DNA of 64,000 nucleotides from Watersipora subatra (Eukaryota > Bryozoa > Gymnolaemata > Cheilostomatida > Watersiporidae). The stretch covers positions 24,894,182 through 24,958,181 of the forward strand of contig NC_088711.1 in assembly GCF_963576615.1 (NCBI RefSeq), written 5' to 3'. Each line of letters opens with the position of its first letter. The stretch's first letter is position 1. The notes under the pieces were generated by a model, which saw nothing but the letters and a program-made list of their open reading frames with translations, searched no databases and was not told where the DNA came from. The position numbers and the translations under genes are program-made. Positions 1-64,000 of this stretch are shown here, piece by piece.

Positions 1-556
1 CCTAATGGCCAGCCAGCTATGACAAGCACTCCAGGTGACTGCAGCAGTTAGATTAATCTATGTGAAGCATGTCATTCATTGTATCAGCTGTAAGATGATT
101 AGCTTTTTATTTGTTTAAAATTGACCCATTCTTTTAAGAAGAGGCTATGATGAACCTCTGTTGTCCGAGTTGCAAAAGCTTTCATCTAGCGTAAGCAGCG
201 CCACTCAGACTTATTATAGAATGTATCTCTCTCAGCATGGTCGTGGTTACAAGATATTAACACATGATGCGCACATGGAGCTGCTGTATCAAATGTTCCC
301 TATAAATTCCTATCTTATGACAGCGAGTTACTGTCACGTATTAGACAGAGCTGGCATTTTATGTGACAAGCGCTCGTGAAATAGGAAGACTCTTTCTTTC
401 CACGTTTATTTGAGCGCTAATCAAATTACTTTTTGGGAAATTCTTGCAAGTGTTTGTTTAGTATTAGGAGCTGGTCTGGCAGTGGAAATAATTAACTAAA
501 TACTAGAGACGTTTATAGAGCAGTGAGACAGATCCGCAATGTCAGGTGTTTTGCAG
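1..556. other. upstream/intronic sequence, no gene recognised
   Basis: There is no convincing exon here. A 72-codon open stretch at 161-379 has no recognisable domain and no paired splice sites that match the phase of the liprin-beta exons downstream. The region is most likely intron of the liprin-beta gene, whose 5' half lies to the left of the window. Confidence 0.4.
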
Positions 557-3500
557 TCTCAGGAGGACAGAGTAAATATCCTGGTACAGAGATCTCTGCT
601 ATCACATCTACTCCCACACCAAGCAATAGCACTGTAAAAAGGTCGAACAGTTATGATGCCGGCAGGTTTCACAAAGTTATCATCGAAGACAAGCCGGTAA
701 TTTTGCTATTTATTTTTCTTGAGGTATTTGGTCAGTAAAGCCTGGTTCCCATAAACGCCGCAAGCCCCGGCGACAGCACCCAAGGGCTATCAGCGGTGAA
801 ATGTGAACCTATGCGCCGAGTATCGCGGGTAGTTGCCGGAGGTCAAAGCAAGAGGTCAGCGCTGTTCAACTTCGGCAAAGAGCCGCAGGCAAAGCTTTCC
901 CAAAATGCACTGTACAGGTGAAGGTCAGCACTTTCGAAACGGTATGACTAGCGGCCATTTTTACGCGATCACTAGCGACGCAGCTTTATGTGAACATTAG
1001 CCACCGAGCCTAGCGCCGCAAGTGTTTTGCTGTGTGAGATTATCGCTGGGGTCTCGCATTCGATATGGGAACCAGGCCTTATCCAGAAATCTATGCATGC
1101 GTTACCTACATATATATTAGCATGAGTTTTCTCAGTTGTCATCTGTAATCGGTGTGTCGCTTATCTAATCCATCACTTGTCAAGAGTTGGCTCACAGTCC
1201 ATAATTATGCTTGTGAAGTTTGGAGCGTCTGACTTACAGCTAGCAAGGACTCCGGGGACAATAAGGAAGGTGAGTGCGAACAGAACAGTGATAGCGGATG
1301 CCCCGGAGGCATGCAATGGAAACGCTGAAGCGGAGGCTTCTACTGACGAAGACGACGCCCACAAGGAAGACCATAAGAAAAAGAAGGCTGGCATCAGGAA
1401 GTTCTTTGCCAAGTGAGTGATAATCTGATTGCTTGTTGCTGCATGGCTTCTTCTTTTCTCACACAGTTAAATGTTAAGGTTGATTGAAGGCCAGACACGT
1501 TTATTACAGTCCTTGAGTTTTTCAGCTCACTGATTTCAGGGGTTATTTAAGAGTCAAGTGCTTTCTTACTTGCTCTTGCACTTTGTCTCTGTACTCTTGT
1601 GTCTCTGTACTCTCGTGTCTCTGTACTCTCGTGTCTTTGCACTCTCGTGTCTCTTCACTCTCGTGTCTCTGTACTCTCGTGTCTCTGTACTCTCGTGTCT
1701 CTGTACTCTCGTGTATTTGTACTCTCGTGTATTTGTACTCTCCTGTCTCTGTACTCTCCTGTCTCTGTACTCTCCTGTCTCTGTACTCTCCTGTCTCTGT
1801 ACTCTCGTGTCTCTGTACTCTCGTGTCTCTGTACTCTCGTGTCTCTGTCCTCTCGTGTATCTGTACTCTCGTGTGTCTGTACTCTCGTGTGTCTGTACTC
1901 TCATGTGTCTGTACTCTCATGTGTCTGTACTCGTGATTAAGACTGTGTCTGTATAAGATCGTAAGACCTGTGTTTAAGACTGCTCATATGTTTATATTCT
2001 GTCGCTAACCATTTTAAGGATATGCGACTTTTTTTCTTAAGTAACATGTATTCTTTTTTACGTTTTATCTTTTTTTATTATTCCTCAATTTATTAAATCA
2101 TGTCTGTTAAAGGTTAACTGACAGAATTTTAAAATTACATCTATTTATGCCATTATAATCTTGAAATTTCATTTTCAGAAATGATTTTGATGGTAGAAGA
2201 ACAAAAAACTGTATTGGAGACAAAAACACTCAGCGCTCAAGCGCTGGAAGCGCTCAGCTTTGACATGAGGCCATTTTGTTGGCCAAAGCACATTGACATA
2301 TAAATTAGGATGTCAGTGCCGATGATTAACCGATGTAAAACAAAAATGCTTTCGTTGGCCGCTATTCTAATGTACTTTCTATGACCCAACATGGCAGATA
2401 ATTATAATGCAAGGTCGAAGCAGATGCCGTAAAAATGTACTGAAAAAGTCTACGCTGTACTTATACGTCTCGCATTAATTTTTGACTATTCATTATAGAA
2501 TCACACCAATTGGCTTGTACATATATTTTGTGGTGTATGCAAGCAAGAAATTCTTTTTCCACATAATAGGGAAATTTACAAAATTGTCCATGAAAATTAG
2601 CTATTCTCTGAGGTGATCTGTGTAAAACCTATTAACGCATGCATTGCTTTCATAAATAAGAATTTTGAATGCCAGTTTTAAATAATCTCCTTCAAAAAAT
2701 GAGGAATTTTACTACAATTATATAGCGTCACAACTGTTTCTGGACAATATTTTGCAAAAATCATGAATATTTTTGTTCATTTTCACAACTTGGAAATTTT
2801 GATAAAACCTAGTTATTCGGTTGCAATTATACAAAAGCATCACTCAAACAACAGACTGTAATGTTGTCTGCTACTGTTAATGCAATAAAATTTGTGCAGT
2901 CAGTTAACCTTTTAGCTGTGCAAACGTTATATGTACGTTTCTATTCAATGTTAAGCTGTTACATAATAACATGATTATCTCTTCTTTTTCACTGTACATG
3001 TGATTACTCATAGTTACTGACTTCCTATCATTCTCTCCTGTTGTCATCACTCCCTCTTTCTAAGTATCTCTATGTTTTTGTCTCTTCTCTCTCTCTATTA
3101 TATATATATATATATAGATATATATATATATATCTATATACACATCTTCCGCTTGTATCAGACTCAAGAGAAGTTCTTCTCAGGAAGCGCTCGATGAAAT
3201 GGCTGGAACTAACAATGCATTTAAGAGAGGAGGTACGAGAGCCACCGCTGGTCCGAGGCTTGGCTGGGGATCTCATAGTCGTAGCACAGGTCAACGTACG
3301 CAAGGGGTGGAGGAGCCACGAACTCCCTTTCATCAATGGGACTGCGAGGAGGTACCAGAGCTATTATACTGCATATCTATGTCATCGTTTGTGTCTAGCC
3401 AAGTGTATGTACACGCAATTTTAGGTTACTCGATAAAATGTCTATCTTAGTCTGAAAAGTGAATCAAATATGCACATGACAATCTATGGCTGTAGTCTGA

Positions 3501-6500
3501 GTGCACATGCTATTGGCAGTGGCCCTGGTTGAGCTTATTTCCTTGAGTGGTATCTGAATGATCACAGAAGAGTAATTGCCTTCCCTTTCTAAGTACAAAT
3601 GTTTTGCTAAATTTCAGGTTGCACGGTGGCTAAACAACATGGGACTGAGTCTTTACTCAGCAGAATGCCGAAGATGGAACCGCACGGGTAAACAACTCCT
3701 GGAGGCAAACCACCAGGAAGTAGACAAAGAACTTAGAATACATAATCCTCTGCACAGAAAGAAGTTACATCTGGCATTGGAAGGTTGGTTCTAGTGCAAG
3801 AGAAAATGGTTAATTTTTCTGGCTTTGGGTCGAGAGTTGTCTGTCACTGCGTTGCAATCAGTCTGTACATGCTACATTTAGCCTTGGCTCCAGAAATTGT
3901 AGTTTTCTATCTAACTATTGATGTTTAAGTGTCATATGTAAGTCTAAAATGTTTAAGTTTGCTTCCATCTCCAGGTTTGAGAGTCGTACTGTGGAAAACT
4001 GACACATTTACTCAAGTAGTTCTAATAATTTTCTGTATAAGCATAATTAGTAGCCAGTGCATGAGAAAGTTTAGCCAGTAGCATGTACTAAGAGTAGGCA
4101 CTGACAAAATGAAAATATCCAATTTGCTTTAAAGATCATGAAAAAAGTCATAAACTCATATCATTTTGGTGTAGGCTGGTAGTCGCGTCGTTTACAATTA
4201 GCTTTCAAATCTGTAGCGGAGAGAAGCGGCAGCAGAAAAGACAAGCTGCTTTACAATCTCCAAACTGATTGGGTGTCCAAATGGTTGGATGACATCGGAC
4301 TACCTCAGTACAAAGATCAGTTCTTTCAGGCACGAGTTGACTCTCGGATGCTCAACTATATTACTGTGGTATGTACTAGGCTACTTCCAGTTACTTACTA
4401 ACAGCAGTAAGTATCTCTTTTTATACTGATGATTTGTGACAAACACATCGCGTCACAAACACACCCCGTCACAAACGCACTGCCTCACAAACACACTGCA
4501 TCACAAACACACTGCATCACAAATGCATTGCGTCACAAACACACTGCATCACAAACACACTGCTTCACAAATGCATTGCGTCACAAACACACTGCGTCAC
4601 AAATGCATTGCGTCACAAACACACTGCGTCACAAATGCATTGCGTCACAAACACACTGCGTCACAAATGCATTGCATCACAAACACACTGCGTCACAAAC
4701 ACTGCGTCACAAACACACTGCGTCACAAACACACTGCGCCATTTAAATATTACAGCATGTTTGAGTTTTTAAACAAAATCTAGAAGTATGTATGTTTATG
4801 GATATTTCAGGTTCTACACTGTATTACATGAAATGTACTGTAATAAAAAGACAACTACAGAATAAAGATTTGTTATTTGCAGTTTCGTCTGTGCCATCCT
4901 TGTTATTTTACCCTTAGACTCCATTAAAATACATGTAATGCTTACAGGCCAATTAGGTAAATTGGGTTGAATGTATACATTGATAAGTTTTGTCTTTGAC
5001 AACTTTGGTTAAAGATGTTTGCTCCCAACTGTGTTGATGGAAGGCTACCAGATGTCTATTTGTAGCATACACGGAGGCTGGCCGGAAATTAACCAGCTTT
5101 TACCCTATAATTAGATAACATTCCAATGCTGTTATTCTGATAGGAGGACTTGCTCTACATGAAAATCACCAACGCTATCCATCATTCAAGTATCAGACGG
5201 GGTATCGAAGTCCTGCGCAAGCAAAATTTCAACTTGTCGGCATTAAAGAGACGTCCCGTCGCTGGCAGTACTAGCTCAGATACACAAACTAACTCAGCAT
5301 CTGTAGAGGACGTGATGCTATGGACCAACCACCGAGTGATGGAATGGCTGCGTTCTGTAGACCTCAGTGAATATGCAGCCAACCTTAGAGGCAGCGGTGT
5401 GCATGGAGCTCTCATTGTAAGTTCCTCATTTCCGAGCGAGTGCTGAGACATTTTATTCAAGTGTTAAACTTGATGAATTGAAAAAAAACTTTTTTTAGAG
5501 TGAATTATTTTATATTCATGCATTGGTTGGTCTTAATCAAATCTCCTTGCTGCTATTAAAAATATTTGGTTTTCAAGCTTACTGTGATATGAGTACAATT
5601 TGAAGGTATTGGAACCCAAATTCACGGTAGAGCACCTTGCCTCTATACTCAACATACCAGCTAGTAAAACTCTTTTGCGTCGACACCTTACCGCACACTT
5701 TATCAACCTCATCACCAAAGAGCTGCAAGACCAAAAGACTGAGGCGGAACATGGTCTCCGTCTTGAACTCAACACGAAAATCAAACCAAAGAAAAATATT
5801 TTCAAAAAAGGTAAAGTGCAAGTATTTTATACCGGCTGTTTCATTTTGTACCTTTGAAATGTTGAAAAGTTTCATATGTCATATGTTATGTTTCTTCATA
5901 TAAGCTAATGTGAGCCAGAACTGTGCGTTTGGTAGGAATGCATGAGCCAGCCCATTTAATAGATCCCATGGGAATTTAGATAAAGAAAGTGGCACATTTC
6001 ATGATAGCTATTGCCACTATTGCCTCGCAATTGCCTTGCCCTATTGCAATTTTCAGCTTGTATTGACACAAGTTCTATAGATATTAGGTGCAAATTGATT
6101 TTGTAAATATGGACAGACGACTCCTAAGCATTACTTTAAAATTCTTCGCGGTGTTTTTGATAATTTTCTTTATAGGCGAAATCAGTATCCAGCCTACCAT
6201 GAAGTTCAACCAGCACCATGTACTAAAAGTAGGCATTGATTAAATAAAAATATAATCCCTATTGATTAAAAAAAACAAAGTTGTTAGGAAAATCACGTTA
6301 GGGTGGTCGCATTCGTTATAGTTAATTTGCAATCTGTAGCGGAGAGAGCAGCAGTAAAAAAGACAAGTTGCTTAATTATGTAGGAGTAAATGATGCAGGA
6401 GATGTCTGCCTTTTCATGTCATTTACATTCATTGCTTTTCATTGTCTTAAAATCACAAATTTTTAGGCCGCATACCTACTACAGACTATCTCTGCCCTCT

Positions 6501-6609
6501 TGACCTTGAGCCGATAGATGCTAGAGCAGAGGACAAACGCATCAAGGAAGCTGTTGCAATGTACAAACAGGAACTTAACAAAACTGAAAAGCCAGATCGC
6601 CAAGTCTGA
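557..6609 (+). CDS. PPFIBP: liprin-beta (PPFIBP family) gene, 3' half with three SAM domains
   Basis: Liprin-beta is a cytoplasmic scaffold that partners liprin-alpha at adhesion sites and synapses through C-terminal SAM domains. Exons, all GT-AG and phase-consistent: 557-696 (candidate), 1198-1412 (likely), 3162-3351, 3618-3783, 4217-4368, 5144-5416, 5606-5810 and 6467-6609. The first two encode a Ser/Thr-rich, then acidic and lysine-rich linker. The linker runs into the family signature FKRGGTRATAGPRLGW at 3220-3270. SAM1 (VARWLNNMGLSLYSAE, ending LHRKKLHLALE) spans 3618-3783. SAM2 (WVSKWLDDIGLPQYKDQF) spans 4217 to about 5250. SAM3 (WTNHRVMEWLRSVDLSEYA, NIPASKTLLRRHLTAHF) spans about 5315-5810. 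The last exon is a short tail ending in TGA. The coiled-coil N-terminus is outside the window. The match to vertebrate liprin-beta C-termini is from memory but extends over hundreds of residues. The 557-696 exon rests only on an open frame and matching phases. Confidence 0.93.
736..1081. mobile_element. MITE with 18-bp terminal inverted repeats in a liprin-beta intron
   Basis: The ends TAAAGCCTGGTTCCCATA (736-753) and TATGGGAACCAGGCCTTA (1064-1081) are inverted repeats with one mismatch. The outermost TA on each side is consistent with a TA target duplication, which would place it in the Tc1/mariner or a related TA-targeting group; that assignment is an inference. The interior is much more GC-rich than the surrounding intron and has no open frame, so the element is non-autonomous. 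Confidence 0.8.
1586..1935 (+). repeat. 16-bp minisatellite
   Basis: About 21 tandem copies of a 16-bp unit (TCTCTGTACTCTCGTG and variants with CCTG or TATT substitutions) lie in the intron between the 1198-1412 and 3162-3351 liprin-beta exons. Long open frames on both strands here are artefacts of the repeat. Confidence 0.95.
3097..3140 (+). repeat. TA-rich microsatellite before a liprin-beta exon
   Basis: An interrupted (TA)n run with TAGATA/TATCTA interruptions ends about 20 bases before the AG of the 3162 exon. It takes the place of most of the usual polypyrimidine tract. A short pyrimidine run (CTTCTCTCTCTCT) lies just upstream of it. Confidence 0.85.
4434..4740 (+). repeat. 16-bp minisatellite in liprin-beta intron
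   Basis: About 19 copies of a 16-bp unit (GCGTCACAAACACACT / GCATCACAAATGCATT) lie directly after the exon ending at 4368. Two sub-types alternate, suggesting a 32-bp higher-order period in the middle. The open frames inside are artefacts of the repeat. Confidence 0.95.
6160..6376 (+). other. decayed duplicate of a liprin-beta intron/SAM2-exon junction
   Basis: This stretch of the last intron resembles 4020-4250, the end of the intron plus the first 35 or so bases of the SAM2 exon. Shared landmarks in the same order are GATAATTTTCTTTATA, AGTAGGCA followed by TGA..AAAATG-like sequence, and CAATCTGTAGCGGAGAGA with GACAAG shortly after. The acceptor TCTGTAG and the start of the exon are still recognisable, but the copied frame quickly reaches stops and the SAM core is absent. 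It is best read as an old partial tandem duplication, which could act as a decoy acceptor. Confidence 0.75.
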
Positions 6610-7086
6610 TGACTGATCATATTGTTGACATTTTAAATGTAGAGTCTTTAGATTTTTACCCTTACATCATCTTGTACAAAATACGATAGTCTACATTTTA
6701 CAAGCTAATATTACTGTACAATGTACAATGTATATGTTTTATCACATAATGCCCACACATGTTTCTGTTTCAACATGATCTATAGGTTTTAGACCTAACA
6801 ATGGTAAATTAGTGCACTGTATAATCTCTATACAAATGACAGTGTTTGGACTTTGTTATCCTCGTGTGAGCTAATAGAAGTGCATTTCCCTAGTGACTGC
6901 ACATGGTAGTTATCTGCTCCTAATTTCTCTCTACTGACTAGCAATCCCTGCTAAATACAGTTTTTCTGAACATACATGTATATCAACGTAGTCACTCATC
7001 CAAGTTTGAATGAACATATAGTTTTTTAAGTTTATATACCCAACCAATCAGCAATCTGTAATACAGTTTGTGATGCAAATAATAAT

Positions 7087-7092
7087 AATAAA
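7087..7092 (+). terminator. candidate poly(A) signal of liprin-beta
   Basis: AATAAA lies about 480 bases after the TGA at 6609 and is the first canonical hexamer noticed in the 3' flank. Confidence 0.5.
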
Positions 7093-7220
7093 CATACACG
7101 ATACATTTATAAAAAAAATATTGTTATTATTGCCTAAAATTGAAAAAAATTAATTCCTCGGATTATCGATAGCTAGACAGCGTGCATAATAAGTGCTAGG
7201 CACACTTACTCATGCTGAAA

Positions 7221-10200
7221 TTATCGTAAGCCAACATCTTCATAGGCGCTATAGTCTACATCACAGATGGAAGAGGGTTGGGTGGAAAAAGGGTGGGTGG
7301 AAGAGGGGTGGGTGGAAGAGGGGTGGGTAAACGGATGATCAACAGAACCCCTTCCATCAATATTTATTGAAGGAGCCAAGTTGAACTCTAGCATCGATTT
7401 GTTGAGTGCATAGCCTGCTGCATCTAGATGTCTGTGGATGCTTCCTGTAACAAGCCATATAGGTAACGTACAGTTGTTGAAAGAAAGTTAATTTCAGCTA
7501 GGTATAAGTATTGCATGCTATTAATAATAACAGCTATTAGTAGGCTGGTTGAGTGCGAGTGAATCAGTACGTATGATGTGAGATTAAATAATCCTTCAAG
7601 TTATATGGCTAAAAATTTCCTGTTTTTATTTGGGAGACCGAGTAATTGGTCAGCAACTTTACCTGCAAGCTGTTGGAGGCATATGACATGTTAGATACAT
7701 AGCTAACTTGTTTGTGATGTGCAAGCTATGTTTACGTGTGAACTCGTGGACTGATGGGTGTCTATGACAGGCAAGGTATATAGTAAGCTTGCTTGCAGCC
7801 TGCGGATGTCTGTGGCACGCAAGATGTATAGAAAATTTACCTGCAGCCTGCGAATGGCTATGGCACGCAAGGTGTATTGCAAATTTACCTGCAGCCTGCG
7901 GGTGTCTATGGTACGCAAGGTGTTTAGCAAATTTACCTGCAAGTCAGTGGATGTCTACACCAACCATGTCGCATAGTAAATTCACCTGCGAGCCAGTAGA
8001 TGTCTATGGCAAGCAAGGTGTATAGTAAATTTACCTGCGAGCCAGTGGATGTCTATGGCATGCAAGCTGCATATGAGGTATTCTATCTTTGCATTTCGGC
8101 CTAGAGTGAGTTTCCAATCCATAAGGCAGGTCCAGATGCGGTCAGGCGTATTTCGATATCTCTTCTTTAATTTGCCGATTTCCTCATCAAAGTCCTTGTC
8201 GGCATAGATCTGTTAATATTTATAAAGAATCATAATTTTTTTTAGACTAGTCAATGAGCTTATAAGAGGCCGGATCAGTAATTTGTTTGAGTCGGAAATT
8301 ACCAATTGTAAATTTATTGATCTTTGTTAAGTAAAATAATGCTTTTTATTGAGTAGATTAAAAATCACTTAGGAATGACCGTAGAGTGTGGCAGCAGTGA
8401 GAAGCACCTGAACGACCTGCTACCAGCTCGAGACCAACGATTTTCATTGCTAATCATAAATTTAATAAAGATAAGTACATAACAACACCAAATAGAAGCT
8501 CACACGAGAGAACAGACCGTATTTGATTGCTTATGACTGCACAATTAGAGAGATGATACATATATCTGGCGTATACACGTATATCTACATGTATATCTAC
8601 ACGTATATCTACATGTATAGCGAATGTAACGCATGTTACCAATATATTATATTAAAATTTTTTTACCCAAATGAAGTGGATATGAAAGACTTAGCGCACT
8701 TAACTGCACTTGACCATGCATATGATTATCTATTGTCTGCAGGTCACACACTCTGGACATACAAGTAGCCTACATTTACTATAATCGCCATAAATAATGT
8801 AGATTTACATAGCAAAACAACCCATAGCAAAATCAACACTCAGATATCAAAGGAGGCCAGCATTATCAATCTCACTGCATGCAGCCTGCACAATGAGTGT
8901 GACTTTTGAAAGTTCCCACAGAGATTAATGTAAACTAGTTGCAGAATCGTACATTGTTGTGAACAACTGAGATTTGAAAATGAGTGCTCTCGAATCCAGG
9001 TGTCTGTAGGAAATCTTAGCATAGGCTGTGTGAACCCATTAGAGTTTACAAAAAGAGAAAACACTAATTTTTTTTATTTTATATATGTGTAACACTATAA
9101 CACATCTGGCTGAGAAAGTTCGAAAAATTTAGAGAGCGGTGACCAATAGAAGTTTTATTCAAGTTTTACCTTTTACATTGAGTATGTAGGAATCTTATCA
9201 TTAGGCAGGTTAAAAAAGCAAGAATATGTGAGAATACATGTATGCGAGATTACCAAAAGATTGTGACGAGCCCACTAGTTATCAACTTTAGAGGGTATCC
9301 AAATCAACACCTATCCTAATAACCATAGATAGACAGATCATCTATCCTAATATAGATCTATCCTAATAAACATGTATCGTAATAAACATGTATCCTAATA
9401 AACATGTATCCTAATAAACATGTATCCTAATAAACAAGTATCCTAATAAATATCTATTCTAATAAACATGTAACTTAGTAAATATCTATCCTAACAAATA
9501 TCTATCCTAATAAACATCTATTGTAATAAACATCTATCTTCATATCCTAATATTATGTACACTTATAAGTCATATGGTGTTTTTCTAAATTTAATAATTC
9601 TCTCAAAATTTAATTTGGATTCTAAAGATAGAAAATGAGGTTTTGGACATTGTGTTGCATAAGCTATTAGACAAAAGACACAAAATATAATAATCAGCGT
9701 TCAAGCTTCAAAATAATAACAAATATAAAAATTATAAAATGGTTGTTAGTTATTAGCAGCAATCTCCTGCTGATACCAAACTGATAAATTAGCAGCAATC
9801 TCCTGCTGATACCAAACTGATAAATTAGCAGCAATCTCCTGCTGATACCAAACTGATAAATTAGCAGCAATCTCCTGCTGATACCAAACTGATAAATTAG
9901 CAGCAATCTCCTGCTGATACCAAACTGATAAATTAGCAGCAATCTCCTGCTGATACCAAACTGATAAATTAGCAGCAATCTCCTGCATGAACAGGTAGCT
10001 GTTTATCAGCCGTTAACGGAAAAGCACCTGCCTTTACTGAACTACTATTATGGATTAGGTTAGCATTAGGAACAAGTACCTGCATTTCCTTGGCTAGCTG
10101 TATCCACTTAGTAGGACCTATAAGATGTGCCACCATACTGAAAGATTGTCGTATCGCTGAAGTCTCCTCTAAAATACACAAAAATGATGGTAAGGGGCCT

Positions 10201-10631
10201 GTCACAGTTTTAAAGTCAATTAAAATGATTTGAAGCTTGAGGTCTAAGGCTATAAAAAGTTTTTTGACTACATAGTACATACATAGCAGGTGAGAATAAC
10301 AACTACAGTAATTACAAAAAGTAAACTGTTACCTACTGCATGTGAATCTGATTGGCCTGGCAACTAAAGCAAATTATCTCCTAAGAAAAGTGGTAAATGC
10401 ATAGACTGCTTTAAAGTTTCTAGGATGTTATCTTTAGCTAGTTTGTTATTTCAAATACCTACATGTATGTTAAATGTGCTTACCCATCAGGGAGAATAGA
10501 TCAGAACCGTCTCTGCTCAGCTTTGGTGACCAGATGATCGCCTGCAGAGGACATCCACGCCAAATATACAAATCGCTCGTACTCGTTGGCACCCTTATGC
10601 GACGGTCTGTCTTGTCATAGAATGCTTCTAG
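7221..10631 (-). CDS. Death-domain protein, 3' exons
   Basis: Four minus-strand exons have GT-AG sites and matching phases: 10631-10484, 10168-10080, 8209-8035 and 7444-7221, ending in TAA. The first encodes LEAFYDKTDRRIRVPTSTSD and onward to DLFSLMG. The second holds the front half of a Death domain (SMVAHLIGPTKWIQLAKEMQ). The third holds the back half: KLKKRYRNTPDRIWTCLMDW, then a helix with EYLICSLHAIDIHWLAG. The last exon is a tail with in-frame Ser-Thr-His-Pro repeats. Death domains are six-helix homotypic interaction modules of apoptosis and innate-immune signalling, and the conserved W..LA and CL..W positions are present. Which adaptor or receptor family this belongs to is not clear. 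Upstream exons were not identified; open stretches at about 10,690-10,905 and 11,825-11,965 are weak candidates. The gene converges on liprin-beta. Confidence 0.78.
7260..7330 (-). repeat. coding 15-bp-type repeat in the last exon of the Death-domain gene
   Basis: Four near-copies of a 14-15-bp unit (GGGTGGGTGGAAGAG on the plus strand) lie within the last coding exon. They are read on the minus strand as repeated S-T-H-P-S blocks in frame with the TAA at 7221-7223. Confidence 0.8.
7740..8070 (-). repeat. 48/49-bp minisatellite built from a splice donor junction
   Basis: About six units of 48-49 bp span the 3' edge of the Death-domain exon and the start of the next intron. On the minus strand each unit contains the exon end (CATCCACTGGCTCGCAG or a variant) followed by GTAAATTT. 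Donor-like GCAG|GTAAATTT sites recur near 8035, 7932, 7884 and 7836, with GCAG|GTGAATTT near 7985. The outermost copy at 8035 is taken as the functional donor because its phase (+1) fits the following exon at 7444. Confidence 0.85.
9352..9540 (+). repeat. 16-bp minisatellite, degenerate
   Basis: About 11 degenerate copies of CCTAATAAACATGTAT lie in the Death-domain gene intron between 8209 and 10080. This is the third array in the window with a 16-bp period, although the three unit sequences are unrelated. Confidence 0.9.
9753..9985 (+). repeat. 36-bp minisatellite
   Basis: About 6.4 nearly identical copies of a 36-bp unit starting AGCAGCAATCTCCTGCTGAT lie in the same intron as the 9352 array. 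The very low divergence suggests recent expansion. Open frames across it are artefacts. Confidence 0.95.
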
Positions 10632-12420
10632 CTACTGCATTCTATTACTATATTTTACCTCGAATTATGTTGAGATAAAGTTAAGGAGAATGGTTTGTTG
10701 AACCCTTTATGTTTACAGTTTGTTTTATCATAGAATAATACAATGGTAACTGTTTACGTAAGCCAGATTCAATACATTGAGCATGATAAGTTCTGCGCGT
10801 GACAGGCAGCGGTCTTATTCTGTACTGTATATTCCTGCAGAACTGCTGGAAAACTATAAAATCAAGTTTGTGGCCTGTCATTGCAGCTCCAACTTGCTTA
10901 AGCAATTTTAAACCAGCAGCTTATCAGTGATGATGCACATCCTGTACCTAAATAATTCTAGAGGGTTCTATGTCTATAACATGAAATTTATATGACTTGG
11001 TTTCTCTTTAACTTATAGGAAATATTACTATAAACAGTGCTATATATTTAGTGTCCCAATAAGCTTATCTTATGCACTTACAAGTGGAGAATAAAATTGA
11101 CCTCCTTTGCATATTACCACAATCAAATACATACATATATACATATACACATATATATAAATGTGTATACATATATATATATAAATGTATATATTAAAGA
11201 CCTCTTGTTTCACTAATGTTGTGCAAGTCAACAAATGATTAAGTTAGAGTGAACTGTTCATTGTTAGTTATGAGCACAATACTGTATGTGCCCACTGTTA
11301 GCTGAGTACTGTATATGCCCACCACTAGCTATGAATACCGTATATGCCCACTGATAGATGTATGTACTGTATATGCTCACCACTAGCTATGAGTACTGTA
11401 TATGCCCACTGACAGCTGTATGTACTGTATATGCCCACTGATGGCTGTATGTACTGTATATACCCACGGCTAGCTATGAGTGCCATGTGTGCCCACTGCA
11501 GCTACAAGACCCAGTGCCACTAAACTACACTCTCAACCATTGATTAAAATGCAATTGTTTGAATCAGTAGAATCCTTCAACACACTCAGGCATACGCAGA
11601 CATGCATTTTAATAATAGAATATTCACCCCTGCTATGTAGTACAGTGAAATTCTTCGAAACAATAGTCATGAGCATATCTCAAGTTTGCTGCACACCTAC
11701 ATGTATATATCAACCGACGTAATGCTGACTATATTGCAGCTACTGCCATTTATTTCAGTATATATAGTACCCCTTCTTTCCTCAGAACAAGAACAGGAAA
11801 GAAACAGGCAAACCACACCTACCCTTTGTAGCCTGACCATCAGTGACTGGATCCCTGTTTGAACCCCGACAACAGAGAGTATTGCATAAAGTTGCACACA
11901 ACCTCTCTGACCTGACAGCTGAGATACACTTGAACCAGTGGTGGAAGATGATCATACATACTTGTATAGGGGTTTACAAGGGTTGAAACTAAATAGCTGA
12001 TACTGCCACAAAGCTTCTTCAAATAGACTTTACCTAATAAGCCGATAGCCCTACCATACTTGACTAGCAAAATGAAAAAGTATGATGACACGGTTCTATA
12101 TTGTACAGTTTCAAAAACATAAAAACATATGTAGGTTTTTAATAACATCGATACAAAGCTTTCTATAGTAGATGATAATTCAGGAAATATCATAAAATAA
12201 TAAAAAAGTCATAGTAAATCGAAAAATATATAAATATTACGGCTCACGTTTGAAAAGCCGCAAAACAATTGTAAAGTGGCAGCTCCCAAGAACTCTCCTG
12301 TCAAACTCTATAAAGCATCTCACTCGGGTAATCTAAGCTCTAAAGTTTTAACAGTCTTTACAGGGAATAATATAGAATAATATATAATAGAGAATAATAT
12401 ATACTCTTCAGTAAATACAA
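10632..12420. other. gap between the Death-domain and actin-like genes
   Basis: No firm gene is seen here. Open stretches on the minus strand at 10,690-10,905 and 11,825-11,965 (the latter Cys-rich, followed by a GTAGGT donor) could be upstream exons of the Death-domain gene, but their phases do not link cleanly to the exon at 10631. A TA/TG-rich run lies at 11,120-11,190. Confidence 0.4.
11279..11480 (+). repeat. ~30-bp degenerate minisatellite
   Basis: About seven imperfect units are centred on GTACTGTATATGCCCACTG followed by a variable TAGCTATGA-like half. Confidence 0.85.
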
Positions 12421-15400
12421 TCAGAATAGTTGCCGTTCTAAGACTACCGGACCATATTCCTCATAGTCTGCTTTAGTCCTGCAGAGGTTGGGGAACACGG
12501 ACAGAGAGGCCAACACCGAACCACCAATCCAGACCAAATAGGCTCCATCTCTAGCGACAACACGAAGCCTCCGCTTTCCAAACATGAGTTTTCTTATCTC
12601 GATGTCTAGCCGCTCAGCAAACCCTAAAATTCAATCAAATCTAACCTTATCAAATTATAGCAGGAATGACAGGATCATTTAAAAAGACAAGCCAAGTATT
12701 AGTCAATGTCACATCGCACAGCGTTTTCCACACACCATTATTATTATTATTGAGTATTTTATTTATAGGCTTTTACACTTGCATTATTTACTGAACCTGT
12801 TTTATGGGCTGCAACCAATATGGCTTCAGTCATATACAAACTGCTTCAAGTACTATTTAGATGATAGTAAGATAAAACAACTCCTCTTTTATACAAACTA
12901 GCAGTAAGCCCAGCAATTCCTGAAATTGCTTTCATTTTCACAATCAGAGAGCAGATGGATTTTCACAATCAGAACCGGCAGATGGATTTTCACAATCAGA
13001 GCCAGCAGATGGATTTTCAGACTAGTTCTCTAGGAACCAGACAAAGTTTTAAAATAAAGTATTTTTAGCGACCTGGCGGAGTATATGTGTGTGAAGTTTG
13101 GATGAAATTGGCCAAAAAAGAAACACAGCGTTTAATTGGACACACACACACACGCACGCACGCACGCACACACACGCATGCACACATGCAAAATGATAAA
13201 ATGGCATTTATTAATATGGAAACCATTATCTGTATTTACACAACACAATTATATTAAAAAAGAACGAAGCTCTTAACTGTGAAAGCACTGAAATTGACAA
13301 ATGTGGTAAAACTTTTGCATTTATCTTTTCAGAGATGATGTAATCAGCATTTTAACGTTATTACCAACTCGCCACTTTACAGACTAAAGCTTTAATTGTA
13401 GCAATAAGAAGTAATGAATGACATAAGAACCCTTATGTTTAGACATAAGTAATATCTATGCCAAAGAGGAATAGCGAGGCACTCATAATCTATGAGAATG
13501 CAATGAGAGAGGTGAACGACTCCTTGGCCACTGGCTATATTATACTCTGGTGCAGAAGCTGGCCAGTACCTACTGGTGCTACCTACTTCTCACTCACAGC
13601 CAGTCACCTCTATCTCGTGTCAATGCTGCCAATAACAAACAGCGAGACCAACTTCACACTCACAGCCAGTCAACTCTATCTCGTGTCAATGCTGCCAATA
13701 ACAAACAGCGAGACCTACTTCTCACTCACAGCCAGTCACCTCTATCTCGTGTCAATGCTGCCAATAACAAACAACGAGACCTACTTCACACTCACAGCCA
13801 GTCAACTCTATCTCGTGTCAATGCTGCCAATAACAAACAGCGAGACCTATTTCACACTCACAGCCAGTCACCTCTATCTCGTGTCAATGCTGCCAATAAC
13901 AAACAGCGAGCTATATAAGGTTTAGATAAGGTATAGTTGAGCTAAGGCGCTATCAGGAAATTACAGTTGAAAGCCCTATAATAAGGGGCAGTACTACGAA
14001 GCCAGAGATCCAGTTATAAGCTCACCTGGAAAGAGAGTACCGCCCCCGGACACGATGATGTTGACGGAAAGATCACGTCTCATGTCGATATCACAGTCTT
14101 GGAGACAAGCGGATACCATTTGATGTACACCTAGGACTGCCTCTCCGGCCTCTGGACCTGTAAAATGCACCAAACATATATATCAATTCATGCCTAGTAC
14201 AACTCCTCTATGCATTGGCAAATAAAGAGGAAGGATTGGAAGGAAGGCCATAATTTCTATCAGAGAACACAGCATTCAACTGCACTACTGTCTTTATGCG
14301 TTTATGTTCCTTATGAAAGGAATCTTAATGAATTGAGTTATCTTAAACTTATTAGCCAGGCTCATGCCCTTTGACCTTAAGTTACAAAACTTTATCACAG
14401 ACTACTGGTAACCTTTTTCCATCTTTTCCCATAAATTCATCTCTTTGGAAAGTAATACGTGTCCTCTCAAGTTGCGACCATTTGTTAAGGCATGTCACTC
14501 CTATCATGTCCACTCAAGTTGCGACCATTTGTTAAGGCATGTCACTCCTGTCGTGTCCACTCAAGTTGCGACCATTTGTTAAGGCATGTCACTCCTATCA
14601 TGTCCACTCAAGTTGCGACCATTTGTTAAGGCATGTCACTCCTATCATGTCCACTCAAGTTGCGGCCATTTGTTAAGGCATGTCACTCCTGTCGTGTCCA
14701 CTCAAGTTGCGACCATTTGTTAAGGCATGTCACTCCTATCGTGTCCACTCAAGTTGCGACCATTTGTTAAGGCATGTCACTCCTATGGTGTCCACTCAAG
14801 TTGCGACCATTTGTTAAGGCATGTCACTCCTATCGTGTCCACTCAAGTTGCGACCATTTGTTAAGGCGTGTCCACTCAAGTCGAGTGGAGTTGCAATGTT
14901 CCAAGTTGCATGTTACTCTTGCATTTTATCTGAATGCCCAGATGCTACGGTTTCTAATTGGTATATTATTTCACAGAGTGAATATGTCCACTCTACATGC
15001 GGGTGCATGGAGTATAGCACAACACAAAATAGTTGTGATGAAGCGCTCATGGTCAAGGTCATATACCTGAGTGACTAAAGTTTGGTTTCTTCAACCTGGT
15101 AAGCTATTCACTGCACACAGACCAGATTTCTGTTGATCTATGAAAGTCACTCACAGTAAAAAAACCTAAAAGAATGTTGTTATTGCAGATTGCAAGGTGC
15201 CAGTTTTAGTTTTCAAGGTGATATCTAATGAAAGGTCCAACTTCATCTCAAACTCATAATTATGCACCTCAGGCTCATCAACAAGTATAAATCCTTTCGA
15301 AGGGCTTAAATTCTGTGATACAATTAAACAGGGTTCTGTATAAAACTAAACATGTTTGCATGATGATTTCTACCAAAGCAGTGCTCATCATTTGAGGTGC

Positions 15401-18400
15401 TTCAGGGTTTCAAGTGAAGATGTAAAAAGCTTTATGTACAACTTCATATGGACTCTCTGCTTTTCATCATTTATTGTTCAAAAGTTTATAGAAGGAAATG
15501 ATCCACAGTTTCCCTTATTTCACACCTACTGGTGATATTTAGCCAATAAATCAAGTATACAATAACTTTCATCCAAGAAGTGATAACTCCATACAAACAA
15601 TCTCAGTAGTTGTATGATCTCAGGAAGTTAGTGACCAGACTTAATTTACCAATGCAAGATGTCGTGTCACATTGTTTTAGCACACTTTGTTTTAGCACAA
15701 ACAAGCATACCGTACAATGTTCAATTGAACGCCACCACTATTTGACCGCCACCTTGACAGATGGGTTAAAAATAGAGCGCCATGGCATTTAATAAGAGGT
15801 TTTATGGTATTCACGTAATGATATACAAATTGTACCCATACACATGCAAACAAATAAGCAAGCACGCAGATGAGTGCCGTTTGATAGGTCTATAAGGACA
15901 TGTCTAAACACTCCAACAAGTGCACCAAGACAACCGAGATGAAGGTGTACACCTTGTATAGCAGTACACTCATGTTAACATACCAACTGCAATCACACAC
16001 ATGATGCCAGCAATCGCTGTAGTCAAGTATGTTTCTAATAAGTACCTAATGGATAGACTTCTATGGAGGCTGCTAGAAAGAACTACTAACAATGTGACTA
16101 CTTTGATTTACTTACTGTGCAAAGCTGGCTGGAACATGCACTCTGGAACCCTGAACCTCTCGTTGCCTACTGTCACGACGGAACCATCCGGAAGCTCATA
16201 AGATTTCTCAGTAGATGAGGAGGTACTAGAGGCTATCATTTCCTGTTCAAAGTCTAAAGCTGTGTAACAGAGTTTTTCCTTCATGTCTCTCACTATTTCC
16301 ATCTCAGCTGAAAACACAACACGACTCTTTAAATATTTTAGACAGTTAATAATATATCATAATATTAACTGTATTTTAATATTAACTGTAACTAATATTA
16401 TTGTATTTTAAACTGTTGAACACATAGCATAACTCTATTGTATTTCTATTCATTTTCTCATTATTTCCATCTCAGCTGATTGCATGGTGTTACAGCATTA
16501 GTGAAAACGATATCGTTAGCTGTATTAAAATTAATTTTATTATAACAAATAGTCTGTAACTATAAGAAGCCTTTTAATGAACACTCTTGTATAAAAAGTG
16601 AAATCCCACAGCAATGTTGATGGGCAGGATCAGCTCAGTGCACATGCTACATCACATAAGAATGTTCCAGAACAACAAATAATAACAGAAGGACAGTTCA
16701 CAAAAAAGACGTGAAACTCACCTGTAGTAGAAAACGTAAATCCCTTAGATCTCAGCAGTGTGGAGAGATGAGTGGTTAAATCTCTACCTCCAAAGTCAAA
16801 CCTCTTAATAGCGTGTGGATCAGTATAACCTGTAACAACAAGTGGATCAGTACAACCTGTAGCAACAAGTGGATCAGTACAACCTGTAAAAACATGTGGA
16901 TCAGTAGAACCTGTAACAGCATGTATATTAGTATAACCTGTAACAACATGTAGATCAGTATAACCTGTAATAACATGTAGATCAGTATAACCTGTAACAG
17001 CATGTATATTAGTATAACCTGTAACAACGTGTATATCAGTATAACCTGTAACAATATTTATACCAGTATAACCTGTAACAATATGTATATCAGTATAACC
17101 TGTAACAGCATGTTGATCAGCATAACCTGTAACAATATGTATATCAGTATAACCTGTAACAACTTGTATATCAGTATAACCTGTAACAATATTTATACCA
17201 GTATAACCTGTAACAATATGTATATCAGTATAACCTGTAACAGCATGTTGATCAGCATAACCTGTAACAATATGTATATCAGTATAACCTGTAACAACAT
17301 GTATATCAGTATAACTTGTAACAATATGTATATCAGTATAACCTGTAACAATACGTATACCAGTATAACCTGTAACAAGATGTATACCAGTATAACCTGT
17401 AACAATATGTAGATCAGTATAACCTGTAACAATACGTATACCAGTATAACCTGTAACAACATGTGGATCAGTATAAATCTGTGGAGCCTACACATACCAA
17501 ACTAGCAGTATATATAGTGTATGGCACTCACTACACATACCAAACTAGCAGTATATATAGTGTATGGCACTCACTACACATACCAAACTAACAGTATATA
17601 TAGTGTATGGCACTCACTACACATACCAAACTAGCAGTATATATAGTGTATGGCGCTCACTACACATACCAAACTAGCAGTATATATAGTGTATGGCACT
17701 CACAACACATACCAAACTAGCAGTATATATAGTGTATGGGGCTCACTACACATACCAAACTAGCAGTGTATATAGTGTATGGCACTCACTACACATACCA
17801 AACTAGCAGTATATATAGTGTATGGCACTCACTGCACATACCAAACTAGCAGTATATATAGTGTATGGCACTCACTACACATACCAAACTAGCAGTATAT
17901 ATAGTGTATGGCACTCACTACACATGCCAAACTAGCAATATATATAGTGTATGGCACTCACAGAGAAGCTGTTAATAGATCAAACTTTAAATTCTAAAGT
18001 ATCATAGTTTCTTCTGCTGACTCTGCCTTATTGGATCACAGAATCTCTAAATCAGAAGTTATTAGAAACTCTTGAACAAACAACTAAAGGTCTATCAATA
18101 TAAAAAGATTGATTTATGACATACCTTCATAGATAGGTACAACCTGGCACACTCCATCACCGCATTCAAGGGACACAGCCGAGACCCTGCCAGCAGCATA
18201 CACAGCCAGCATACCCGGATTGGCTATAGCCATTCGGGGTACTTGGAATTTTTCAAACAACACCTCTGACATCTTCTCCCTGTTACACCTGGGGTTAAGT
18301 GACGGTTCGGTTATTAGGAGAGAGGCTTCTGAGGGAGAGACCTGCAGCTTTGAATTGTACAGATAGTTCCAAACTTCTTCCATCGCGCACCAGTCTCTGA

Positions 18401-18796
18401 CAATACCATGTTCCATAGGATATGCAAGGCTCAACATATGCCTCTGTGACTGAGCGTGATCTCCAATATACCGGTCAGCTGCTGCTTCAATGCCCTGAGT
18501 ACAACGCACAGTATCAGAGTATCTACGGTGTGTAGAAGTGGAGTGAGAATGAAACTTGTGTATTAAAAACTTCACAACCCTTCCCTCACGTTATAAAAGT
18601 TTGTTAGAAACTAAACGCAATTTTATTTTATAGTATACATTTCCTTGACACCCACCTCAGCCTGCTTCAGTGTCCTAGCATTGCCAACTACATTAGGAAA
18701 GAGAACAGTGGGGGCTTCCAAACCAGCCATGCCTGCCTTGATGTTTCTAGAGCCATTATCAAGAACGACATGGGGTTCTTCTGCATCTTCTAAGCT
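12421..18796 (-). CDS. divergent actin-like gene with actin exon plan
   Basis: Six exons on the minus strand: 18796-18656, 18494-18125, 16829-16722, 16307-16116, 14157-14026 and 12623-12421 (TGA). They total 1146 bases including the stop, the same length as the two actins at 38.5 and 45.5 kb, and the splice phases are identical, so this is an actin paralogue. The ATP-binding landmarks are recognisable: [21 protein letters not shown] and SGGGTLFPG. Residues central to actin ATP hydrolysis differ: the position of Gln137 is Pro (IANPGM versus AIQAVM), His161 is Gln, and Asp154 is Glu. The C-terminus is ERQLF instead of HRKCF. Most exons are only about half identical to actin, but the 16307-16116 exon is nearly identical to it. 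The first exon opens with AGC after a TTAG acceptor where actin has ATG, so the start codon must lie in an unrecognised upstream exon or be lost. It may be a specialised actin-related protein or a decaying gene with open frames. Confidence 0.85.
12937..13190 (+). repeat. 30-bp triplicate and CA/CG microsatellite
   Basis: Three copies of a roughly 30-bp unit (TTTTCACAATCAGAGCCAGC followed by AGATGGA) at 12,937-13,020 are followed at 13,140-13,190 by a CACA/CGCA dinucleotide tract. Both lie in the last intron of the actin-like gene. The linking text (GTTTGGATGAAATTGGCC before the CA tract) resembles a transposon 3' tail, but I cannot name the family. Confidence 0.75.
13578..13916 (+). repeat. 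66-bp minisatellite
   Basis: About five copies of a 66-bp unit contain CTCGTGTCAATGCTGCCAAT. They lie in the last intron of the actin-like gene. The period is a multiple of three, so the open frames here are artefacts. Confidence 0.95.
14466..14884 (+). repeat. 47-bp minisatellite
   Basis: Nine copies of a 47-bp unit beginning CTCAAGTTGCGACCATTTGT recur at 14466, 14513, 14560 and so on. They lie in the intron between the 16307-16116 and 14157-14026 exons of the actin-like gene. Copies differ at only a few sites. Confidence 0.95.
16120..16450 (-). other. gene-conversion tract from a true actin gene
   Basis: The exon at 16307-16116 differs from actin B exon 46293-46102 at about 11 of 192 positions by eye, five of them in the last five bases. 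The identity continues into the upstream intron (CTCTTTAAATATTTTAGACA) and, more patchily, to TAGCATAACTCTATTGTA near 16,440. The other exons of the gene are strongly diverged from actin. This pattern is expected of gene conversion or exon replacement limited to this stretch. Confidence 0.8.
16813..17476 (-). repeat. 27-bp minisatellite of repeated splice acceptors
   Basis: About 24 units of 27 bp begin inside the exon starting at 16829. On the minus strand each unit carries GTTACAG|GTTATACTGAT, which is the acceptor and first codons (GYTD) of that exon. The unit is nine codons, and in the exon's frame it reads G-Y-T-D-I-H-I-V-T-like peptides without stops in the units examined. The innermost acceptor gives an exon of exactly 108 bases, as in the two actin copies, and is therefore the presumed functional one. 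Confidence 0.92.
17491..17965 (+). repeat. 43-bp minisatellite
   Basis: About 11 highly similar copies of a 43-bp unit contain CACATACCAAACTAGCAGTA. The array follows directly on the 27-bp array, in the same intron of the actin-like gene. Confidence 0.95.
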
Positions 18797-21100
18797 CTAA
18801 CAAACGAAAGCAAATAGGAAGGCAGCTCCCGTGGCCATCATCATGGTTCATTATGTGAAGGAAGATTGAATCAATACAATGTGGAGTGAAAAACCTGCTA
18901 CCCTGTTTGAAAAGCGCTTAATAAGCAGTTTTCTAAGTGATTTGGCAGTCCCATAATGCATATGACAAAAGTTTGCGGGCGTTAACATCACATCATTTGT
19001 TAAACTGACACTGTCAATGTTGATTTGAAAATGCTCGTCCCGGCTAGTGAACCAATAGCAAACTATAGTTATTTATGAGCCCTTGCACATTTATTGGTGG
19101 TACAACTTTATTCGAATTTATTCTCGCTTTAAACAAATTACTTATTAAAAATACATTTACTAAATTATCAGTTCCATTTATTTTGATTTGAAATTAAATT
19201 ATTCTACTATAGCTAGCTATTGCCATTCTGGAATAGTAATAGCTATTCCAGACTGTATTTTACTAGCTGACCACAAAGAATCTTTTACTGCAAATCGTTA
19301 GTGAATCATATACAAACTTGCAATGTAATTTTCTTTAGGTTTCACACTTTTATATGTTAAATATATAAATAAATATAAAAGTAATATGGCTAAATATGTT
19401 AACCATCTTCTAGAGCGAGTAGCCCTAGTGCATAAAAATCCAAAATAATGACGAGCTAAAAGCAATGGCCTTGCCCTTTCTAAACTTCCTACCATGACTC
19501 TCTCGCAACTATCAGCTCTAAGTGGCCAGTACCAGTCCTCTCATATCCCCTGGTCAGCACCGATTGTGTAACAGTAGAGAATGGCAGTAAGCAACCTCCA
19601 TGCACTAATACTTTTATCAGACAGTTATAAACCTACAAGAGGTTGAAAAGTGCCACTAACCTCTGTTGTAAATACTCATGCCTGCCCACAATGCAGTGCA
19701 TTTATTATCATTGCACATTAGATCTTTAAACATGCCTTTGTGCTGAAAATTACATGTGCTATTGCAGTTTGACGCAAGCTCAAGTATATCATAGAGTAGA
19801 TGGCTAATACCATACATATGACTGTATGATACGAGTCAAATTAACGTTTTGAGTGATAGAGTGTGTGAGTCTTGTGGGAATATGACTCCGTAAATATCTG
19901 CCCAAAATAGTCTGTATGACAGATTATTAAAACAACCTTCCCCAAAACATATACATGTATAATTAAAAAATGGTTAAGCAGGGTATTGACAAAATACCTC
20001 AGGTGGCACTTTCAGTACAATCAATGAGAGTGCAAATGGTAATTTATCTTTTCTTAACGTCTTAAGTTTTGCTAGAACTCAAATGGCCTATATTGTTGTT
20101 TCAATTTTGCGATCAATGGGTCTCACAAAACAAAAATTCCCAATGAATTGATAAATAGGCAGAAAAAGGGAAACTTATTGACTTTTCATAAGATCATAAT
20201 CACATTGTTTTGAACAAAAAAATAGGCAACATAATTAGAAAAAAATTGAGTTGACCTGAGAGAGCTGATGTCAGAACCAAATATGCCAGCAGTGACAGTG
20301 ATATGAAATGAGAACAAATGGAAATGAAAGATGAAATGGTGAACAATGCCATTGCCGATCAAACCCAACCATCTGTGGCAGAGGCGTATACCACGGTTGA
20401 TGATACCACACAAACGATACACTACTACTACAGATGATGTTCCCCATACCTACATTGATCCTGACAACATCATGAAATTTGAACAAAAACCCTAATTGCA
20501 CATGCAGCAACAACCTGATGAATCTATCTTGTCCCATATCAAACTACAACACTCACTTACCACTCAAGTACTGAGCATACAAGATGACCAAATAACTGAT
20601 AAATCACTTTGATACAGTAACTTTGTTACACTAATTAACAAAAATCGCATCATACATTCACTATTTTGATTTTCTATTTCATTAAAGGGAGATGTTCATG
20701 AATGATACAATGGAACCATTGAAAACTATTCTCTAACATGTAACTTCCTATTAATTACAAACCAGGTTAATTACATGCACAAATGATCAGACAAGTCTTT
20801 GAAATTGACACACTTGCTGAAAGACGCAAGAAAACGAGACACACCCTCCTACTGCGTATTCCATCTAACGAAAAAAAACACACTGCACTGTCAAATTCAT
20901 ATGATGATCTGATACAAGGCCGATTGACATCCATGGTTTCCACCAGAGCTATGGTCAATAGAAAACCACATACAATATACACCAAGAAATCTGCCTACCA
21001 CAACAGCTGCTTAGCACAAACCGTTGGAGAACTTAAATCAGAGATCTTTTAACCCCGCACATAATCCATAAACTAACATTTCTAACACACTGCCCCTAAC
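18797..21100. other. 5' flank of the actin-like gene and unassigned sequence
   Basis: No certain exon or promoter box was found upstream of 18796. Between about 20,270 and 21,050 there are open or nearly open stretches, including a basic one at 20,783-21,050 with ERRKKTRHTLLLRIPS. These look like a worn fragment of a mobile-element ORF1-type protein, but no family can be named. Confidence 0.35.
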
Positions 21101-21289
21101 TGTAGGATATAGTAAGAACGGCATTGACCATAACGAAAAGTCACGAAGTACTGGCAAAGCTAGATGATAACTGACTGAGATACCCGAAGCGCTTCTTGTC
21201 TAGAATGGTGAGCCTACTGGACATGCTTCGGAGGCTTATACAAGACTTCTACTATTTAAGGTATAGCTTAAGGTTAAGCATATACTACA
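21101..21289 (+). repeat. left LTR of gypsy element 1
   Basis: Begins TGTAGGATATAGTAAG and ends in TACTACA, immediately before a TGGTGTCAGAA primer-binding-like sequence. Pairs with 26604-26793. Confidence 0.88.
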
Positions 21290-22883
21290 TGGTGTCAGAA
21301 GTGAACTACTAGAAGCCTAGTTGGCGAATTTGTAGGAATTCGTGGTATATTTAAGATACGAATCATAATCAGAAAGTTTGTAGGAACTTCTGTTGTTAAC
21401 ATTGGTACATTGTATTGAGTTGCTACTGTTTCTGCTGAGGTGCTTAGTAGCGAATTTGTAAGAACTCAATTATAACAAGTTTTTAGGAACTCTGGTACAA
21501 ATAAATCATATTGATTGGGGTTGTGCAAGAAATTGACATGACTGAAAGTAGAGAAGATCGTTTTGTGCAGAGATTAAATTTTAAAGGTGAAAATTTAGTA
21601 CTCAATTGGAAAGTTTTTAAAGCTCAATTTGAAATATTGAAAATTGATAAAAAATATTCAGAAATAGAGCCTGATCAACAGATTGCCAATTTGCTACTCT
21701 TAATGGGATATGATAGTGTGCCGATATATAATCAAATTCACCTTTCATGCTATGGAAGAAGGAAGAACCAAGACATTAGATAATGTAATAGCCATATTTG
21801 ATCGGCATTTTGAACAGGTAAAATTTTTTATTTTTGAACGAGTTAAGTTTAACAATATCAAGCAAGGAACTCAGTCTATCCATCAGTTTATTACACAAAT
21901 ACAGTCACAAGCAGACAACTGCGACTATGGAACAATTCGTGATGAAATGGTGAAGGATAGGATAGTTGTAGGAGTTGCTGACGATAAAATTAGGGAATAT
22001 TTAATAGATGTAGAGGACTTAGACCTGAATAAATGCATAACCAAAGCTAAACAGTATGTAAGCCACCATGCTCAGGCATCAAAGATGACAAGTCAGGAGC
22101 TGGGTATGAAAAATTTGGATACAGTCAAACAGTCCCAAAGCTTAGATTCTGTTAGACAATATAGGACAGGATATCAAGCTAGGTCAAATGATGATTATCG
22201 TCAGGATAGATTTAGTAGTCAGAGAAGACAAGGACAAAATAATGGTAAAGAAAGTCACACTTGGCCATGCCAAATAATGGCCAAGTGTGACTTTAGCAAT
22301 AAACCAGCTCATCCAAAAGATAGATATCCGGCCCGGAATTTGTTACATGTGCAAAGGTCGTGGACATTGGGCAAGGGCTAAGGTCTGTAAAGTAGGCTAC
22401 AAAAATAGAGCTGAGGACGTTGAGTGTGATGAACTAGAAGGTCTATTTTTGGGCGACTCCGAAGGACTAGATGGAGTGTCTGAATCACTAACTGAAACGT
22501 CAAAAGCTTGGTTAGCAGATATTAAGGTAAATACCTAAAAAATTAAATTTAAAATAGATACTGTAGCAGCAGTAACAGCTATTCTATCAGAATTTAAAAA
22601 GTTGTGAGCAATACAAGACACTCGAATAAAAGATTGAGAGGAGCAATAAACCATGAATTGGTTGTTATTGGTCAGGCAGTTGTAAAGTTGTCTACTGGAA
22701 GTAGACAAGTTGAGAAAACTGTGTACTTTGTAGACAATCTATGTAGTTTCGCCATTGTCGGGAAAGCCAGCAATAGCAACGTTAGGTTGATAGTTTGTAG
22801 GAACTGTAGAAAAAGCGAAAGGAAGTGATTGGAAAAAGGAGTATTCTAAACTGTTTGTAGGGTTAGGATCATTAGACACTAAA

Positions 22884-24931
22884 GTGAAAATATTAATAAA
22901 TGAAAAGATTGACCCATTCGTACCAAGGGTCCCTCGAAGGGTCGCAGCAGCGCAAAAAAAACCATTGAAAGAAGAACTGCGAAGAATGGAACGACTTAAA
23001 GTAATTGAGAAAATTGAAGAGCCAACAGAATGGTGCGCCCCTTGCATCACAGTGCCCAAAAAAAATAGAAAGCTTTGTGTCTGTATATACTTCACTAACC
23101 TTAACAGAGCAGTAAGAACAGAATACCACCCACTTCCAACTTCAGAGGAGACACTGGCAGAGCTAGGAAACTCCAAAGTGATCAGTAAATGAGGTGCCTA
23201 TTGTGGCTATTGGCAGTTGGAATTACACCCTGAATCACAGAAGATGACAACATTTATTACACCGTTTGGCAGAATCTTTTGTAAAAGATTGCCGTTTGGA
23301 ATAAGTTCCGTCCCAGAAACATTCCAAAGAGAAATGCAGGAGGTGTTAATGGGTCTTGAAGGAGTTATTTGTCAAATGGATGACATCTTGGTTCATTGCT
23401 CATCGAAAGAAGAACATGGTACGAGACTGAGAAAAGTACTCGATAGGTTGGAAAAAGCAGACATTACACTTAATTCAAATATGTGAGTTTGAAGTGAACA
23501 AAACTAAATTTATAGGCCACATAATTGACGAAAAGGGAATAAGAACTGATGCGGAAAAAACCAAAGCCGTGACAAATTTTCCGAAGCCATCCAATACAAC
23601 AGAATTAAAATGTTTTTTTGGAACGGTCAACTACTTGGGAAAATTTACTTCGCTATTAGCAGATAGGACTCATCATTAACATCAGCTATTAGGCAAAGCC
23701 TGTAATTGGGTGTGGAGAGAACTACAAAATAAACAGTTTAAAAATGTCAAAGAGATTTTAACAAATACCCCAGTATTGGTTCTGTACTCTGTCTGCTGAC
23801 ACAATGATCAGCGCTGACTCGTCGTCCTCTGGATTGGGTGCAGCTGTATTACAAAAGATCGAGGAAGAGTGGAGACCTGTAGCTTATGCTTCGAGGACCC
23901 TCACTTCGGCAGAAAAACACCATGCACAAATACAAAAGGAAGCCTTGGCTATAGCCTGGGCATGCGACAAGTTCAACTACTATGTGACAGGAAAGATTTT
24001 GCAATAGAAACTGATCACAAGCCACTACTAGCAGTACAAGGTAACAAGGAACTGGCCAAGCTACCAGTTAAAGTGCAACGTTTCCGACTACGAATGATGG
24101 CATATAGGTACTCGATCACATATACACCTGGTAAAAAGTTAGTGCTGACTGATGCGTTGTCAAAGGGTCTAGTGGAAGAGATAGGAAAAGACGTAGACGA
24201 GTTGAAGGACTCAAAGATGGTATTTGAAATGATAGCAGCAATCCCAATTGCTACGAACATTAAACAGAATCAACGCAATACTACTAGAAGATGAATTAGT
24301 AGTGCTGTTACGTAAATAAATCGCAGATGGATGGCCGGACTTGAAGAGATTGCCGGAAGTAGCTGAACAGTGTTACACGTTTAGGGATTTTCTGACATAC
24401 ATTGATGGTATGGTTCTAGACAACAATCGTGTATTTATTCCATTGCTGGAAAAGCAGAAAGTGTTAGAAGATATACATAAAGGACATCAAAGAGAAACAA
24501 AAAGCATCCAAAGAGCAACAGAGATAGTCTGGTGACCGGGTATGACAGCAGAAATTAGAACAATGGTTGAGAATTGTGACAAATGCGAACAGTTTCGGTT
24601 GAAACCAAGGGAACCATTGGTAACTACTTCGATACCAGAGAGACCCTGGTGGAGATTGGCAATGGATATATTTGAAAAAAATGAAAAATAATATCTGTTG
24701 CTGATAGATTATTTTAGGAAATTTGTTACAGTGCATGAGTTGAAGGACTCGTCCAGCTCATCTGTAGTCATAAGGATTCTGGAAGAACTATTTTATACCA
24801 TAGGGATTCCAAACACCATGGTCAGTGACAATGGTCCACAGTTTGTTTCGAGAAGAATAAAATTTTATTTTCAGAAAATGGGACATCGAACACATTACGA
24901 GTGCGTCAAGTTATCCCTGAAGCAATGGTGA
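22884..24931 (+). pseudogene. pol region of gypsy element 1
   Basis: Remains of reverse transcriptase (PFGISSVPETFQ, QMDDILVH), RNase H (ALAIAWACDKF, ETDHKPLLAVQ) and integrase (TMVSDNGPQF) are recognisable in Ty3/gypsy order. The region is broken in several places. Confidence 0.88.
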
Positions 24932-26029
24932 AGCCGAAAGGGCAGTAGGAACAGTAAAAGGACTGATGAACAAGTTGCAAGCAGCGTTGTGTGTGTATAG
25001 GGACACACTATTGTCATAAGGTTATTCACCAGCACAATTATTGTTCAACAGATCGATGAATTCGATGGGCATTATGCCCGAAGGGAGAATTGACTTGAAA
25101 AAGCTGAAGGATAAAGAGGCACAAATTCGAGCCAAAAGAAGCTCATGGTATAACAAACGATACGCGACAAAACCAAGATCAGATTTAACTATAAATCAGC
25201 CAGTTATTGTAAAAATCTAGGAGGTCAGAGTGTTCCAACTCGAGTAGTTGCTACTAGAGGAAGGAAAATAGTAGCTAGAAGTTCTAATGATATACTTTTT
25301 AGGAAGAATCGGGCTCTTGTAGTAGGAAGAGGTGAAGTGAATACGGAGTCAGAAGAAGTGCAGGCTTCTCCAGAACTGACCAGAGAAAGGGGACAGACAG
25401 CAGCAGGATGCCCTAAAGAGTCAAGGCCAGTACATGAAGAACATACAAAAAGGGGACAGGAGGATGATAGAGAAATTACTCAGGAGACAACGAGTACATA
25501 TACTAGTGAGAGCAGGCGGGAGAATGAGTTACCAACAGGAAACAGTCCGGTAAATAGATGCACATCAAGACAACAGAGTCTAATTCTTCAGAGACAACAA
25601 GCTCCACAAGAAAGGGAGGAACCACAACAACAGACACAGTCATCACCTAGAAAAAGAAGATCTACTAAATGACAGAGCGACCCCAAACCAGTGTACATCA
25701 CAAAATCAGAAAGGCAATTGAAACCTCCAAAGAAGTTTGATTTATAATTATCTGATTTCCTTGGTTTATCTTGATAGTTTCTCAGGTTTTTTTTTAATGT
25801 TGTTTTAAATGCATTGTTATATAACTGATATAATTTGTTGTAAACATGAAAACTTTTGTTCTGCGAAACTGCATTGTGAGGGAGTTGGAGGACTCCTCGT
25901 TTGAGACTATATCAATACCCGTCTGACGTGGAGTGAGGCGTTACAATATATAACATCAGACTTTGGAAGGTTTTGCAATTCTATTATCTATGTTCATGTA
26001 AAGCCTGTAAGGTTTAGTAGGATTAATTA

Positions 26030-26490
26030 TTTGGGTAGTTTAAGACAATATAGTTTAGATAGACCCAATAATGGTACTTTGGATGAGATATATGAACCTT
26101 ATAATATATGGATGTTCAAAAATGACGTTACTAAAGTTATTTGTACAATCTATCCCATGGACTTTGCCAGTTATAACAATCATCTAGCTTTAAGGGCAAG
26201 AAGTAGGGACAGCAGTGTTAGAAATGACAATGGACGTGGTACTAGGATGGTGAGAAGGATGGTTGTGGTCAAGAACCGACTAATGGATTTCAGTATGGGT
26301 AGAAATATGGCAACCCCCCTATATGAATAGGAGGATAAAAACTAGAAGGAACCACATGTATAGATTCAGACCACAACTGCTGAGGGATGGTATTCACCCA
26401 ACGAGAGATATAACGAAAGACTGGGCCAGAGAAATAAGGAGAGTGAACAAAATTAATATGGGAAAATTAAGGAAGAGGTTCATCTAAATA
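26030..26490 (+). pseudogene. accessory 3' frame of gypsy element 1 (DGIHP motif)
   Basis: This stretch lies between integrase and the right LTR. Near its end is LLRDGIHPTRDITKDWAR, followed by a basic C-terminus. DGxHP resembles the Asp-x-x-His block of SGNH-type hydrolases, but no full catalytic set could be confirmed and the region is broken. The related motif LTDGVHPSSRIVSDW occupies the same position in the element ending at 59.0 kb. Confidence 0.55.
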
Positions 26491-26603
26491 GAGGTGTACA
26501 TATATATATATAAAATTTAAAAAAAAGAAGTTACGGCTGGCTGTTTGTATTTATGTTGTAGAGAGGGTGTGATGGCACCCTGGAAGGGTCCTTAAAGGGG
26601 AGG

Positions 26604-26793
26604 TGTAGGATATAGTAAGATCAGGCATTGACCCTAATGGAAAGTCACGAAGTACTGGCGAAGCTAGACAATAACTGACGGAGATAGCCGAAGCGCTTCT
26701 TGCCAGGAATGGTGAACTTGCTGGACCTGCTTTGAAGGCTTATACAAGACATCTACTATTTAAAGTATAGCTTAAGGTTAAGCTTATACCCCA
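26604..26793 (+). repeat. right LTR of gypsy element 1
   Basis: Preceded by a purine tract. Matches the left LTR along its whole length with about 24 differences by eye. Confidence 0.88.
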
Positions 26794-26981
26794 GTCGTGA
26801 GCCCCACTGCGATATAACTACTAAATGTTGGCTAGTAACTTAAACTTGAGAGGCACACCCTTGCATTTGCTCTTGTGTGTTCAAAAGAAGAGGTGAGTTG
26901 GTCAACGTTCATACTAAGCAAATGTACAAATTTCACATACACGCAATTTTAAAAAAGCATGAAATGACCAGCACCTGTAGA

Positions 26982-28097
26982 TAGAGGTGGAACGAGACAG
27001 GTTTTTTAGGTTCGAGACGAGACTCTGTCTTGTAAAAAGTCGAGACTCGAGACACGAGACAGTAAAATAATGAGCATTTGGTGATGATTTCACTACACAA
27101 GTACTAGCTACTTGGTATATATAAAATTAATAAAACTATTTTTAAATTGAATTTTCACCTGGTGTAAACGATTTAAATAGAACATTTTAATAGTGATATG
27201 CATGTAGTTTTTGTAAACAAAAGTGACACAAACAGCTCTAAAATACCGAAGTTATATATTCTAAGAATTTTGAGCTTGATTGATCATAATTATTATAAAC
27301 ATGTTGCTTTGTACATGTATATTTTTACCATCTATTGAATAGTTCTTACTTTTTAATGTAATGAAACCTATAGCCGTCGCTCTACAAAGAAATACCGCAA
27401 CTAAAAGAACACACGATAACACTTTCATTCTTATCGTTTCATTAATGTTAAGTGTTGTTTGTGTATTAACTATAGTATGTGAATTATATTTAAATTGTAC
27501 TCATGAAATTATATTAATTACTGTATACATGCACATGTATATTCTTATATGGAGCTAACGAAACGTCATTGTTAACCGAACACGGACTATGGTCGACACG
27601 GCCTTTCGTTCGTTTCTCTGTGTCCGGGCAAGTTTTACCCGCGATTGGTAGTATATACGCAAAAGAGGCCCGAATTTTATGAAGGACAGTTGGTGTTTAG
27701 ACACGATACGATAAAATACAGACATTTTACCCGCAAGTCTTATTTATTAAATTGGATTATCCGAAGAGTAATTAGATACGACCCGGTATATGTTTTAAGG
27801 ACACAGAACCGAACTAAAATATAACAGGGCCGTTGTCCGGACTACATGATTAGACTCAGCGGCCAACATAATCAATAACAACAGGTAGTAACGGACCGGG
27901 TATAACTTTAAAGGAGGTTGCCCGCAATCCATTACAATATATGGAGTTGTTGCTACCGCAAGAAGCCATGTTTTAACAACCGTGCCCAGGCGCTTTAGCT
28001 CTATTTCCTGTCTCGAGTTTGGCAATAGTTAAGTCGAGACGAGACAGATACGAGACAGGTCGATACTCGAGACGTCTCGTTTCTCGTTCCACCTCTA
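26982..28097. mobile_element. non-autonomous hAT-type DNA transposon
   Basis: The termini TAGAGGTGGAACGAGA (26982) and TCTCGTTCCACCTCTA (ending 28097) are perfect inverted repeats. They are flanked by identical 8-bp target duplications CCTGTAGA (26974-26981 and 28098-28105). hAT elements are known for 8-bp duplications and TAGRG-type ends. The subterminal zones repeat CGAGAC many times. No transposase frame is visible in the 1116 bp, so it depended on another element. The intact ends and duplications suggest a fairly recent insertion. Confidence 0.93.
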
Positions 28098-28351
28098 CCT
28101 GTAGACTCATTAGTAAATCATTTTTTCTTTAGAAAATACAAAGCTAACTGTAAATTGAAACTTCTTTAAAGGTGCTACAAGCTGAAAACCAATGCTTTGC
28201 CAAAGTTCCATCTATGGTAAATTTTAACTACCTATTGAGAAAAATTAGTCACAAGACTGACAAATTATCGAAACATTTCCTTCAAGTTAATTGCCGTGGC
28301 CTCTGTTGCCAAAGGGGTAAGAAAAGTTAAGATCACGATTTACCCAGCCTT

Positions 28352-28551
28352 GGTTGAGTCTTACCTGTTTGAGTTATGTAGAATGTGTATGCAGTATATG
28401 TGTGACTATGAAAATCTTAAAGATAAACCTGGCCAGGCTAAATCCCTAAATATATACTCTACTTGTCAAGTTGCCATTTTATCGAGCATGGACTTTTTAC
28501 GCATGTGCAAAACATAGTCTATATTGGCGTCGGTAATAGTTCGTCACAACA
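28352..28551 (-). repeat. 3' LTR of gypsy element 3
   Basis: Starts on the minus strand with TGTTGTGACGAACTATTACC at 28551, directly after a purine tract. Shares about 194 of 200 positions with the LTR at 34165-34364. Confidence 0.9.
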
Positions 28552-29480
28552 TCCTCCCTTCTCTTAATAATGTGTTGAGTCTATCTGTTATGTAGAGAAC
28601 TGTTTATATGTTGATTGTTGTGTTCCCCGTTGATTGTCCATATGATCGACGCTAGTAATTAGCAAGTTGAGTAAGATGTGAGTATTGATGTAATAATATG
28701 TAAGGTAAGTAGTAGAGTAATATAGTATGTACAGTGCTGTCCCAAAAGACAGCCCGCTACTCTAGGTAGCGACGATGAGGATTAATTGTTCTTCCGTAGC
28801 GTGTGATTCTGATAGGCGTTGCCTCTGATACAGTCATACTTCAACTTACGAGCTTAATGCGTTCCGAGACTGAGCTCGTATGTCAATTTACTCGCATGTT
28901 GGTGCAATTTATTTATATATAGAACAATTAAATATATATTTATTGGTTTCCATACTCTGTAAAATGCAAATAAAACACTCAAAACAAGATATTGTAACAG
29001 AAAGAACATGTTGGTTATTGTCCTGACTTACCACATGCTTTCAAAAAGCAACAAATAAAAAATAATGCAAGGAAATGTGTTAAATTAAAATGTAAAATTA
29101 AATACATACAATAGCAGCTAACGCTAGCATTTGCCAGAGAGAGATATATAAGTTATCCTTCATTACAACAGTTGACTTTAATAAATTTGGATTTTATCAA
29201 AGTCTTAAAAGACAAACTTAGAAGCAAATCTAAAAGCAAACTTTCATTATTAACTTAAAGTAATTAAAATTTCTTCGGCATTCATAGTTTGAAGTTTCTT
29301 GCTAGTTAGCTAATTTTTCCTTTGTTTCGCTTTCACAACTAGCCGGCTGTTTTAAGATGAACCTATCTAAGGGTGTTTGCCTTTGTCGCCCTTTCAACAT
29401 GTCGCGATTAGGACGAACACAGGTGTCGTCACAAAGGTTTAATGCACGACATTTAATGCACCACTGGTTTAATGCACTAC

Positions 29481-29612
29481 ATTTGAAAAGGCCGTTGCTA
29501 TCTATCAAAACTATAAAAATAGCCATTCGGACAAGTTGGCTAGTGGTCACTAGCCAACTTGTTCGAATGTCTATTTTTATAGTTTTGATAGATAGCAACG
29601 GCCTTTTCAAAT
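29481..29612. repeat. 65-bp-arm hairpin inside the Tigger element
   Basis: Arms 29481-29545 and 29548-29612 are near-perfect inverted repeats (about two mismatches) with a two-base centre, and would fold into a long hairpin. The open frames on both strands here are mirror images produced by the palindrome. It may be a fold-back MITE inserted in the transposon or an internal inverted duplication. Confidence 0.9.
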
Positions 29613-29744
29613 AGCGTCGTTTCAGTTACGCTGTCACCGGCCAATTGTTTATCTTATATCCAATGCCTGAGCGGGCTCTCCATCAGCGGTGGTGAAGATC
29701 GCCGCGCCGTTTAAAAACTACGGTTAGCACTTTTGCGAGCTAAA

Positions 29745-29965
29745 TGCCCTGAATATAATCCTTCTGTTTGATAATTGTGGATGTATTTCTGTCATATTGC
29801 TGAGCTAGCTCAATCATGCATACACATTTCGCATATTTTTCAATAATTTTCCGTTTAATATCAATTGTTATCATTCGCTTTTTCTTTGCATTATTTTTCA
29901 TTTTACTGGCAAACTTTCGGTCTACGCACAGTACTTTTAATTCACATAATTCTGCACTGAAAAGC
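29745..29965 (-). pseudogene. N-terminal remnant of a Tigger transposase (CENP-B-type HTH)
   Basis: The minus strand encodes KKKRMITIDIKRKIIEKYAK, continuing with MIELAQQYDRNTSTIIKQKD. This is the helix-turn-helix typical of pogo/Tigger and CENP-B N-termini (basic start, I..K..II..Y, IA..Y....STI). The frame stops soon after, and the second DNA-binding domain and the DDE catalytic domain are missing. Confidence 0.82.
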
Positions 29966-30178
29966 GTGCACAAAAACACGGTACAAAAGTATAACCTGTG
30001 CAGTTGAAAATACAGATTGATGCTGTTGTCATAAAACACCTCCGGCATACTTGGCAACTGACTCACGTGCTCGTATCTCAAACATGGCTCGTATGTTAGT
30101 GCTAAACTTGCTTAAAAGCTGGCTCGTATCTCAAGTTTCCCGTACGTTGGAGCACTCGAAAGTTGAAGTATTACTGTA

Positions 30179-31135
30179 CCTCCCTCTCTTTAGTGTTGGT
30201 AGATGTTGAGTTGTCTATCACTGGTTCTGATGTTGTTGTTTCAGGAGTGCTGAGTACTTTTGGTTCAGACTTTGTTGGATGAGTGACTTTTCTAATATCC
30301 ACTCTGTTCCTACGAACAGGAGCTCCTCTCTCTGGTTGCACCATATAAGATCGTTCATCCAGACGTTGTGTGACTTGAGCACGTCGCCAAACTTTCTGAC
30401 CCAAGGTCACTGGTCCAAGTCGAACTACATCCCCATCCTGCAGAGGTTTTAGTTCCTTTGTGTGCTGGTCATACACAGCCTTGTCTACAGATTGTTTTTG
30501 TTCAAGTGCAGATTTTACACTATCAGTATTTGGATTTGATGGGCTTAGTAATGATGCAGTAGTTGGCAACCTTGTCCTGCAACGACGACCAAAAATTCGC
30601 TGAGCTGGACTGTAATCAAGCCCTTCTTGAGGTGTGTTTCTATGGGCTAGTAGCGCTAAATAGGCATCAGTCCCATCTTCGTTAGCTTTAGTTATTAGTC
30701 TTTTTGCTGTCTTGACTGCTGATTCCGCCTTGCCATCCCCCTGTTGATGATGTGGACTTGAGGTTTGATGTCTAATGTCATACTTTTGAGTGAACTTTTC
30801 AATTAATTCTGATGTAAATTAGGGCCATGGTCAGTTATAACAGTTTCAGTAAGACCATATCGAGCCATGTGTCTTTTCAATTTCTTTACTATAGTTCTAG
30901 CGTCTTTTGACTCAACTCTATCTACTTCAATAAAGTTGCTCTAGTGGTCAACAGTGATCATATACTCTTTTTCACCACATGTGAAGAGATCACTAGACAC
31001 AATCTGCCATGGACGATCTGGTAGGTCTGTCCTCATCATTGGTTCGTTCTGTTGTCTTGCACTATATCTTTGACAAATGTCACATTGGGCTATAAAGTCT
31101 TCAATTTCAGCGTCATTCCAGGCCAGTAGAGACAC
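30179..31135 (-). pseudogene. integrase portion of gypsy element 3
   Basis: The zinc-binding end (FIAQCDICQRYSARQQNEP), parts of the integrase core and a C-terminal tail are recognisable in order. This part of the element is broken. Confidence 0.8.
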
Positions 31136-33183
31136 TCTCTAGCTCTTCTCAACATGGCCTTGACCCCTTGATGGGATGAGTGTAGTTCTTGTTTTACTTC
31201 AGCTCTCAGTGAGCTGGGAATCACAATTCTCTCCCCTCTGTAGGCAAGTCCATCATGCACAGCCATTTCATCTCTCATGCTATGAAATGGTTTTGCTAGC
31301 ATGTTTATTCTCTCTTTCTCTTCTGGCCACCCCTTCGCTATAACTTTCATAACAGCTTGTAGAATCGGACAGTTTGCAGTTTCCATTTTTAGATCTTTTT
31401 TCCATGGACAAGCTATTGTTTCAGTTAAGGCTTGAACAGTTTTTGTGAGACAGTTTATTGTTTCATTCTCCCTTGCACTGTCTGCTGGATCATTCAGGTG
31501 ACATCCGTGTCTACTAAGCATGTCTGCAATATGTTGCTGCGCTCCTGGGTGGTATGTTACAGTAACATCATACTGCTGAAGCCGCATACGTAGACCTTGC
31601 AGTCTTTTAGGGACATCTCTAAGAGGTTTGAGCATGATTCTTTGTAGACATCTGTGGTCTGAAAGTACAGTTGTGTGCCTGCCATATGTGTATTGATGAT
31701 ACCTTTCAATTGCCCACACAATGGCAAGAAGTTCTTTCTCGATGATAGCGTACCGGGTCTCTGCATCTCGAAGAGCTCTACTGCTAAACTCAAGAGGTTG
31801 ATCATCCTGTAGTAAGGTTGCTCCTATAGCCTTGTCACTAGCATCACACTGCACAGTCAACTCTTTCTTTGGATCATAGTATTTTAGCATCACTGGCTCA
31901 GCTGCTACTAGTGCTTTGGCTTCCAAACAGGCCTCACTTTGAGCTTTGGTCCAGTTCCAAATTCCCTTATTGTTTGCCTCTCGCAGACGAACTGCAATCT
32001 CTGCTAGGTTGGTGAGGAACTTGGATAGATATTGAAGGAAACCAAGGAAACTTTTCAGTTCCTTTTCATTTTGAGGTTCTTTCATTTCTGCCACACTCTT
32101 GATTTTCATGGGATCATGCAGGAACCCTTTGTCTGTTACTATGTGGCCTAGACATTTGATCGATTTCTGACATAACTGTACTTTGTCTGCGTTTAGCTTA
32201 ATTCCTAGATCCCCACAGCTCTCAAGAAGCAATCTCATTCTTGCATCATGATTTATGCGCGCTTCTACATCGTCTGAGCCGCAGCCTATCACTACGATGT
32301 CATCAGCTACGCAGACTACACCATCTACACCTTGCAGTGCACGATGAAGTTGTTTCTGAAATATCTCAGAAGAGACTTTCAGACCAAATGGCAGACGTAG
32401 CCATTTATAACGACCAAAAGGTGTGTTCATGCATGTCAGTAGAGATGATTCTTCGTCAAGATTCACATGCCAGTATCCAGCCTTCAAGTCTACTACAGAG
32501 AACAGTCGAGCATTTTTGAACTGTGGAAGTACATCCTCCAAGGTGGGCATAAGGTAAGATTCCCTCTGCAACGCTTCATTTAATCTCTGTGGGTCTATGC
32601 ATATCCTCAGCTTGCCATTAGGCTTCTTTACCACTACCATGTTGCTTTCCCAAGGAGTAGGTGTATCCACAGCCTCAATGACCCTTTTCTTCACCATAGC
32701 ATCTAGCTCAGCTTCAACCTCTGTGTGTATAGCATGTGGCACGTGGCGCACTGGTGAGGCATGTGGTCTGACTTCTGCCACTTTCAAGTGCTGAACACCA
32801 GGTAGAGAACCTAACTTGTCGTCGAAAGCACCTGGAAATTCTTTCAAGATGTCAATCTGACCGCTCGTATTCATAGCATTGATATTTCCCTGGTTAATGG
32901 TTATCATGCCCATTGCCACAGAAGCTCTTAAGCCTAAAATGAGTGATCGTTCTTTGTCTACAATATGAAACGTCACTTTGTACTTTTTGTTGTTTTTGGG
33001 ATTACGAACCATTATCCTAGCGGTACCCAAGACTGTCTGCACATCGTTGGTCCATGAAGTTAGTATTGTTTTGTCTGCTGTGATTGGTACCCCCTGTGGT
33101 AACATATCCCGCCTCAAGATATTGGCAGTCGAGCCACTGTCTACCTGAAACTTGGCCTCTGCGCCTGAGTTTATGAAAACCAA
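31090..33183 (-). CDS. pol of gypsy element 3 (protease, RT, RNase H, start of integrase)
   Basis: A 697-codon open frame. Aspartic protease motif FQVDSGSTANIL lies at the N-terminus. Reverse transcriptase (KKPNGKLRICIDPQRLN, FSVVDLKAGYWHV, TPFGRYKWLRLPFGL, VCVADDIVV) is followed by RNase H (LTVQCDASDKAIGATLLQ, ELLAIVWAIERYHQY) and an integrase zinc-finger start (HSSHQGVKAML). The order is that of Ty3/gypsy elements related to K02A2.6-like polyproteins. Confidence 0.92.
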   Translation of the reverse strand: MVFINSGAEAKFQVDSGSTANILRRDMLPQGVPITADKTILTSWTNDVQTVLGTARIMVRNPKNNKKYKVTFHIVDKERSLILGLRASVAMGMITINQGNINAMNTSGQIDILKEFPGAFDDKLGSLPGVQHLKVAEVRPHASPVRHVPHAIHTEVEAELDAMVKKRVIEAVDTPTPWESNMVVVKKPNGKLRICIDPQRLNEALQRESYLMPTLEDVLPQFKNARLFSVVDLKAGYWHVNLDEESSLLTCMNTPFGRYKWLRLPFGLKVSSEIFQKQLHRALQGVDGVVCVADDIVVIGCGSDDVEARINHDARMRLLLESCGDLGIKLNADKVQLCQKSIKCLGHIVTDKGFLHDPMKIKSVAEMKEPQNEKELKSFLGFLQYLSKFLTNLAEIAVRLREANNKGIWNWTKAQSEACLEAKALVAAEPVMLKYYDPKKELTVQCDASDKAIGATLLQDDQPLEFSSRALRDAETRYAIIEKELLAIVWAIERYHQYTYGRHTTVLSDHRCLQRIMLKPLRDVPKRLQGLRMRLQQYDVTVTYHPGAQQHIADMLSRHGCHLNDPADSARENETINCLTKTVQALTETIACPWKKDLKMETANCPILQAVMKVIAKGWPEEKERINMLAKPFHSMRDEMAVHDGLAYRGERIVIPSSLRAEVKQELHSSHQGVKAMLRRARECLYWPGMTLKLKTL

Positions 33184-33244
33184 GCGTGCGAAAACCTTTT
33201 GAGAGCTGCTTTTTGTTGTGATCTGGTCTATTGATTCATGATCA

Positions 33245-34021
33245 CTAGTCTCCCCCTGCTATCGCATGTGTCGATGCATGCGCACCAGCTTTCTTTTTAA
33301 GACAGACAGCTTCAAAATGATTTTCTGCCTTGCAAAAATTGCAAATCTTGCCAAAAGCTTTGCAAGATTCCTTCCTGGCAGCATGCCTTCTGCCACAGTA
33401 TTTGCAATCCACCGACCTAGTTGCCGATTTTGTGTCCTTAAAGGAACGATGACTTCTCTTTGAGATTTCATTCACATTAACTGCTTCCTCTGCTTGTATT
33501 TTTTGAAGAGTAGTAGTAGCACGTTTCTCACTCTTACAGAGCTTAATTACAGACTCAAGTGTTTGCTCAGTAGAAGCCAGCAGTTTTCTTCTTGTGTCAT
33601 TGTTTTGAATGCCTAACACAAGTCTGTTGCGCAGCATTCTATCCTTCAACTCTTCAAAGTTGCACACTTTTTCCAGACTGCGCAGTCTTGCTAAGAGAGT
33701 GTCGAAATCCTCTCCCTCCTTCTGGTCAGCAGTACCAAACACAAAGTCGTGGTACAGCTCATTCTTTGTTCCAACACAATGTGACTCAAGAATATCTAGT
33801 ATTTGTGTAACAGTCGTGCGTTCTTTTCCACTAGATTCTACTAGCTTTACTGCAGGTTCACCAACTGTGTATAGTAACAATGCAGAACGGTAGTCCTCGT
33901 CTTCCTTGCTTAATTTACTTACTATAGCATATCTCTCCCATTGTTTCTTGAACACCCGAAACGTTTCTTCACGATGTTCATCTAACAACAGTGCATTAGG
34001 AGGGTCAAACCTGCGAGCCAT
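33245..34021 (-). CDS. gag of gypsy element 3
   Basis: A 258-codon open frame starts 144 bases inside the 5' LTR. The core resembles a retrotransposon gag (VFKKQWERYAIVSKLSK, LLARLRSLEKVCNF). Near the C-terminus are two CCHC-like knuckles (CKYCGRRHAARKESC, CNFCKAENHFEAVC). Confidence 0.9.
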   Translation of the reverse strand: MARRFDPPNALLLDEHREETFRVFKKQWERYAIVSKLSKEDEDYRSALLLYTVGEPAVKLVESSGKERTTVTQILDILESHCVGTKNELYHDFVFGTADQKEGEDFDTLLARLRSLEKVCNFEELKDRMLRNRLVLGIQNNDTRRKLLASTEQTLESVIKLCKSEKRATTTLQKIQAEEAVNVNEISKRSHRSFKDTKSATRSVDCKYCGRRHAARKESCKAFGKICNFCKAENHFEAVCLKKKAGAHASTHAIAGGD

Positions 34022-34164
34022 AGCTTAGTATAAGTCTTTTAGATCTTCTGTGACTAGATCTTTTATTTATTTATTTTCATTAGCTTAAATTAGCATCGTA
34101 CTCGTTTGCATCAGGATATTGGTAGTATATTCAGTGGGCTATTACCAGTTCACTTCAGACACCA

Positions 34165-34364
34165 TGTTGAGTCTTACCTGTTTGAGTTATGTAGAATATG
34201 TATGCAGTATATGTGTGACTATGAAAATCTTAATGATAAACCTGGCCAGGCTAAATCCCTAAATAAATACTCTACTTGTCAAGCTGCCATTTTATCGAGC
34301 ATGGACTTTTTACGCATGTGCAAAACATAGTCTATATTGGCGTCGGTAATAGTTCGGCACAACA
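34165..34364 (-). repeat. 5' LTR of gypsy element 3
   Basis: Ends on the minus strand in GACTCAACA at 34165, immediately before TGGTGTCTGAAGTG. See the partner at 28352-28551. Confidence 0.9.
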
Positions 34365-34839
34365 GCCTGCAGCACCAATAAAATACAAATTAAGAACATA
34401 TTAGATGGTAAAACTGATTGTCAATCAGTAAATCGTTCAACTCATACAACAAATCATTACATCGGATATATTGTCAGCGTTTTTTAACTCGGAAAATTTG
34501 TAAAACGGTTTCATAGTCATACCTTGAAAACAACAAAGCATTTTTTTGATAAAAACACCTGAGATAAAATCTTTATCATAAAATAGCAAAATAGCACGAA
34601 AACATTACTAGAGATAGCCTCCTTCAACAGCTAAATGACGACAGACTATACATAGAAAATCACGCACAAAAAGTATCTTGTACTGGTTTAGTTAATGGAT
34701 TCGCTAGTAGTTAATATTAAAGCGCATATTTTTGTAGGACACGGGTTTTCCCATCCCGTAAATGCTTCAAACCAAATCTGAAACAGCTTTAAATAGGCGT
34801 CCACAATTTCTGTTTCCATTACCTCTGCGTTACATGTAC
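34365..34839. other. unassigned AT-rich sequence
   Basis: No gene, repeat boundary or open frame with recognisable content was seen. Confidence 0.4.
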
Positions 34840-36120
34840 ATACGTGTAGTATTCCCACGACCAAACGAGCGGAAGCGAAGTTTGAGAGTTTTTATGATAA
34901 ATGCATGTGCACACAACTTACAAGAATTATTCATCAACATTGAGACGAACCATTGTATCAAAATTTCATCAACAAATTTAACCATCGTTTTGTAGATTAG
35001 TTAAAGTATAATAACGATACAAAACACATACAAACCTATTTAAATATGTCACCAAGTCTTTGTAAATTATCGAATTTTTCTTAAAACTTACCCATTTGAT
35101 CGGATTATACACAAATAGACAGATTCATCTGGCCGAAAATCGTTATTAAAACTTGCTAAGCCTCACTTTTATCCCTTTTCACCCGAAATTGAAACGCCGA
35201 GCGACAGAGAATAGAACGATTAAGTCATGCGCAGTTCACAAAAAAAAAATGTGCACATTTCACCAGTCAATAGCATTCTCGAATTGCCGAAGATTTCTGT
35301 AACTAACGTAGGAGTACTGAAATCGTTTCATCTTTGCCGATTTCAAAGTACATGTATCTGACTTTTTAGAAACATTCGAGTACTGTGGTATTCTAACTGA
35401 TGTCCAACGCAGTGTAAGTAAAGGAAATGACGATGATATTTTTTTAACGATTTTTATGAGATTACGATATTTCATTATAAGTTTGGATATTATTCTTGAT
35501 ACTTCTTGATATTGTTAGCTATGACGTTTTGAAATGTAAACAAAATTGTGCATTGGTTTTCTATTATTACTGTATTACTATATTAATAATATTGGTTATT
35601 CTAATAATATTAGTGCATTTTACTTCCAATATTGCATTTCTCCTATTGCAGCGGGAGAGATATAAACATATAATCTTTTCCTTTCATTATTGCTGTTTGT
35701 CATGACCAAACACTTTTTTAAATAGATTTTCTAAAAATCTATATAAATATCACTTCTTGATATTGTTAGCTATGACGTTTTGAAATGTAAACAAAATTGT
35801 GCATTGGTTTTATACTATTACTATATTAATAATATTGGTTATTCTAATAATATCAGTGCATTTGACTTCTAATATTGGCCAATATGCATTTCTCCTATTG
35901 CTGGGGGAAAGATATAAACATAATCTTTTCCTTTCATTATTGCTGTTTGTTGTAAATAATAACACCCACACCCAGTACATTACAGCTACCATTGCAGTTA
36001 TCCTATTACACTGCAGTGCCATTTGACTGCTAATATTGCATTTCTCAACCATCAGTACCCTTTCTTTTTTCCAATATCACTTTGGTCGTGGGCTGTATGA
36101 CAGGGGAATTTCTAGTATAC
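34840..36120 (+). repeat. dispersed repeat, copy 1 (inverted match at 60.5-62.16 kb)
   Basis: Shared landmarks, in reverse order and complement, with 60,540-62,158 are CCCACGACCAAAC near 34,857, ACACAAATAGACAGATT near 35,110, and ACCCTTTCTTTTTTCCAAT with CGTGGGCTGTATGACAG near 36,060-36,105. Inside, a block of about 300 bp starting TTCTTGATATTGTTAGCTAT is tandemly duplicated (35,505 and 35,755). No coding capacity was recognised, so it is probably a non-autonomous mobile element of unknown class. Confidence 0.7.
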
Positions 36121-36672
36121 TAAACACTATAATAGTGTTTAGTAAGCGATTGCATACCCGTAGTCGTAGTGAATTTTTGCGCTTGCCTCTCGCTAATATA
36201 CCGACTTACGGCACTTGCAATCACTACTAAGTGGGTTCTGGTTACAAGTTGTCTTATACTGAATGAGTATTAGCTCTCATGCACAACTATAATTGTTGCA
36301 AGCAAGATGACTGGTGAATGAGTATGGCTCTTTATTACGCAAGCTAAAGCTGCACAGAGATGAGTTATATATGAGCAATCTTTACTGTGGTAATCAGTAG
36401 TCATATTTTACAATGTTTTCCACAGTTCATGTTAATGAGTTGATGTTCAAATAATCCACAAATGTCCATATATAGTTTCGTCGCTTGTAGACAGTATCTC
36501 GTGCTCTTTGTACTTCTGTCTCACTAGTGTATCTTCCTTCGTTACTTATTCTTACCCATCCTATTATACACTGGCTTACATATACTTATATACAGTGTTA
36601 TGTGAGTCCATTAGCTTTCCATGAAAGCTGGCTTGCATATTACTATGCTAATTGGCCTATTCCCAGGATACA
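36121..36672. other. unassigned sequence with a small hairpin
   Basis: ACTAAACACTATAATAGTGTTTAGT at about 36,121-36,145 is a short perfect palindrome at the end of the dispersed repeat. Nothing else was recognised up to the minisatellite. Confidence 0.4.
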
Positions 36673-37075
36673 GTTATACCGTACATGGTGTCTACTACAC
36701 CATGTACTGTATAACTGTATACTACACCATGTACTGTATAACTGTAGACTACACCATGTACTGTATAACTGTATACTACACTATGTACTGTATAACTGTA
36801 TACTACACCATGTACTGTATAACTGTCCACTACACCATGTACTGTATAACTGTCTACTACACCATGTACTGTATAACTGTATACTACACCATGTACTGTA
36901 TAACTGTCTTCTACACCAAGCACTGTTTAACTGTCTACTACACTCTGTACTGTATAACTGTCTACTAGACCATGTACTTTATAACTGTTTAGCACACCAT
37001 TTACTGTATAACTTTTTAGTACACCATGTACTATATAACTGTTTACTATACCATGTACTGTATAACTGTCTACTA
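36673..37075 (+). repeat. 27-bp minisatellite
   Basis: About 15 copies of a 27-bp unit contain TACACCATGTACTGTATAAC. The array ends at the left border of the actin segmental duplication. The period of nine codons gives spurious long open frames on both strands. Confidence 0.95.
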
Positions 37076-37408
37076 TATATGAAGAACCATCACCATTATA
37101 GCGCTGTGACAGGCAGCAGAAGTTGACTGAAGAGGAACAGAAGGTTGGAATATTACTAGGTAAATACTGTTCTATATAACAAGGATTAAGGTGAGTCATT
37201 GCTGATACAATGGAGTTGGTGTTAAGAGTTGTCATCTTAATCAACTTGCTCGCAGAGAAGGTATATTCATGAGTTTGAGCTGCATACAGTTTGCTATGAA
37301 GTTCAAAGTAAGAGGTGTGAGTGGTGTGTGCTAAACACATAGCAGTGAATGTGTATTTGTGAATAGATGGTAGAGTAGGAGGTATTTACAAAGTCACTAG
37401 ATTATTAC

Positions 37409-37615
37409 TTTAGGCAAAAGCAGACGTTGTTTCCTAGTCTGCTTTTGCCTAAAGAAGTCAATGTTATAAAAAATATACTGCATGCTCTAGTTATTAAATA
37501 TGGCAACCATTACATACTTTAATATGTAATGGTTGCCATATTTATTAACTAGAGCATGCAGTATATTTTTTATAGCATTGACTTCTTTAGGCAAAAGCAG
37601 ACTAGGAAACAACGT
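37409..37615. repeat. 93-bp-arm palindrome downstream of actin A
   Basis: Arms 37424-37516 and 37523-37615 are near-perfect inverted copies around a six-base centre. A smaller hairpin (TTTAGGCAAAAGCAGAC / GTCTGCTTTTGCCTAAA) overlaps the outer left edge. The homologous place in block B (about 44,515-44,615) has a single arm, so the second arm was added in block A after or during the duplication. Confidence 0.9.
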
Positions 37616-38084
37616 GAGCATTTGAGTTTAGGTTTATTAATAGAGTTATCTTACTTGAAATTTACTCTTATTAACAGATAATCAGTTTTTCTTATGTAGA
37701 AACTGCCGGGGTATAGCTAAAAGATTTGATCAAGACGAAAGGAGGCGGGGTTAGGCGGATACAAAAGACTTTTTGTTTGTGATGTACACTTTTTCATGCG
37801 AAAGGGGACACAACTCCTGAAATGGCATATCACAACGGAAGTGATGTCGAAGGAGAAACACAGAACAAAATTGTCAAAAGAGAGCAAGACTTTTTATTTA
37901 GCTGCTTAAATTATATTTGCTGGAGAAGGTCTTAATTTCATGTATTTTTGTATTTCTTGTATTTAATCCTATATGTTTGTTTTATAGTTTTTAGGGTACC
38001 AGAAATCTGAGATACCTTGATTAATGTAGACAATATTGAACTGTGGAAAACACAACAGGAGATGATAATGATAGATAACAAGTA

Positions 38085-38090
38085 TTTATT
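38085..38090 (-). terminator. poly(A) signal of actin A
   Basis: AATAAA on the minus strand lies about 415 bases past the stop. It is conserved in block B at 45102-45107. Confidence 0.6.
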
Positions 38091-38504
38091 AAACAACAGA
38101 GCTATCTGCTATTGGGAATGATAAAATATGCTCAGAAACTGTGTACAGATATAAAAGTATATAAAAATACATGTATTATTATATGTAATGTGTGTATGCA
38201 TAACATGTATGCATGTATAATATTGAATATGTATAATTTATATGTACATATTTTAATGTACATATAAATTATAATTATACGTTTAATTTTTATGTATAAC
38301 AATATAACAGCAACAGTGAAAGTTAACGAATAATTCCAAGAACATAAAGTTTCCTGTTGAATGTTATGCACAAATAGTACCTATAGAATGCTAGTAACAC
38401 AGTGTATCCTATCCACAGAGTAAACCCGTGAGTCAACTATATACAATATAATACTTTGAGTCAACCGCTCACACCGAGTAAGAATTAGAGGTAATTGAAG
38501 ATGG

Positions 38505-40769
<2,265 letters not shown>

Positions 40770-40910
40770 CTGCAACAGCAGAGTAAGAAAATCCTTACAG
40801 CTAATAGGCCAATAGTGAATATTTATATTATGTATATAACAACGTAAACCAATTGAACAATATTTAGATATAGCAAAAAAATAATGGTTGTATATGCTAT
40901 AATTTCTTAC

Positions 40911-41016
40911 CTTTTTATTCAGGTTCTGTTAGACACAAAATAATAAAATAAATTGTTGAAGTCCTTTGTAATATTGTTATTCTTTTGGTATGTTGATCCC
41001 AACTCTGCTTAGCTGT
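40911..41016 (-). other. 5'-UTR exon of actin A
   Basis: A donor AAAAAG|GTAAGAAATT ends the leader exon at 40911, and the leader intron runs to the acceptor just before the ATG at 40769. The transcription start is inferred to be about 30 bases downstream of the TATA box, near 41,016. Block B has the same arrangement. Confidence 0.65.
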
Positions 41017-41044
41017 GTTCTGTTCTTCAGTAAAACTGCGGCCC

Positions 41045-41052
41045 TATTTATA
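41045..41052 (-). promoter_or_regulatory. TATA box of actin A
   Basis: TATAAATA on the minus strand, about 135 bases before the leader-exon donor and 42 bases downstream of the CArG box. Confidence 0.75.
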
Positions 41053-41093
41053 TGCACCAGTCTGAACTATTAATAGTCTTATCTTATTCGCTA

Positions 41094-41103
41094 CCTTATA
41101 AGG
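41094..41103 (-). promoter_or_regulatory. CArG box (serum response element) of actin A
   Basis: CCTTATAAGG is a perfect, palindromic CC(A/T)6GG. CArG boxes bind SRF and are standard in animal actin promoters. Its position upstream of the TATA box fits that role. Confidence 0.8.
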
Positions 41104-41729
41104 AGTTAGTAAAGTTGCAATCCTTGAATGTCCTGGCGAGGTGCCTCTTAGCTTGGCTGCATCATAACATCAGTGACACGCAGTGATGCAAGCACTGGAC
41201 CAATCACATTACTGTTGACCATATTGATTGTAACAGTACGTTGTCTTATCAATGTAAGCAATGGCTCTGAGCCAGGATTAATCACTCTTTCATAAGCGCA
41301 TGTGTCACACTCAAAATCACCTAATCATTCAACCATTATTTGGTAATATACAGTAGCTGTAGGAATGGAAGAGGTTTCTTTAAACTGTTAATATTAGGGA
41401 AAGATTATTTCTGTTGTACAAGCAGTGAGTAGCCTCTGTTACTATATACCACACTGATGATAGGAGCTTATGATAGTGTTGAAATGATTAGTAGTTTGTT
41501 CAAGGGCTAAGTTGTTAATTTAGAATTCTTCTAACGGCCGAGGCTGTGATTTTCATGAAATAGAGTGCTGCCTGGTCTATGACAATAGATTATTTGACTT
41601 GAGAGAATGTTTACAGGAAGAAAACTAGACATAAAAGCTCCCATCTGCTGTCTATCAGAAGTATAGCTAACTCTTAAAATAATTTTGGCGTCTCACTGTT
41701 TGAAGCCTAATTTAAATTTAGCATGTAAT

Positions 41730-42151
41730 TATTCTAAAGTTTTAAAAACGCTTATAATTTTATAAATATAGTGCAGGGGTATGTATATTTCTTTTCATTT
41801 TCATTTGTCAACTTTTCACATTTGAGGTAAATATCTGTCATCGTTGGGTTAGATGACTCTATTGCCTTTTATAGTAGAAATCTCAGTTCATCTTCTTTGT
41901 AACCAATAGAGTATGTCCAAGAATAATGATAGTATTCTGTGTATAAATAACACCCAGAATAGCTAAATTCTTTTGCCAGCAACCATTTGTCAAACATTTT
42001 TATAATAAGCAATACATCCTTGTTCAACCTTACTGTAGAGTTGTGTGTAATTACTGATAAACAATTTGAATCAAACATTTTTAGAGAATGAAGAAGTTGC
42101 CGAGTTCACATCGCAACAACTAATCACATATACGTGTAACTAGCATTAGAG
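41730..42151 (+). repeat. dispersed repeat, partner of 62.35-62.87 kb
   Basis: CTTATAATTTTATAAA, GCAGGGGTAT, TCAGTTCATCTTCTTTGTAA, TATGTCCAAGAATAATGATA, CAGCAACCATTTGT and GTAACTAGCATT occur in the same order in both places, with indels between them. No coding capacity was recognised. Confidence 0.8.
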
Positions 42152-42484
42152 GAGAGAATTTAAGATTTTTTTTAGGAAACTGATGAAGTCTAAATGGGTG
42201 TTTTCTCTATCTATTACATCCATCAATTAAAGTTCTCACAGCATTCTATCAAGTGTAACATTCTGTTGTATTTGGAGTCTAGTCAATAAAATGTAGACAA
42301 TGAATATTTATGTATTGTTTAATAAATTAGAATTCTAAATAAAGTTTTTAAGTGAACTGTCCCCAACTCCTTTAGTTTATCAAGCGTACTTGTGTTGAAT
42401 GAATACTAGCAGTGGGCTGAGTTATTGCATCATTGCTTGTCACTAGTCTAGTCAACTGTTACAATAGCCAATCATAAACAACTG

Positions 42485-42494
42485 CCTTATAAGG
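42485..42494. promoter_or_regulatory. isolated CArG box
   Basis: A second perfect CCTTATAAGG lies 1.4 kb upstream of actin A, with CCAAT nearby (about 42,465) and TGTCCCCAACTC, also found in the actin B leader, 130 bases away. It may be a distal actin enhancer or a relic of another actin promoter. Confidence 0.5.
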
Positions 42495-45101
42495 TAAGGA
42501 AAGGATTGCTACTTGCAGTGTAAGCATCTGTAAAACTAGTGTATCTGAATAGCTTTCAATACTGGCATATTATTATTATTGACTATTAGCAAGCTGCAAC
42601 TTGTTCATTTGGTAGCTCCCACTATACACTGTATAAACTGTGTGACATGGTATACAATACATTACAAACAATGCACTATGAACTATGCACTATCTGATAC
42701 ACAATACACCCTAAGCACTAAACGCTAAGCGCTACATACCGGGTAGTAGATTCACCACACACTATGCAAACTATCCATCTCAGCTGAAAAACACTACAAA
42801 CTGTACATTATGCATGACATTTTATGTACTAAATTCCTTCATGCCTCTCCCCCCTCTGTCTAGGCTGAGAACACATCAAGCTATACATTATACACTACAC
42901 AATATGTAATGTGCACTGTGCACTATATGCCATGCATTTATTCTAATCAACATGCAATACCATGTCCTTTTTGTTATGACAGAAACAGCTCTCACTACAG
43001 TTCTATTTTAAACAAGATAATAAGTATTGTTAATTTTTTACTCTCTGTAATATTAAACATAATAATATAAATATAATTAAATAATATAATATTGAAGGAT
43101 TGAAAACACTCATCAAGCAATAGACTTTAAACAATAAAACAACAGCCCTTGACCAGCTCTCAAGCGTTGGATTTTATTGATGATTTTATATTTTTGGAAA
43201 TAGCACAAGCCTTGTTTGGATGCTTTAGCAAAATGCTAATTGTAAAATTAATATAAATTTAATAGTTAATAAAAATTGTAGAAATATGATGGAAGCGTGT
43301 GCAGTTACTAGGTGAATGTATATATTATCCTATTTGTAGAGACACCTGCGAGCCTTTCAAAGCCAACATAAAAGTAAGATAGTCATATATCGGTGTCTCA
43401 GCGGTGTCTGAAAAGGAAAGAAAATGTAGAAAAAGGTAGAATATCTATTCCTAGCAGTGCCAGTTATCATGGCTTAGCTGAAGCTATGCAAAAGCATATA
43501 CAAAATTTCACACATACAAATCAATCAAACACAGTTGGTAGCTATTGACAGTTAGTCGGGGTCACTATATTATCTTATTGGGTTGATTGAAAATACCACA
43601 AGCAGTCTAAACTCTGTTCAGCTAATGAAATAGAGCACTTTGATGCATTGTTGAAAGTGTCTTGAAGCATATTTAATCTCAGTAGTAAACAAGGAAGAAT
43701 GAGTGAGCAAGCAACTCCGTAAAAATGAGGAGTTTAATGGAGGACCTGAGGAGCTTTAAGATGCAATTTTAGGATACAATCTTAGCAATCAAAACACTGA
43801 AAAATAGAATATGATCGAGCTTGCTCATCTAGGCTCTGTTTTTCAGAAAGTTATTAAGGAAGACTGATTGAGAGATGACTTGAAGATTAACACAGTAGTC
43901 CACTTTCTTCAGCTAAATATTTGCCACTTTATTGGCTCAGAGCTCATCTCACTTTCAGTTGCAGACCTAATAAGAAAACAATTTTGGTTCATCCCACCCA
44001 CTAAATAGGTCATCATACTCTTTAACTAGGTCATCCTACCCTCTAAATACCCTCACAATTCATAGAATAGTCAACAACATGTTTTATATTTTATTGAGAT
44101 ATTGTGATTTTACAAATAGAGAACTGGATGGAATTTATTACTGGTTAATAAGTTTAAGGTTAATAATATATATGAACAACCATCATCATTATAGCGCTGT
44201 TACAGACAGCAGATTGACTGAAGTTGACTGAAGAGGAGCAGAAGGTTGGAATATTACTAGGTAAATACTGTTCTATATAACAAGAGTTAAGGTGAGTCAT
44301 TGCTGATACAATGGAGTTGGTGTTAAAAGTTGTCATCTTAATAAACTTGCTCGCAGAGAAGGTATATTCATGAGTTTGAGCTGTAGACAGTTTGCTATAA
44401 AGTTCAGAGTAAGAGGAGTGAGTGGTGTGTGCTAAACACATAGCAGTGAATATGTATTTGTGAATAGGTGGTAGAGTAGGAGGTATTCACAAAGTTACTA
44501 GATTATTAGTGAAGTATGTAGTGGTTGCCATATTCAATAACTAGCACATATAATATAAATTTTTATAGCATTGACTTCTTTAAGCCACAACAGACTATGA
44601 AATCAGCGTGCGCATCGTAAGTGTATGTTTATTATTAGAGCTACCATTCTTGAAATTTACCCTTATTAGTAGAAGTCATTCATATAAAGGAAATGTCGTG
44701 ATAGAAAAATCTACAAGACAACTGCTTAAGACTGAAGGAGGCGGGTTTGTAGGTAAAAAGGATTTTTTGTTTGCTGTGTATGCGTTGCTGTGCTAAAGTG
44801 AACACAACTCCTGAAACGGCATATTATTACAAAAGCAAGAATTTGAAAAAGACCTGCTAACAAATTGGTAATATGCAACAAAAATTTTATTTGGCTACTT
44901 AATCTTTTTTCAGACCAAATTTGTGCAATTTTTGCATAATTTCTTTTAATCTGTTTTGTATTTCTTCTATTTTACGCCTACTATTGTGTATGCTTGTTTG
45001 ATAGTTTTTAGGCTACTAGGAATATAAGCTACTTTGGTGGATTTAAACAATATTGAATTGTGAAAAACACAAGGGAAGATTATAACAATAGATAACAAGT
45101 A

Positions 45102-45107
45102 TTTATT
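45102..45107 (-). terminator. poly(A) signal of actin B
   Basis: AATAAA on the minus strand, about 355 bases past the stop and at the same relative place as in copy A. Confidence 0.6.
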
Positions 45108-45462
45108 AACAACAGAGCTATATGCTTTTGGGAATGATAAAATATGCTCAAAAACAGTATAAAGGTATAAAAGTATATAAAAATACATGTATTATTATGT
45201 AATGTGTGTATGCATAACATGTATGCATATATAATACTGAATATGTATAATTTAACAATATAACAGCACCATTGAAAGTTAACAAATAATTCCAAGAACA
45301 TTAAGTTTGCTGTTGAGTGTTATGCACAAATATTACCCATAGAATGTTAGTAACACAGTGTATCCTATATCCACAGAGTAAACCCGTGAGTCAACTATAT
45401 ACAATATAATACTTTGAGTCAACTGCTCACACCGAGTAGGAATTAGAGGTGACTAAAGATGG

Positions 45463-48400
45463 TTAGAAACACTTGCGGTGGACAATACCAGGTCCACATT
45501 CATCATATTCCTCTTTGCTGATCCACATTTGCTGGAAGGCAGAAAGAGAAGACAAGATGGAGCCTCCAATCCACGCTGAATATTTCCTATCAGGGGCCGC
45601 TATCACTTTCACTTTCATCGTTGACGGACATAATGATGTCATTTCCTTGTTGACCCGATCGCCAAAACCTAAAAAATATTTCAAATATTGCGACTTCAAA
45701 AGAATCCTTGAAAATGTTTCAAATTTATTGTTTGTGTCAATTAAACAACATAAACATGGTCACTCACTCCAACTAATGTTCAACATGGTACATTTAGCTA
45801 GAACATATATAATATCACTAAGATTGCCAACATAAATATAAAGATAAAGATAAGTTGATCTACAGCGTACTTACCAGGGTACATCGTACTTCCACCAGAA
45901 AGTACGATACTGTTGTACATGTCTTTTCTTATGTCAACATCACAAGCCCTTATGCTGTTGTAGATCATCTCATGTATCCCTCCATCCTCCATACCTGTAA
46001 TACCAACCATATCAGTCTAGACGCGGTTCCGCTGCAATGCTGTGCATTTACTCTTGTCTGACAATGTTATGCACTTACAACCCAATGATCTGAAAACTTA
46101 CCAGTAAAAGCTGGTTGGAACATGCACTCCGGAACTCTGAACCTCTCGTTGCCTACTGTCATGACGGAACCATCCGGAAGCTCATAAGATTTCTCAGTAG
46201 ATGAGGAGGTACTAGAGGCTATCATCTCCTGTTCAAAGTCTAGAGCTGTGTAACAGAGTTTTTCCTTCATGTCTCTCACTATTTCCATCTCAGCTAAAAA
46301 CACAACATGACTCTTTAAATATTTTAGACAGTTAACCCTTTGACCAGGTATAAGCCACCCCAAAAACAACCGAGACTCGTGTAATTTATTTTCGAAAATT
46401 CAATAAAATCGATATTTTATGAACATGCATAGCTCAAATCTTAAATTTAGTTCAATGAACAAAACTTTTTGTACATATACATTCATTCACATATCTACTA
46501 CTCAAAAAAAATTACAACCATGTGCAATTGTCCCTGTATGAAATGCTTGGAAGCATCTTTTTCGGTAAAGTCAAACGCTATAACGTAGCCGTGCGAGCCA
46601 CCATAACGATCGTTTTCTCTGCATATTCCAAGTATATTAAAAGTCCAAAAAAGTTTACATCACTTTTATTATTTGAATTAATTTTATTCTGATCAGACAA
46701 AAAATCACTAACGATCGCAGGATAAAATAATCTTTTATTTTACCGTTTTGAAAGTCGAGCCGATGTTGACTGGTTTTTCCAACTTTTAATCTTTTCCAAG
46801 GAATCGCGATTTGTTTAGCTTTCAGCACAAGGCAACGCCTCTCAGATAATCGTTTCATATTGTAAATCATTGACTGATATCTTGTTGATAATATTTAAAA
46901 CTTACTAGTGTTCATATCCTTTGTTTAACGTTACTAGATGACAGCTTTATAAACGTGTACCGAAATAGACATAAATGTCGTTTTCCCACGCAACCGGTAA
47001 ACGACATTCTGGTCGTTTCCCCTGTCAAAGGGTTAATAAGTTGTCCATAATATAAAAAATCTTTAGAATTTTACTCAGTTAAAATGTAGCATAACTCTAT
47101 TGTACTTTATAAAGTTTGAAACATCTTTGGAAAATACTAAACTAAAAAAAAGGATTATTTCATCAACTTGCACAGGTTACAATGCTAGACAATATAGATG
47201 TTACTAATAGGAATTCCCCACTAACTATTTGATATGCAATATTTTGTATATAAAAACAATAGAGTTATAATTTGTACCTGTAGTAGTGAAACTATATCCT
47301 CTCTCATGAAGCACCCTCGCCATGTAAGCTGTCAGATCTCTCCCAGCAAGATCAACTCTCTTGATGGCATGAGGAAGAGCATAGCCTATGTAAAGATGGC
47401 AGCAGGTATAAGAATGACTTAAACTATGTAAGGATTGACAAGCAAACAAAAATTAATTTGGTTTGTAGTTAGTTTCTGTGAATAGACTGCGGTCAATGCA
47501 ACTCACCCTTGTAAATGGGCACGACGTGTGATACCCCATCTCCAGCATCAAATACAATGCCTGTGGTTCTGCCACTGCTGTATAAGGACATGACAGCTTG
47601 AATGGCGACATACAACGCAGGTGTGTTGAACGTCTCAAACATAATCTGTGTCATCTTTTCTCGGTTAGCCTTAGGATTGAGGGGAGCTTCCGTTAGCAAT
47701 ACTGGGTGCTCCTCTGGATCGACTCTCAGCTCATTGTAGAATGTGTGATGCCAAATCTTTTCCATGTCGTCCCAATTAGTGACGATGCCATGTTCTATCG
47801 GGTATTTCATTCTTAATATTCCTCTTTTAGATTGCGCTTCATCTCCGACCCAGCTGTCTTTAGCTCCCATCGGAGGCATGCATATCTGTGTAGGAAAAGA
47901 CATGTCAAAGATGATCGACTAACACACCATTCATGCATATAAATAAAATGACTTGTAAAGCCAAAAAGCTTTGCTATTTTGCTACAAGAGATTTAGTAAA
48001 AATATTTTTTGAAGCTAGAAGTAATTTTCTGAGAAGTGGAGGAAACTAATACAATCTGAGTGAATACCATGAGCTAGTCAGATCGTAAAGAGGTTAAAAA
48101 GATATTTCAGAACCCGTACAGGATGAACCAGGTCCATGAGCACATATTCTTGTACTTGATACATTTTATCTACTTGTATATTAACAGGTTCATCAGGTAG
48201 TTGAGCATCGGTAAAAGGAGCTCCACTATGTATTCTCTAAACACATTGTTGCTGTTCCTAGGTGAGGTCATTATAACCAGACTGCTATCTATGTCTATGA
48301 GATCTCACGAGATGTCTTCAGGTAAGTTGAATGTACCCAGCGCTTTGGTCGTCCTACTATTGAGGGAAATACTACTCTAGGAGCATCTTCTCCTGCAAAT

Positions 48401-48477
48401 CCTGCTTTTACCATCCCGGATCCATTGTCAATAACCAACCCATTGATTCCATCCGATTCGTTATCTATGTCTGCCAT
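45463..48477 (-). CDS. actin gene copy B, reading frame intact
   Basis: Coding exons: 48477-48337, 47885-47507, 47385-47278, 46293-46102, 45994-45875 and 45668-45463 (TAA). Together they give 381 codons plus stop, all GT-AG and in phase. The product is an actin with a slightly long N-terminus ([13 protein letters not shown]). Nucleotide-binding and catalytic residues are all present: [35 protein letters not shown] and SGGSTMYPG. The C-terminus is HRKCF. Some positions unusual for actin occur around the DNase-I loop (GRPKRW joined to [20 protein letters not shown]). Introns match copy A except for a piggyBac-like insertion (46336-47032) in the intron between exons 3 and 4. The promoter is weaker than in A: the CArG box is disrupted and the TATA box altered. 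Confidence 0.93.
46336..47032. mobile_element. piggyBac-type non-autonomous element in actin B intron
   Basis: The ends CCCTTTGACCAGG and CCTGTCAAAGGG are flanked by TTAA on both sides (46332-46335 and 47033-47036), the piggyBac hallmark. At 697 bp it has no transposase frame. The same intron in actin A and the converted tract of the actin-like gene lack it; the latter still shows an unoccupied AGTTAATAA. Confidence 0.9.
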
Positions 48478-48622
48478 CTGCAATAGCCCAATAAAAAAAA
48501 CCTACAGCTAACAGGCCAATAGTGAGTATTTATAATATATACAGTATATAACAACATAAACTAATTGAACAATATTTAGATATAGCAAAAAAACAATGGT
48601 TGTATATGTAACAACTTTTTAC

Positions 48623-48810
48623 CTTTTTATTCAAGTTCTGTTAGATACAAAATAATAGAACAAATTATTGGCGTCCTTTGTAATATTGTTATTCTTTTGG
48701 TACATTGTCCCCAACTCTGCTTGACTGTGTTCTGTTCTGCAGTAAACTGCCTTCCTAGTTATATGCACCAGCCTGAACTATTAATAGTTTTATCTTATGC
48801 GCTATTTTAT
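48623..48810 (-). promoter_or_regulatory. leader exon and degraded promoter of actin B
   Basis: The leader-exon donor AAAAAG|GTAAA is at 48623. The TATA region reads TATAACTA (TATAAATA in A). The CArG region reads TATTTTATAACTTATAAAGG instead of a clean CCTTATAAGG, so no perfect CArG remains. Confidence 0.65.
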
Positions 48811-48825
48811 AACTTATAAAGGAAC

Positions 48826-49060
48826 TAGCTGCATTACCCGCCTACAGGAACAAATTCACGTGCAGCATAAGGTTTATTGAGAGTTGTCTTTCATACTGTA
48901 AAACAATTCCAAATATGCAGTGTACTGAAATTGTTGCCCTGATTTATTATTATGTAAATTGACTACTGAAATTGTTGCCCTGAATATAAACATAAACATG
49001 TACGTGTCAATAATGTTGGGGAGAACAATGGAAATCTGCAATGTGTTTTACAGCTAGATG
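48826..49060 (+). repeat. direct repeat, left copy
   Basis: CTAGCTGCATTACCCG, GTTTATTGAGAGTTGTCTTT and GGGGAGAACAATGGAAATCT recur in the same order at 49,396-49,610. The left copy starts right at the truncated actin B promoter. Confidence 0.85.
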
Positions 49061-49392
49061 CGTGTAAAATATAGTAAATATTCTAGATTTATGTGTCTAG
49101 ATTCATGCATCCGTTCATACCCGTCTATATTTGCAGTTGACGATCGCGCACTTCTGCCGCCGAGCCCCCGCCTTGGCTTACCAGTCTTTACCCGCCGAGC
49201 AGTTGACTATCGCGCTCTTGCACTCGCCTCCCAATCAATCGCTTCGCAATCAATCGACCGACACCCACTTCGCAATCAATCGCCTCGCACTCGTCAACTC
49301 ATTCATCCGGAAAGCCGCGCCTGGATACTCTCGCTGCACTCGGGGTGAAAAAAGTCTCTCACGCATCCCCGAGTGACGCCACGGCCCCAAAC
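49061..49392. other. GC-richer island between direct repeats
   Basis: Markedly GC-richer than its surroundings, with recurring CGCAATCAATCG motifs and pyrimidine-rich text. Overlapping open frames exist, but none has recognisable content. Confidence 0.45.
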
Positions 49393-49610
49393 CGCTAGCT
49401 GCATTACCCGTCCATGGGAACAGATTCATGTACAGCAAGATGTTTATTGAGAGTTGTCTTTCATACTGTAAAACAACTCCAAATATGCAGTTTACTGAAA
49501 CTTTTTGGCCTGATCACACTATGTATACACATATGCAGTCATATATGTCAATAATGTTGGGGAGAACAATGGAAATCTGCAATACGTTTTACAGCTAGTC
49601 TACAATGCAC
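49393..49610 (+). repeat. direct repeat, right copy
   Basis: Partner of 48,826-49,060, about 567 bp apart and roughly 85-90% similar by eye. Confidence 0.85.
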
Positions 49611-49659
49611 CAGTCTCAAACCATTCAAATCAGAGTTGCCCTATTTGTGTACAGAGATT

Positions 49660-50120
49660 TGTCCATAAAATTAGCCTAAAGTTTAATTTTAAATTTTTGT
49701 TTGAGAATTTCCAGCTTAAAAATGAAGATTTTTTGTGCAAGTTCATTAAATGCGTCCGACTTAGAAAACAAATAACTACATATGTTGATGACATTATAGA
49801 CGATTCACATTTGTGTGATTAAACAAATAATTAAAACAGCAATAGCAGCACTGACTCTCATGGTGGTGAATGTAATGGTTTTGCGAGAATAAGGAACATT
49901 GTAGAGGATCGTTTTAGCTTTGTAGCTTCACATCGCTCTATCAATGCACAGAGTATAGATACAATGAATTTTTGCATGGCAGTGCTGGTTAACACGTTGG
50001 CAAAAGGAAATATATAACCAAAACAAACGTTCTAGATGGAGTTTGAAATTGAAAAAAATATTGTATACATATGACGCATTATCGGCAAAATGGCTGGCAG
50101 TAGGCCGATAGCTAAATTGA
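49660..50120 (+). mobile_element. diverged relative of the 51.25-kb piggyBac-like element
   Basis: AAAATTAGCCTAAAGTTTAA, AGAAAACAAATAACTAC, TATGTTGATGACATTA, CAAACGTTCTAGAT and GGCAAAATGGCTGGCAGTAG occur in the same order as in the element at 51,250-51,695, with a 170-bp extra segment in the middle. Clear ends were not found. Confidence 0.7.
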
Positions 50121-50381
50121 TAATGAAATTGACACTGCTAGACAAACTGAAGTTCTTCAAACTGACAATATTGAAAAGTTTTGCATCTTTTAAAAACTTA
50201 TACAAAACATTTTTCTATCGCCAGCATTTATTGAATTGAGACTTCTACATGCTTGAAACACTAATCATGACTCACCAGTTTTTCGTCTATAGCCTGTGTT
50301 TTGACATGGTATATACAAACTGTGCAGCAGTAATGTGGTCGTGTTGATAAAATTTATTATTAATAAAATCTACTATATAAA

Positions 50382-51020
50382 CTACATATATGGCCTCTCG
50401 CCTTTCCAACGTAAGGCATTACATCTGAAGCATTTTTGGACATTCGTCCCATAGAAAAATTTGGCCCTATACTGTGTTGCAGGACTGTAGCCAAGTGCGA
50501 AGTTTTCTGTCCATACACGGCGCCTGGTAGCAGCTGCTGTAGTTAGTGCATCTCGCTGTTGTCGCCGTTTCATCTGTTCTGAAATTTCAGCTTGCCGAGC
50601 AGCTGTTGTAGCTAGTGCATCCTGTTCTTGTCGCAGATGCATCTGCACGGAGGCTTCTGCACGTCTGGCCGATGTAGCGGCTGCTCTGAGCTGTTTGAGT
50701 TGCCGCTGGGTTGGTTCAGTAGTCTCTGCACTTCTAGCGGCTGCAGCATCTATTTTGGCCTGTTCTCAATGTACCTGTGTTTGTTCAGCGGTTTCTGCTC
50801 TTCTAGCAGCTGCTATTCTGTTTCGTTGTAGGCGTAGCTGTGTTTGCTCTGCAGTTTCTGCACTTCTAGCAGCTGCAGTAGCAGTTCCGTTTCGTTGCGG
50901 GCGTAGCTGTGTTTTCTCTGCAGTTTCTGCTCGTCTAGCTGCTGCTTTGCGAATTCGGTCTCTTTCTCTACGGAAATCAATCTGTTCTTGCGTTTGGGCA
51001 GTAGGCTTTTTGGAAGGCAT
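50382..51020 (-). pseudogene. N-terminal fragment of a Helitron Rep/helicase protein
   Basis: Starts MPSKKPTAQTQEQIDFRRER with repeated AAARRAETAEQTQLRLQRN blocks. After a frame break near 50,700-50,770 it continues with RRRQQRDALTTAAA-like text and NVQKCFRCNALRWKGERPYM, then stops. The Arg/Ala/Glu repeats followed by a C..C.ALRWKGE motif are characteristic of invertebrate Helitron proteins just before the Rep domain. The Rep (HUH) and helicase domains are absent. Confidence 0.75.
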
Positions 51021-51249
51021 TGTACTGCTTCAAGCATTTCTAAAATTGAATGAGATGGTGTGCTTTTTTTTGAAATTTACACTGTTCGCTTTCTTCTCAC
51101 CGTCGCCTATCGCAACGCTCGGAGTGCCCGTGCAAGTTCTGTAGTAGCCGTAGTTCTGTAGTACTCGTAGCTGGAGAAAAAGTAAAAGTAACTCAGAAGG
51201 AAATGAACTTGTTTACTAACACAAACAGTGGCAAATCCAACGTTTTTAA

Positions 51250-51695
51250 CCCTTTCACTGAAGTAGACTCATTTATGCGTTTTCTATGGTCGACCGCCGT
51301 AGATAAATTTTGCGACTTTACCAGCAATTGCTAGTAACTGAATTTTATTATTCGTTGATAACATAACCAACGGCCTTTAGGACTTTTATGGTAGTGACAG
51401 TGTTGTTTTAAGATTTCTCTATAAAATTAGCCTAAAGTTTAATATTTTAATCTTAGTTTGGGGATTTTCAACTTAAAAACGAACATTTTTGTGTAAGTCG
51501 ATCAAAGGTGTCCGAATTAGAAAACAAATAACTACTTATGTTGATGACATTAGAGCCGATTCAGAATTTTGTGATTACACAGATAAAACAAACGTTCTAG
51601 ATAGAGATTCAAACTGAAAAAATATGAAGCAATATCGGCAAAATGGCTGGCAGTAGGCCGATAGCTAAATTTGTACATGGACGCACGTGAAAGGG
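51250..51695. mobile_element. small piggyBac-like MITE nested in the Helentron
   Basis: The ends CCCTTTCACTG and CACGTGAAAGGG are inverted. The left flank is TTAA (51246-51249) and the right flank is TTAC (51696-51699), a TTAA with one change. No open frame of note. Confidence 0.75.
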
Positions 51696-52061
51696 TTACG
51701 TATTGAAAGTGTGGCAATTCATAGACAATACAATATTGAATAAGAAGCACTTACCTTTTTAATGTGGAAATATAGTAGGTGAGAATTGCGTTTTTCAAGT
51801 GGCCGCAAGAAACAAACGTTTACGCGACCTTCCCGGTACACGTTGGCAGTAAATATTAATTGTGTGTAAATTACTACGTGCTAACCGGAGATGACGTGTT
51901 TTTGTGTAAAAACGATGAATAGGTTATGTATAGAGGCGTGTACTAACCGGAGATTCCCGTTAATGCGCCCTAGATACCTAGTAGCCGCTGATAGTCCGAA
52001 AGGTACGGTACTCTATAAGGCGGACACACACACTGACAACGATTGCCGTTTATATAGTAGA

Positions 52062-53392
52062 CTAGCTGTACCACCCGGCGTTGCCTGGGTAATAAAAAGT
52101 CTATGGACAGAAAATTGATTTGTCCTTAACAGATAACAACATTTACCAATCTAACTTTCAAACTACATAACATGAGAGAAGTGCTTCTGTAGTTGAAATA
52201 AATTAGGAGAAAAAACAAAGTCTGTAAAAGTTTTTTAACTTTGTCAAACTGTAACTTTCAAACTTTATATCATGAGGGAATGATTTTGTGCAGAGCAGGT
52301 TCTTTTCTTTGGATGTATTAGACAATTTGTAACTTCTGATAATACATGTTAATAAAAAAATATGACAGAACATGGTAGTATTTTGTGGTTGAAATATTAT
52401 TAGAACAATGTCTGCAAAAATGGTTGAATCAAAAATTAATATTAATAGGTTGGAAACTAACTAAGAATAGGTAACAGTGATAGGTCAATGAATAATAGTT
52501 AAACTTCAAACAGATATTAAACTCAAATTATGTTTAAAAAATGCAAGTTGCAATAAAAACGATAACGTAACAAATTGTGAAAACTTGTATTATAAACTTC
52601 AAAAGTTATACAAAGTTTATAAATGTAATAAGAGAATGTAAATCTACCTATATATATATTTCTCAAAGTATGTAAATGTATGTAAATATAAGAGAGTGAG
52701 GAATAACTGATACTAACGATAAATCTTACAAATAATCTTACATTAATCTTACAAATGATTTTTGTAAAATGTGAAAATAATTACGAATTACTAATTGGTT
52801 AGGTTTAGAAGGAAAGATGTGAAAGCTAAGACACAAAGTGAGCACTGACAGAAATATTTTTGAAACACGTATTTCACGAACAAAACATTTGGCTGTTGAG
52901 GAAAGGAAATATCGCTTGTTACTATACTATATCGCTATTAAAATAAACGCTAATTAACAAAATGAATAACATTTAACACAATAAAAACAACTGAAAAGGT
53001 TTCCAAAATTTTTCAAACAACTGTAACTTTCAAACTTCATATCATGAGGAAAAGGTTTTGTGCAGGACAAATAAATTAAAAATAAATAAAAAAACTGTAA
53101 ATGTTTTCAAACCACTATAAACTTAAAAGTTCATAGCTTTCAGCGACGTATAGCGTAGTTTATGTTATCGAACATAATCGTTCCAAAAGGTTGTTATGTG
53201 TTACTTGTTAGGTTACGTTATGTGTTAGGTTGTTCTAGCGTTGCAAACCGAGTTTTTCGAGATCCAAACAATTTTTCCCATTAAAATAAAATTATATAGA
53301 TTTTAATCCGTTCCAAGATGAGGAAAAACTTACGTAAATTCGGAGATATACTTCGGTAAAGTATGTTTTCAACATTTTACACCATAAGATGT
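52062..53392 (+). repeat. repeat-rich spacer
   Basis: Begins directly after the Helentron end with ACTAGCTGTACCACCCGGCG, a motif that reads like the start or tail of a widespread invertebrate repeat. A degenerate unit around ACTTTCAAACTTCATATCAT recurs near 52,150, 52,255 and 53,030. A stretch at 53,220-53,340 (CCGTTCCAAGATGAGG) resembles a Tigger-like end but has no partner. No gene. Confidence 0.5.
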
Positions 53393-53705
53393 ACTGTATG
53401 TTATATACTTGTGCTACATATCGGAGTTGTCTCCTTTTCTATACATAGTAATATTCTGCAGATAACCTTTACCCTTGTGGGAGCAGAGTTGATCTGCGTA
53501 TTTTTATTTTTTGCTGACCGCGTGCAAGTTGCATGGACATATCTGCTAAATAAAAACTTAATACCAGCTAAGCTGTGACATGGCGTCGTAGGCAGGATTG
53601 TGTAAAAACCATTAGTCAAAAAATAATTCAGCATTACTAACAATACACATATTAAACTGTTCAATAAAGCAGTTTAGCAGGAGTAAAGACAGTAACTGAG
53701 TAAGA

Positions 53706-54572
53706 ATGCCCGACATAAAACCACCTAATCCCTTGAACTTTTCTCACGCCCAGGAGACCTGGGGAGACTGGATAAAGGGGTTCAGTCGCTACAGAACAGC
53801 CAGTGGACTGGCAGGAAAGCCAGTGCAACAGCAGATAGATACTTTGATATATGTAATGGGCGAAGAGTCAGAGAAAGTGTATACACAGTTAACTATAACA
53901 GCTCCAACAGAGCAACAGATAGCAGATAATGCTAACGTACTGCATGACAACACAGTAATTGCGTTCACAAACTACTTCAACCCGACTAGCAACTCTCTTC
54001 ATTACTCTATTCTTCTAAGTGGCTGCGAGCAGAAAGCAGGTCAGACTAATGAGGAATTTATCCGCGAGTTGTATGAGCTGGGAAGTAAGTGCGACTTTGA
54101 CAATGCCCAGCACAATATTTTGATAAAGATGCGACTATTAGCGGGAATGAAAGACAAAGCACTTTCACGAGAGCTGCAGTTAGATGCAAACATCACACTA
54201 GAGACTATTAAGACAAAAATGCGAGCAAAAGAGACAATTCTAAAAAACCAAAGAATTGAAATCAACGGTGAGAAGTCTGTCGCTGCAGTGAATAATTGTA
54301 AGCAGACCGAGTATCAAGGGTATTATACCAAGACTAACCCGTCTGGTCAAAAGTCCCTGGTCAGGGGTGGGGTGAAGAAAAATGTAAAGAGACAAGACGT
54401 GTTGCCAACTGCAAGTATTGTGGCAGAGATCATGTATATGGACAGTGCCCAGCGTATGGTAAACGCTGTAATAACTGTAAATCTTTCAATCATTTTGCTA
54501 AAGTGTGTAAGAGCTCTAAATCTAGTGGTAGTAAACCCAGTACTAAACCTAGAATACATGCTTGTAATGTAG
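53706..54572 (+). CDS. gag of LTR element 2
   Basis: A 288-codon open frame. The gag core reads ETWGDWIKGFSRYRTASGLA and CEQKAGQTNEEFIRELYELG. Zinc-knuckle-type cysteine text follows near 54,400-54,520. Family: Ty3/gypsy. Confidence 0.85.
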   Translation: MPDIKPPNPLNFSHAQETWGDWIKGFSRYRTASGLAGKPVQQQIDTLIYVMGEESEKVYTQLTITAPTEQQIADNANVLHDNTVIAFTNYFNPTSNSLHYSILLSGCEQKAGQTNEEFIRELYELGSKCDFDNAQHNILIKMRLLAGMKDKALSRELQLDANITLETIKTKMRAKETILKNQRIEINGEKSVAAVNNCKQTEYQGYYTKTNPSGQKSLVRGGVKKNVKRQDVLPTASIVAEIMYMDSAQRMVNAVITVNLSIILLKCVRALNLVVVNPVLNLEYMLVM

Positions 54573-54639
54573 TAGAGTCTGAAGATAATGATGACAAATT
54601 TTATGTTTTTTCTGTAAACGAGAATGAGTGGCGTAAGTC

Positions 54640-57219
54640 CTTGTATGTGAATGACTCATTGGTTTCTGTAAGAATCGATACAGGCGCTGAAGTGAATGTA
54701 ATTCCCAAGTCGGTCCTGAAGTCCATTGGTCAGAGGGAAGCAACAAAGTCCTAATCGTCATTGGTAGGATTCACAAGTCATAAGATACCAGTCATTGGTA
54801 AGACCGTTTTGAAAGTTTCGCGCGCAGATATTCTCGACTGTACAGTTACTGCTACTTTCTATATAGTAGACGATGAGTATTTGGCATCTGATATAACTCT
54901 ATTGGGATTACATACTACTCGTGAGCTACAGATAGTTGATTCTGAGCCTGATCGGGTTTTTGAAGTTTCAGAGTCTGTAGATTCGATTCTAGAGGAGTTT
55001 GAATCAGTGTTTCAGGGCCTAGGCAAGTTCAGAGAACCAGTGAAACTGCATCTAAAGTCCACAGCAATTCCCAAGGCAGTTCCACCAAGATCTGTACCTC
55101 ATAGCAAGAAAGCCAGTCTGAAAGCTGAGTTGGACAGTCTGGTGAGTCAAGGTGTTATTGTGCCTGATAGTGAGCTTTCGGAATAACTATGCCTGCTGGT
55201 CCTGGTTGGAAAACCAGATGGGTCTACTAGCATCTGTCTTGATCCTGCATATCTAAACACACAGTTGATCAGAGCACAGTGTCATATTCCTACTACAACA
55301 GAGATTTTCGCTGACGTGCATGGTAGCAAATTCTTTAGCTGTCTTGATACCAAACAGGGGTTTCACCAGATTTGTTTGGATGAGGCATCTTCTCGTTTGC
55401 TCTGTTTTGTGACACCGTTTGGCAAATACAGGTACGTGAGGCTGCCGATGGGTACATGTAATTTGCCCGAGTTGTTTCACCTGATCATGGTTGACAACTT
55501 GAAGGGTATTCCAAGAGTTTGCGTTTATATTGATGATGTTCTAGTTCATAGTGCTAGTGTGTCTGAGCACAATCAAAGGCTTAGACAGGTTCTCGATAGG
55601 CTGCAGAAGGCAGGACTAACGATGAACAGGAGGAAGAGTGTGTTCTTGCAGGATAAGGTTGATTTCTTAGGTCACACGCTCACAGGTACAGGTGTGCAGC
55701 CGCAGAGGTCTAAAGTGGAGGCAGTTATGAACATGGTTGTGCCGACAGACAAAGAGGCTGTGCACAGGTATTTAGGTTTCATTACTTACCTAGCCAAGTT
55801 TATTCCCAATCTTTCTGAATTGACTCACCCACTTAGGGAGGTGTGTAAGAAGGACAAAGAGTTCATATGGGAGTCGGCTCAGGCGGAGTTGTTGCTGTTG
55901 CTAAGTCGCCTGAGCTAGCTTTGTATGACTCTGCATTGCCTATAACGGTTCAGAGTGATGCCAGCTCACATGCTCTGGGTGCAGTGCTGATGCAGAATGG
56001 TAGGCCTATAGAATTTGTTGCGAAGTCACTGTCTGTAAGTCAACAGAATTACTCTCAAGTGGAAAAGGAGTTCCTGGCTATAGTTTTTGCTTGTCAGCGT
56101 TTTCAATTCTAAATTGTGGGTCGTGCAGAGGTAATAGTTGAGACGGATCATAAACCGCTTTTGGGTATTGTGAAGAAGGAAGTAAGGGTCCTCACTCCTC
56201 GTCTAGCAAAAATGCGTTTGCAGACGATGGCGTATCCTGGTGTTGTTCTCGAGTACAAGCCTGGCAAGGAGTTAGTGTTAGCGGACACCCTCTCTAGATC
56301 GTGTCTGCCGGAGCACGAGCAGAGTAATTCAGTTGTAGATACAGATTCGATGTCTTTTGTTGTTTGTGAGGTTTTTGGCTCTGAGGATACCACTGAGAAG
56401 TACAAGCATTACACAGCTGCGGATGAAGAGTTGTCTGTGGTTACAAAACTTACTCAGAGTGGCTGGCCTAAGGAGAGAAAACGATGTGCCACACGTGCCC
56501 TACCGTACTGGGGCATTAGGCATTTGTTGTCGGTAGCTGAGGGTCTTCTTTTCTATGGTTCTCATCTAGTGGTGCCGAACGCTTGTCGGTCAGAATTGAT
56601 AGAAAGTTTGCATTCAGGACATCAAGGGGTGACTAAGACTCTACAAAGAGCCCGATCATCAGTGTACTGGCCGGGCTTGCGAAAAAGACTCGAGGAGAAG
56701 TGTATGTCTTGTGAGGCTTGTGCTAGTGTAGAGCGGGCTAACACTAAAGAGCCCTTGATTTCCATGCCAATCCCCAAGTTTTCTTTTGAAGTAATAGGTA
56801 TCGATCCTTTTGAAATTTCCGGTAAGAGCTACCTAGCAGTTGTAGATTACGTGACGAAATGGCCTGTAGTTAAGTTGCTGGAGTTTGTGAGGTCTGACTC
56901 ATTAATTCAGGCCTTGAGAGAAGTGTTTGCTGATTTTGGAGTGCCTTGCCATATCATATCTGATAATGGTACACAGCTGACCAGTCGTAAATTCCAGGAG
57001 TTTCTCAAGTCCAAAGGCATTAAGCACACTACCAGTTCTCCGCTACATCCATCCGGCAATGGACAGGTGGAACATTGCATAGGCACAGTTAAGGCTATGA
57101 TGAAAATAGTGATGAAGTCCCGGGGTCAGTGCTGGGAAGGTTTGTTAGCGATAAGAAATAAACCAGTGGATGAGGGTTTGCCTTCTCCCGCGCAGTTACT
57201 CCAAGGTAGAACGCTGTGA
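54640..57219 (+). pseudogene. pol of LTR element 2 (PR-RT-RH-IN)
   Basis: Protease (VRIDTGAEVNVIPKSVL), reverse transcriptase (FSCLDTKQGFHQICLD, VCVYIDDVLVHS), RNase H (FLAIVFACQRFQF, ETDHKPLLGIV) and integrase (HSGHQGVTKTLQRARSSVYW, HIISDNGTQLTSRKF) are easily recognised in Ty3/gypsy order. Broken in a few places. Confidence 0.88.
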
Positions 57220-57296
57220 GATAGAGTACCAGTGTCGTCTCAGCTCTATGTGGTTCAGGGATATGATTTACAGGTTGTTAGGCAGAAGTTGGCGGA

Positions 57297-58004
57297 GTGT
57301 TTCCCCAGAGTAATGGAGAGGCGGAGAGGGCTGTCCAAACGGTGAAAAATCTAATGAGAAAGAATCTCAATATACAGGCAGCACTGTGTGCTTATAGAGA
57401 TACACCTCTTGCCAATGGATACTCTCCTTCTCAACTACTATTCAGCAGATCGATGAATTCGATGGGATTGATGACTGGAAAACAAGTTGATGTGGAAAGA
57501 TTGAAGACATTTGAACAAGACAGGAGGGAAAAACAAGCATTCAATTATAACCGCCGACATGCTGCTAGAGATAGAAGCCCGATATGTATTGGTCAGAAAG
57601 AAGTGGTGAGAGAACCACAGAAAGCAACCACACCAGCTTTAGTAGTTGCTGCACAAGGACGGGAAGTAGTAGTGGAAAATCAGCAACAGAATCTAATTAG
57701 GAGAAATAGATCACAAATAGCTAAAGTGCAAGATAGGTTGGAAGATAATGCAAGTGAAACTGAGGGAGTTCCAGAAGTTCCTCCAGCAGTTACAGACAAA
57801 GAAGTTGAGCCATCACTTATGACATCGCAATCAGAGAATGTTGTATCAAGTCAGAGCAGAGTGGCGGTTCAACGGAAAAACTCTTTGCCTGCAACCACTC
57901 AACGTAAAAGCTCGTCGCCTTCAACAAGTCCAGAACCAGCAAATATGGCTAAGCGTACTAAGTCTGGGAGGATATCTAAACCAGTACAAAAACTCAACTT
58001 ATAG
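57297..58004 (+). pseudogene. second integrase end and C-terminal tail, related to element 1
   Basis: SNGEAERAVQTVKNLMRKN and YSPSQLLFSRSMNSMGLM match the corresponding part of element 1 (GEAERAVGTVKGLMN, YSPAQLLFNRSMNSMGIM), not the integrase just upstream. The polar, repeat-like C-terminal tail ends at a stop near 58,004. Confidence 0.75.
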
Positions 58005-58019
58005 TAGATGGTATTAACA

Positions 58020-58182
58020 AATTTCATATATGTATTTAGAGATGATTTTCTGACAGACGGAGTACATCCAAGTAGCAGAATTGTTAGTGACTGGAAATCA
58101 GAAATACTTAGGGTGAATCAGATCAATCAGGAAACCCTAGACCTAGATGGTCATCGTCAGAGTCGACGGAGGTCTGTGTAAT
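58020..58182 (+). pseudogene. accessory 3' frame with DGVHP motif
   Basis: An open stretch reads DDFLTDGVHPSSRIVSDWKS and then a basic end, in the same position and with the same pattern as the end of the 3' frame of element 1 (LLRDGIHPTRDITKDW). Only the last part of the presumed protein is visible. Confidence 0.6.
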
Positions 58183-58606
58183 TGATGTGTGGGCATCAAA
58201 CACCCAGTCTCATTGTAAATAGTAATTAATATAGTGCACAGACACTGATTGTATATAGTTAATATGTATGGACACAAACTGTAGATTTAGTACTATTGAG
58301 AGTGTAGGCACTACTCATACACCTTGTACATAGCGTGGCCATACAGTTCAAAAAAAGAGGAAAAAAAAGCGTAATGTTATGAATGTATATTGCGTTGTGT
58401 TAGATTTGACAATTTGTTATGTCCGTTATGTTAAATTGAACAATTGAGTAGATGACGTTGTGTATTACTGTCAGACTCGTTTAAGTAATGAGTTTAGACC
58501 GTATGCATTCATTGATGGATTATGATACTGCTGCGGTTTGTTGTTCTGTGTATAGCAGGTGTGTTGGCACCTGTGGAAGAGACGGAAAATGGTCTTAAAG
58601 GGAGGA

Positions 58607-59001
58607 TGTAGTATATCCCGGATGTGACGTCAACCGGATATGGAATGACAGCGCATGCTCAATGGAGGGGGCTTCGATACTGATGGTTAACTTGTACGGA
58701 CGTGCACTAAGCCTGGATAGATACTTATAAAGGTATACTTACTATACAATTCTACGGCTGCAACTATTCCAATTTACCATTGGAGCAACTTATACACCTA
58801 CAAGCACATGTTTGTTGGAAGACGAACTGACGAAACTAGTATACACTACCTCTACCAATGCTCAGACTATAATACTCCTCGACAACAGATACATCGAAAC
58901 ACTATGAAATTGGACACTGTTATTAAATTCATCGACAAAACAGAACGCCTATACTATTAAAACTCGTTTACGTAAAGACAATACACTTATATAGTGCTAC
59001 A
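58607..59001 (+). repeat. right LTR of element 2
   Basis: Begins TGTAGTATATCCCGGATGTG after the purine tract, has TACTTATAAAGG as a possible TATA box near 58,722, and ends in GTGCTACA. The right border is an inference from the TG...CA rule. Confidence 0.6.
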
Positions 59002-59020
59002 TAAATATACTCTATATACT

Positions 59021-59209
59021 CATACCTGCCAACTCTCACGCATTGGGCGTGAGACTCACGCAATCACCCCAAAGAAAAAATGAAAATGCATGAGAAATGC
59101 GTGAGATTTTTGCCCCAATTTCCACAACTTTATATATATTATCATTGATACATCAACTGCCCCAAAACCAAATCTCACGCATTGCCCGACTCTTGGGTTG
59201 GCAGGTCTG
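59021..59209. mobile_element. hAT-type MITE, copy 1
   Basis: The ends CATACCTGCCAAC and GTTGGCAGGTCTG are inverted repeats. The element is flanked by identical 8-bp duplications TATATACT (59013-59020 and 59210-59217). The interior repeats CTCACGCATTG and GCGTGAGA-like motifs. It is 189 bp long and non-coding. The second copy is at 62,159. Confidence 0.93.
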
Positions 59210-59217
59210 TATATACT

Positions 59218-60539
59218 CTAACTATGAGAGAGAGAAATCTTTATTTTATATATAGAATTAAGAAAACAACAACGCCTCTATTTGCAGGCAAGATAAAAAG
59301 AAACTGTTATATAATAATATAATATATATGAGTATTTGTACTGTAATGTATTACTCTATGTGGCATTTGATGAAAATGCGCTAAGTGATTGTCATATAAT
59401 ATGCTAATAAAAATGAATATATTGTTGCACTAAAGCTATATAATGAAATTGTTCGGTTTGAGTATCTATATATATTACTACTATGTTGAGTATTTGGGTC
59501 TTTGATGAGATTTCAGGTCCTTCTTATTGGTCTGTGTCCGCGGCCCTAGTCACCGCATACCCAAACCTCAAGCACCCGTTCATGACTATGTAGCTGATTT
59601 CACTGATAGCCAATCCAGGGTGGAGGTAATAGTCCATTTTTTTGCCTGACCAGGGCACATCTATGTGGGGTTAGTCAAGGTGATAATCTTTTAGTAAGAC
59701 TTATGTATTCAATAACTGTTTGCCAGTTGTTTACATCTGGACTTGGGCGAGTTCTGACTACTTTGTAGTCCTTACAGTGATAGAGGAAGTGTAATACTCT
59801 AACTATACATAATGAAATAATATATGCTTAGAGTATATGTGAGTGTAAACATAAATTTATTTCATAAATCATATGTAATATCAGGCATGCAAATAGAGGC
59901 AATTTTTAATTTTTCTTTCTTGTTGATTGTTTGAAATAAAGAATTAACTAACGATAAAATTGTCTATAAATATGGCCGACAACGATCAAATGACGTCTCG
60001 TCACGAAATAACGAATGATCCCTTCGTTTTTTCGTGAACGTAATAGAACAACGACAGAAATAAATTACATGGTTAAAATATTTTAGCGATACAGTACATA
60101 TCAACGGTATTAGCAATGACAATCGAGGACATGTGTTCTAAATGTGCACTTGTTTCTGCATTGCCACAATTGCGGGGATGTGCAATACCCCTCACATTAG
60201 ATAACGAATCAAATCAAACGCTACGTGTCTCGTGATTGGATGATTTATTGAGATTAAGTGTTTTCAGTGGCGAGTCCGTTTCACACTCATTTTCGCAATG
60301 GCGTTATTTATTCGATTCACAAAATATTTATTCGAATTCGCAAAATATGTAGTTGGAAAAAGGCTCCATATTCGGTTATATGAGGATGCACGGAACATTT
60401 TTGTTTTGAAAAAATTGTTTTGACTATTTATCTGTTGTAAGAAACAATTTATATTTTGTTAAACGTAGTAAATTACACAAAACACATAAGGTAAAAGTTG
60501 GCCTTGATCAGTAAATTCTGTTATCATGTAACATATAAT
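59218..60539. other. unassigned sequence
   Basis: A denser, GC-richer stretch at 59,500-59,800 (GTCCGCGGCCCTAGTCACCG) could be an old repeat, but no family is recognised. The rest is AT-rich without open frames. Confidence 0.35.
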
Positions 60540-62158
60540 ACTAGAAATTCCACTGTCATAAAGCCCACGACCAAAGTAGTAATGGGAAAAAGAAAGGGTA
60601 CTGATGGTTGTCGAAAAAGTAGTTCTCAGCAGGAATTGACAGAGTATAATGTAAATGAGACTTGTTTGAGATGATATAAAATAAATTTGAGGGAGCACGA
60701 CTCTAAAAAGGCGCAACAGAAATGTAACAGAAATAAATATTAATAAAATAAATAATTAACTATTTCAAACTTATGTTTTACAATAATAAAATAAATATTA
60801 ATTCAAGCTGTAGACTCAAACTACCGTACGTAATTTAAATAACAACAGCAATAATGATATATGTTTATTATATCTCTTATTATATTGAAATGCAATATTA
60901 AAAGTAAATGGCAAGCTGCCGTGTAATATACAATTTGAAAGTTGTTTGGTGGTTAAAATAAATATTAATTCAAGCTGTAGACCTAAATTACTTTAAGTAA
61001 TTAAACTAACAACAGCAATAATCAAATATGTTTATTACATATCTGAAATGCAATGTTAAAAGTAAAATATATTGTAATATACGGCTTGAAAGTTGGTTGT
61101 GTTGAATGTAGAACGGTTTTGACAGCGATATGTAACAGAAATAAATATTAATTAAATAAATATTTAACTATCTCAAACTTATGTTTTACAATCATAAAAT
61201 AAACATTAATTCAAGCCGTAGACCTAACCTACTGTACGTAATTTAACTAACAACAACAATGCCAACAATAAAGAAATATGTTTATTATATCTCTGCAAAT
61301 GTAAATCTAAATCCAATATTAAACGGCAAACTGATGTGTAATATACAGTTTGAAAGTTGGTTGTGTTGCGATGAATGTAGAATGGTTTTGACAGCGATAT
61401 GTAACAGAGAGCAAGCGTTGGCATTTACGCGTCTGGAAGTTTTATGCAAACTGGAGTGAAATAAAGAAATATTCTTGTCATCAAAGGGCGTTGTAGTAAC
61501 GCCCTACCTTTTAGATAAGATGTAAAGAAATCTGGCGGATGTTCTAAATAATTTGAAAAACCTTCGGTAATTGGACAAAACCGTAGGCTGATAAACTGTG
61601 TACCACATTTTCGTACCTGTAAATCGGTCTACGCCTCTAACAGTAGACAAACAGTACACAGTAAACAGTTCTACTATCTGTCGCACGGCTTTTTTGGCGT
61701 TTCGTAGGTCGGTCGAAACTATTAATAAACCAAGCTGTTCAAGCGTTTTGTGGCGATTTGTGGCAAGACTTTATCGTTCTATTCTCTGTCGCTCGGCATT
61801 TCAATTTCCGGTCTTAACTTTTATTAAACGAAGATTTTCAAGCGTTTTGTGACGATTTTCGTCCTAATAAATCTGTCTATTTATGTATAATCCGATCAGA
61901 TGAGTTAGTTTTAGGAATTTGCGTCAACCTTTCAAAGGCTTGGTAACATATTTAAATAGGTTTATAGGCGTTTTGTATCATCATTATTATACTTAAACGA
62001 CTTTACTGAAAAATAGGTAAATTTGTTGATAGGATTTCGTTGCAAGGGTTTGGTGACGGCCGTTAACGGATAATTTTTCGGGAGTTGTGTGCACATGTGC
62101 ATTTATCATAATTCTCCCAATCAATCGTTTCACTCTTGTTTGGTCGTGGGATTATGTA
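60540..62158 (-). repeat. dispersed repeat, copy 2 (inverted match of 34.84-36.12 kb)
   Basis: Reverse-complement landmarks of copy 1 are AAAGGGTACTGATGGTTG, TAAAGCCCACGACCAAAGTA, AATCTGTCTATTTATGT and TTTGGTCGTGGGATTATGTA. Inside, a block of 200-250 bp (ATAAATATTAATTCAAGCTG then AACAACAGCAATAAT) is repeated three times at 60,790, 60,960 and 61,200. Copy 1 has a different two-fold internal duplication. Confidence 0.7.
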
Positions 62159-62336
62159 CATACCTGCCAACTCTCACGCATTGGGCGTGAGACTCACGCA
62201 ATCACCCCAAAGAAAAAATGAAAATGCGTGAGATTTTTGCCCCAATTTCCACAATTTTATATATACTATCATTGATACATCAATTGCCCCGAAACCAAAT
62301 CTCACGCATTGCCCCATTCTTGCGTTGGCAGGTCTG
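62159..62336. mobile_element. hAT-type MITE, copy 2
   Basis: Same family as 59,021-59,209. It is flanked by identical 8-bp duplications ATTATGTA (62151-62158 and 62337-62344). It is 178 bp long, lacking a 12-bp piece (GCATGAGAAATG) present in copy 1. Confidence 0.94.
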
Positions 62337-62344
62337 ATTATGTA

Positions 62345-62869
62345 ACATATAATTATTCTAAAATTGCTAAAACCCTTATAATTTTATAAAGATAGCGCAG
62401 GGGTATCCGTTGCCTTTTATAGTAGAAATCTCAGTTCATCTTCTTTGTAACCAATAAAGTATGTCCAAGAATAATGATAATCAGTGAGGTATTATTTATA
62501 TGCTTTGTTTTAAGGAGTTCAAGTCAACACCCCATTAGCAGTATTTGAACTTGCTAGAGAATATAATACTGTTGTTATTGCAAATGTAAGTAATAGAGAT
62601 GCTAGCAAAGACAACCCTGTCAGAAGTGATCATGCTAGTGAAAGGTGAATAGTTAAACACCGGAAAAAATCTTATGCCAGCAACCATTTGTTAAACATTT
62701 TTATAATGAGCATTGTAATTATTCAATTATTGTAATTATAGACTGTTCAATCTTACTTGAGAGTTGTGTGTAGTTACTTATAAACAATTTGAACAGAACC
62801 TTTCTAGAGAATGAAGAAGTCGCTGAGTTCACATCTCAACAACTAGTATCTACCACATGTAACTAGCAT
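62345..62869 (+). repeat. dispersed repeat, partner of 41.73-42.15 kb
   Basis: Matches 41,730-42,151 in the same order and orientation, with an unrelated stretch of about 180 bp (62,480-62,660) within it. The match stops at GTAACTAGCATT, exactly where the LTR starts. Confidence 0.8.
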
Positions 62870-63077
62870 TGTTGTATTATGTACTTTAGAGTTATCTTCC
62901 CACTATTGTATCAATATTATATTCGCATACCTTGTCTGTCCCACTTTGTGTTTCCTGTCAATAAACAGTTTCCTGTCACCTACCGCATGGATCGCATCAC
63001 GCTTACTGTTACTAAACTCTTACGTTATCAGAAACACCTACCGACAATACCACATGATGACCAGTACTAATATTACA
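62870..63077 (+). repeat. probable left LTR of element 4
   Basis: Starts TGTTGTATTATG where the match to the 42-kb repeat breaks off, and ends AATATTACA. It contains an AATAAA near 62,960. The partner LTR is outside the window, so the right border is an inference. Confidence 0.6.
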
Positions 63078-63148
63078 TCGTGAGAACATTTATGTTAATT
63101 CTTTGCTAGAAAGTTTTTGGTCTAATCTTCTTTCAATCGACGCTAAAT

Positions 63149-64000
63149 ATGGCAAAGTTTAACCCACCGGCAGAATTTGACTTTGTACCAGAGAAGTGGG
63201 CTGAGTGGTCCACCAGGTGGGGTAGATTTCGTAGCCTGTCACAGCTAGATAAGCAAGAAAATCAGCTGCAGATCGATAGTTTGCTATATACAATGGGATC
63301 TAAAAGTGAGACAATTTTCAATTGCCTGGGACTGTCTACAGAAGACAAACAAAATTACACAAAGGTGAAAGAAGGTTTCGACAAATACTTTTCCCCAAGG
63401 GAGTACGTTATATTTGAGAGAGCAACATTCTTCAGACGTGACCAGCTTCTCGGTGAGTCTGTTGAAGAATTTATTCGTGCAATAAACCACATGGCGGATA
63501 GATGCGACTTTGGAGATCGTAGATCAGAACAGATTAGAGATCGGATCGTAGTGGGAATTGCGGACAAGGATGTTAGCAGAGAAATGCAAAAAATGGAGCA
63601 GGACCTGCTTACTGAGGAGAAGGCAGTTGCCATGGCGAGGCAAGCTGAGAAAGTTGAACGTCAGATGAAGTTGTTGAGTCGCGGTGAGGATAACACCTCT
63701 GTCGACGCTATCCATAGCGATAATCATCAGAGACGTGAGCCAAGTCGCAATAGCCATCGACTGCCCCCAGCCTCTGGCTATCAGCGCCAAGGGCAACATC
63801 AACCGTGTAGAAACTGTGGGTATTACCAGCATTCGAGAGGAAGCTGTCCTGCTCTGCGTGCTGTTTGCCGGAAATGCTCGAAAATAGGACATTTTTCGAA
63901 AGTATGCTTGATGTCAGCCGGTAAGCCTAAGCCAGATTCCAACAGCCGTACGTCTGTCGATGAGGTAGAGGCAGAGATAGAGAGGGTATTCCTAGGTGAA
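63149..64000 (+). CDS. gag of element 4 (open to the window edge)
   Basis: Open for 284 codons from ATG with no stop in view. The gag core reads EKWAEWSTRWGRFRSLSQLD and GESVEEFIRAINHMADRCDF. Two CCHC knuckles follow: CRNCGYYQHSRGSC and CRKCSKIGHFSKVC. The pattern is that of Ty3/gypsy gag and resembles the gag of element 2 in layout. Confidence 0.9.
   Translation, partial: MAKFNPPAEFDFVPEKWAEWSTRWGRFRSLSQLDKQENQLQIDSLLYTMGSKSETIFNCLGLSTEDKQNYTKVKEGFDKYFSPREYVIFERATFFRRDQLLGESVEEFIRAINHMADRCDFGDRRSEQIRDRIVVGIADKDVSREMQKMEQDLLTEEKAVAMARQAEKVERQMKLLSRGEDNTSVDAIHSDNHQRREPSRNSHRLPPASGYQRQGQHQPCRNCGYYQHSRGSCPALRAVCRKCSKIGHFSKVCLMSAGKPKPDSNSRTSVDEVEAEIERVFLGE

Follow-up and report, generated by a model that had tools for sequence, protein, structure and literature searches.

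In amphioxus, tandem repeats named mirages run across exon-intron boundaries, as excerpts from two reports describe for Adh3 and for the globin genes BflGb6 and BflGb9, and the same excerpts compare PGBD5 and TnC with these mirages (PMC3087553, PMC3902484). The array of BflGb6 lies on the acceptor side, and according to the excerpted text AG or GT is present in many, but not all, mirage units (PMC3087553). RT-PCR by the authors, together with the Adh3 data, suggests, in the same excerpts, that regular splicing continues (PMC3087553; also PMC3902484). Minisatellites at such boundaries are described, again in an excerpt, for recent paralogs among human segmentally duplicated genes, where they either remain part of the exon or are removed by splicing (PMC2812944). 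Prawn lectins (Rlecs) carry coding repeats of 30 or 33 bp in variable number, and alternative acceptors occur in the family, according to the portion of the source consulted (PMC7536079).

Here we analyzed a window of 64,000 nucleotides, the whole stretch of DNA under study, in which a divergent actin-like gene (gene A) carries 24 units of 27 bp next to its exon 3. In-frame choice between adjacent acceptors is familiar from NAGNAG and other tandem acceptors. Unlike NAGNAG, with two sites at a spacing of 3 nt, the array of gene A comprises 23 sites at a spacing of 27 nt. The human interferon-induced gene 6-16 (G1P3/IFI6) is said to contain a minisatellite that provides its transcript with multiple splice donors. 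The array of gene A likewise multiplies splice sites, but these are acceptors here and donors there, and the 6-16 case comes from a transcript whereas that of gene A is read in DNA.

As in the amphioxus mirages, the unit of the gene A array spans the exon-intron boundary, the array adjoining exon 3, and a splice signal is present in many, but not all, units (AG in 23 of 24). By contrast, the excerpts give BflGb6 as 3-6 units of 150-160 bp, compared with 24 units of 27 bp here. The gene A unit also differs from the mirages in that it equals nine codons, with all units in one open frame. A minisatellite at an exon-intron boundary is a feature shared with the internal repeats of human segmental duplications, which average 30 bp and four copies and for which the excerpted text, unlike the present case, describes no acceptor array (PMC2812944). 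The alternative acceptors of the Rlecs drop 11 or 58 bp of exon and, in contrast to the gene A units, are not said to be repeats in the excerpt (PMC7536079). Titles and abstract openings from mostly non-subscription literature yielded no acceptor array combined with peptide insertion, which is no proof of absence. Most likely, gene A holds a real in-frame mirage-type array with the status of a passenger, and a regulated or leaky insertion of nonapeptides from it is possible. Silence of the array, with one acceptor in use, would match the amphioxus precedent as excerpted (PMC3087553).

Gene A and its two paralogs

The Pfam Actin domain was matched in all three minus-strand frames of positions 11001-20999 (E 7.6e-34, 2.2e-14 and 3.1e-31), and the reading frame of exon 2 matched PDB actins with a best E of 3.3e-38. 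This domain and an exon layout common to paralogs B and C place gene A in the actin family. The presence of an actin cluster with common introns, and of a liprin-beta-like gene, suggests that the window is animal DNA. Six minus-strand exons of gene A, with introns bounded by GT and AG, together form a single open frame of 381 aa. Exon 1 (18656-18796) lacks a start codon at its beginning, and a further upstream exon is therefore expected. Exon 2 (18125-18494) ends CTATGAAG|GTATGT, so that the donor proposed at 18125 by an earlier, sequence-only reading of this DNA is found where an exon ends and GT follows. Exon 3 (16722-16829), the first full codon of which is placed at residue 169 in alignment with 375-aa actins, is followed in the joined exon model by exon 4 (16116-16307), exon 5 (14026-14157) and exon 6 (12421-12623), which carries the stop codon. 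Intron 2-3 (16830-18124, 1295 nt, minus strand) holds the 27-bp array and a second array of 43 bp.

Paralog B (38505-40769) and paralog C (exons 2-6, 45463-47885), both on the minus strand, have the exon layout of gene A. Their homologous introns are phase 1, at the same codon as intron 2-3 of gene A, are 121 nt long in each, and have no array.

Identity between gene A and paralog C is 94% in exon 4, and 52-63% in exons 2, 3, 5 and 6. A segment of 229 nt (16121-16349), including about 42 nt of the preceding intron, is 96.5% identical to paralog C, and this likeness looks like gene conversion. Exon 4 of paralog B (region 38911-39330) measures 193 nt, compared with 192 in genes A and C, and its joined frame runs into stops; paralog B may be a pseudogene.

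Structure, splice signals and reading frame of the 27-bp array

TRF reports a tandem array at 16819-17476 with a period of 27, 24.4 copies, 87% matches and a score of 938. In the register of exon 3, it comprises 24 full units at 16830-17477 (minus strand), in which TTACAG|GTT is exact 22 times. The exon 3 acceptor, just before 16829, is the end point of the 24 units, and the first approximately 18 nt of exon 3 (16812-16829) are an innermost, partial unit copy. The sequence-only reading, which had described a 27-bp minisatellite of about 24 copies at an exon edge of the actin-like gene, beginning within the coding exon, is borne out in both respects. It had also placed TTACAG|GTTATACTGAT in every unit, and in this it went too far: the exact 17-mer occurs only 11 times on the minus strand, although the shorter TTACAG|GTT does recur as stated above and AG stands at the end of 23 of the 24 units. 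The sole exception is unit 19 (17316-17342, minus strand), which ends in AA. Exact minus-strand counts are 18 for TTACAGGTTATACT and 22 for TTACAGGTT, the latter having a single plus-strand occurrence in the whole window. CTGAT or CTAAT, with its A 17 nt upstream of the G of AG, is found in 19 of the 24 units; it is branch-point-like, and in our reading may serve as a branch point.

Units 9-12 are identical to units 14-17, a five-unit block having been duplicated inside the array, and the mean identity between units peaks at lag 5 (0.899; lags 1-11 compared). Unequal exchange would be expected to leave such a block repeat. Relative to the consensus, units 1-3 and 24 carry 4, 5, 4 and 3 differences, respectively, and they retain the CCAC of the exon, which varies in interior units. 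An exclusion of the edge units from interior homogenization is only suggested by this pattern, because interior units 9, 11, 14, 16, 20 and 23 also carry 3-4 differences from the consensus.

A local weight matrix for scoring was built on 16 acceptors in the three actin genes (A, B and C), several of them near-identical between B and C, with the exon 3 acceptor of gene A (A3) excluded and the presumed acceptor before the start codon of B included. On this scale the innermost acceptor scores 6.68 and is eighth among the 73 intronic AGs. The highest score of a unit acceptor is 8.25, and all but units 19, 20 and 23 (21 of 24) exceed the weakest real acceptor (1.27); the outermost unit has an AG of its own (5.89) and a CTGAT. 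Just beyond the array, at 17478, CCACAG|AT scores 5.32, within the range of the real acceptors. In our reading this site would be out of phase, meet a stop at once and break the frame, so that safety of the frame would not extend to the whole intron. The innermost acceptor is thus not distinguished by sequence alone, and DNA cannot tell which acceptor serves; because the innermost one does not have the best matrix score, the view that it is the one mainly used is an assumption taken from precedent.

All 24 units can be read through in one frame (ORF 16630-17487, 285 aa), in agreement with the earlier description of the unit as nine codons without interruption of the exon's frame, and no stop interrupts any unit in this frame. 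The units offer the same phase-1 junction as the exon 3 acceptor. In 23 units, splicing at the AG would restore the same G|GT codon, which corresponds to actin Gly168 because the first full codon of exon 3 aligns with residue 169. Each upstream unit acceptor would therefore add in-frame nonapeptides at residue 168, inside the W-loop of actin, which spans residues 165-172 according to the excerpted source (PMC9010300). However, the open frame is less telling than it may seem, because stops arise in just 2 of the 81 possible one-base substitutions in the consensus unit (the probability of none in 21 distinct changes is 0.59) and because, for a given frame, 43% of shuffled 27-mers have no stop. 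Two of the array's other five frames hold just 2 and 3 stops. By our arithmetic, the prior for an open frame together with a 3n period is approximately 0.14 (43% times a 1-in-3 chance). The openness of the frame is weak evidence for a function of the peptide and close to the chance expectation. Structure prediction from the single sequence of the repeat peptide gave a mean pLDDT of 44.8, with no confident fold, and a Pfam search found nothing above curated cut-offs, the weak matches being taken as chance.

Among the 21 distinct changes between units, 20 replace an amino acid and one is synonymous (P 0.0035 compared with random changes having the same number of transitions), and two fall at third positions (P 0.0038). 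The distribution over codon positions, 9/10/2, gives a chi-square of approximately 5.4 with 2 d.f. (p approximately 0.07, our arithmetic, with no phase named in advance). The shortage of synonymous changes may point to selection on a peptide that is expressed. The excess of replacements could reflect diversifying selection, but the codon positions differ only weakly when none is singled out in advance, and the units of a tandem array do not vary independently of one another. Purifying selection on the repeat peptide is rejected, with just 1 of the 21 changes synonymous. In the window's other 27-bp array (36689-37075), changes by codon position number 7, 7 and 4.

Origin of the array and competing explanations

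The first 11 bases of exon 3 are matched by the units at 10-11 positions. The likeness proposed in the sequence-only reading over these 11 bases therefore holds, but it seems to extend further, to about base 18. Over exon bases 12-18, units 3 and 24 match at 6 of 7 positions and the remaining 22 units at 2-5; over bases 19-27, all 24 match at 3-5 of 9 positions. Units 3 and 24 accordingly match 16 of 18 exon bases and then 4 of 9. Because of this drop after base 18, the copied segment is best read as approximately 18 nt of exon joined to 9 nt of intron end.

We lean, with somewhat better than even confidence, toward a mirage-type minisatellite that arose by duplication of the splice junction and is mostly an intronic passenger with one main acceptor. 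In one divergent actin paralog, a stretch of 27 bp across the 3' splice junction of exon 3 (approximately 9 nt of intron and 18 nt of exon) would have been duplicated in tandem, and unequal exchange or slippage would then have raised it to 24 copies. Today one main acceptor, probably the innermost, would be joined to exon 2. Mis-splicing to another unit would presumably be tolerated, because the units share one phase and hold no stop; such an error would add nonapeptides to the W-loop and would not truncate the protein. The demonstrated part of this explanation comprises the anatomy of the array, the likeness of the units to the exon edge, the internal block duplication and the array-less paralogs. 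Several findings weigh against it. The innermost acceptor ranks only eighth among the AGs of the intron, albeit by a matrix from just 16 acceptors, and most unit acceptors exceed the weakest real one. The site at 17478 also scores 5.32 and would, as we read it, break the frame. Synonymous changes are fewer than expected, exon bases 12-18 are poorly matched in 22 units, and mirages are described in lancelets.

The same features may be read in favor of a working array, a possibility that the sequence-only reading had raised side by side with the silent one. If alternative acceptors were chosen, transcripts would carry 0 to 23 extra nonapeptides after residue 168, with the exception of 18, which is excluded because unit 19 lacks AG. 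The near-universal AG in one phase and one open frame, the branch-point-like motif of most units, the scarcity of synonymous and third-position changes and an insertion point inside the W-loop (residues 165-172 in the excerpt of PMC9010300) all agree with such choice, but the openness of the frame is near chance level, the codon positions differ weakly, and the repeat peptide has neither a confident fold nor a family above cut-off; we regard this explanation as unlikely. A bolder form, in which the number of 27-bp units and the choice among them set the nonapeptide count in the W-loop and intron length polymorphism is turned into protein-length diversity, we hold to be distinctly unlikely. If it were true, selection for a diverse inserted peptide would account for the small number of synonymous changes. 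The array might instead be wholly coding, the outermost usable acceptor being used constitutively, which would lengthen exon 3 by 621 nt and the protein by 23 nonapeptides. That unit is transcribed first and combines its own AG with CTGAT and an open frame. However, 207 residues would be placed into an actin loop, unit variation is nearly all amino-acid replacing, and the lancelet precedents, as excerpted, seem to retain normal splicing (PMC3087553, PMC3902484), and we consider constitutive use very improbable.

The extent of the copied segment bears on a different origin, in which the whole unit is a duplicated nine-codon exon segment (GYTDPHAIK), the AG of the unit arose within this segment, and the original acceptor stands beyond the array, perhaps at 17478. 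The unit peptide GYTDPHVVT does resemble that of the exon, bases 19-27 are matched at 5 of 9 positions in units 4, 6, 7, 11, 16 and 19, and the score of CCACAG|AT is that of a plausible acceptor. Against this stand the abrupt loss of likeness past base 18 in units 3 and 24 and the out-of-phase position of CCACAG|AT with its immediate stop, again in our reading, so that we judge an exon-segment origin quite improbable. A further explanation would be that gene A is unexpressed or decaying and the array without consequence. Gene A is divergent, it belongs to a set of duplicated actins, and paralog B has a frame break; the intact joining of its six exons into 381 codons of open frame, with proper intron ends, speaks against decay, which we find very doubtful.

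Should a single acceptor be used, the array would constitute a natural test of how the spliceosome chooses one 3' site when approximately 20 of nearly equal quality lie within 650 nt. Use of several acceptors would reveal a direct route from tandem-repeat expansion to in-frame protein variation. Under either reading, the three-paralog cluster presents the array-less state, with its intron of 121 nt, beside the expanded one, and the mirage phenomenon would be extended if the animal is not a lancelet.

Exon-edge controls and other features of the window

A near copy within 1 kb was found for 2 of the 31 actin exon edges, both of them in gene A (the acceptors of exons 3 and 4, A3 and A4), and for none of the 8 liprin-beta exon edges, which were read by eye. 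Among 400 random positions, 5.5% score as high as A3 and 6.8% as high as A4. With sampling every 10 nt, near copies within 1 kb were found at 200 of 638 positions in the span of gene A and at 29 of 230 in the liprin stretch; paralogs B and C had none at 227 and 243 positions, respectively. An enrichment of arrays at exon edges is therefore rejected, the 2 of 11 edges of gene A being no excess over 200 of 638 of its positions. Gene A is rich in minisatellites, one of which overlaps an exon edge, and a duplicated splice edge is not special here. That near copies are common across gene A weakens the idea of a function.

Two further candidates were discarded. The acceptor core (columns 22-27 and 1-3) holds 3 of the 21 distinct changes where 7 are expected (binomial approximately 0.05, our arithmetic), but this apparent conservation was picked post hoc and is too weak to rely on. 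An RNA structure of the array is rejected, since all 20 dinucleotide shuffles fold better than the array itself (z 2.89). Rfam gave no match at gathering scores over the window, an exact search of viral_contigs with one unit pattern was negative, and no relative of the exon 2 protein was found in a prokaryote genome collection.

Gene A contains a second duplicated splice junction, in a single copy: the acceptor edge of exon 4 (-4 to +20) recurs at 16456-16479 (minus strand; score 43), approximately 170 nt upstream of exon 4, and its frame would, by our reading, meet a stop within approximately 30 nt. In intron 2-3, the 43-bp array (17488-17961, minus strand, 11 copies) lies upstream of the 27-bp array. 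Of its 11 units, 10 carry GGTATGT, which is also the sequence at the real donor, and 9 carry GTGAGT; within this one intron a series of donor-like sites thus precedes a series of acceptor-like sites.

Elsewhere in the window, the other 27-bp array (36689-37075, approximately 14 copies) lies downstream of paralog B; its likeness to the exon 3 array was equaled by 6 of 2000 single-base shuffles, for a pair chosen after looking. A 36-bp array at 9752-9986 (6.5 copies, 100% matches) is probably a very recent expansion. Liprin-beta-like SAM-domain exons occupy 3618-5810 on the plus strand, and a 16-bp array (4439-4738) lies approximately 70 nt past a donor read by eye. Long ORFs at 21505-25672, 30174-34024, 53700-58001 and 63110-64000 have, by eye, the look of Ty3/gypsy-type retroelements.
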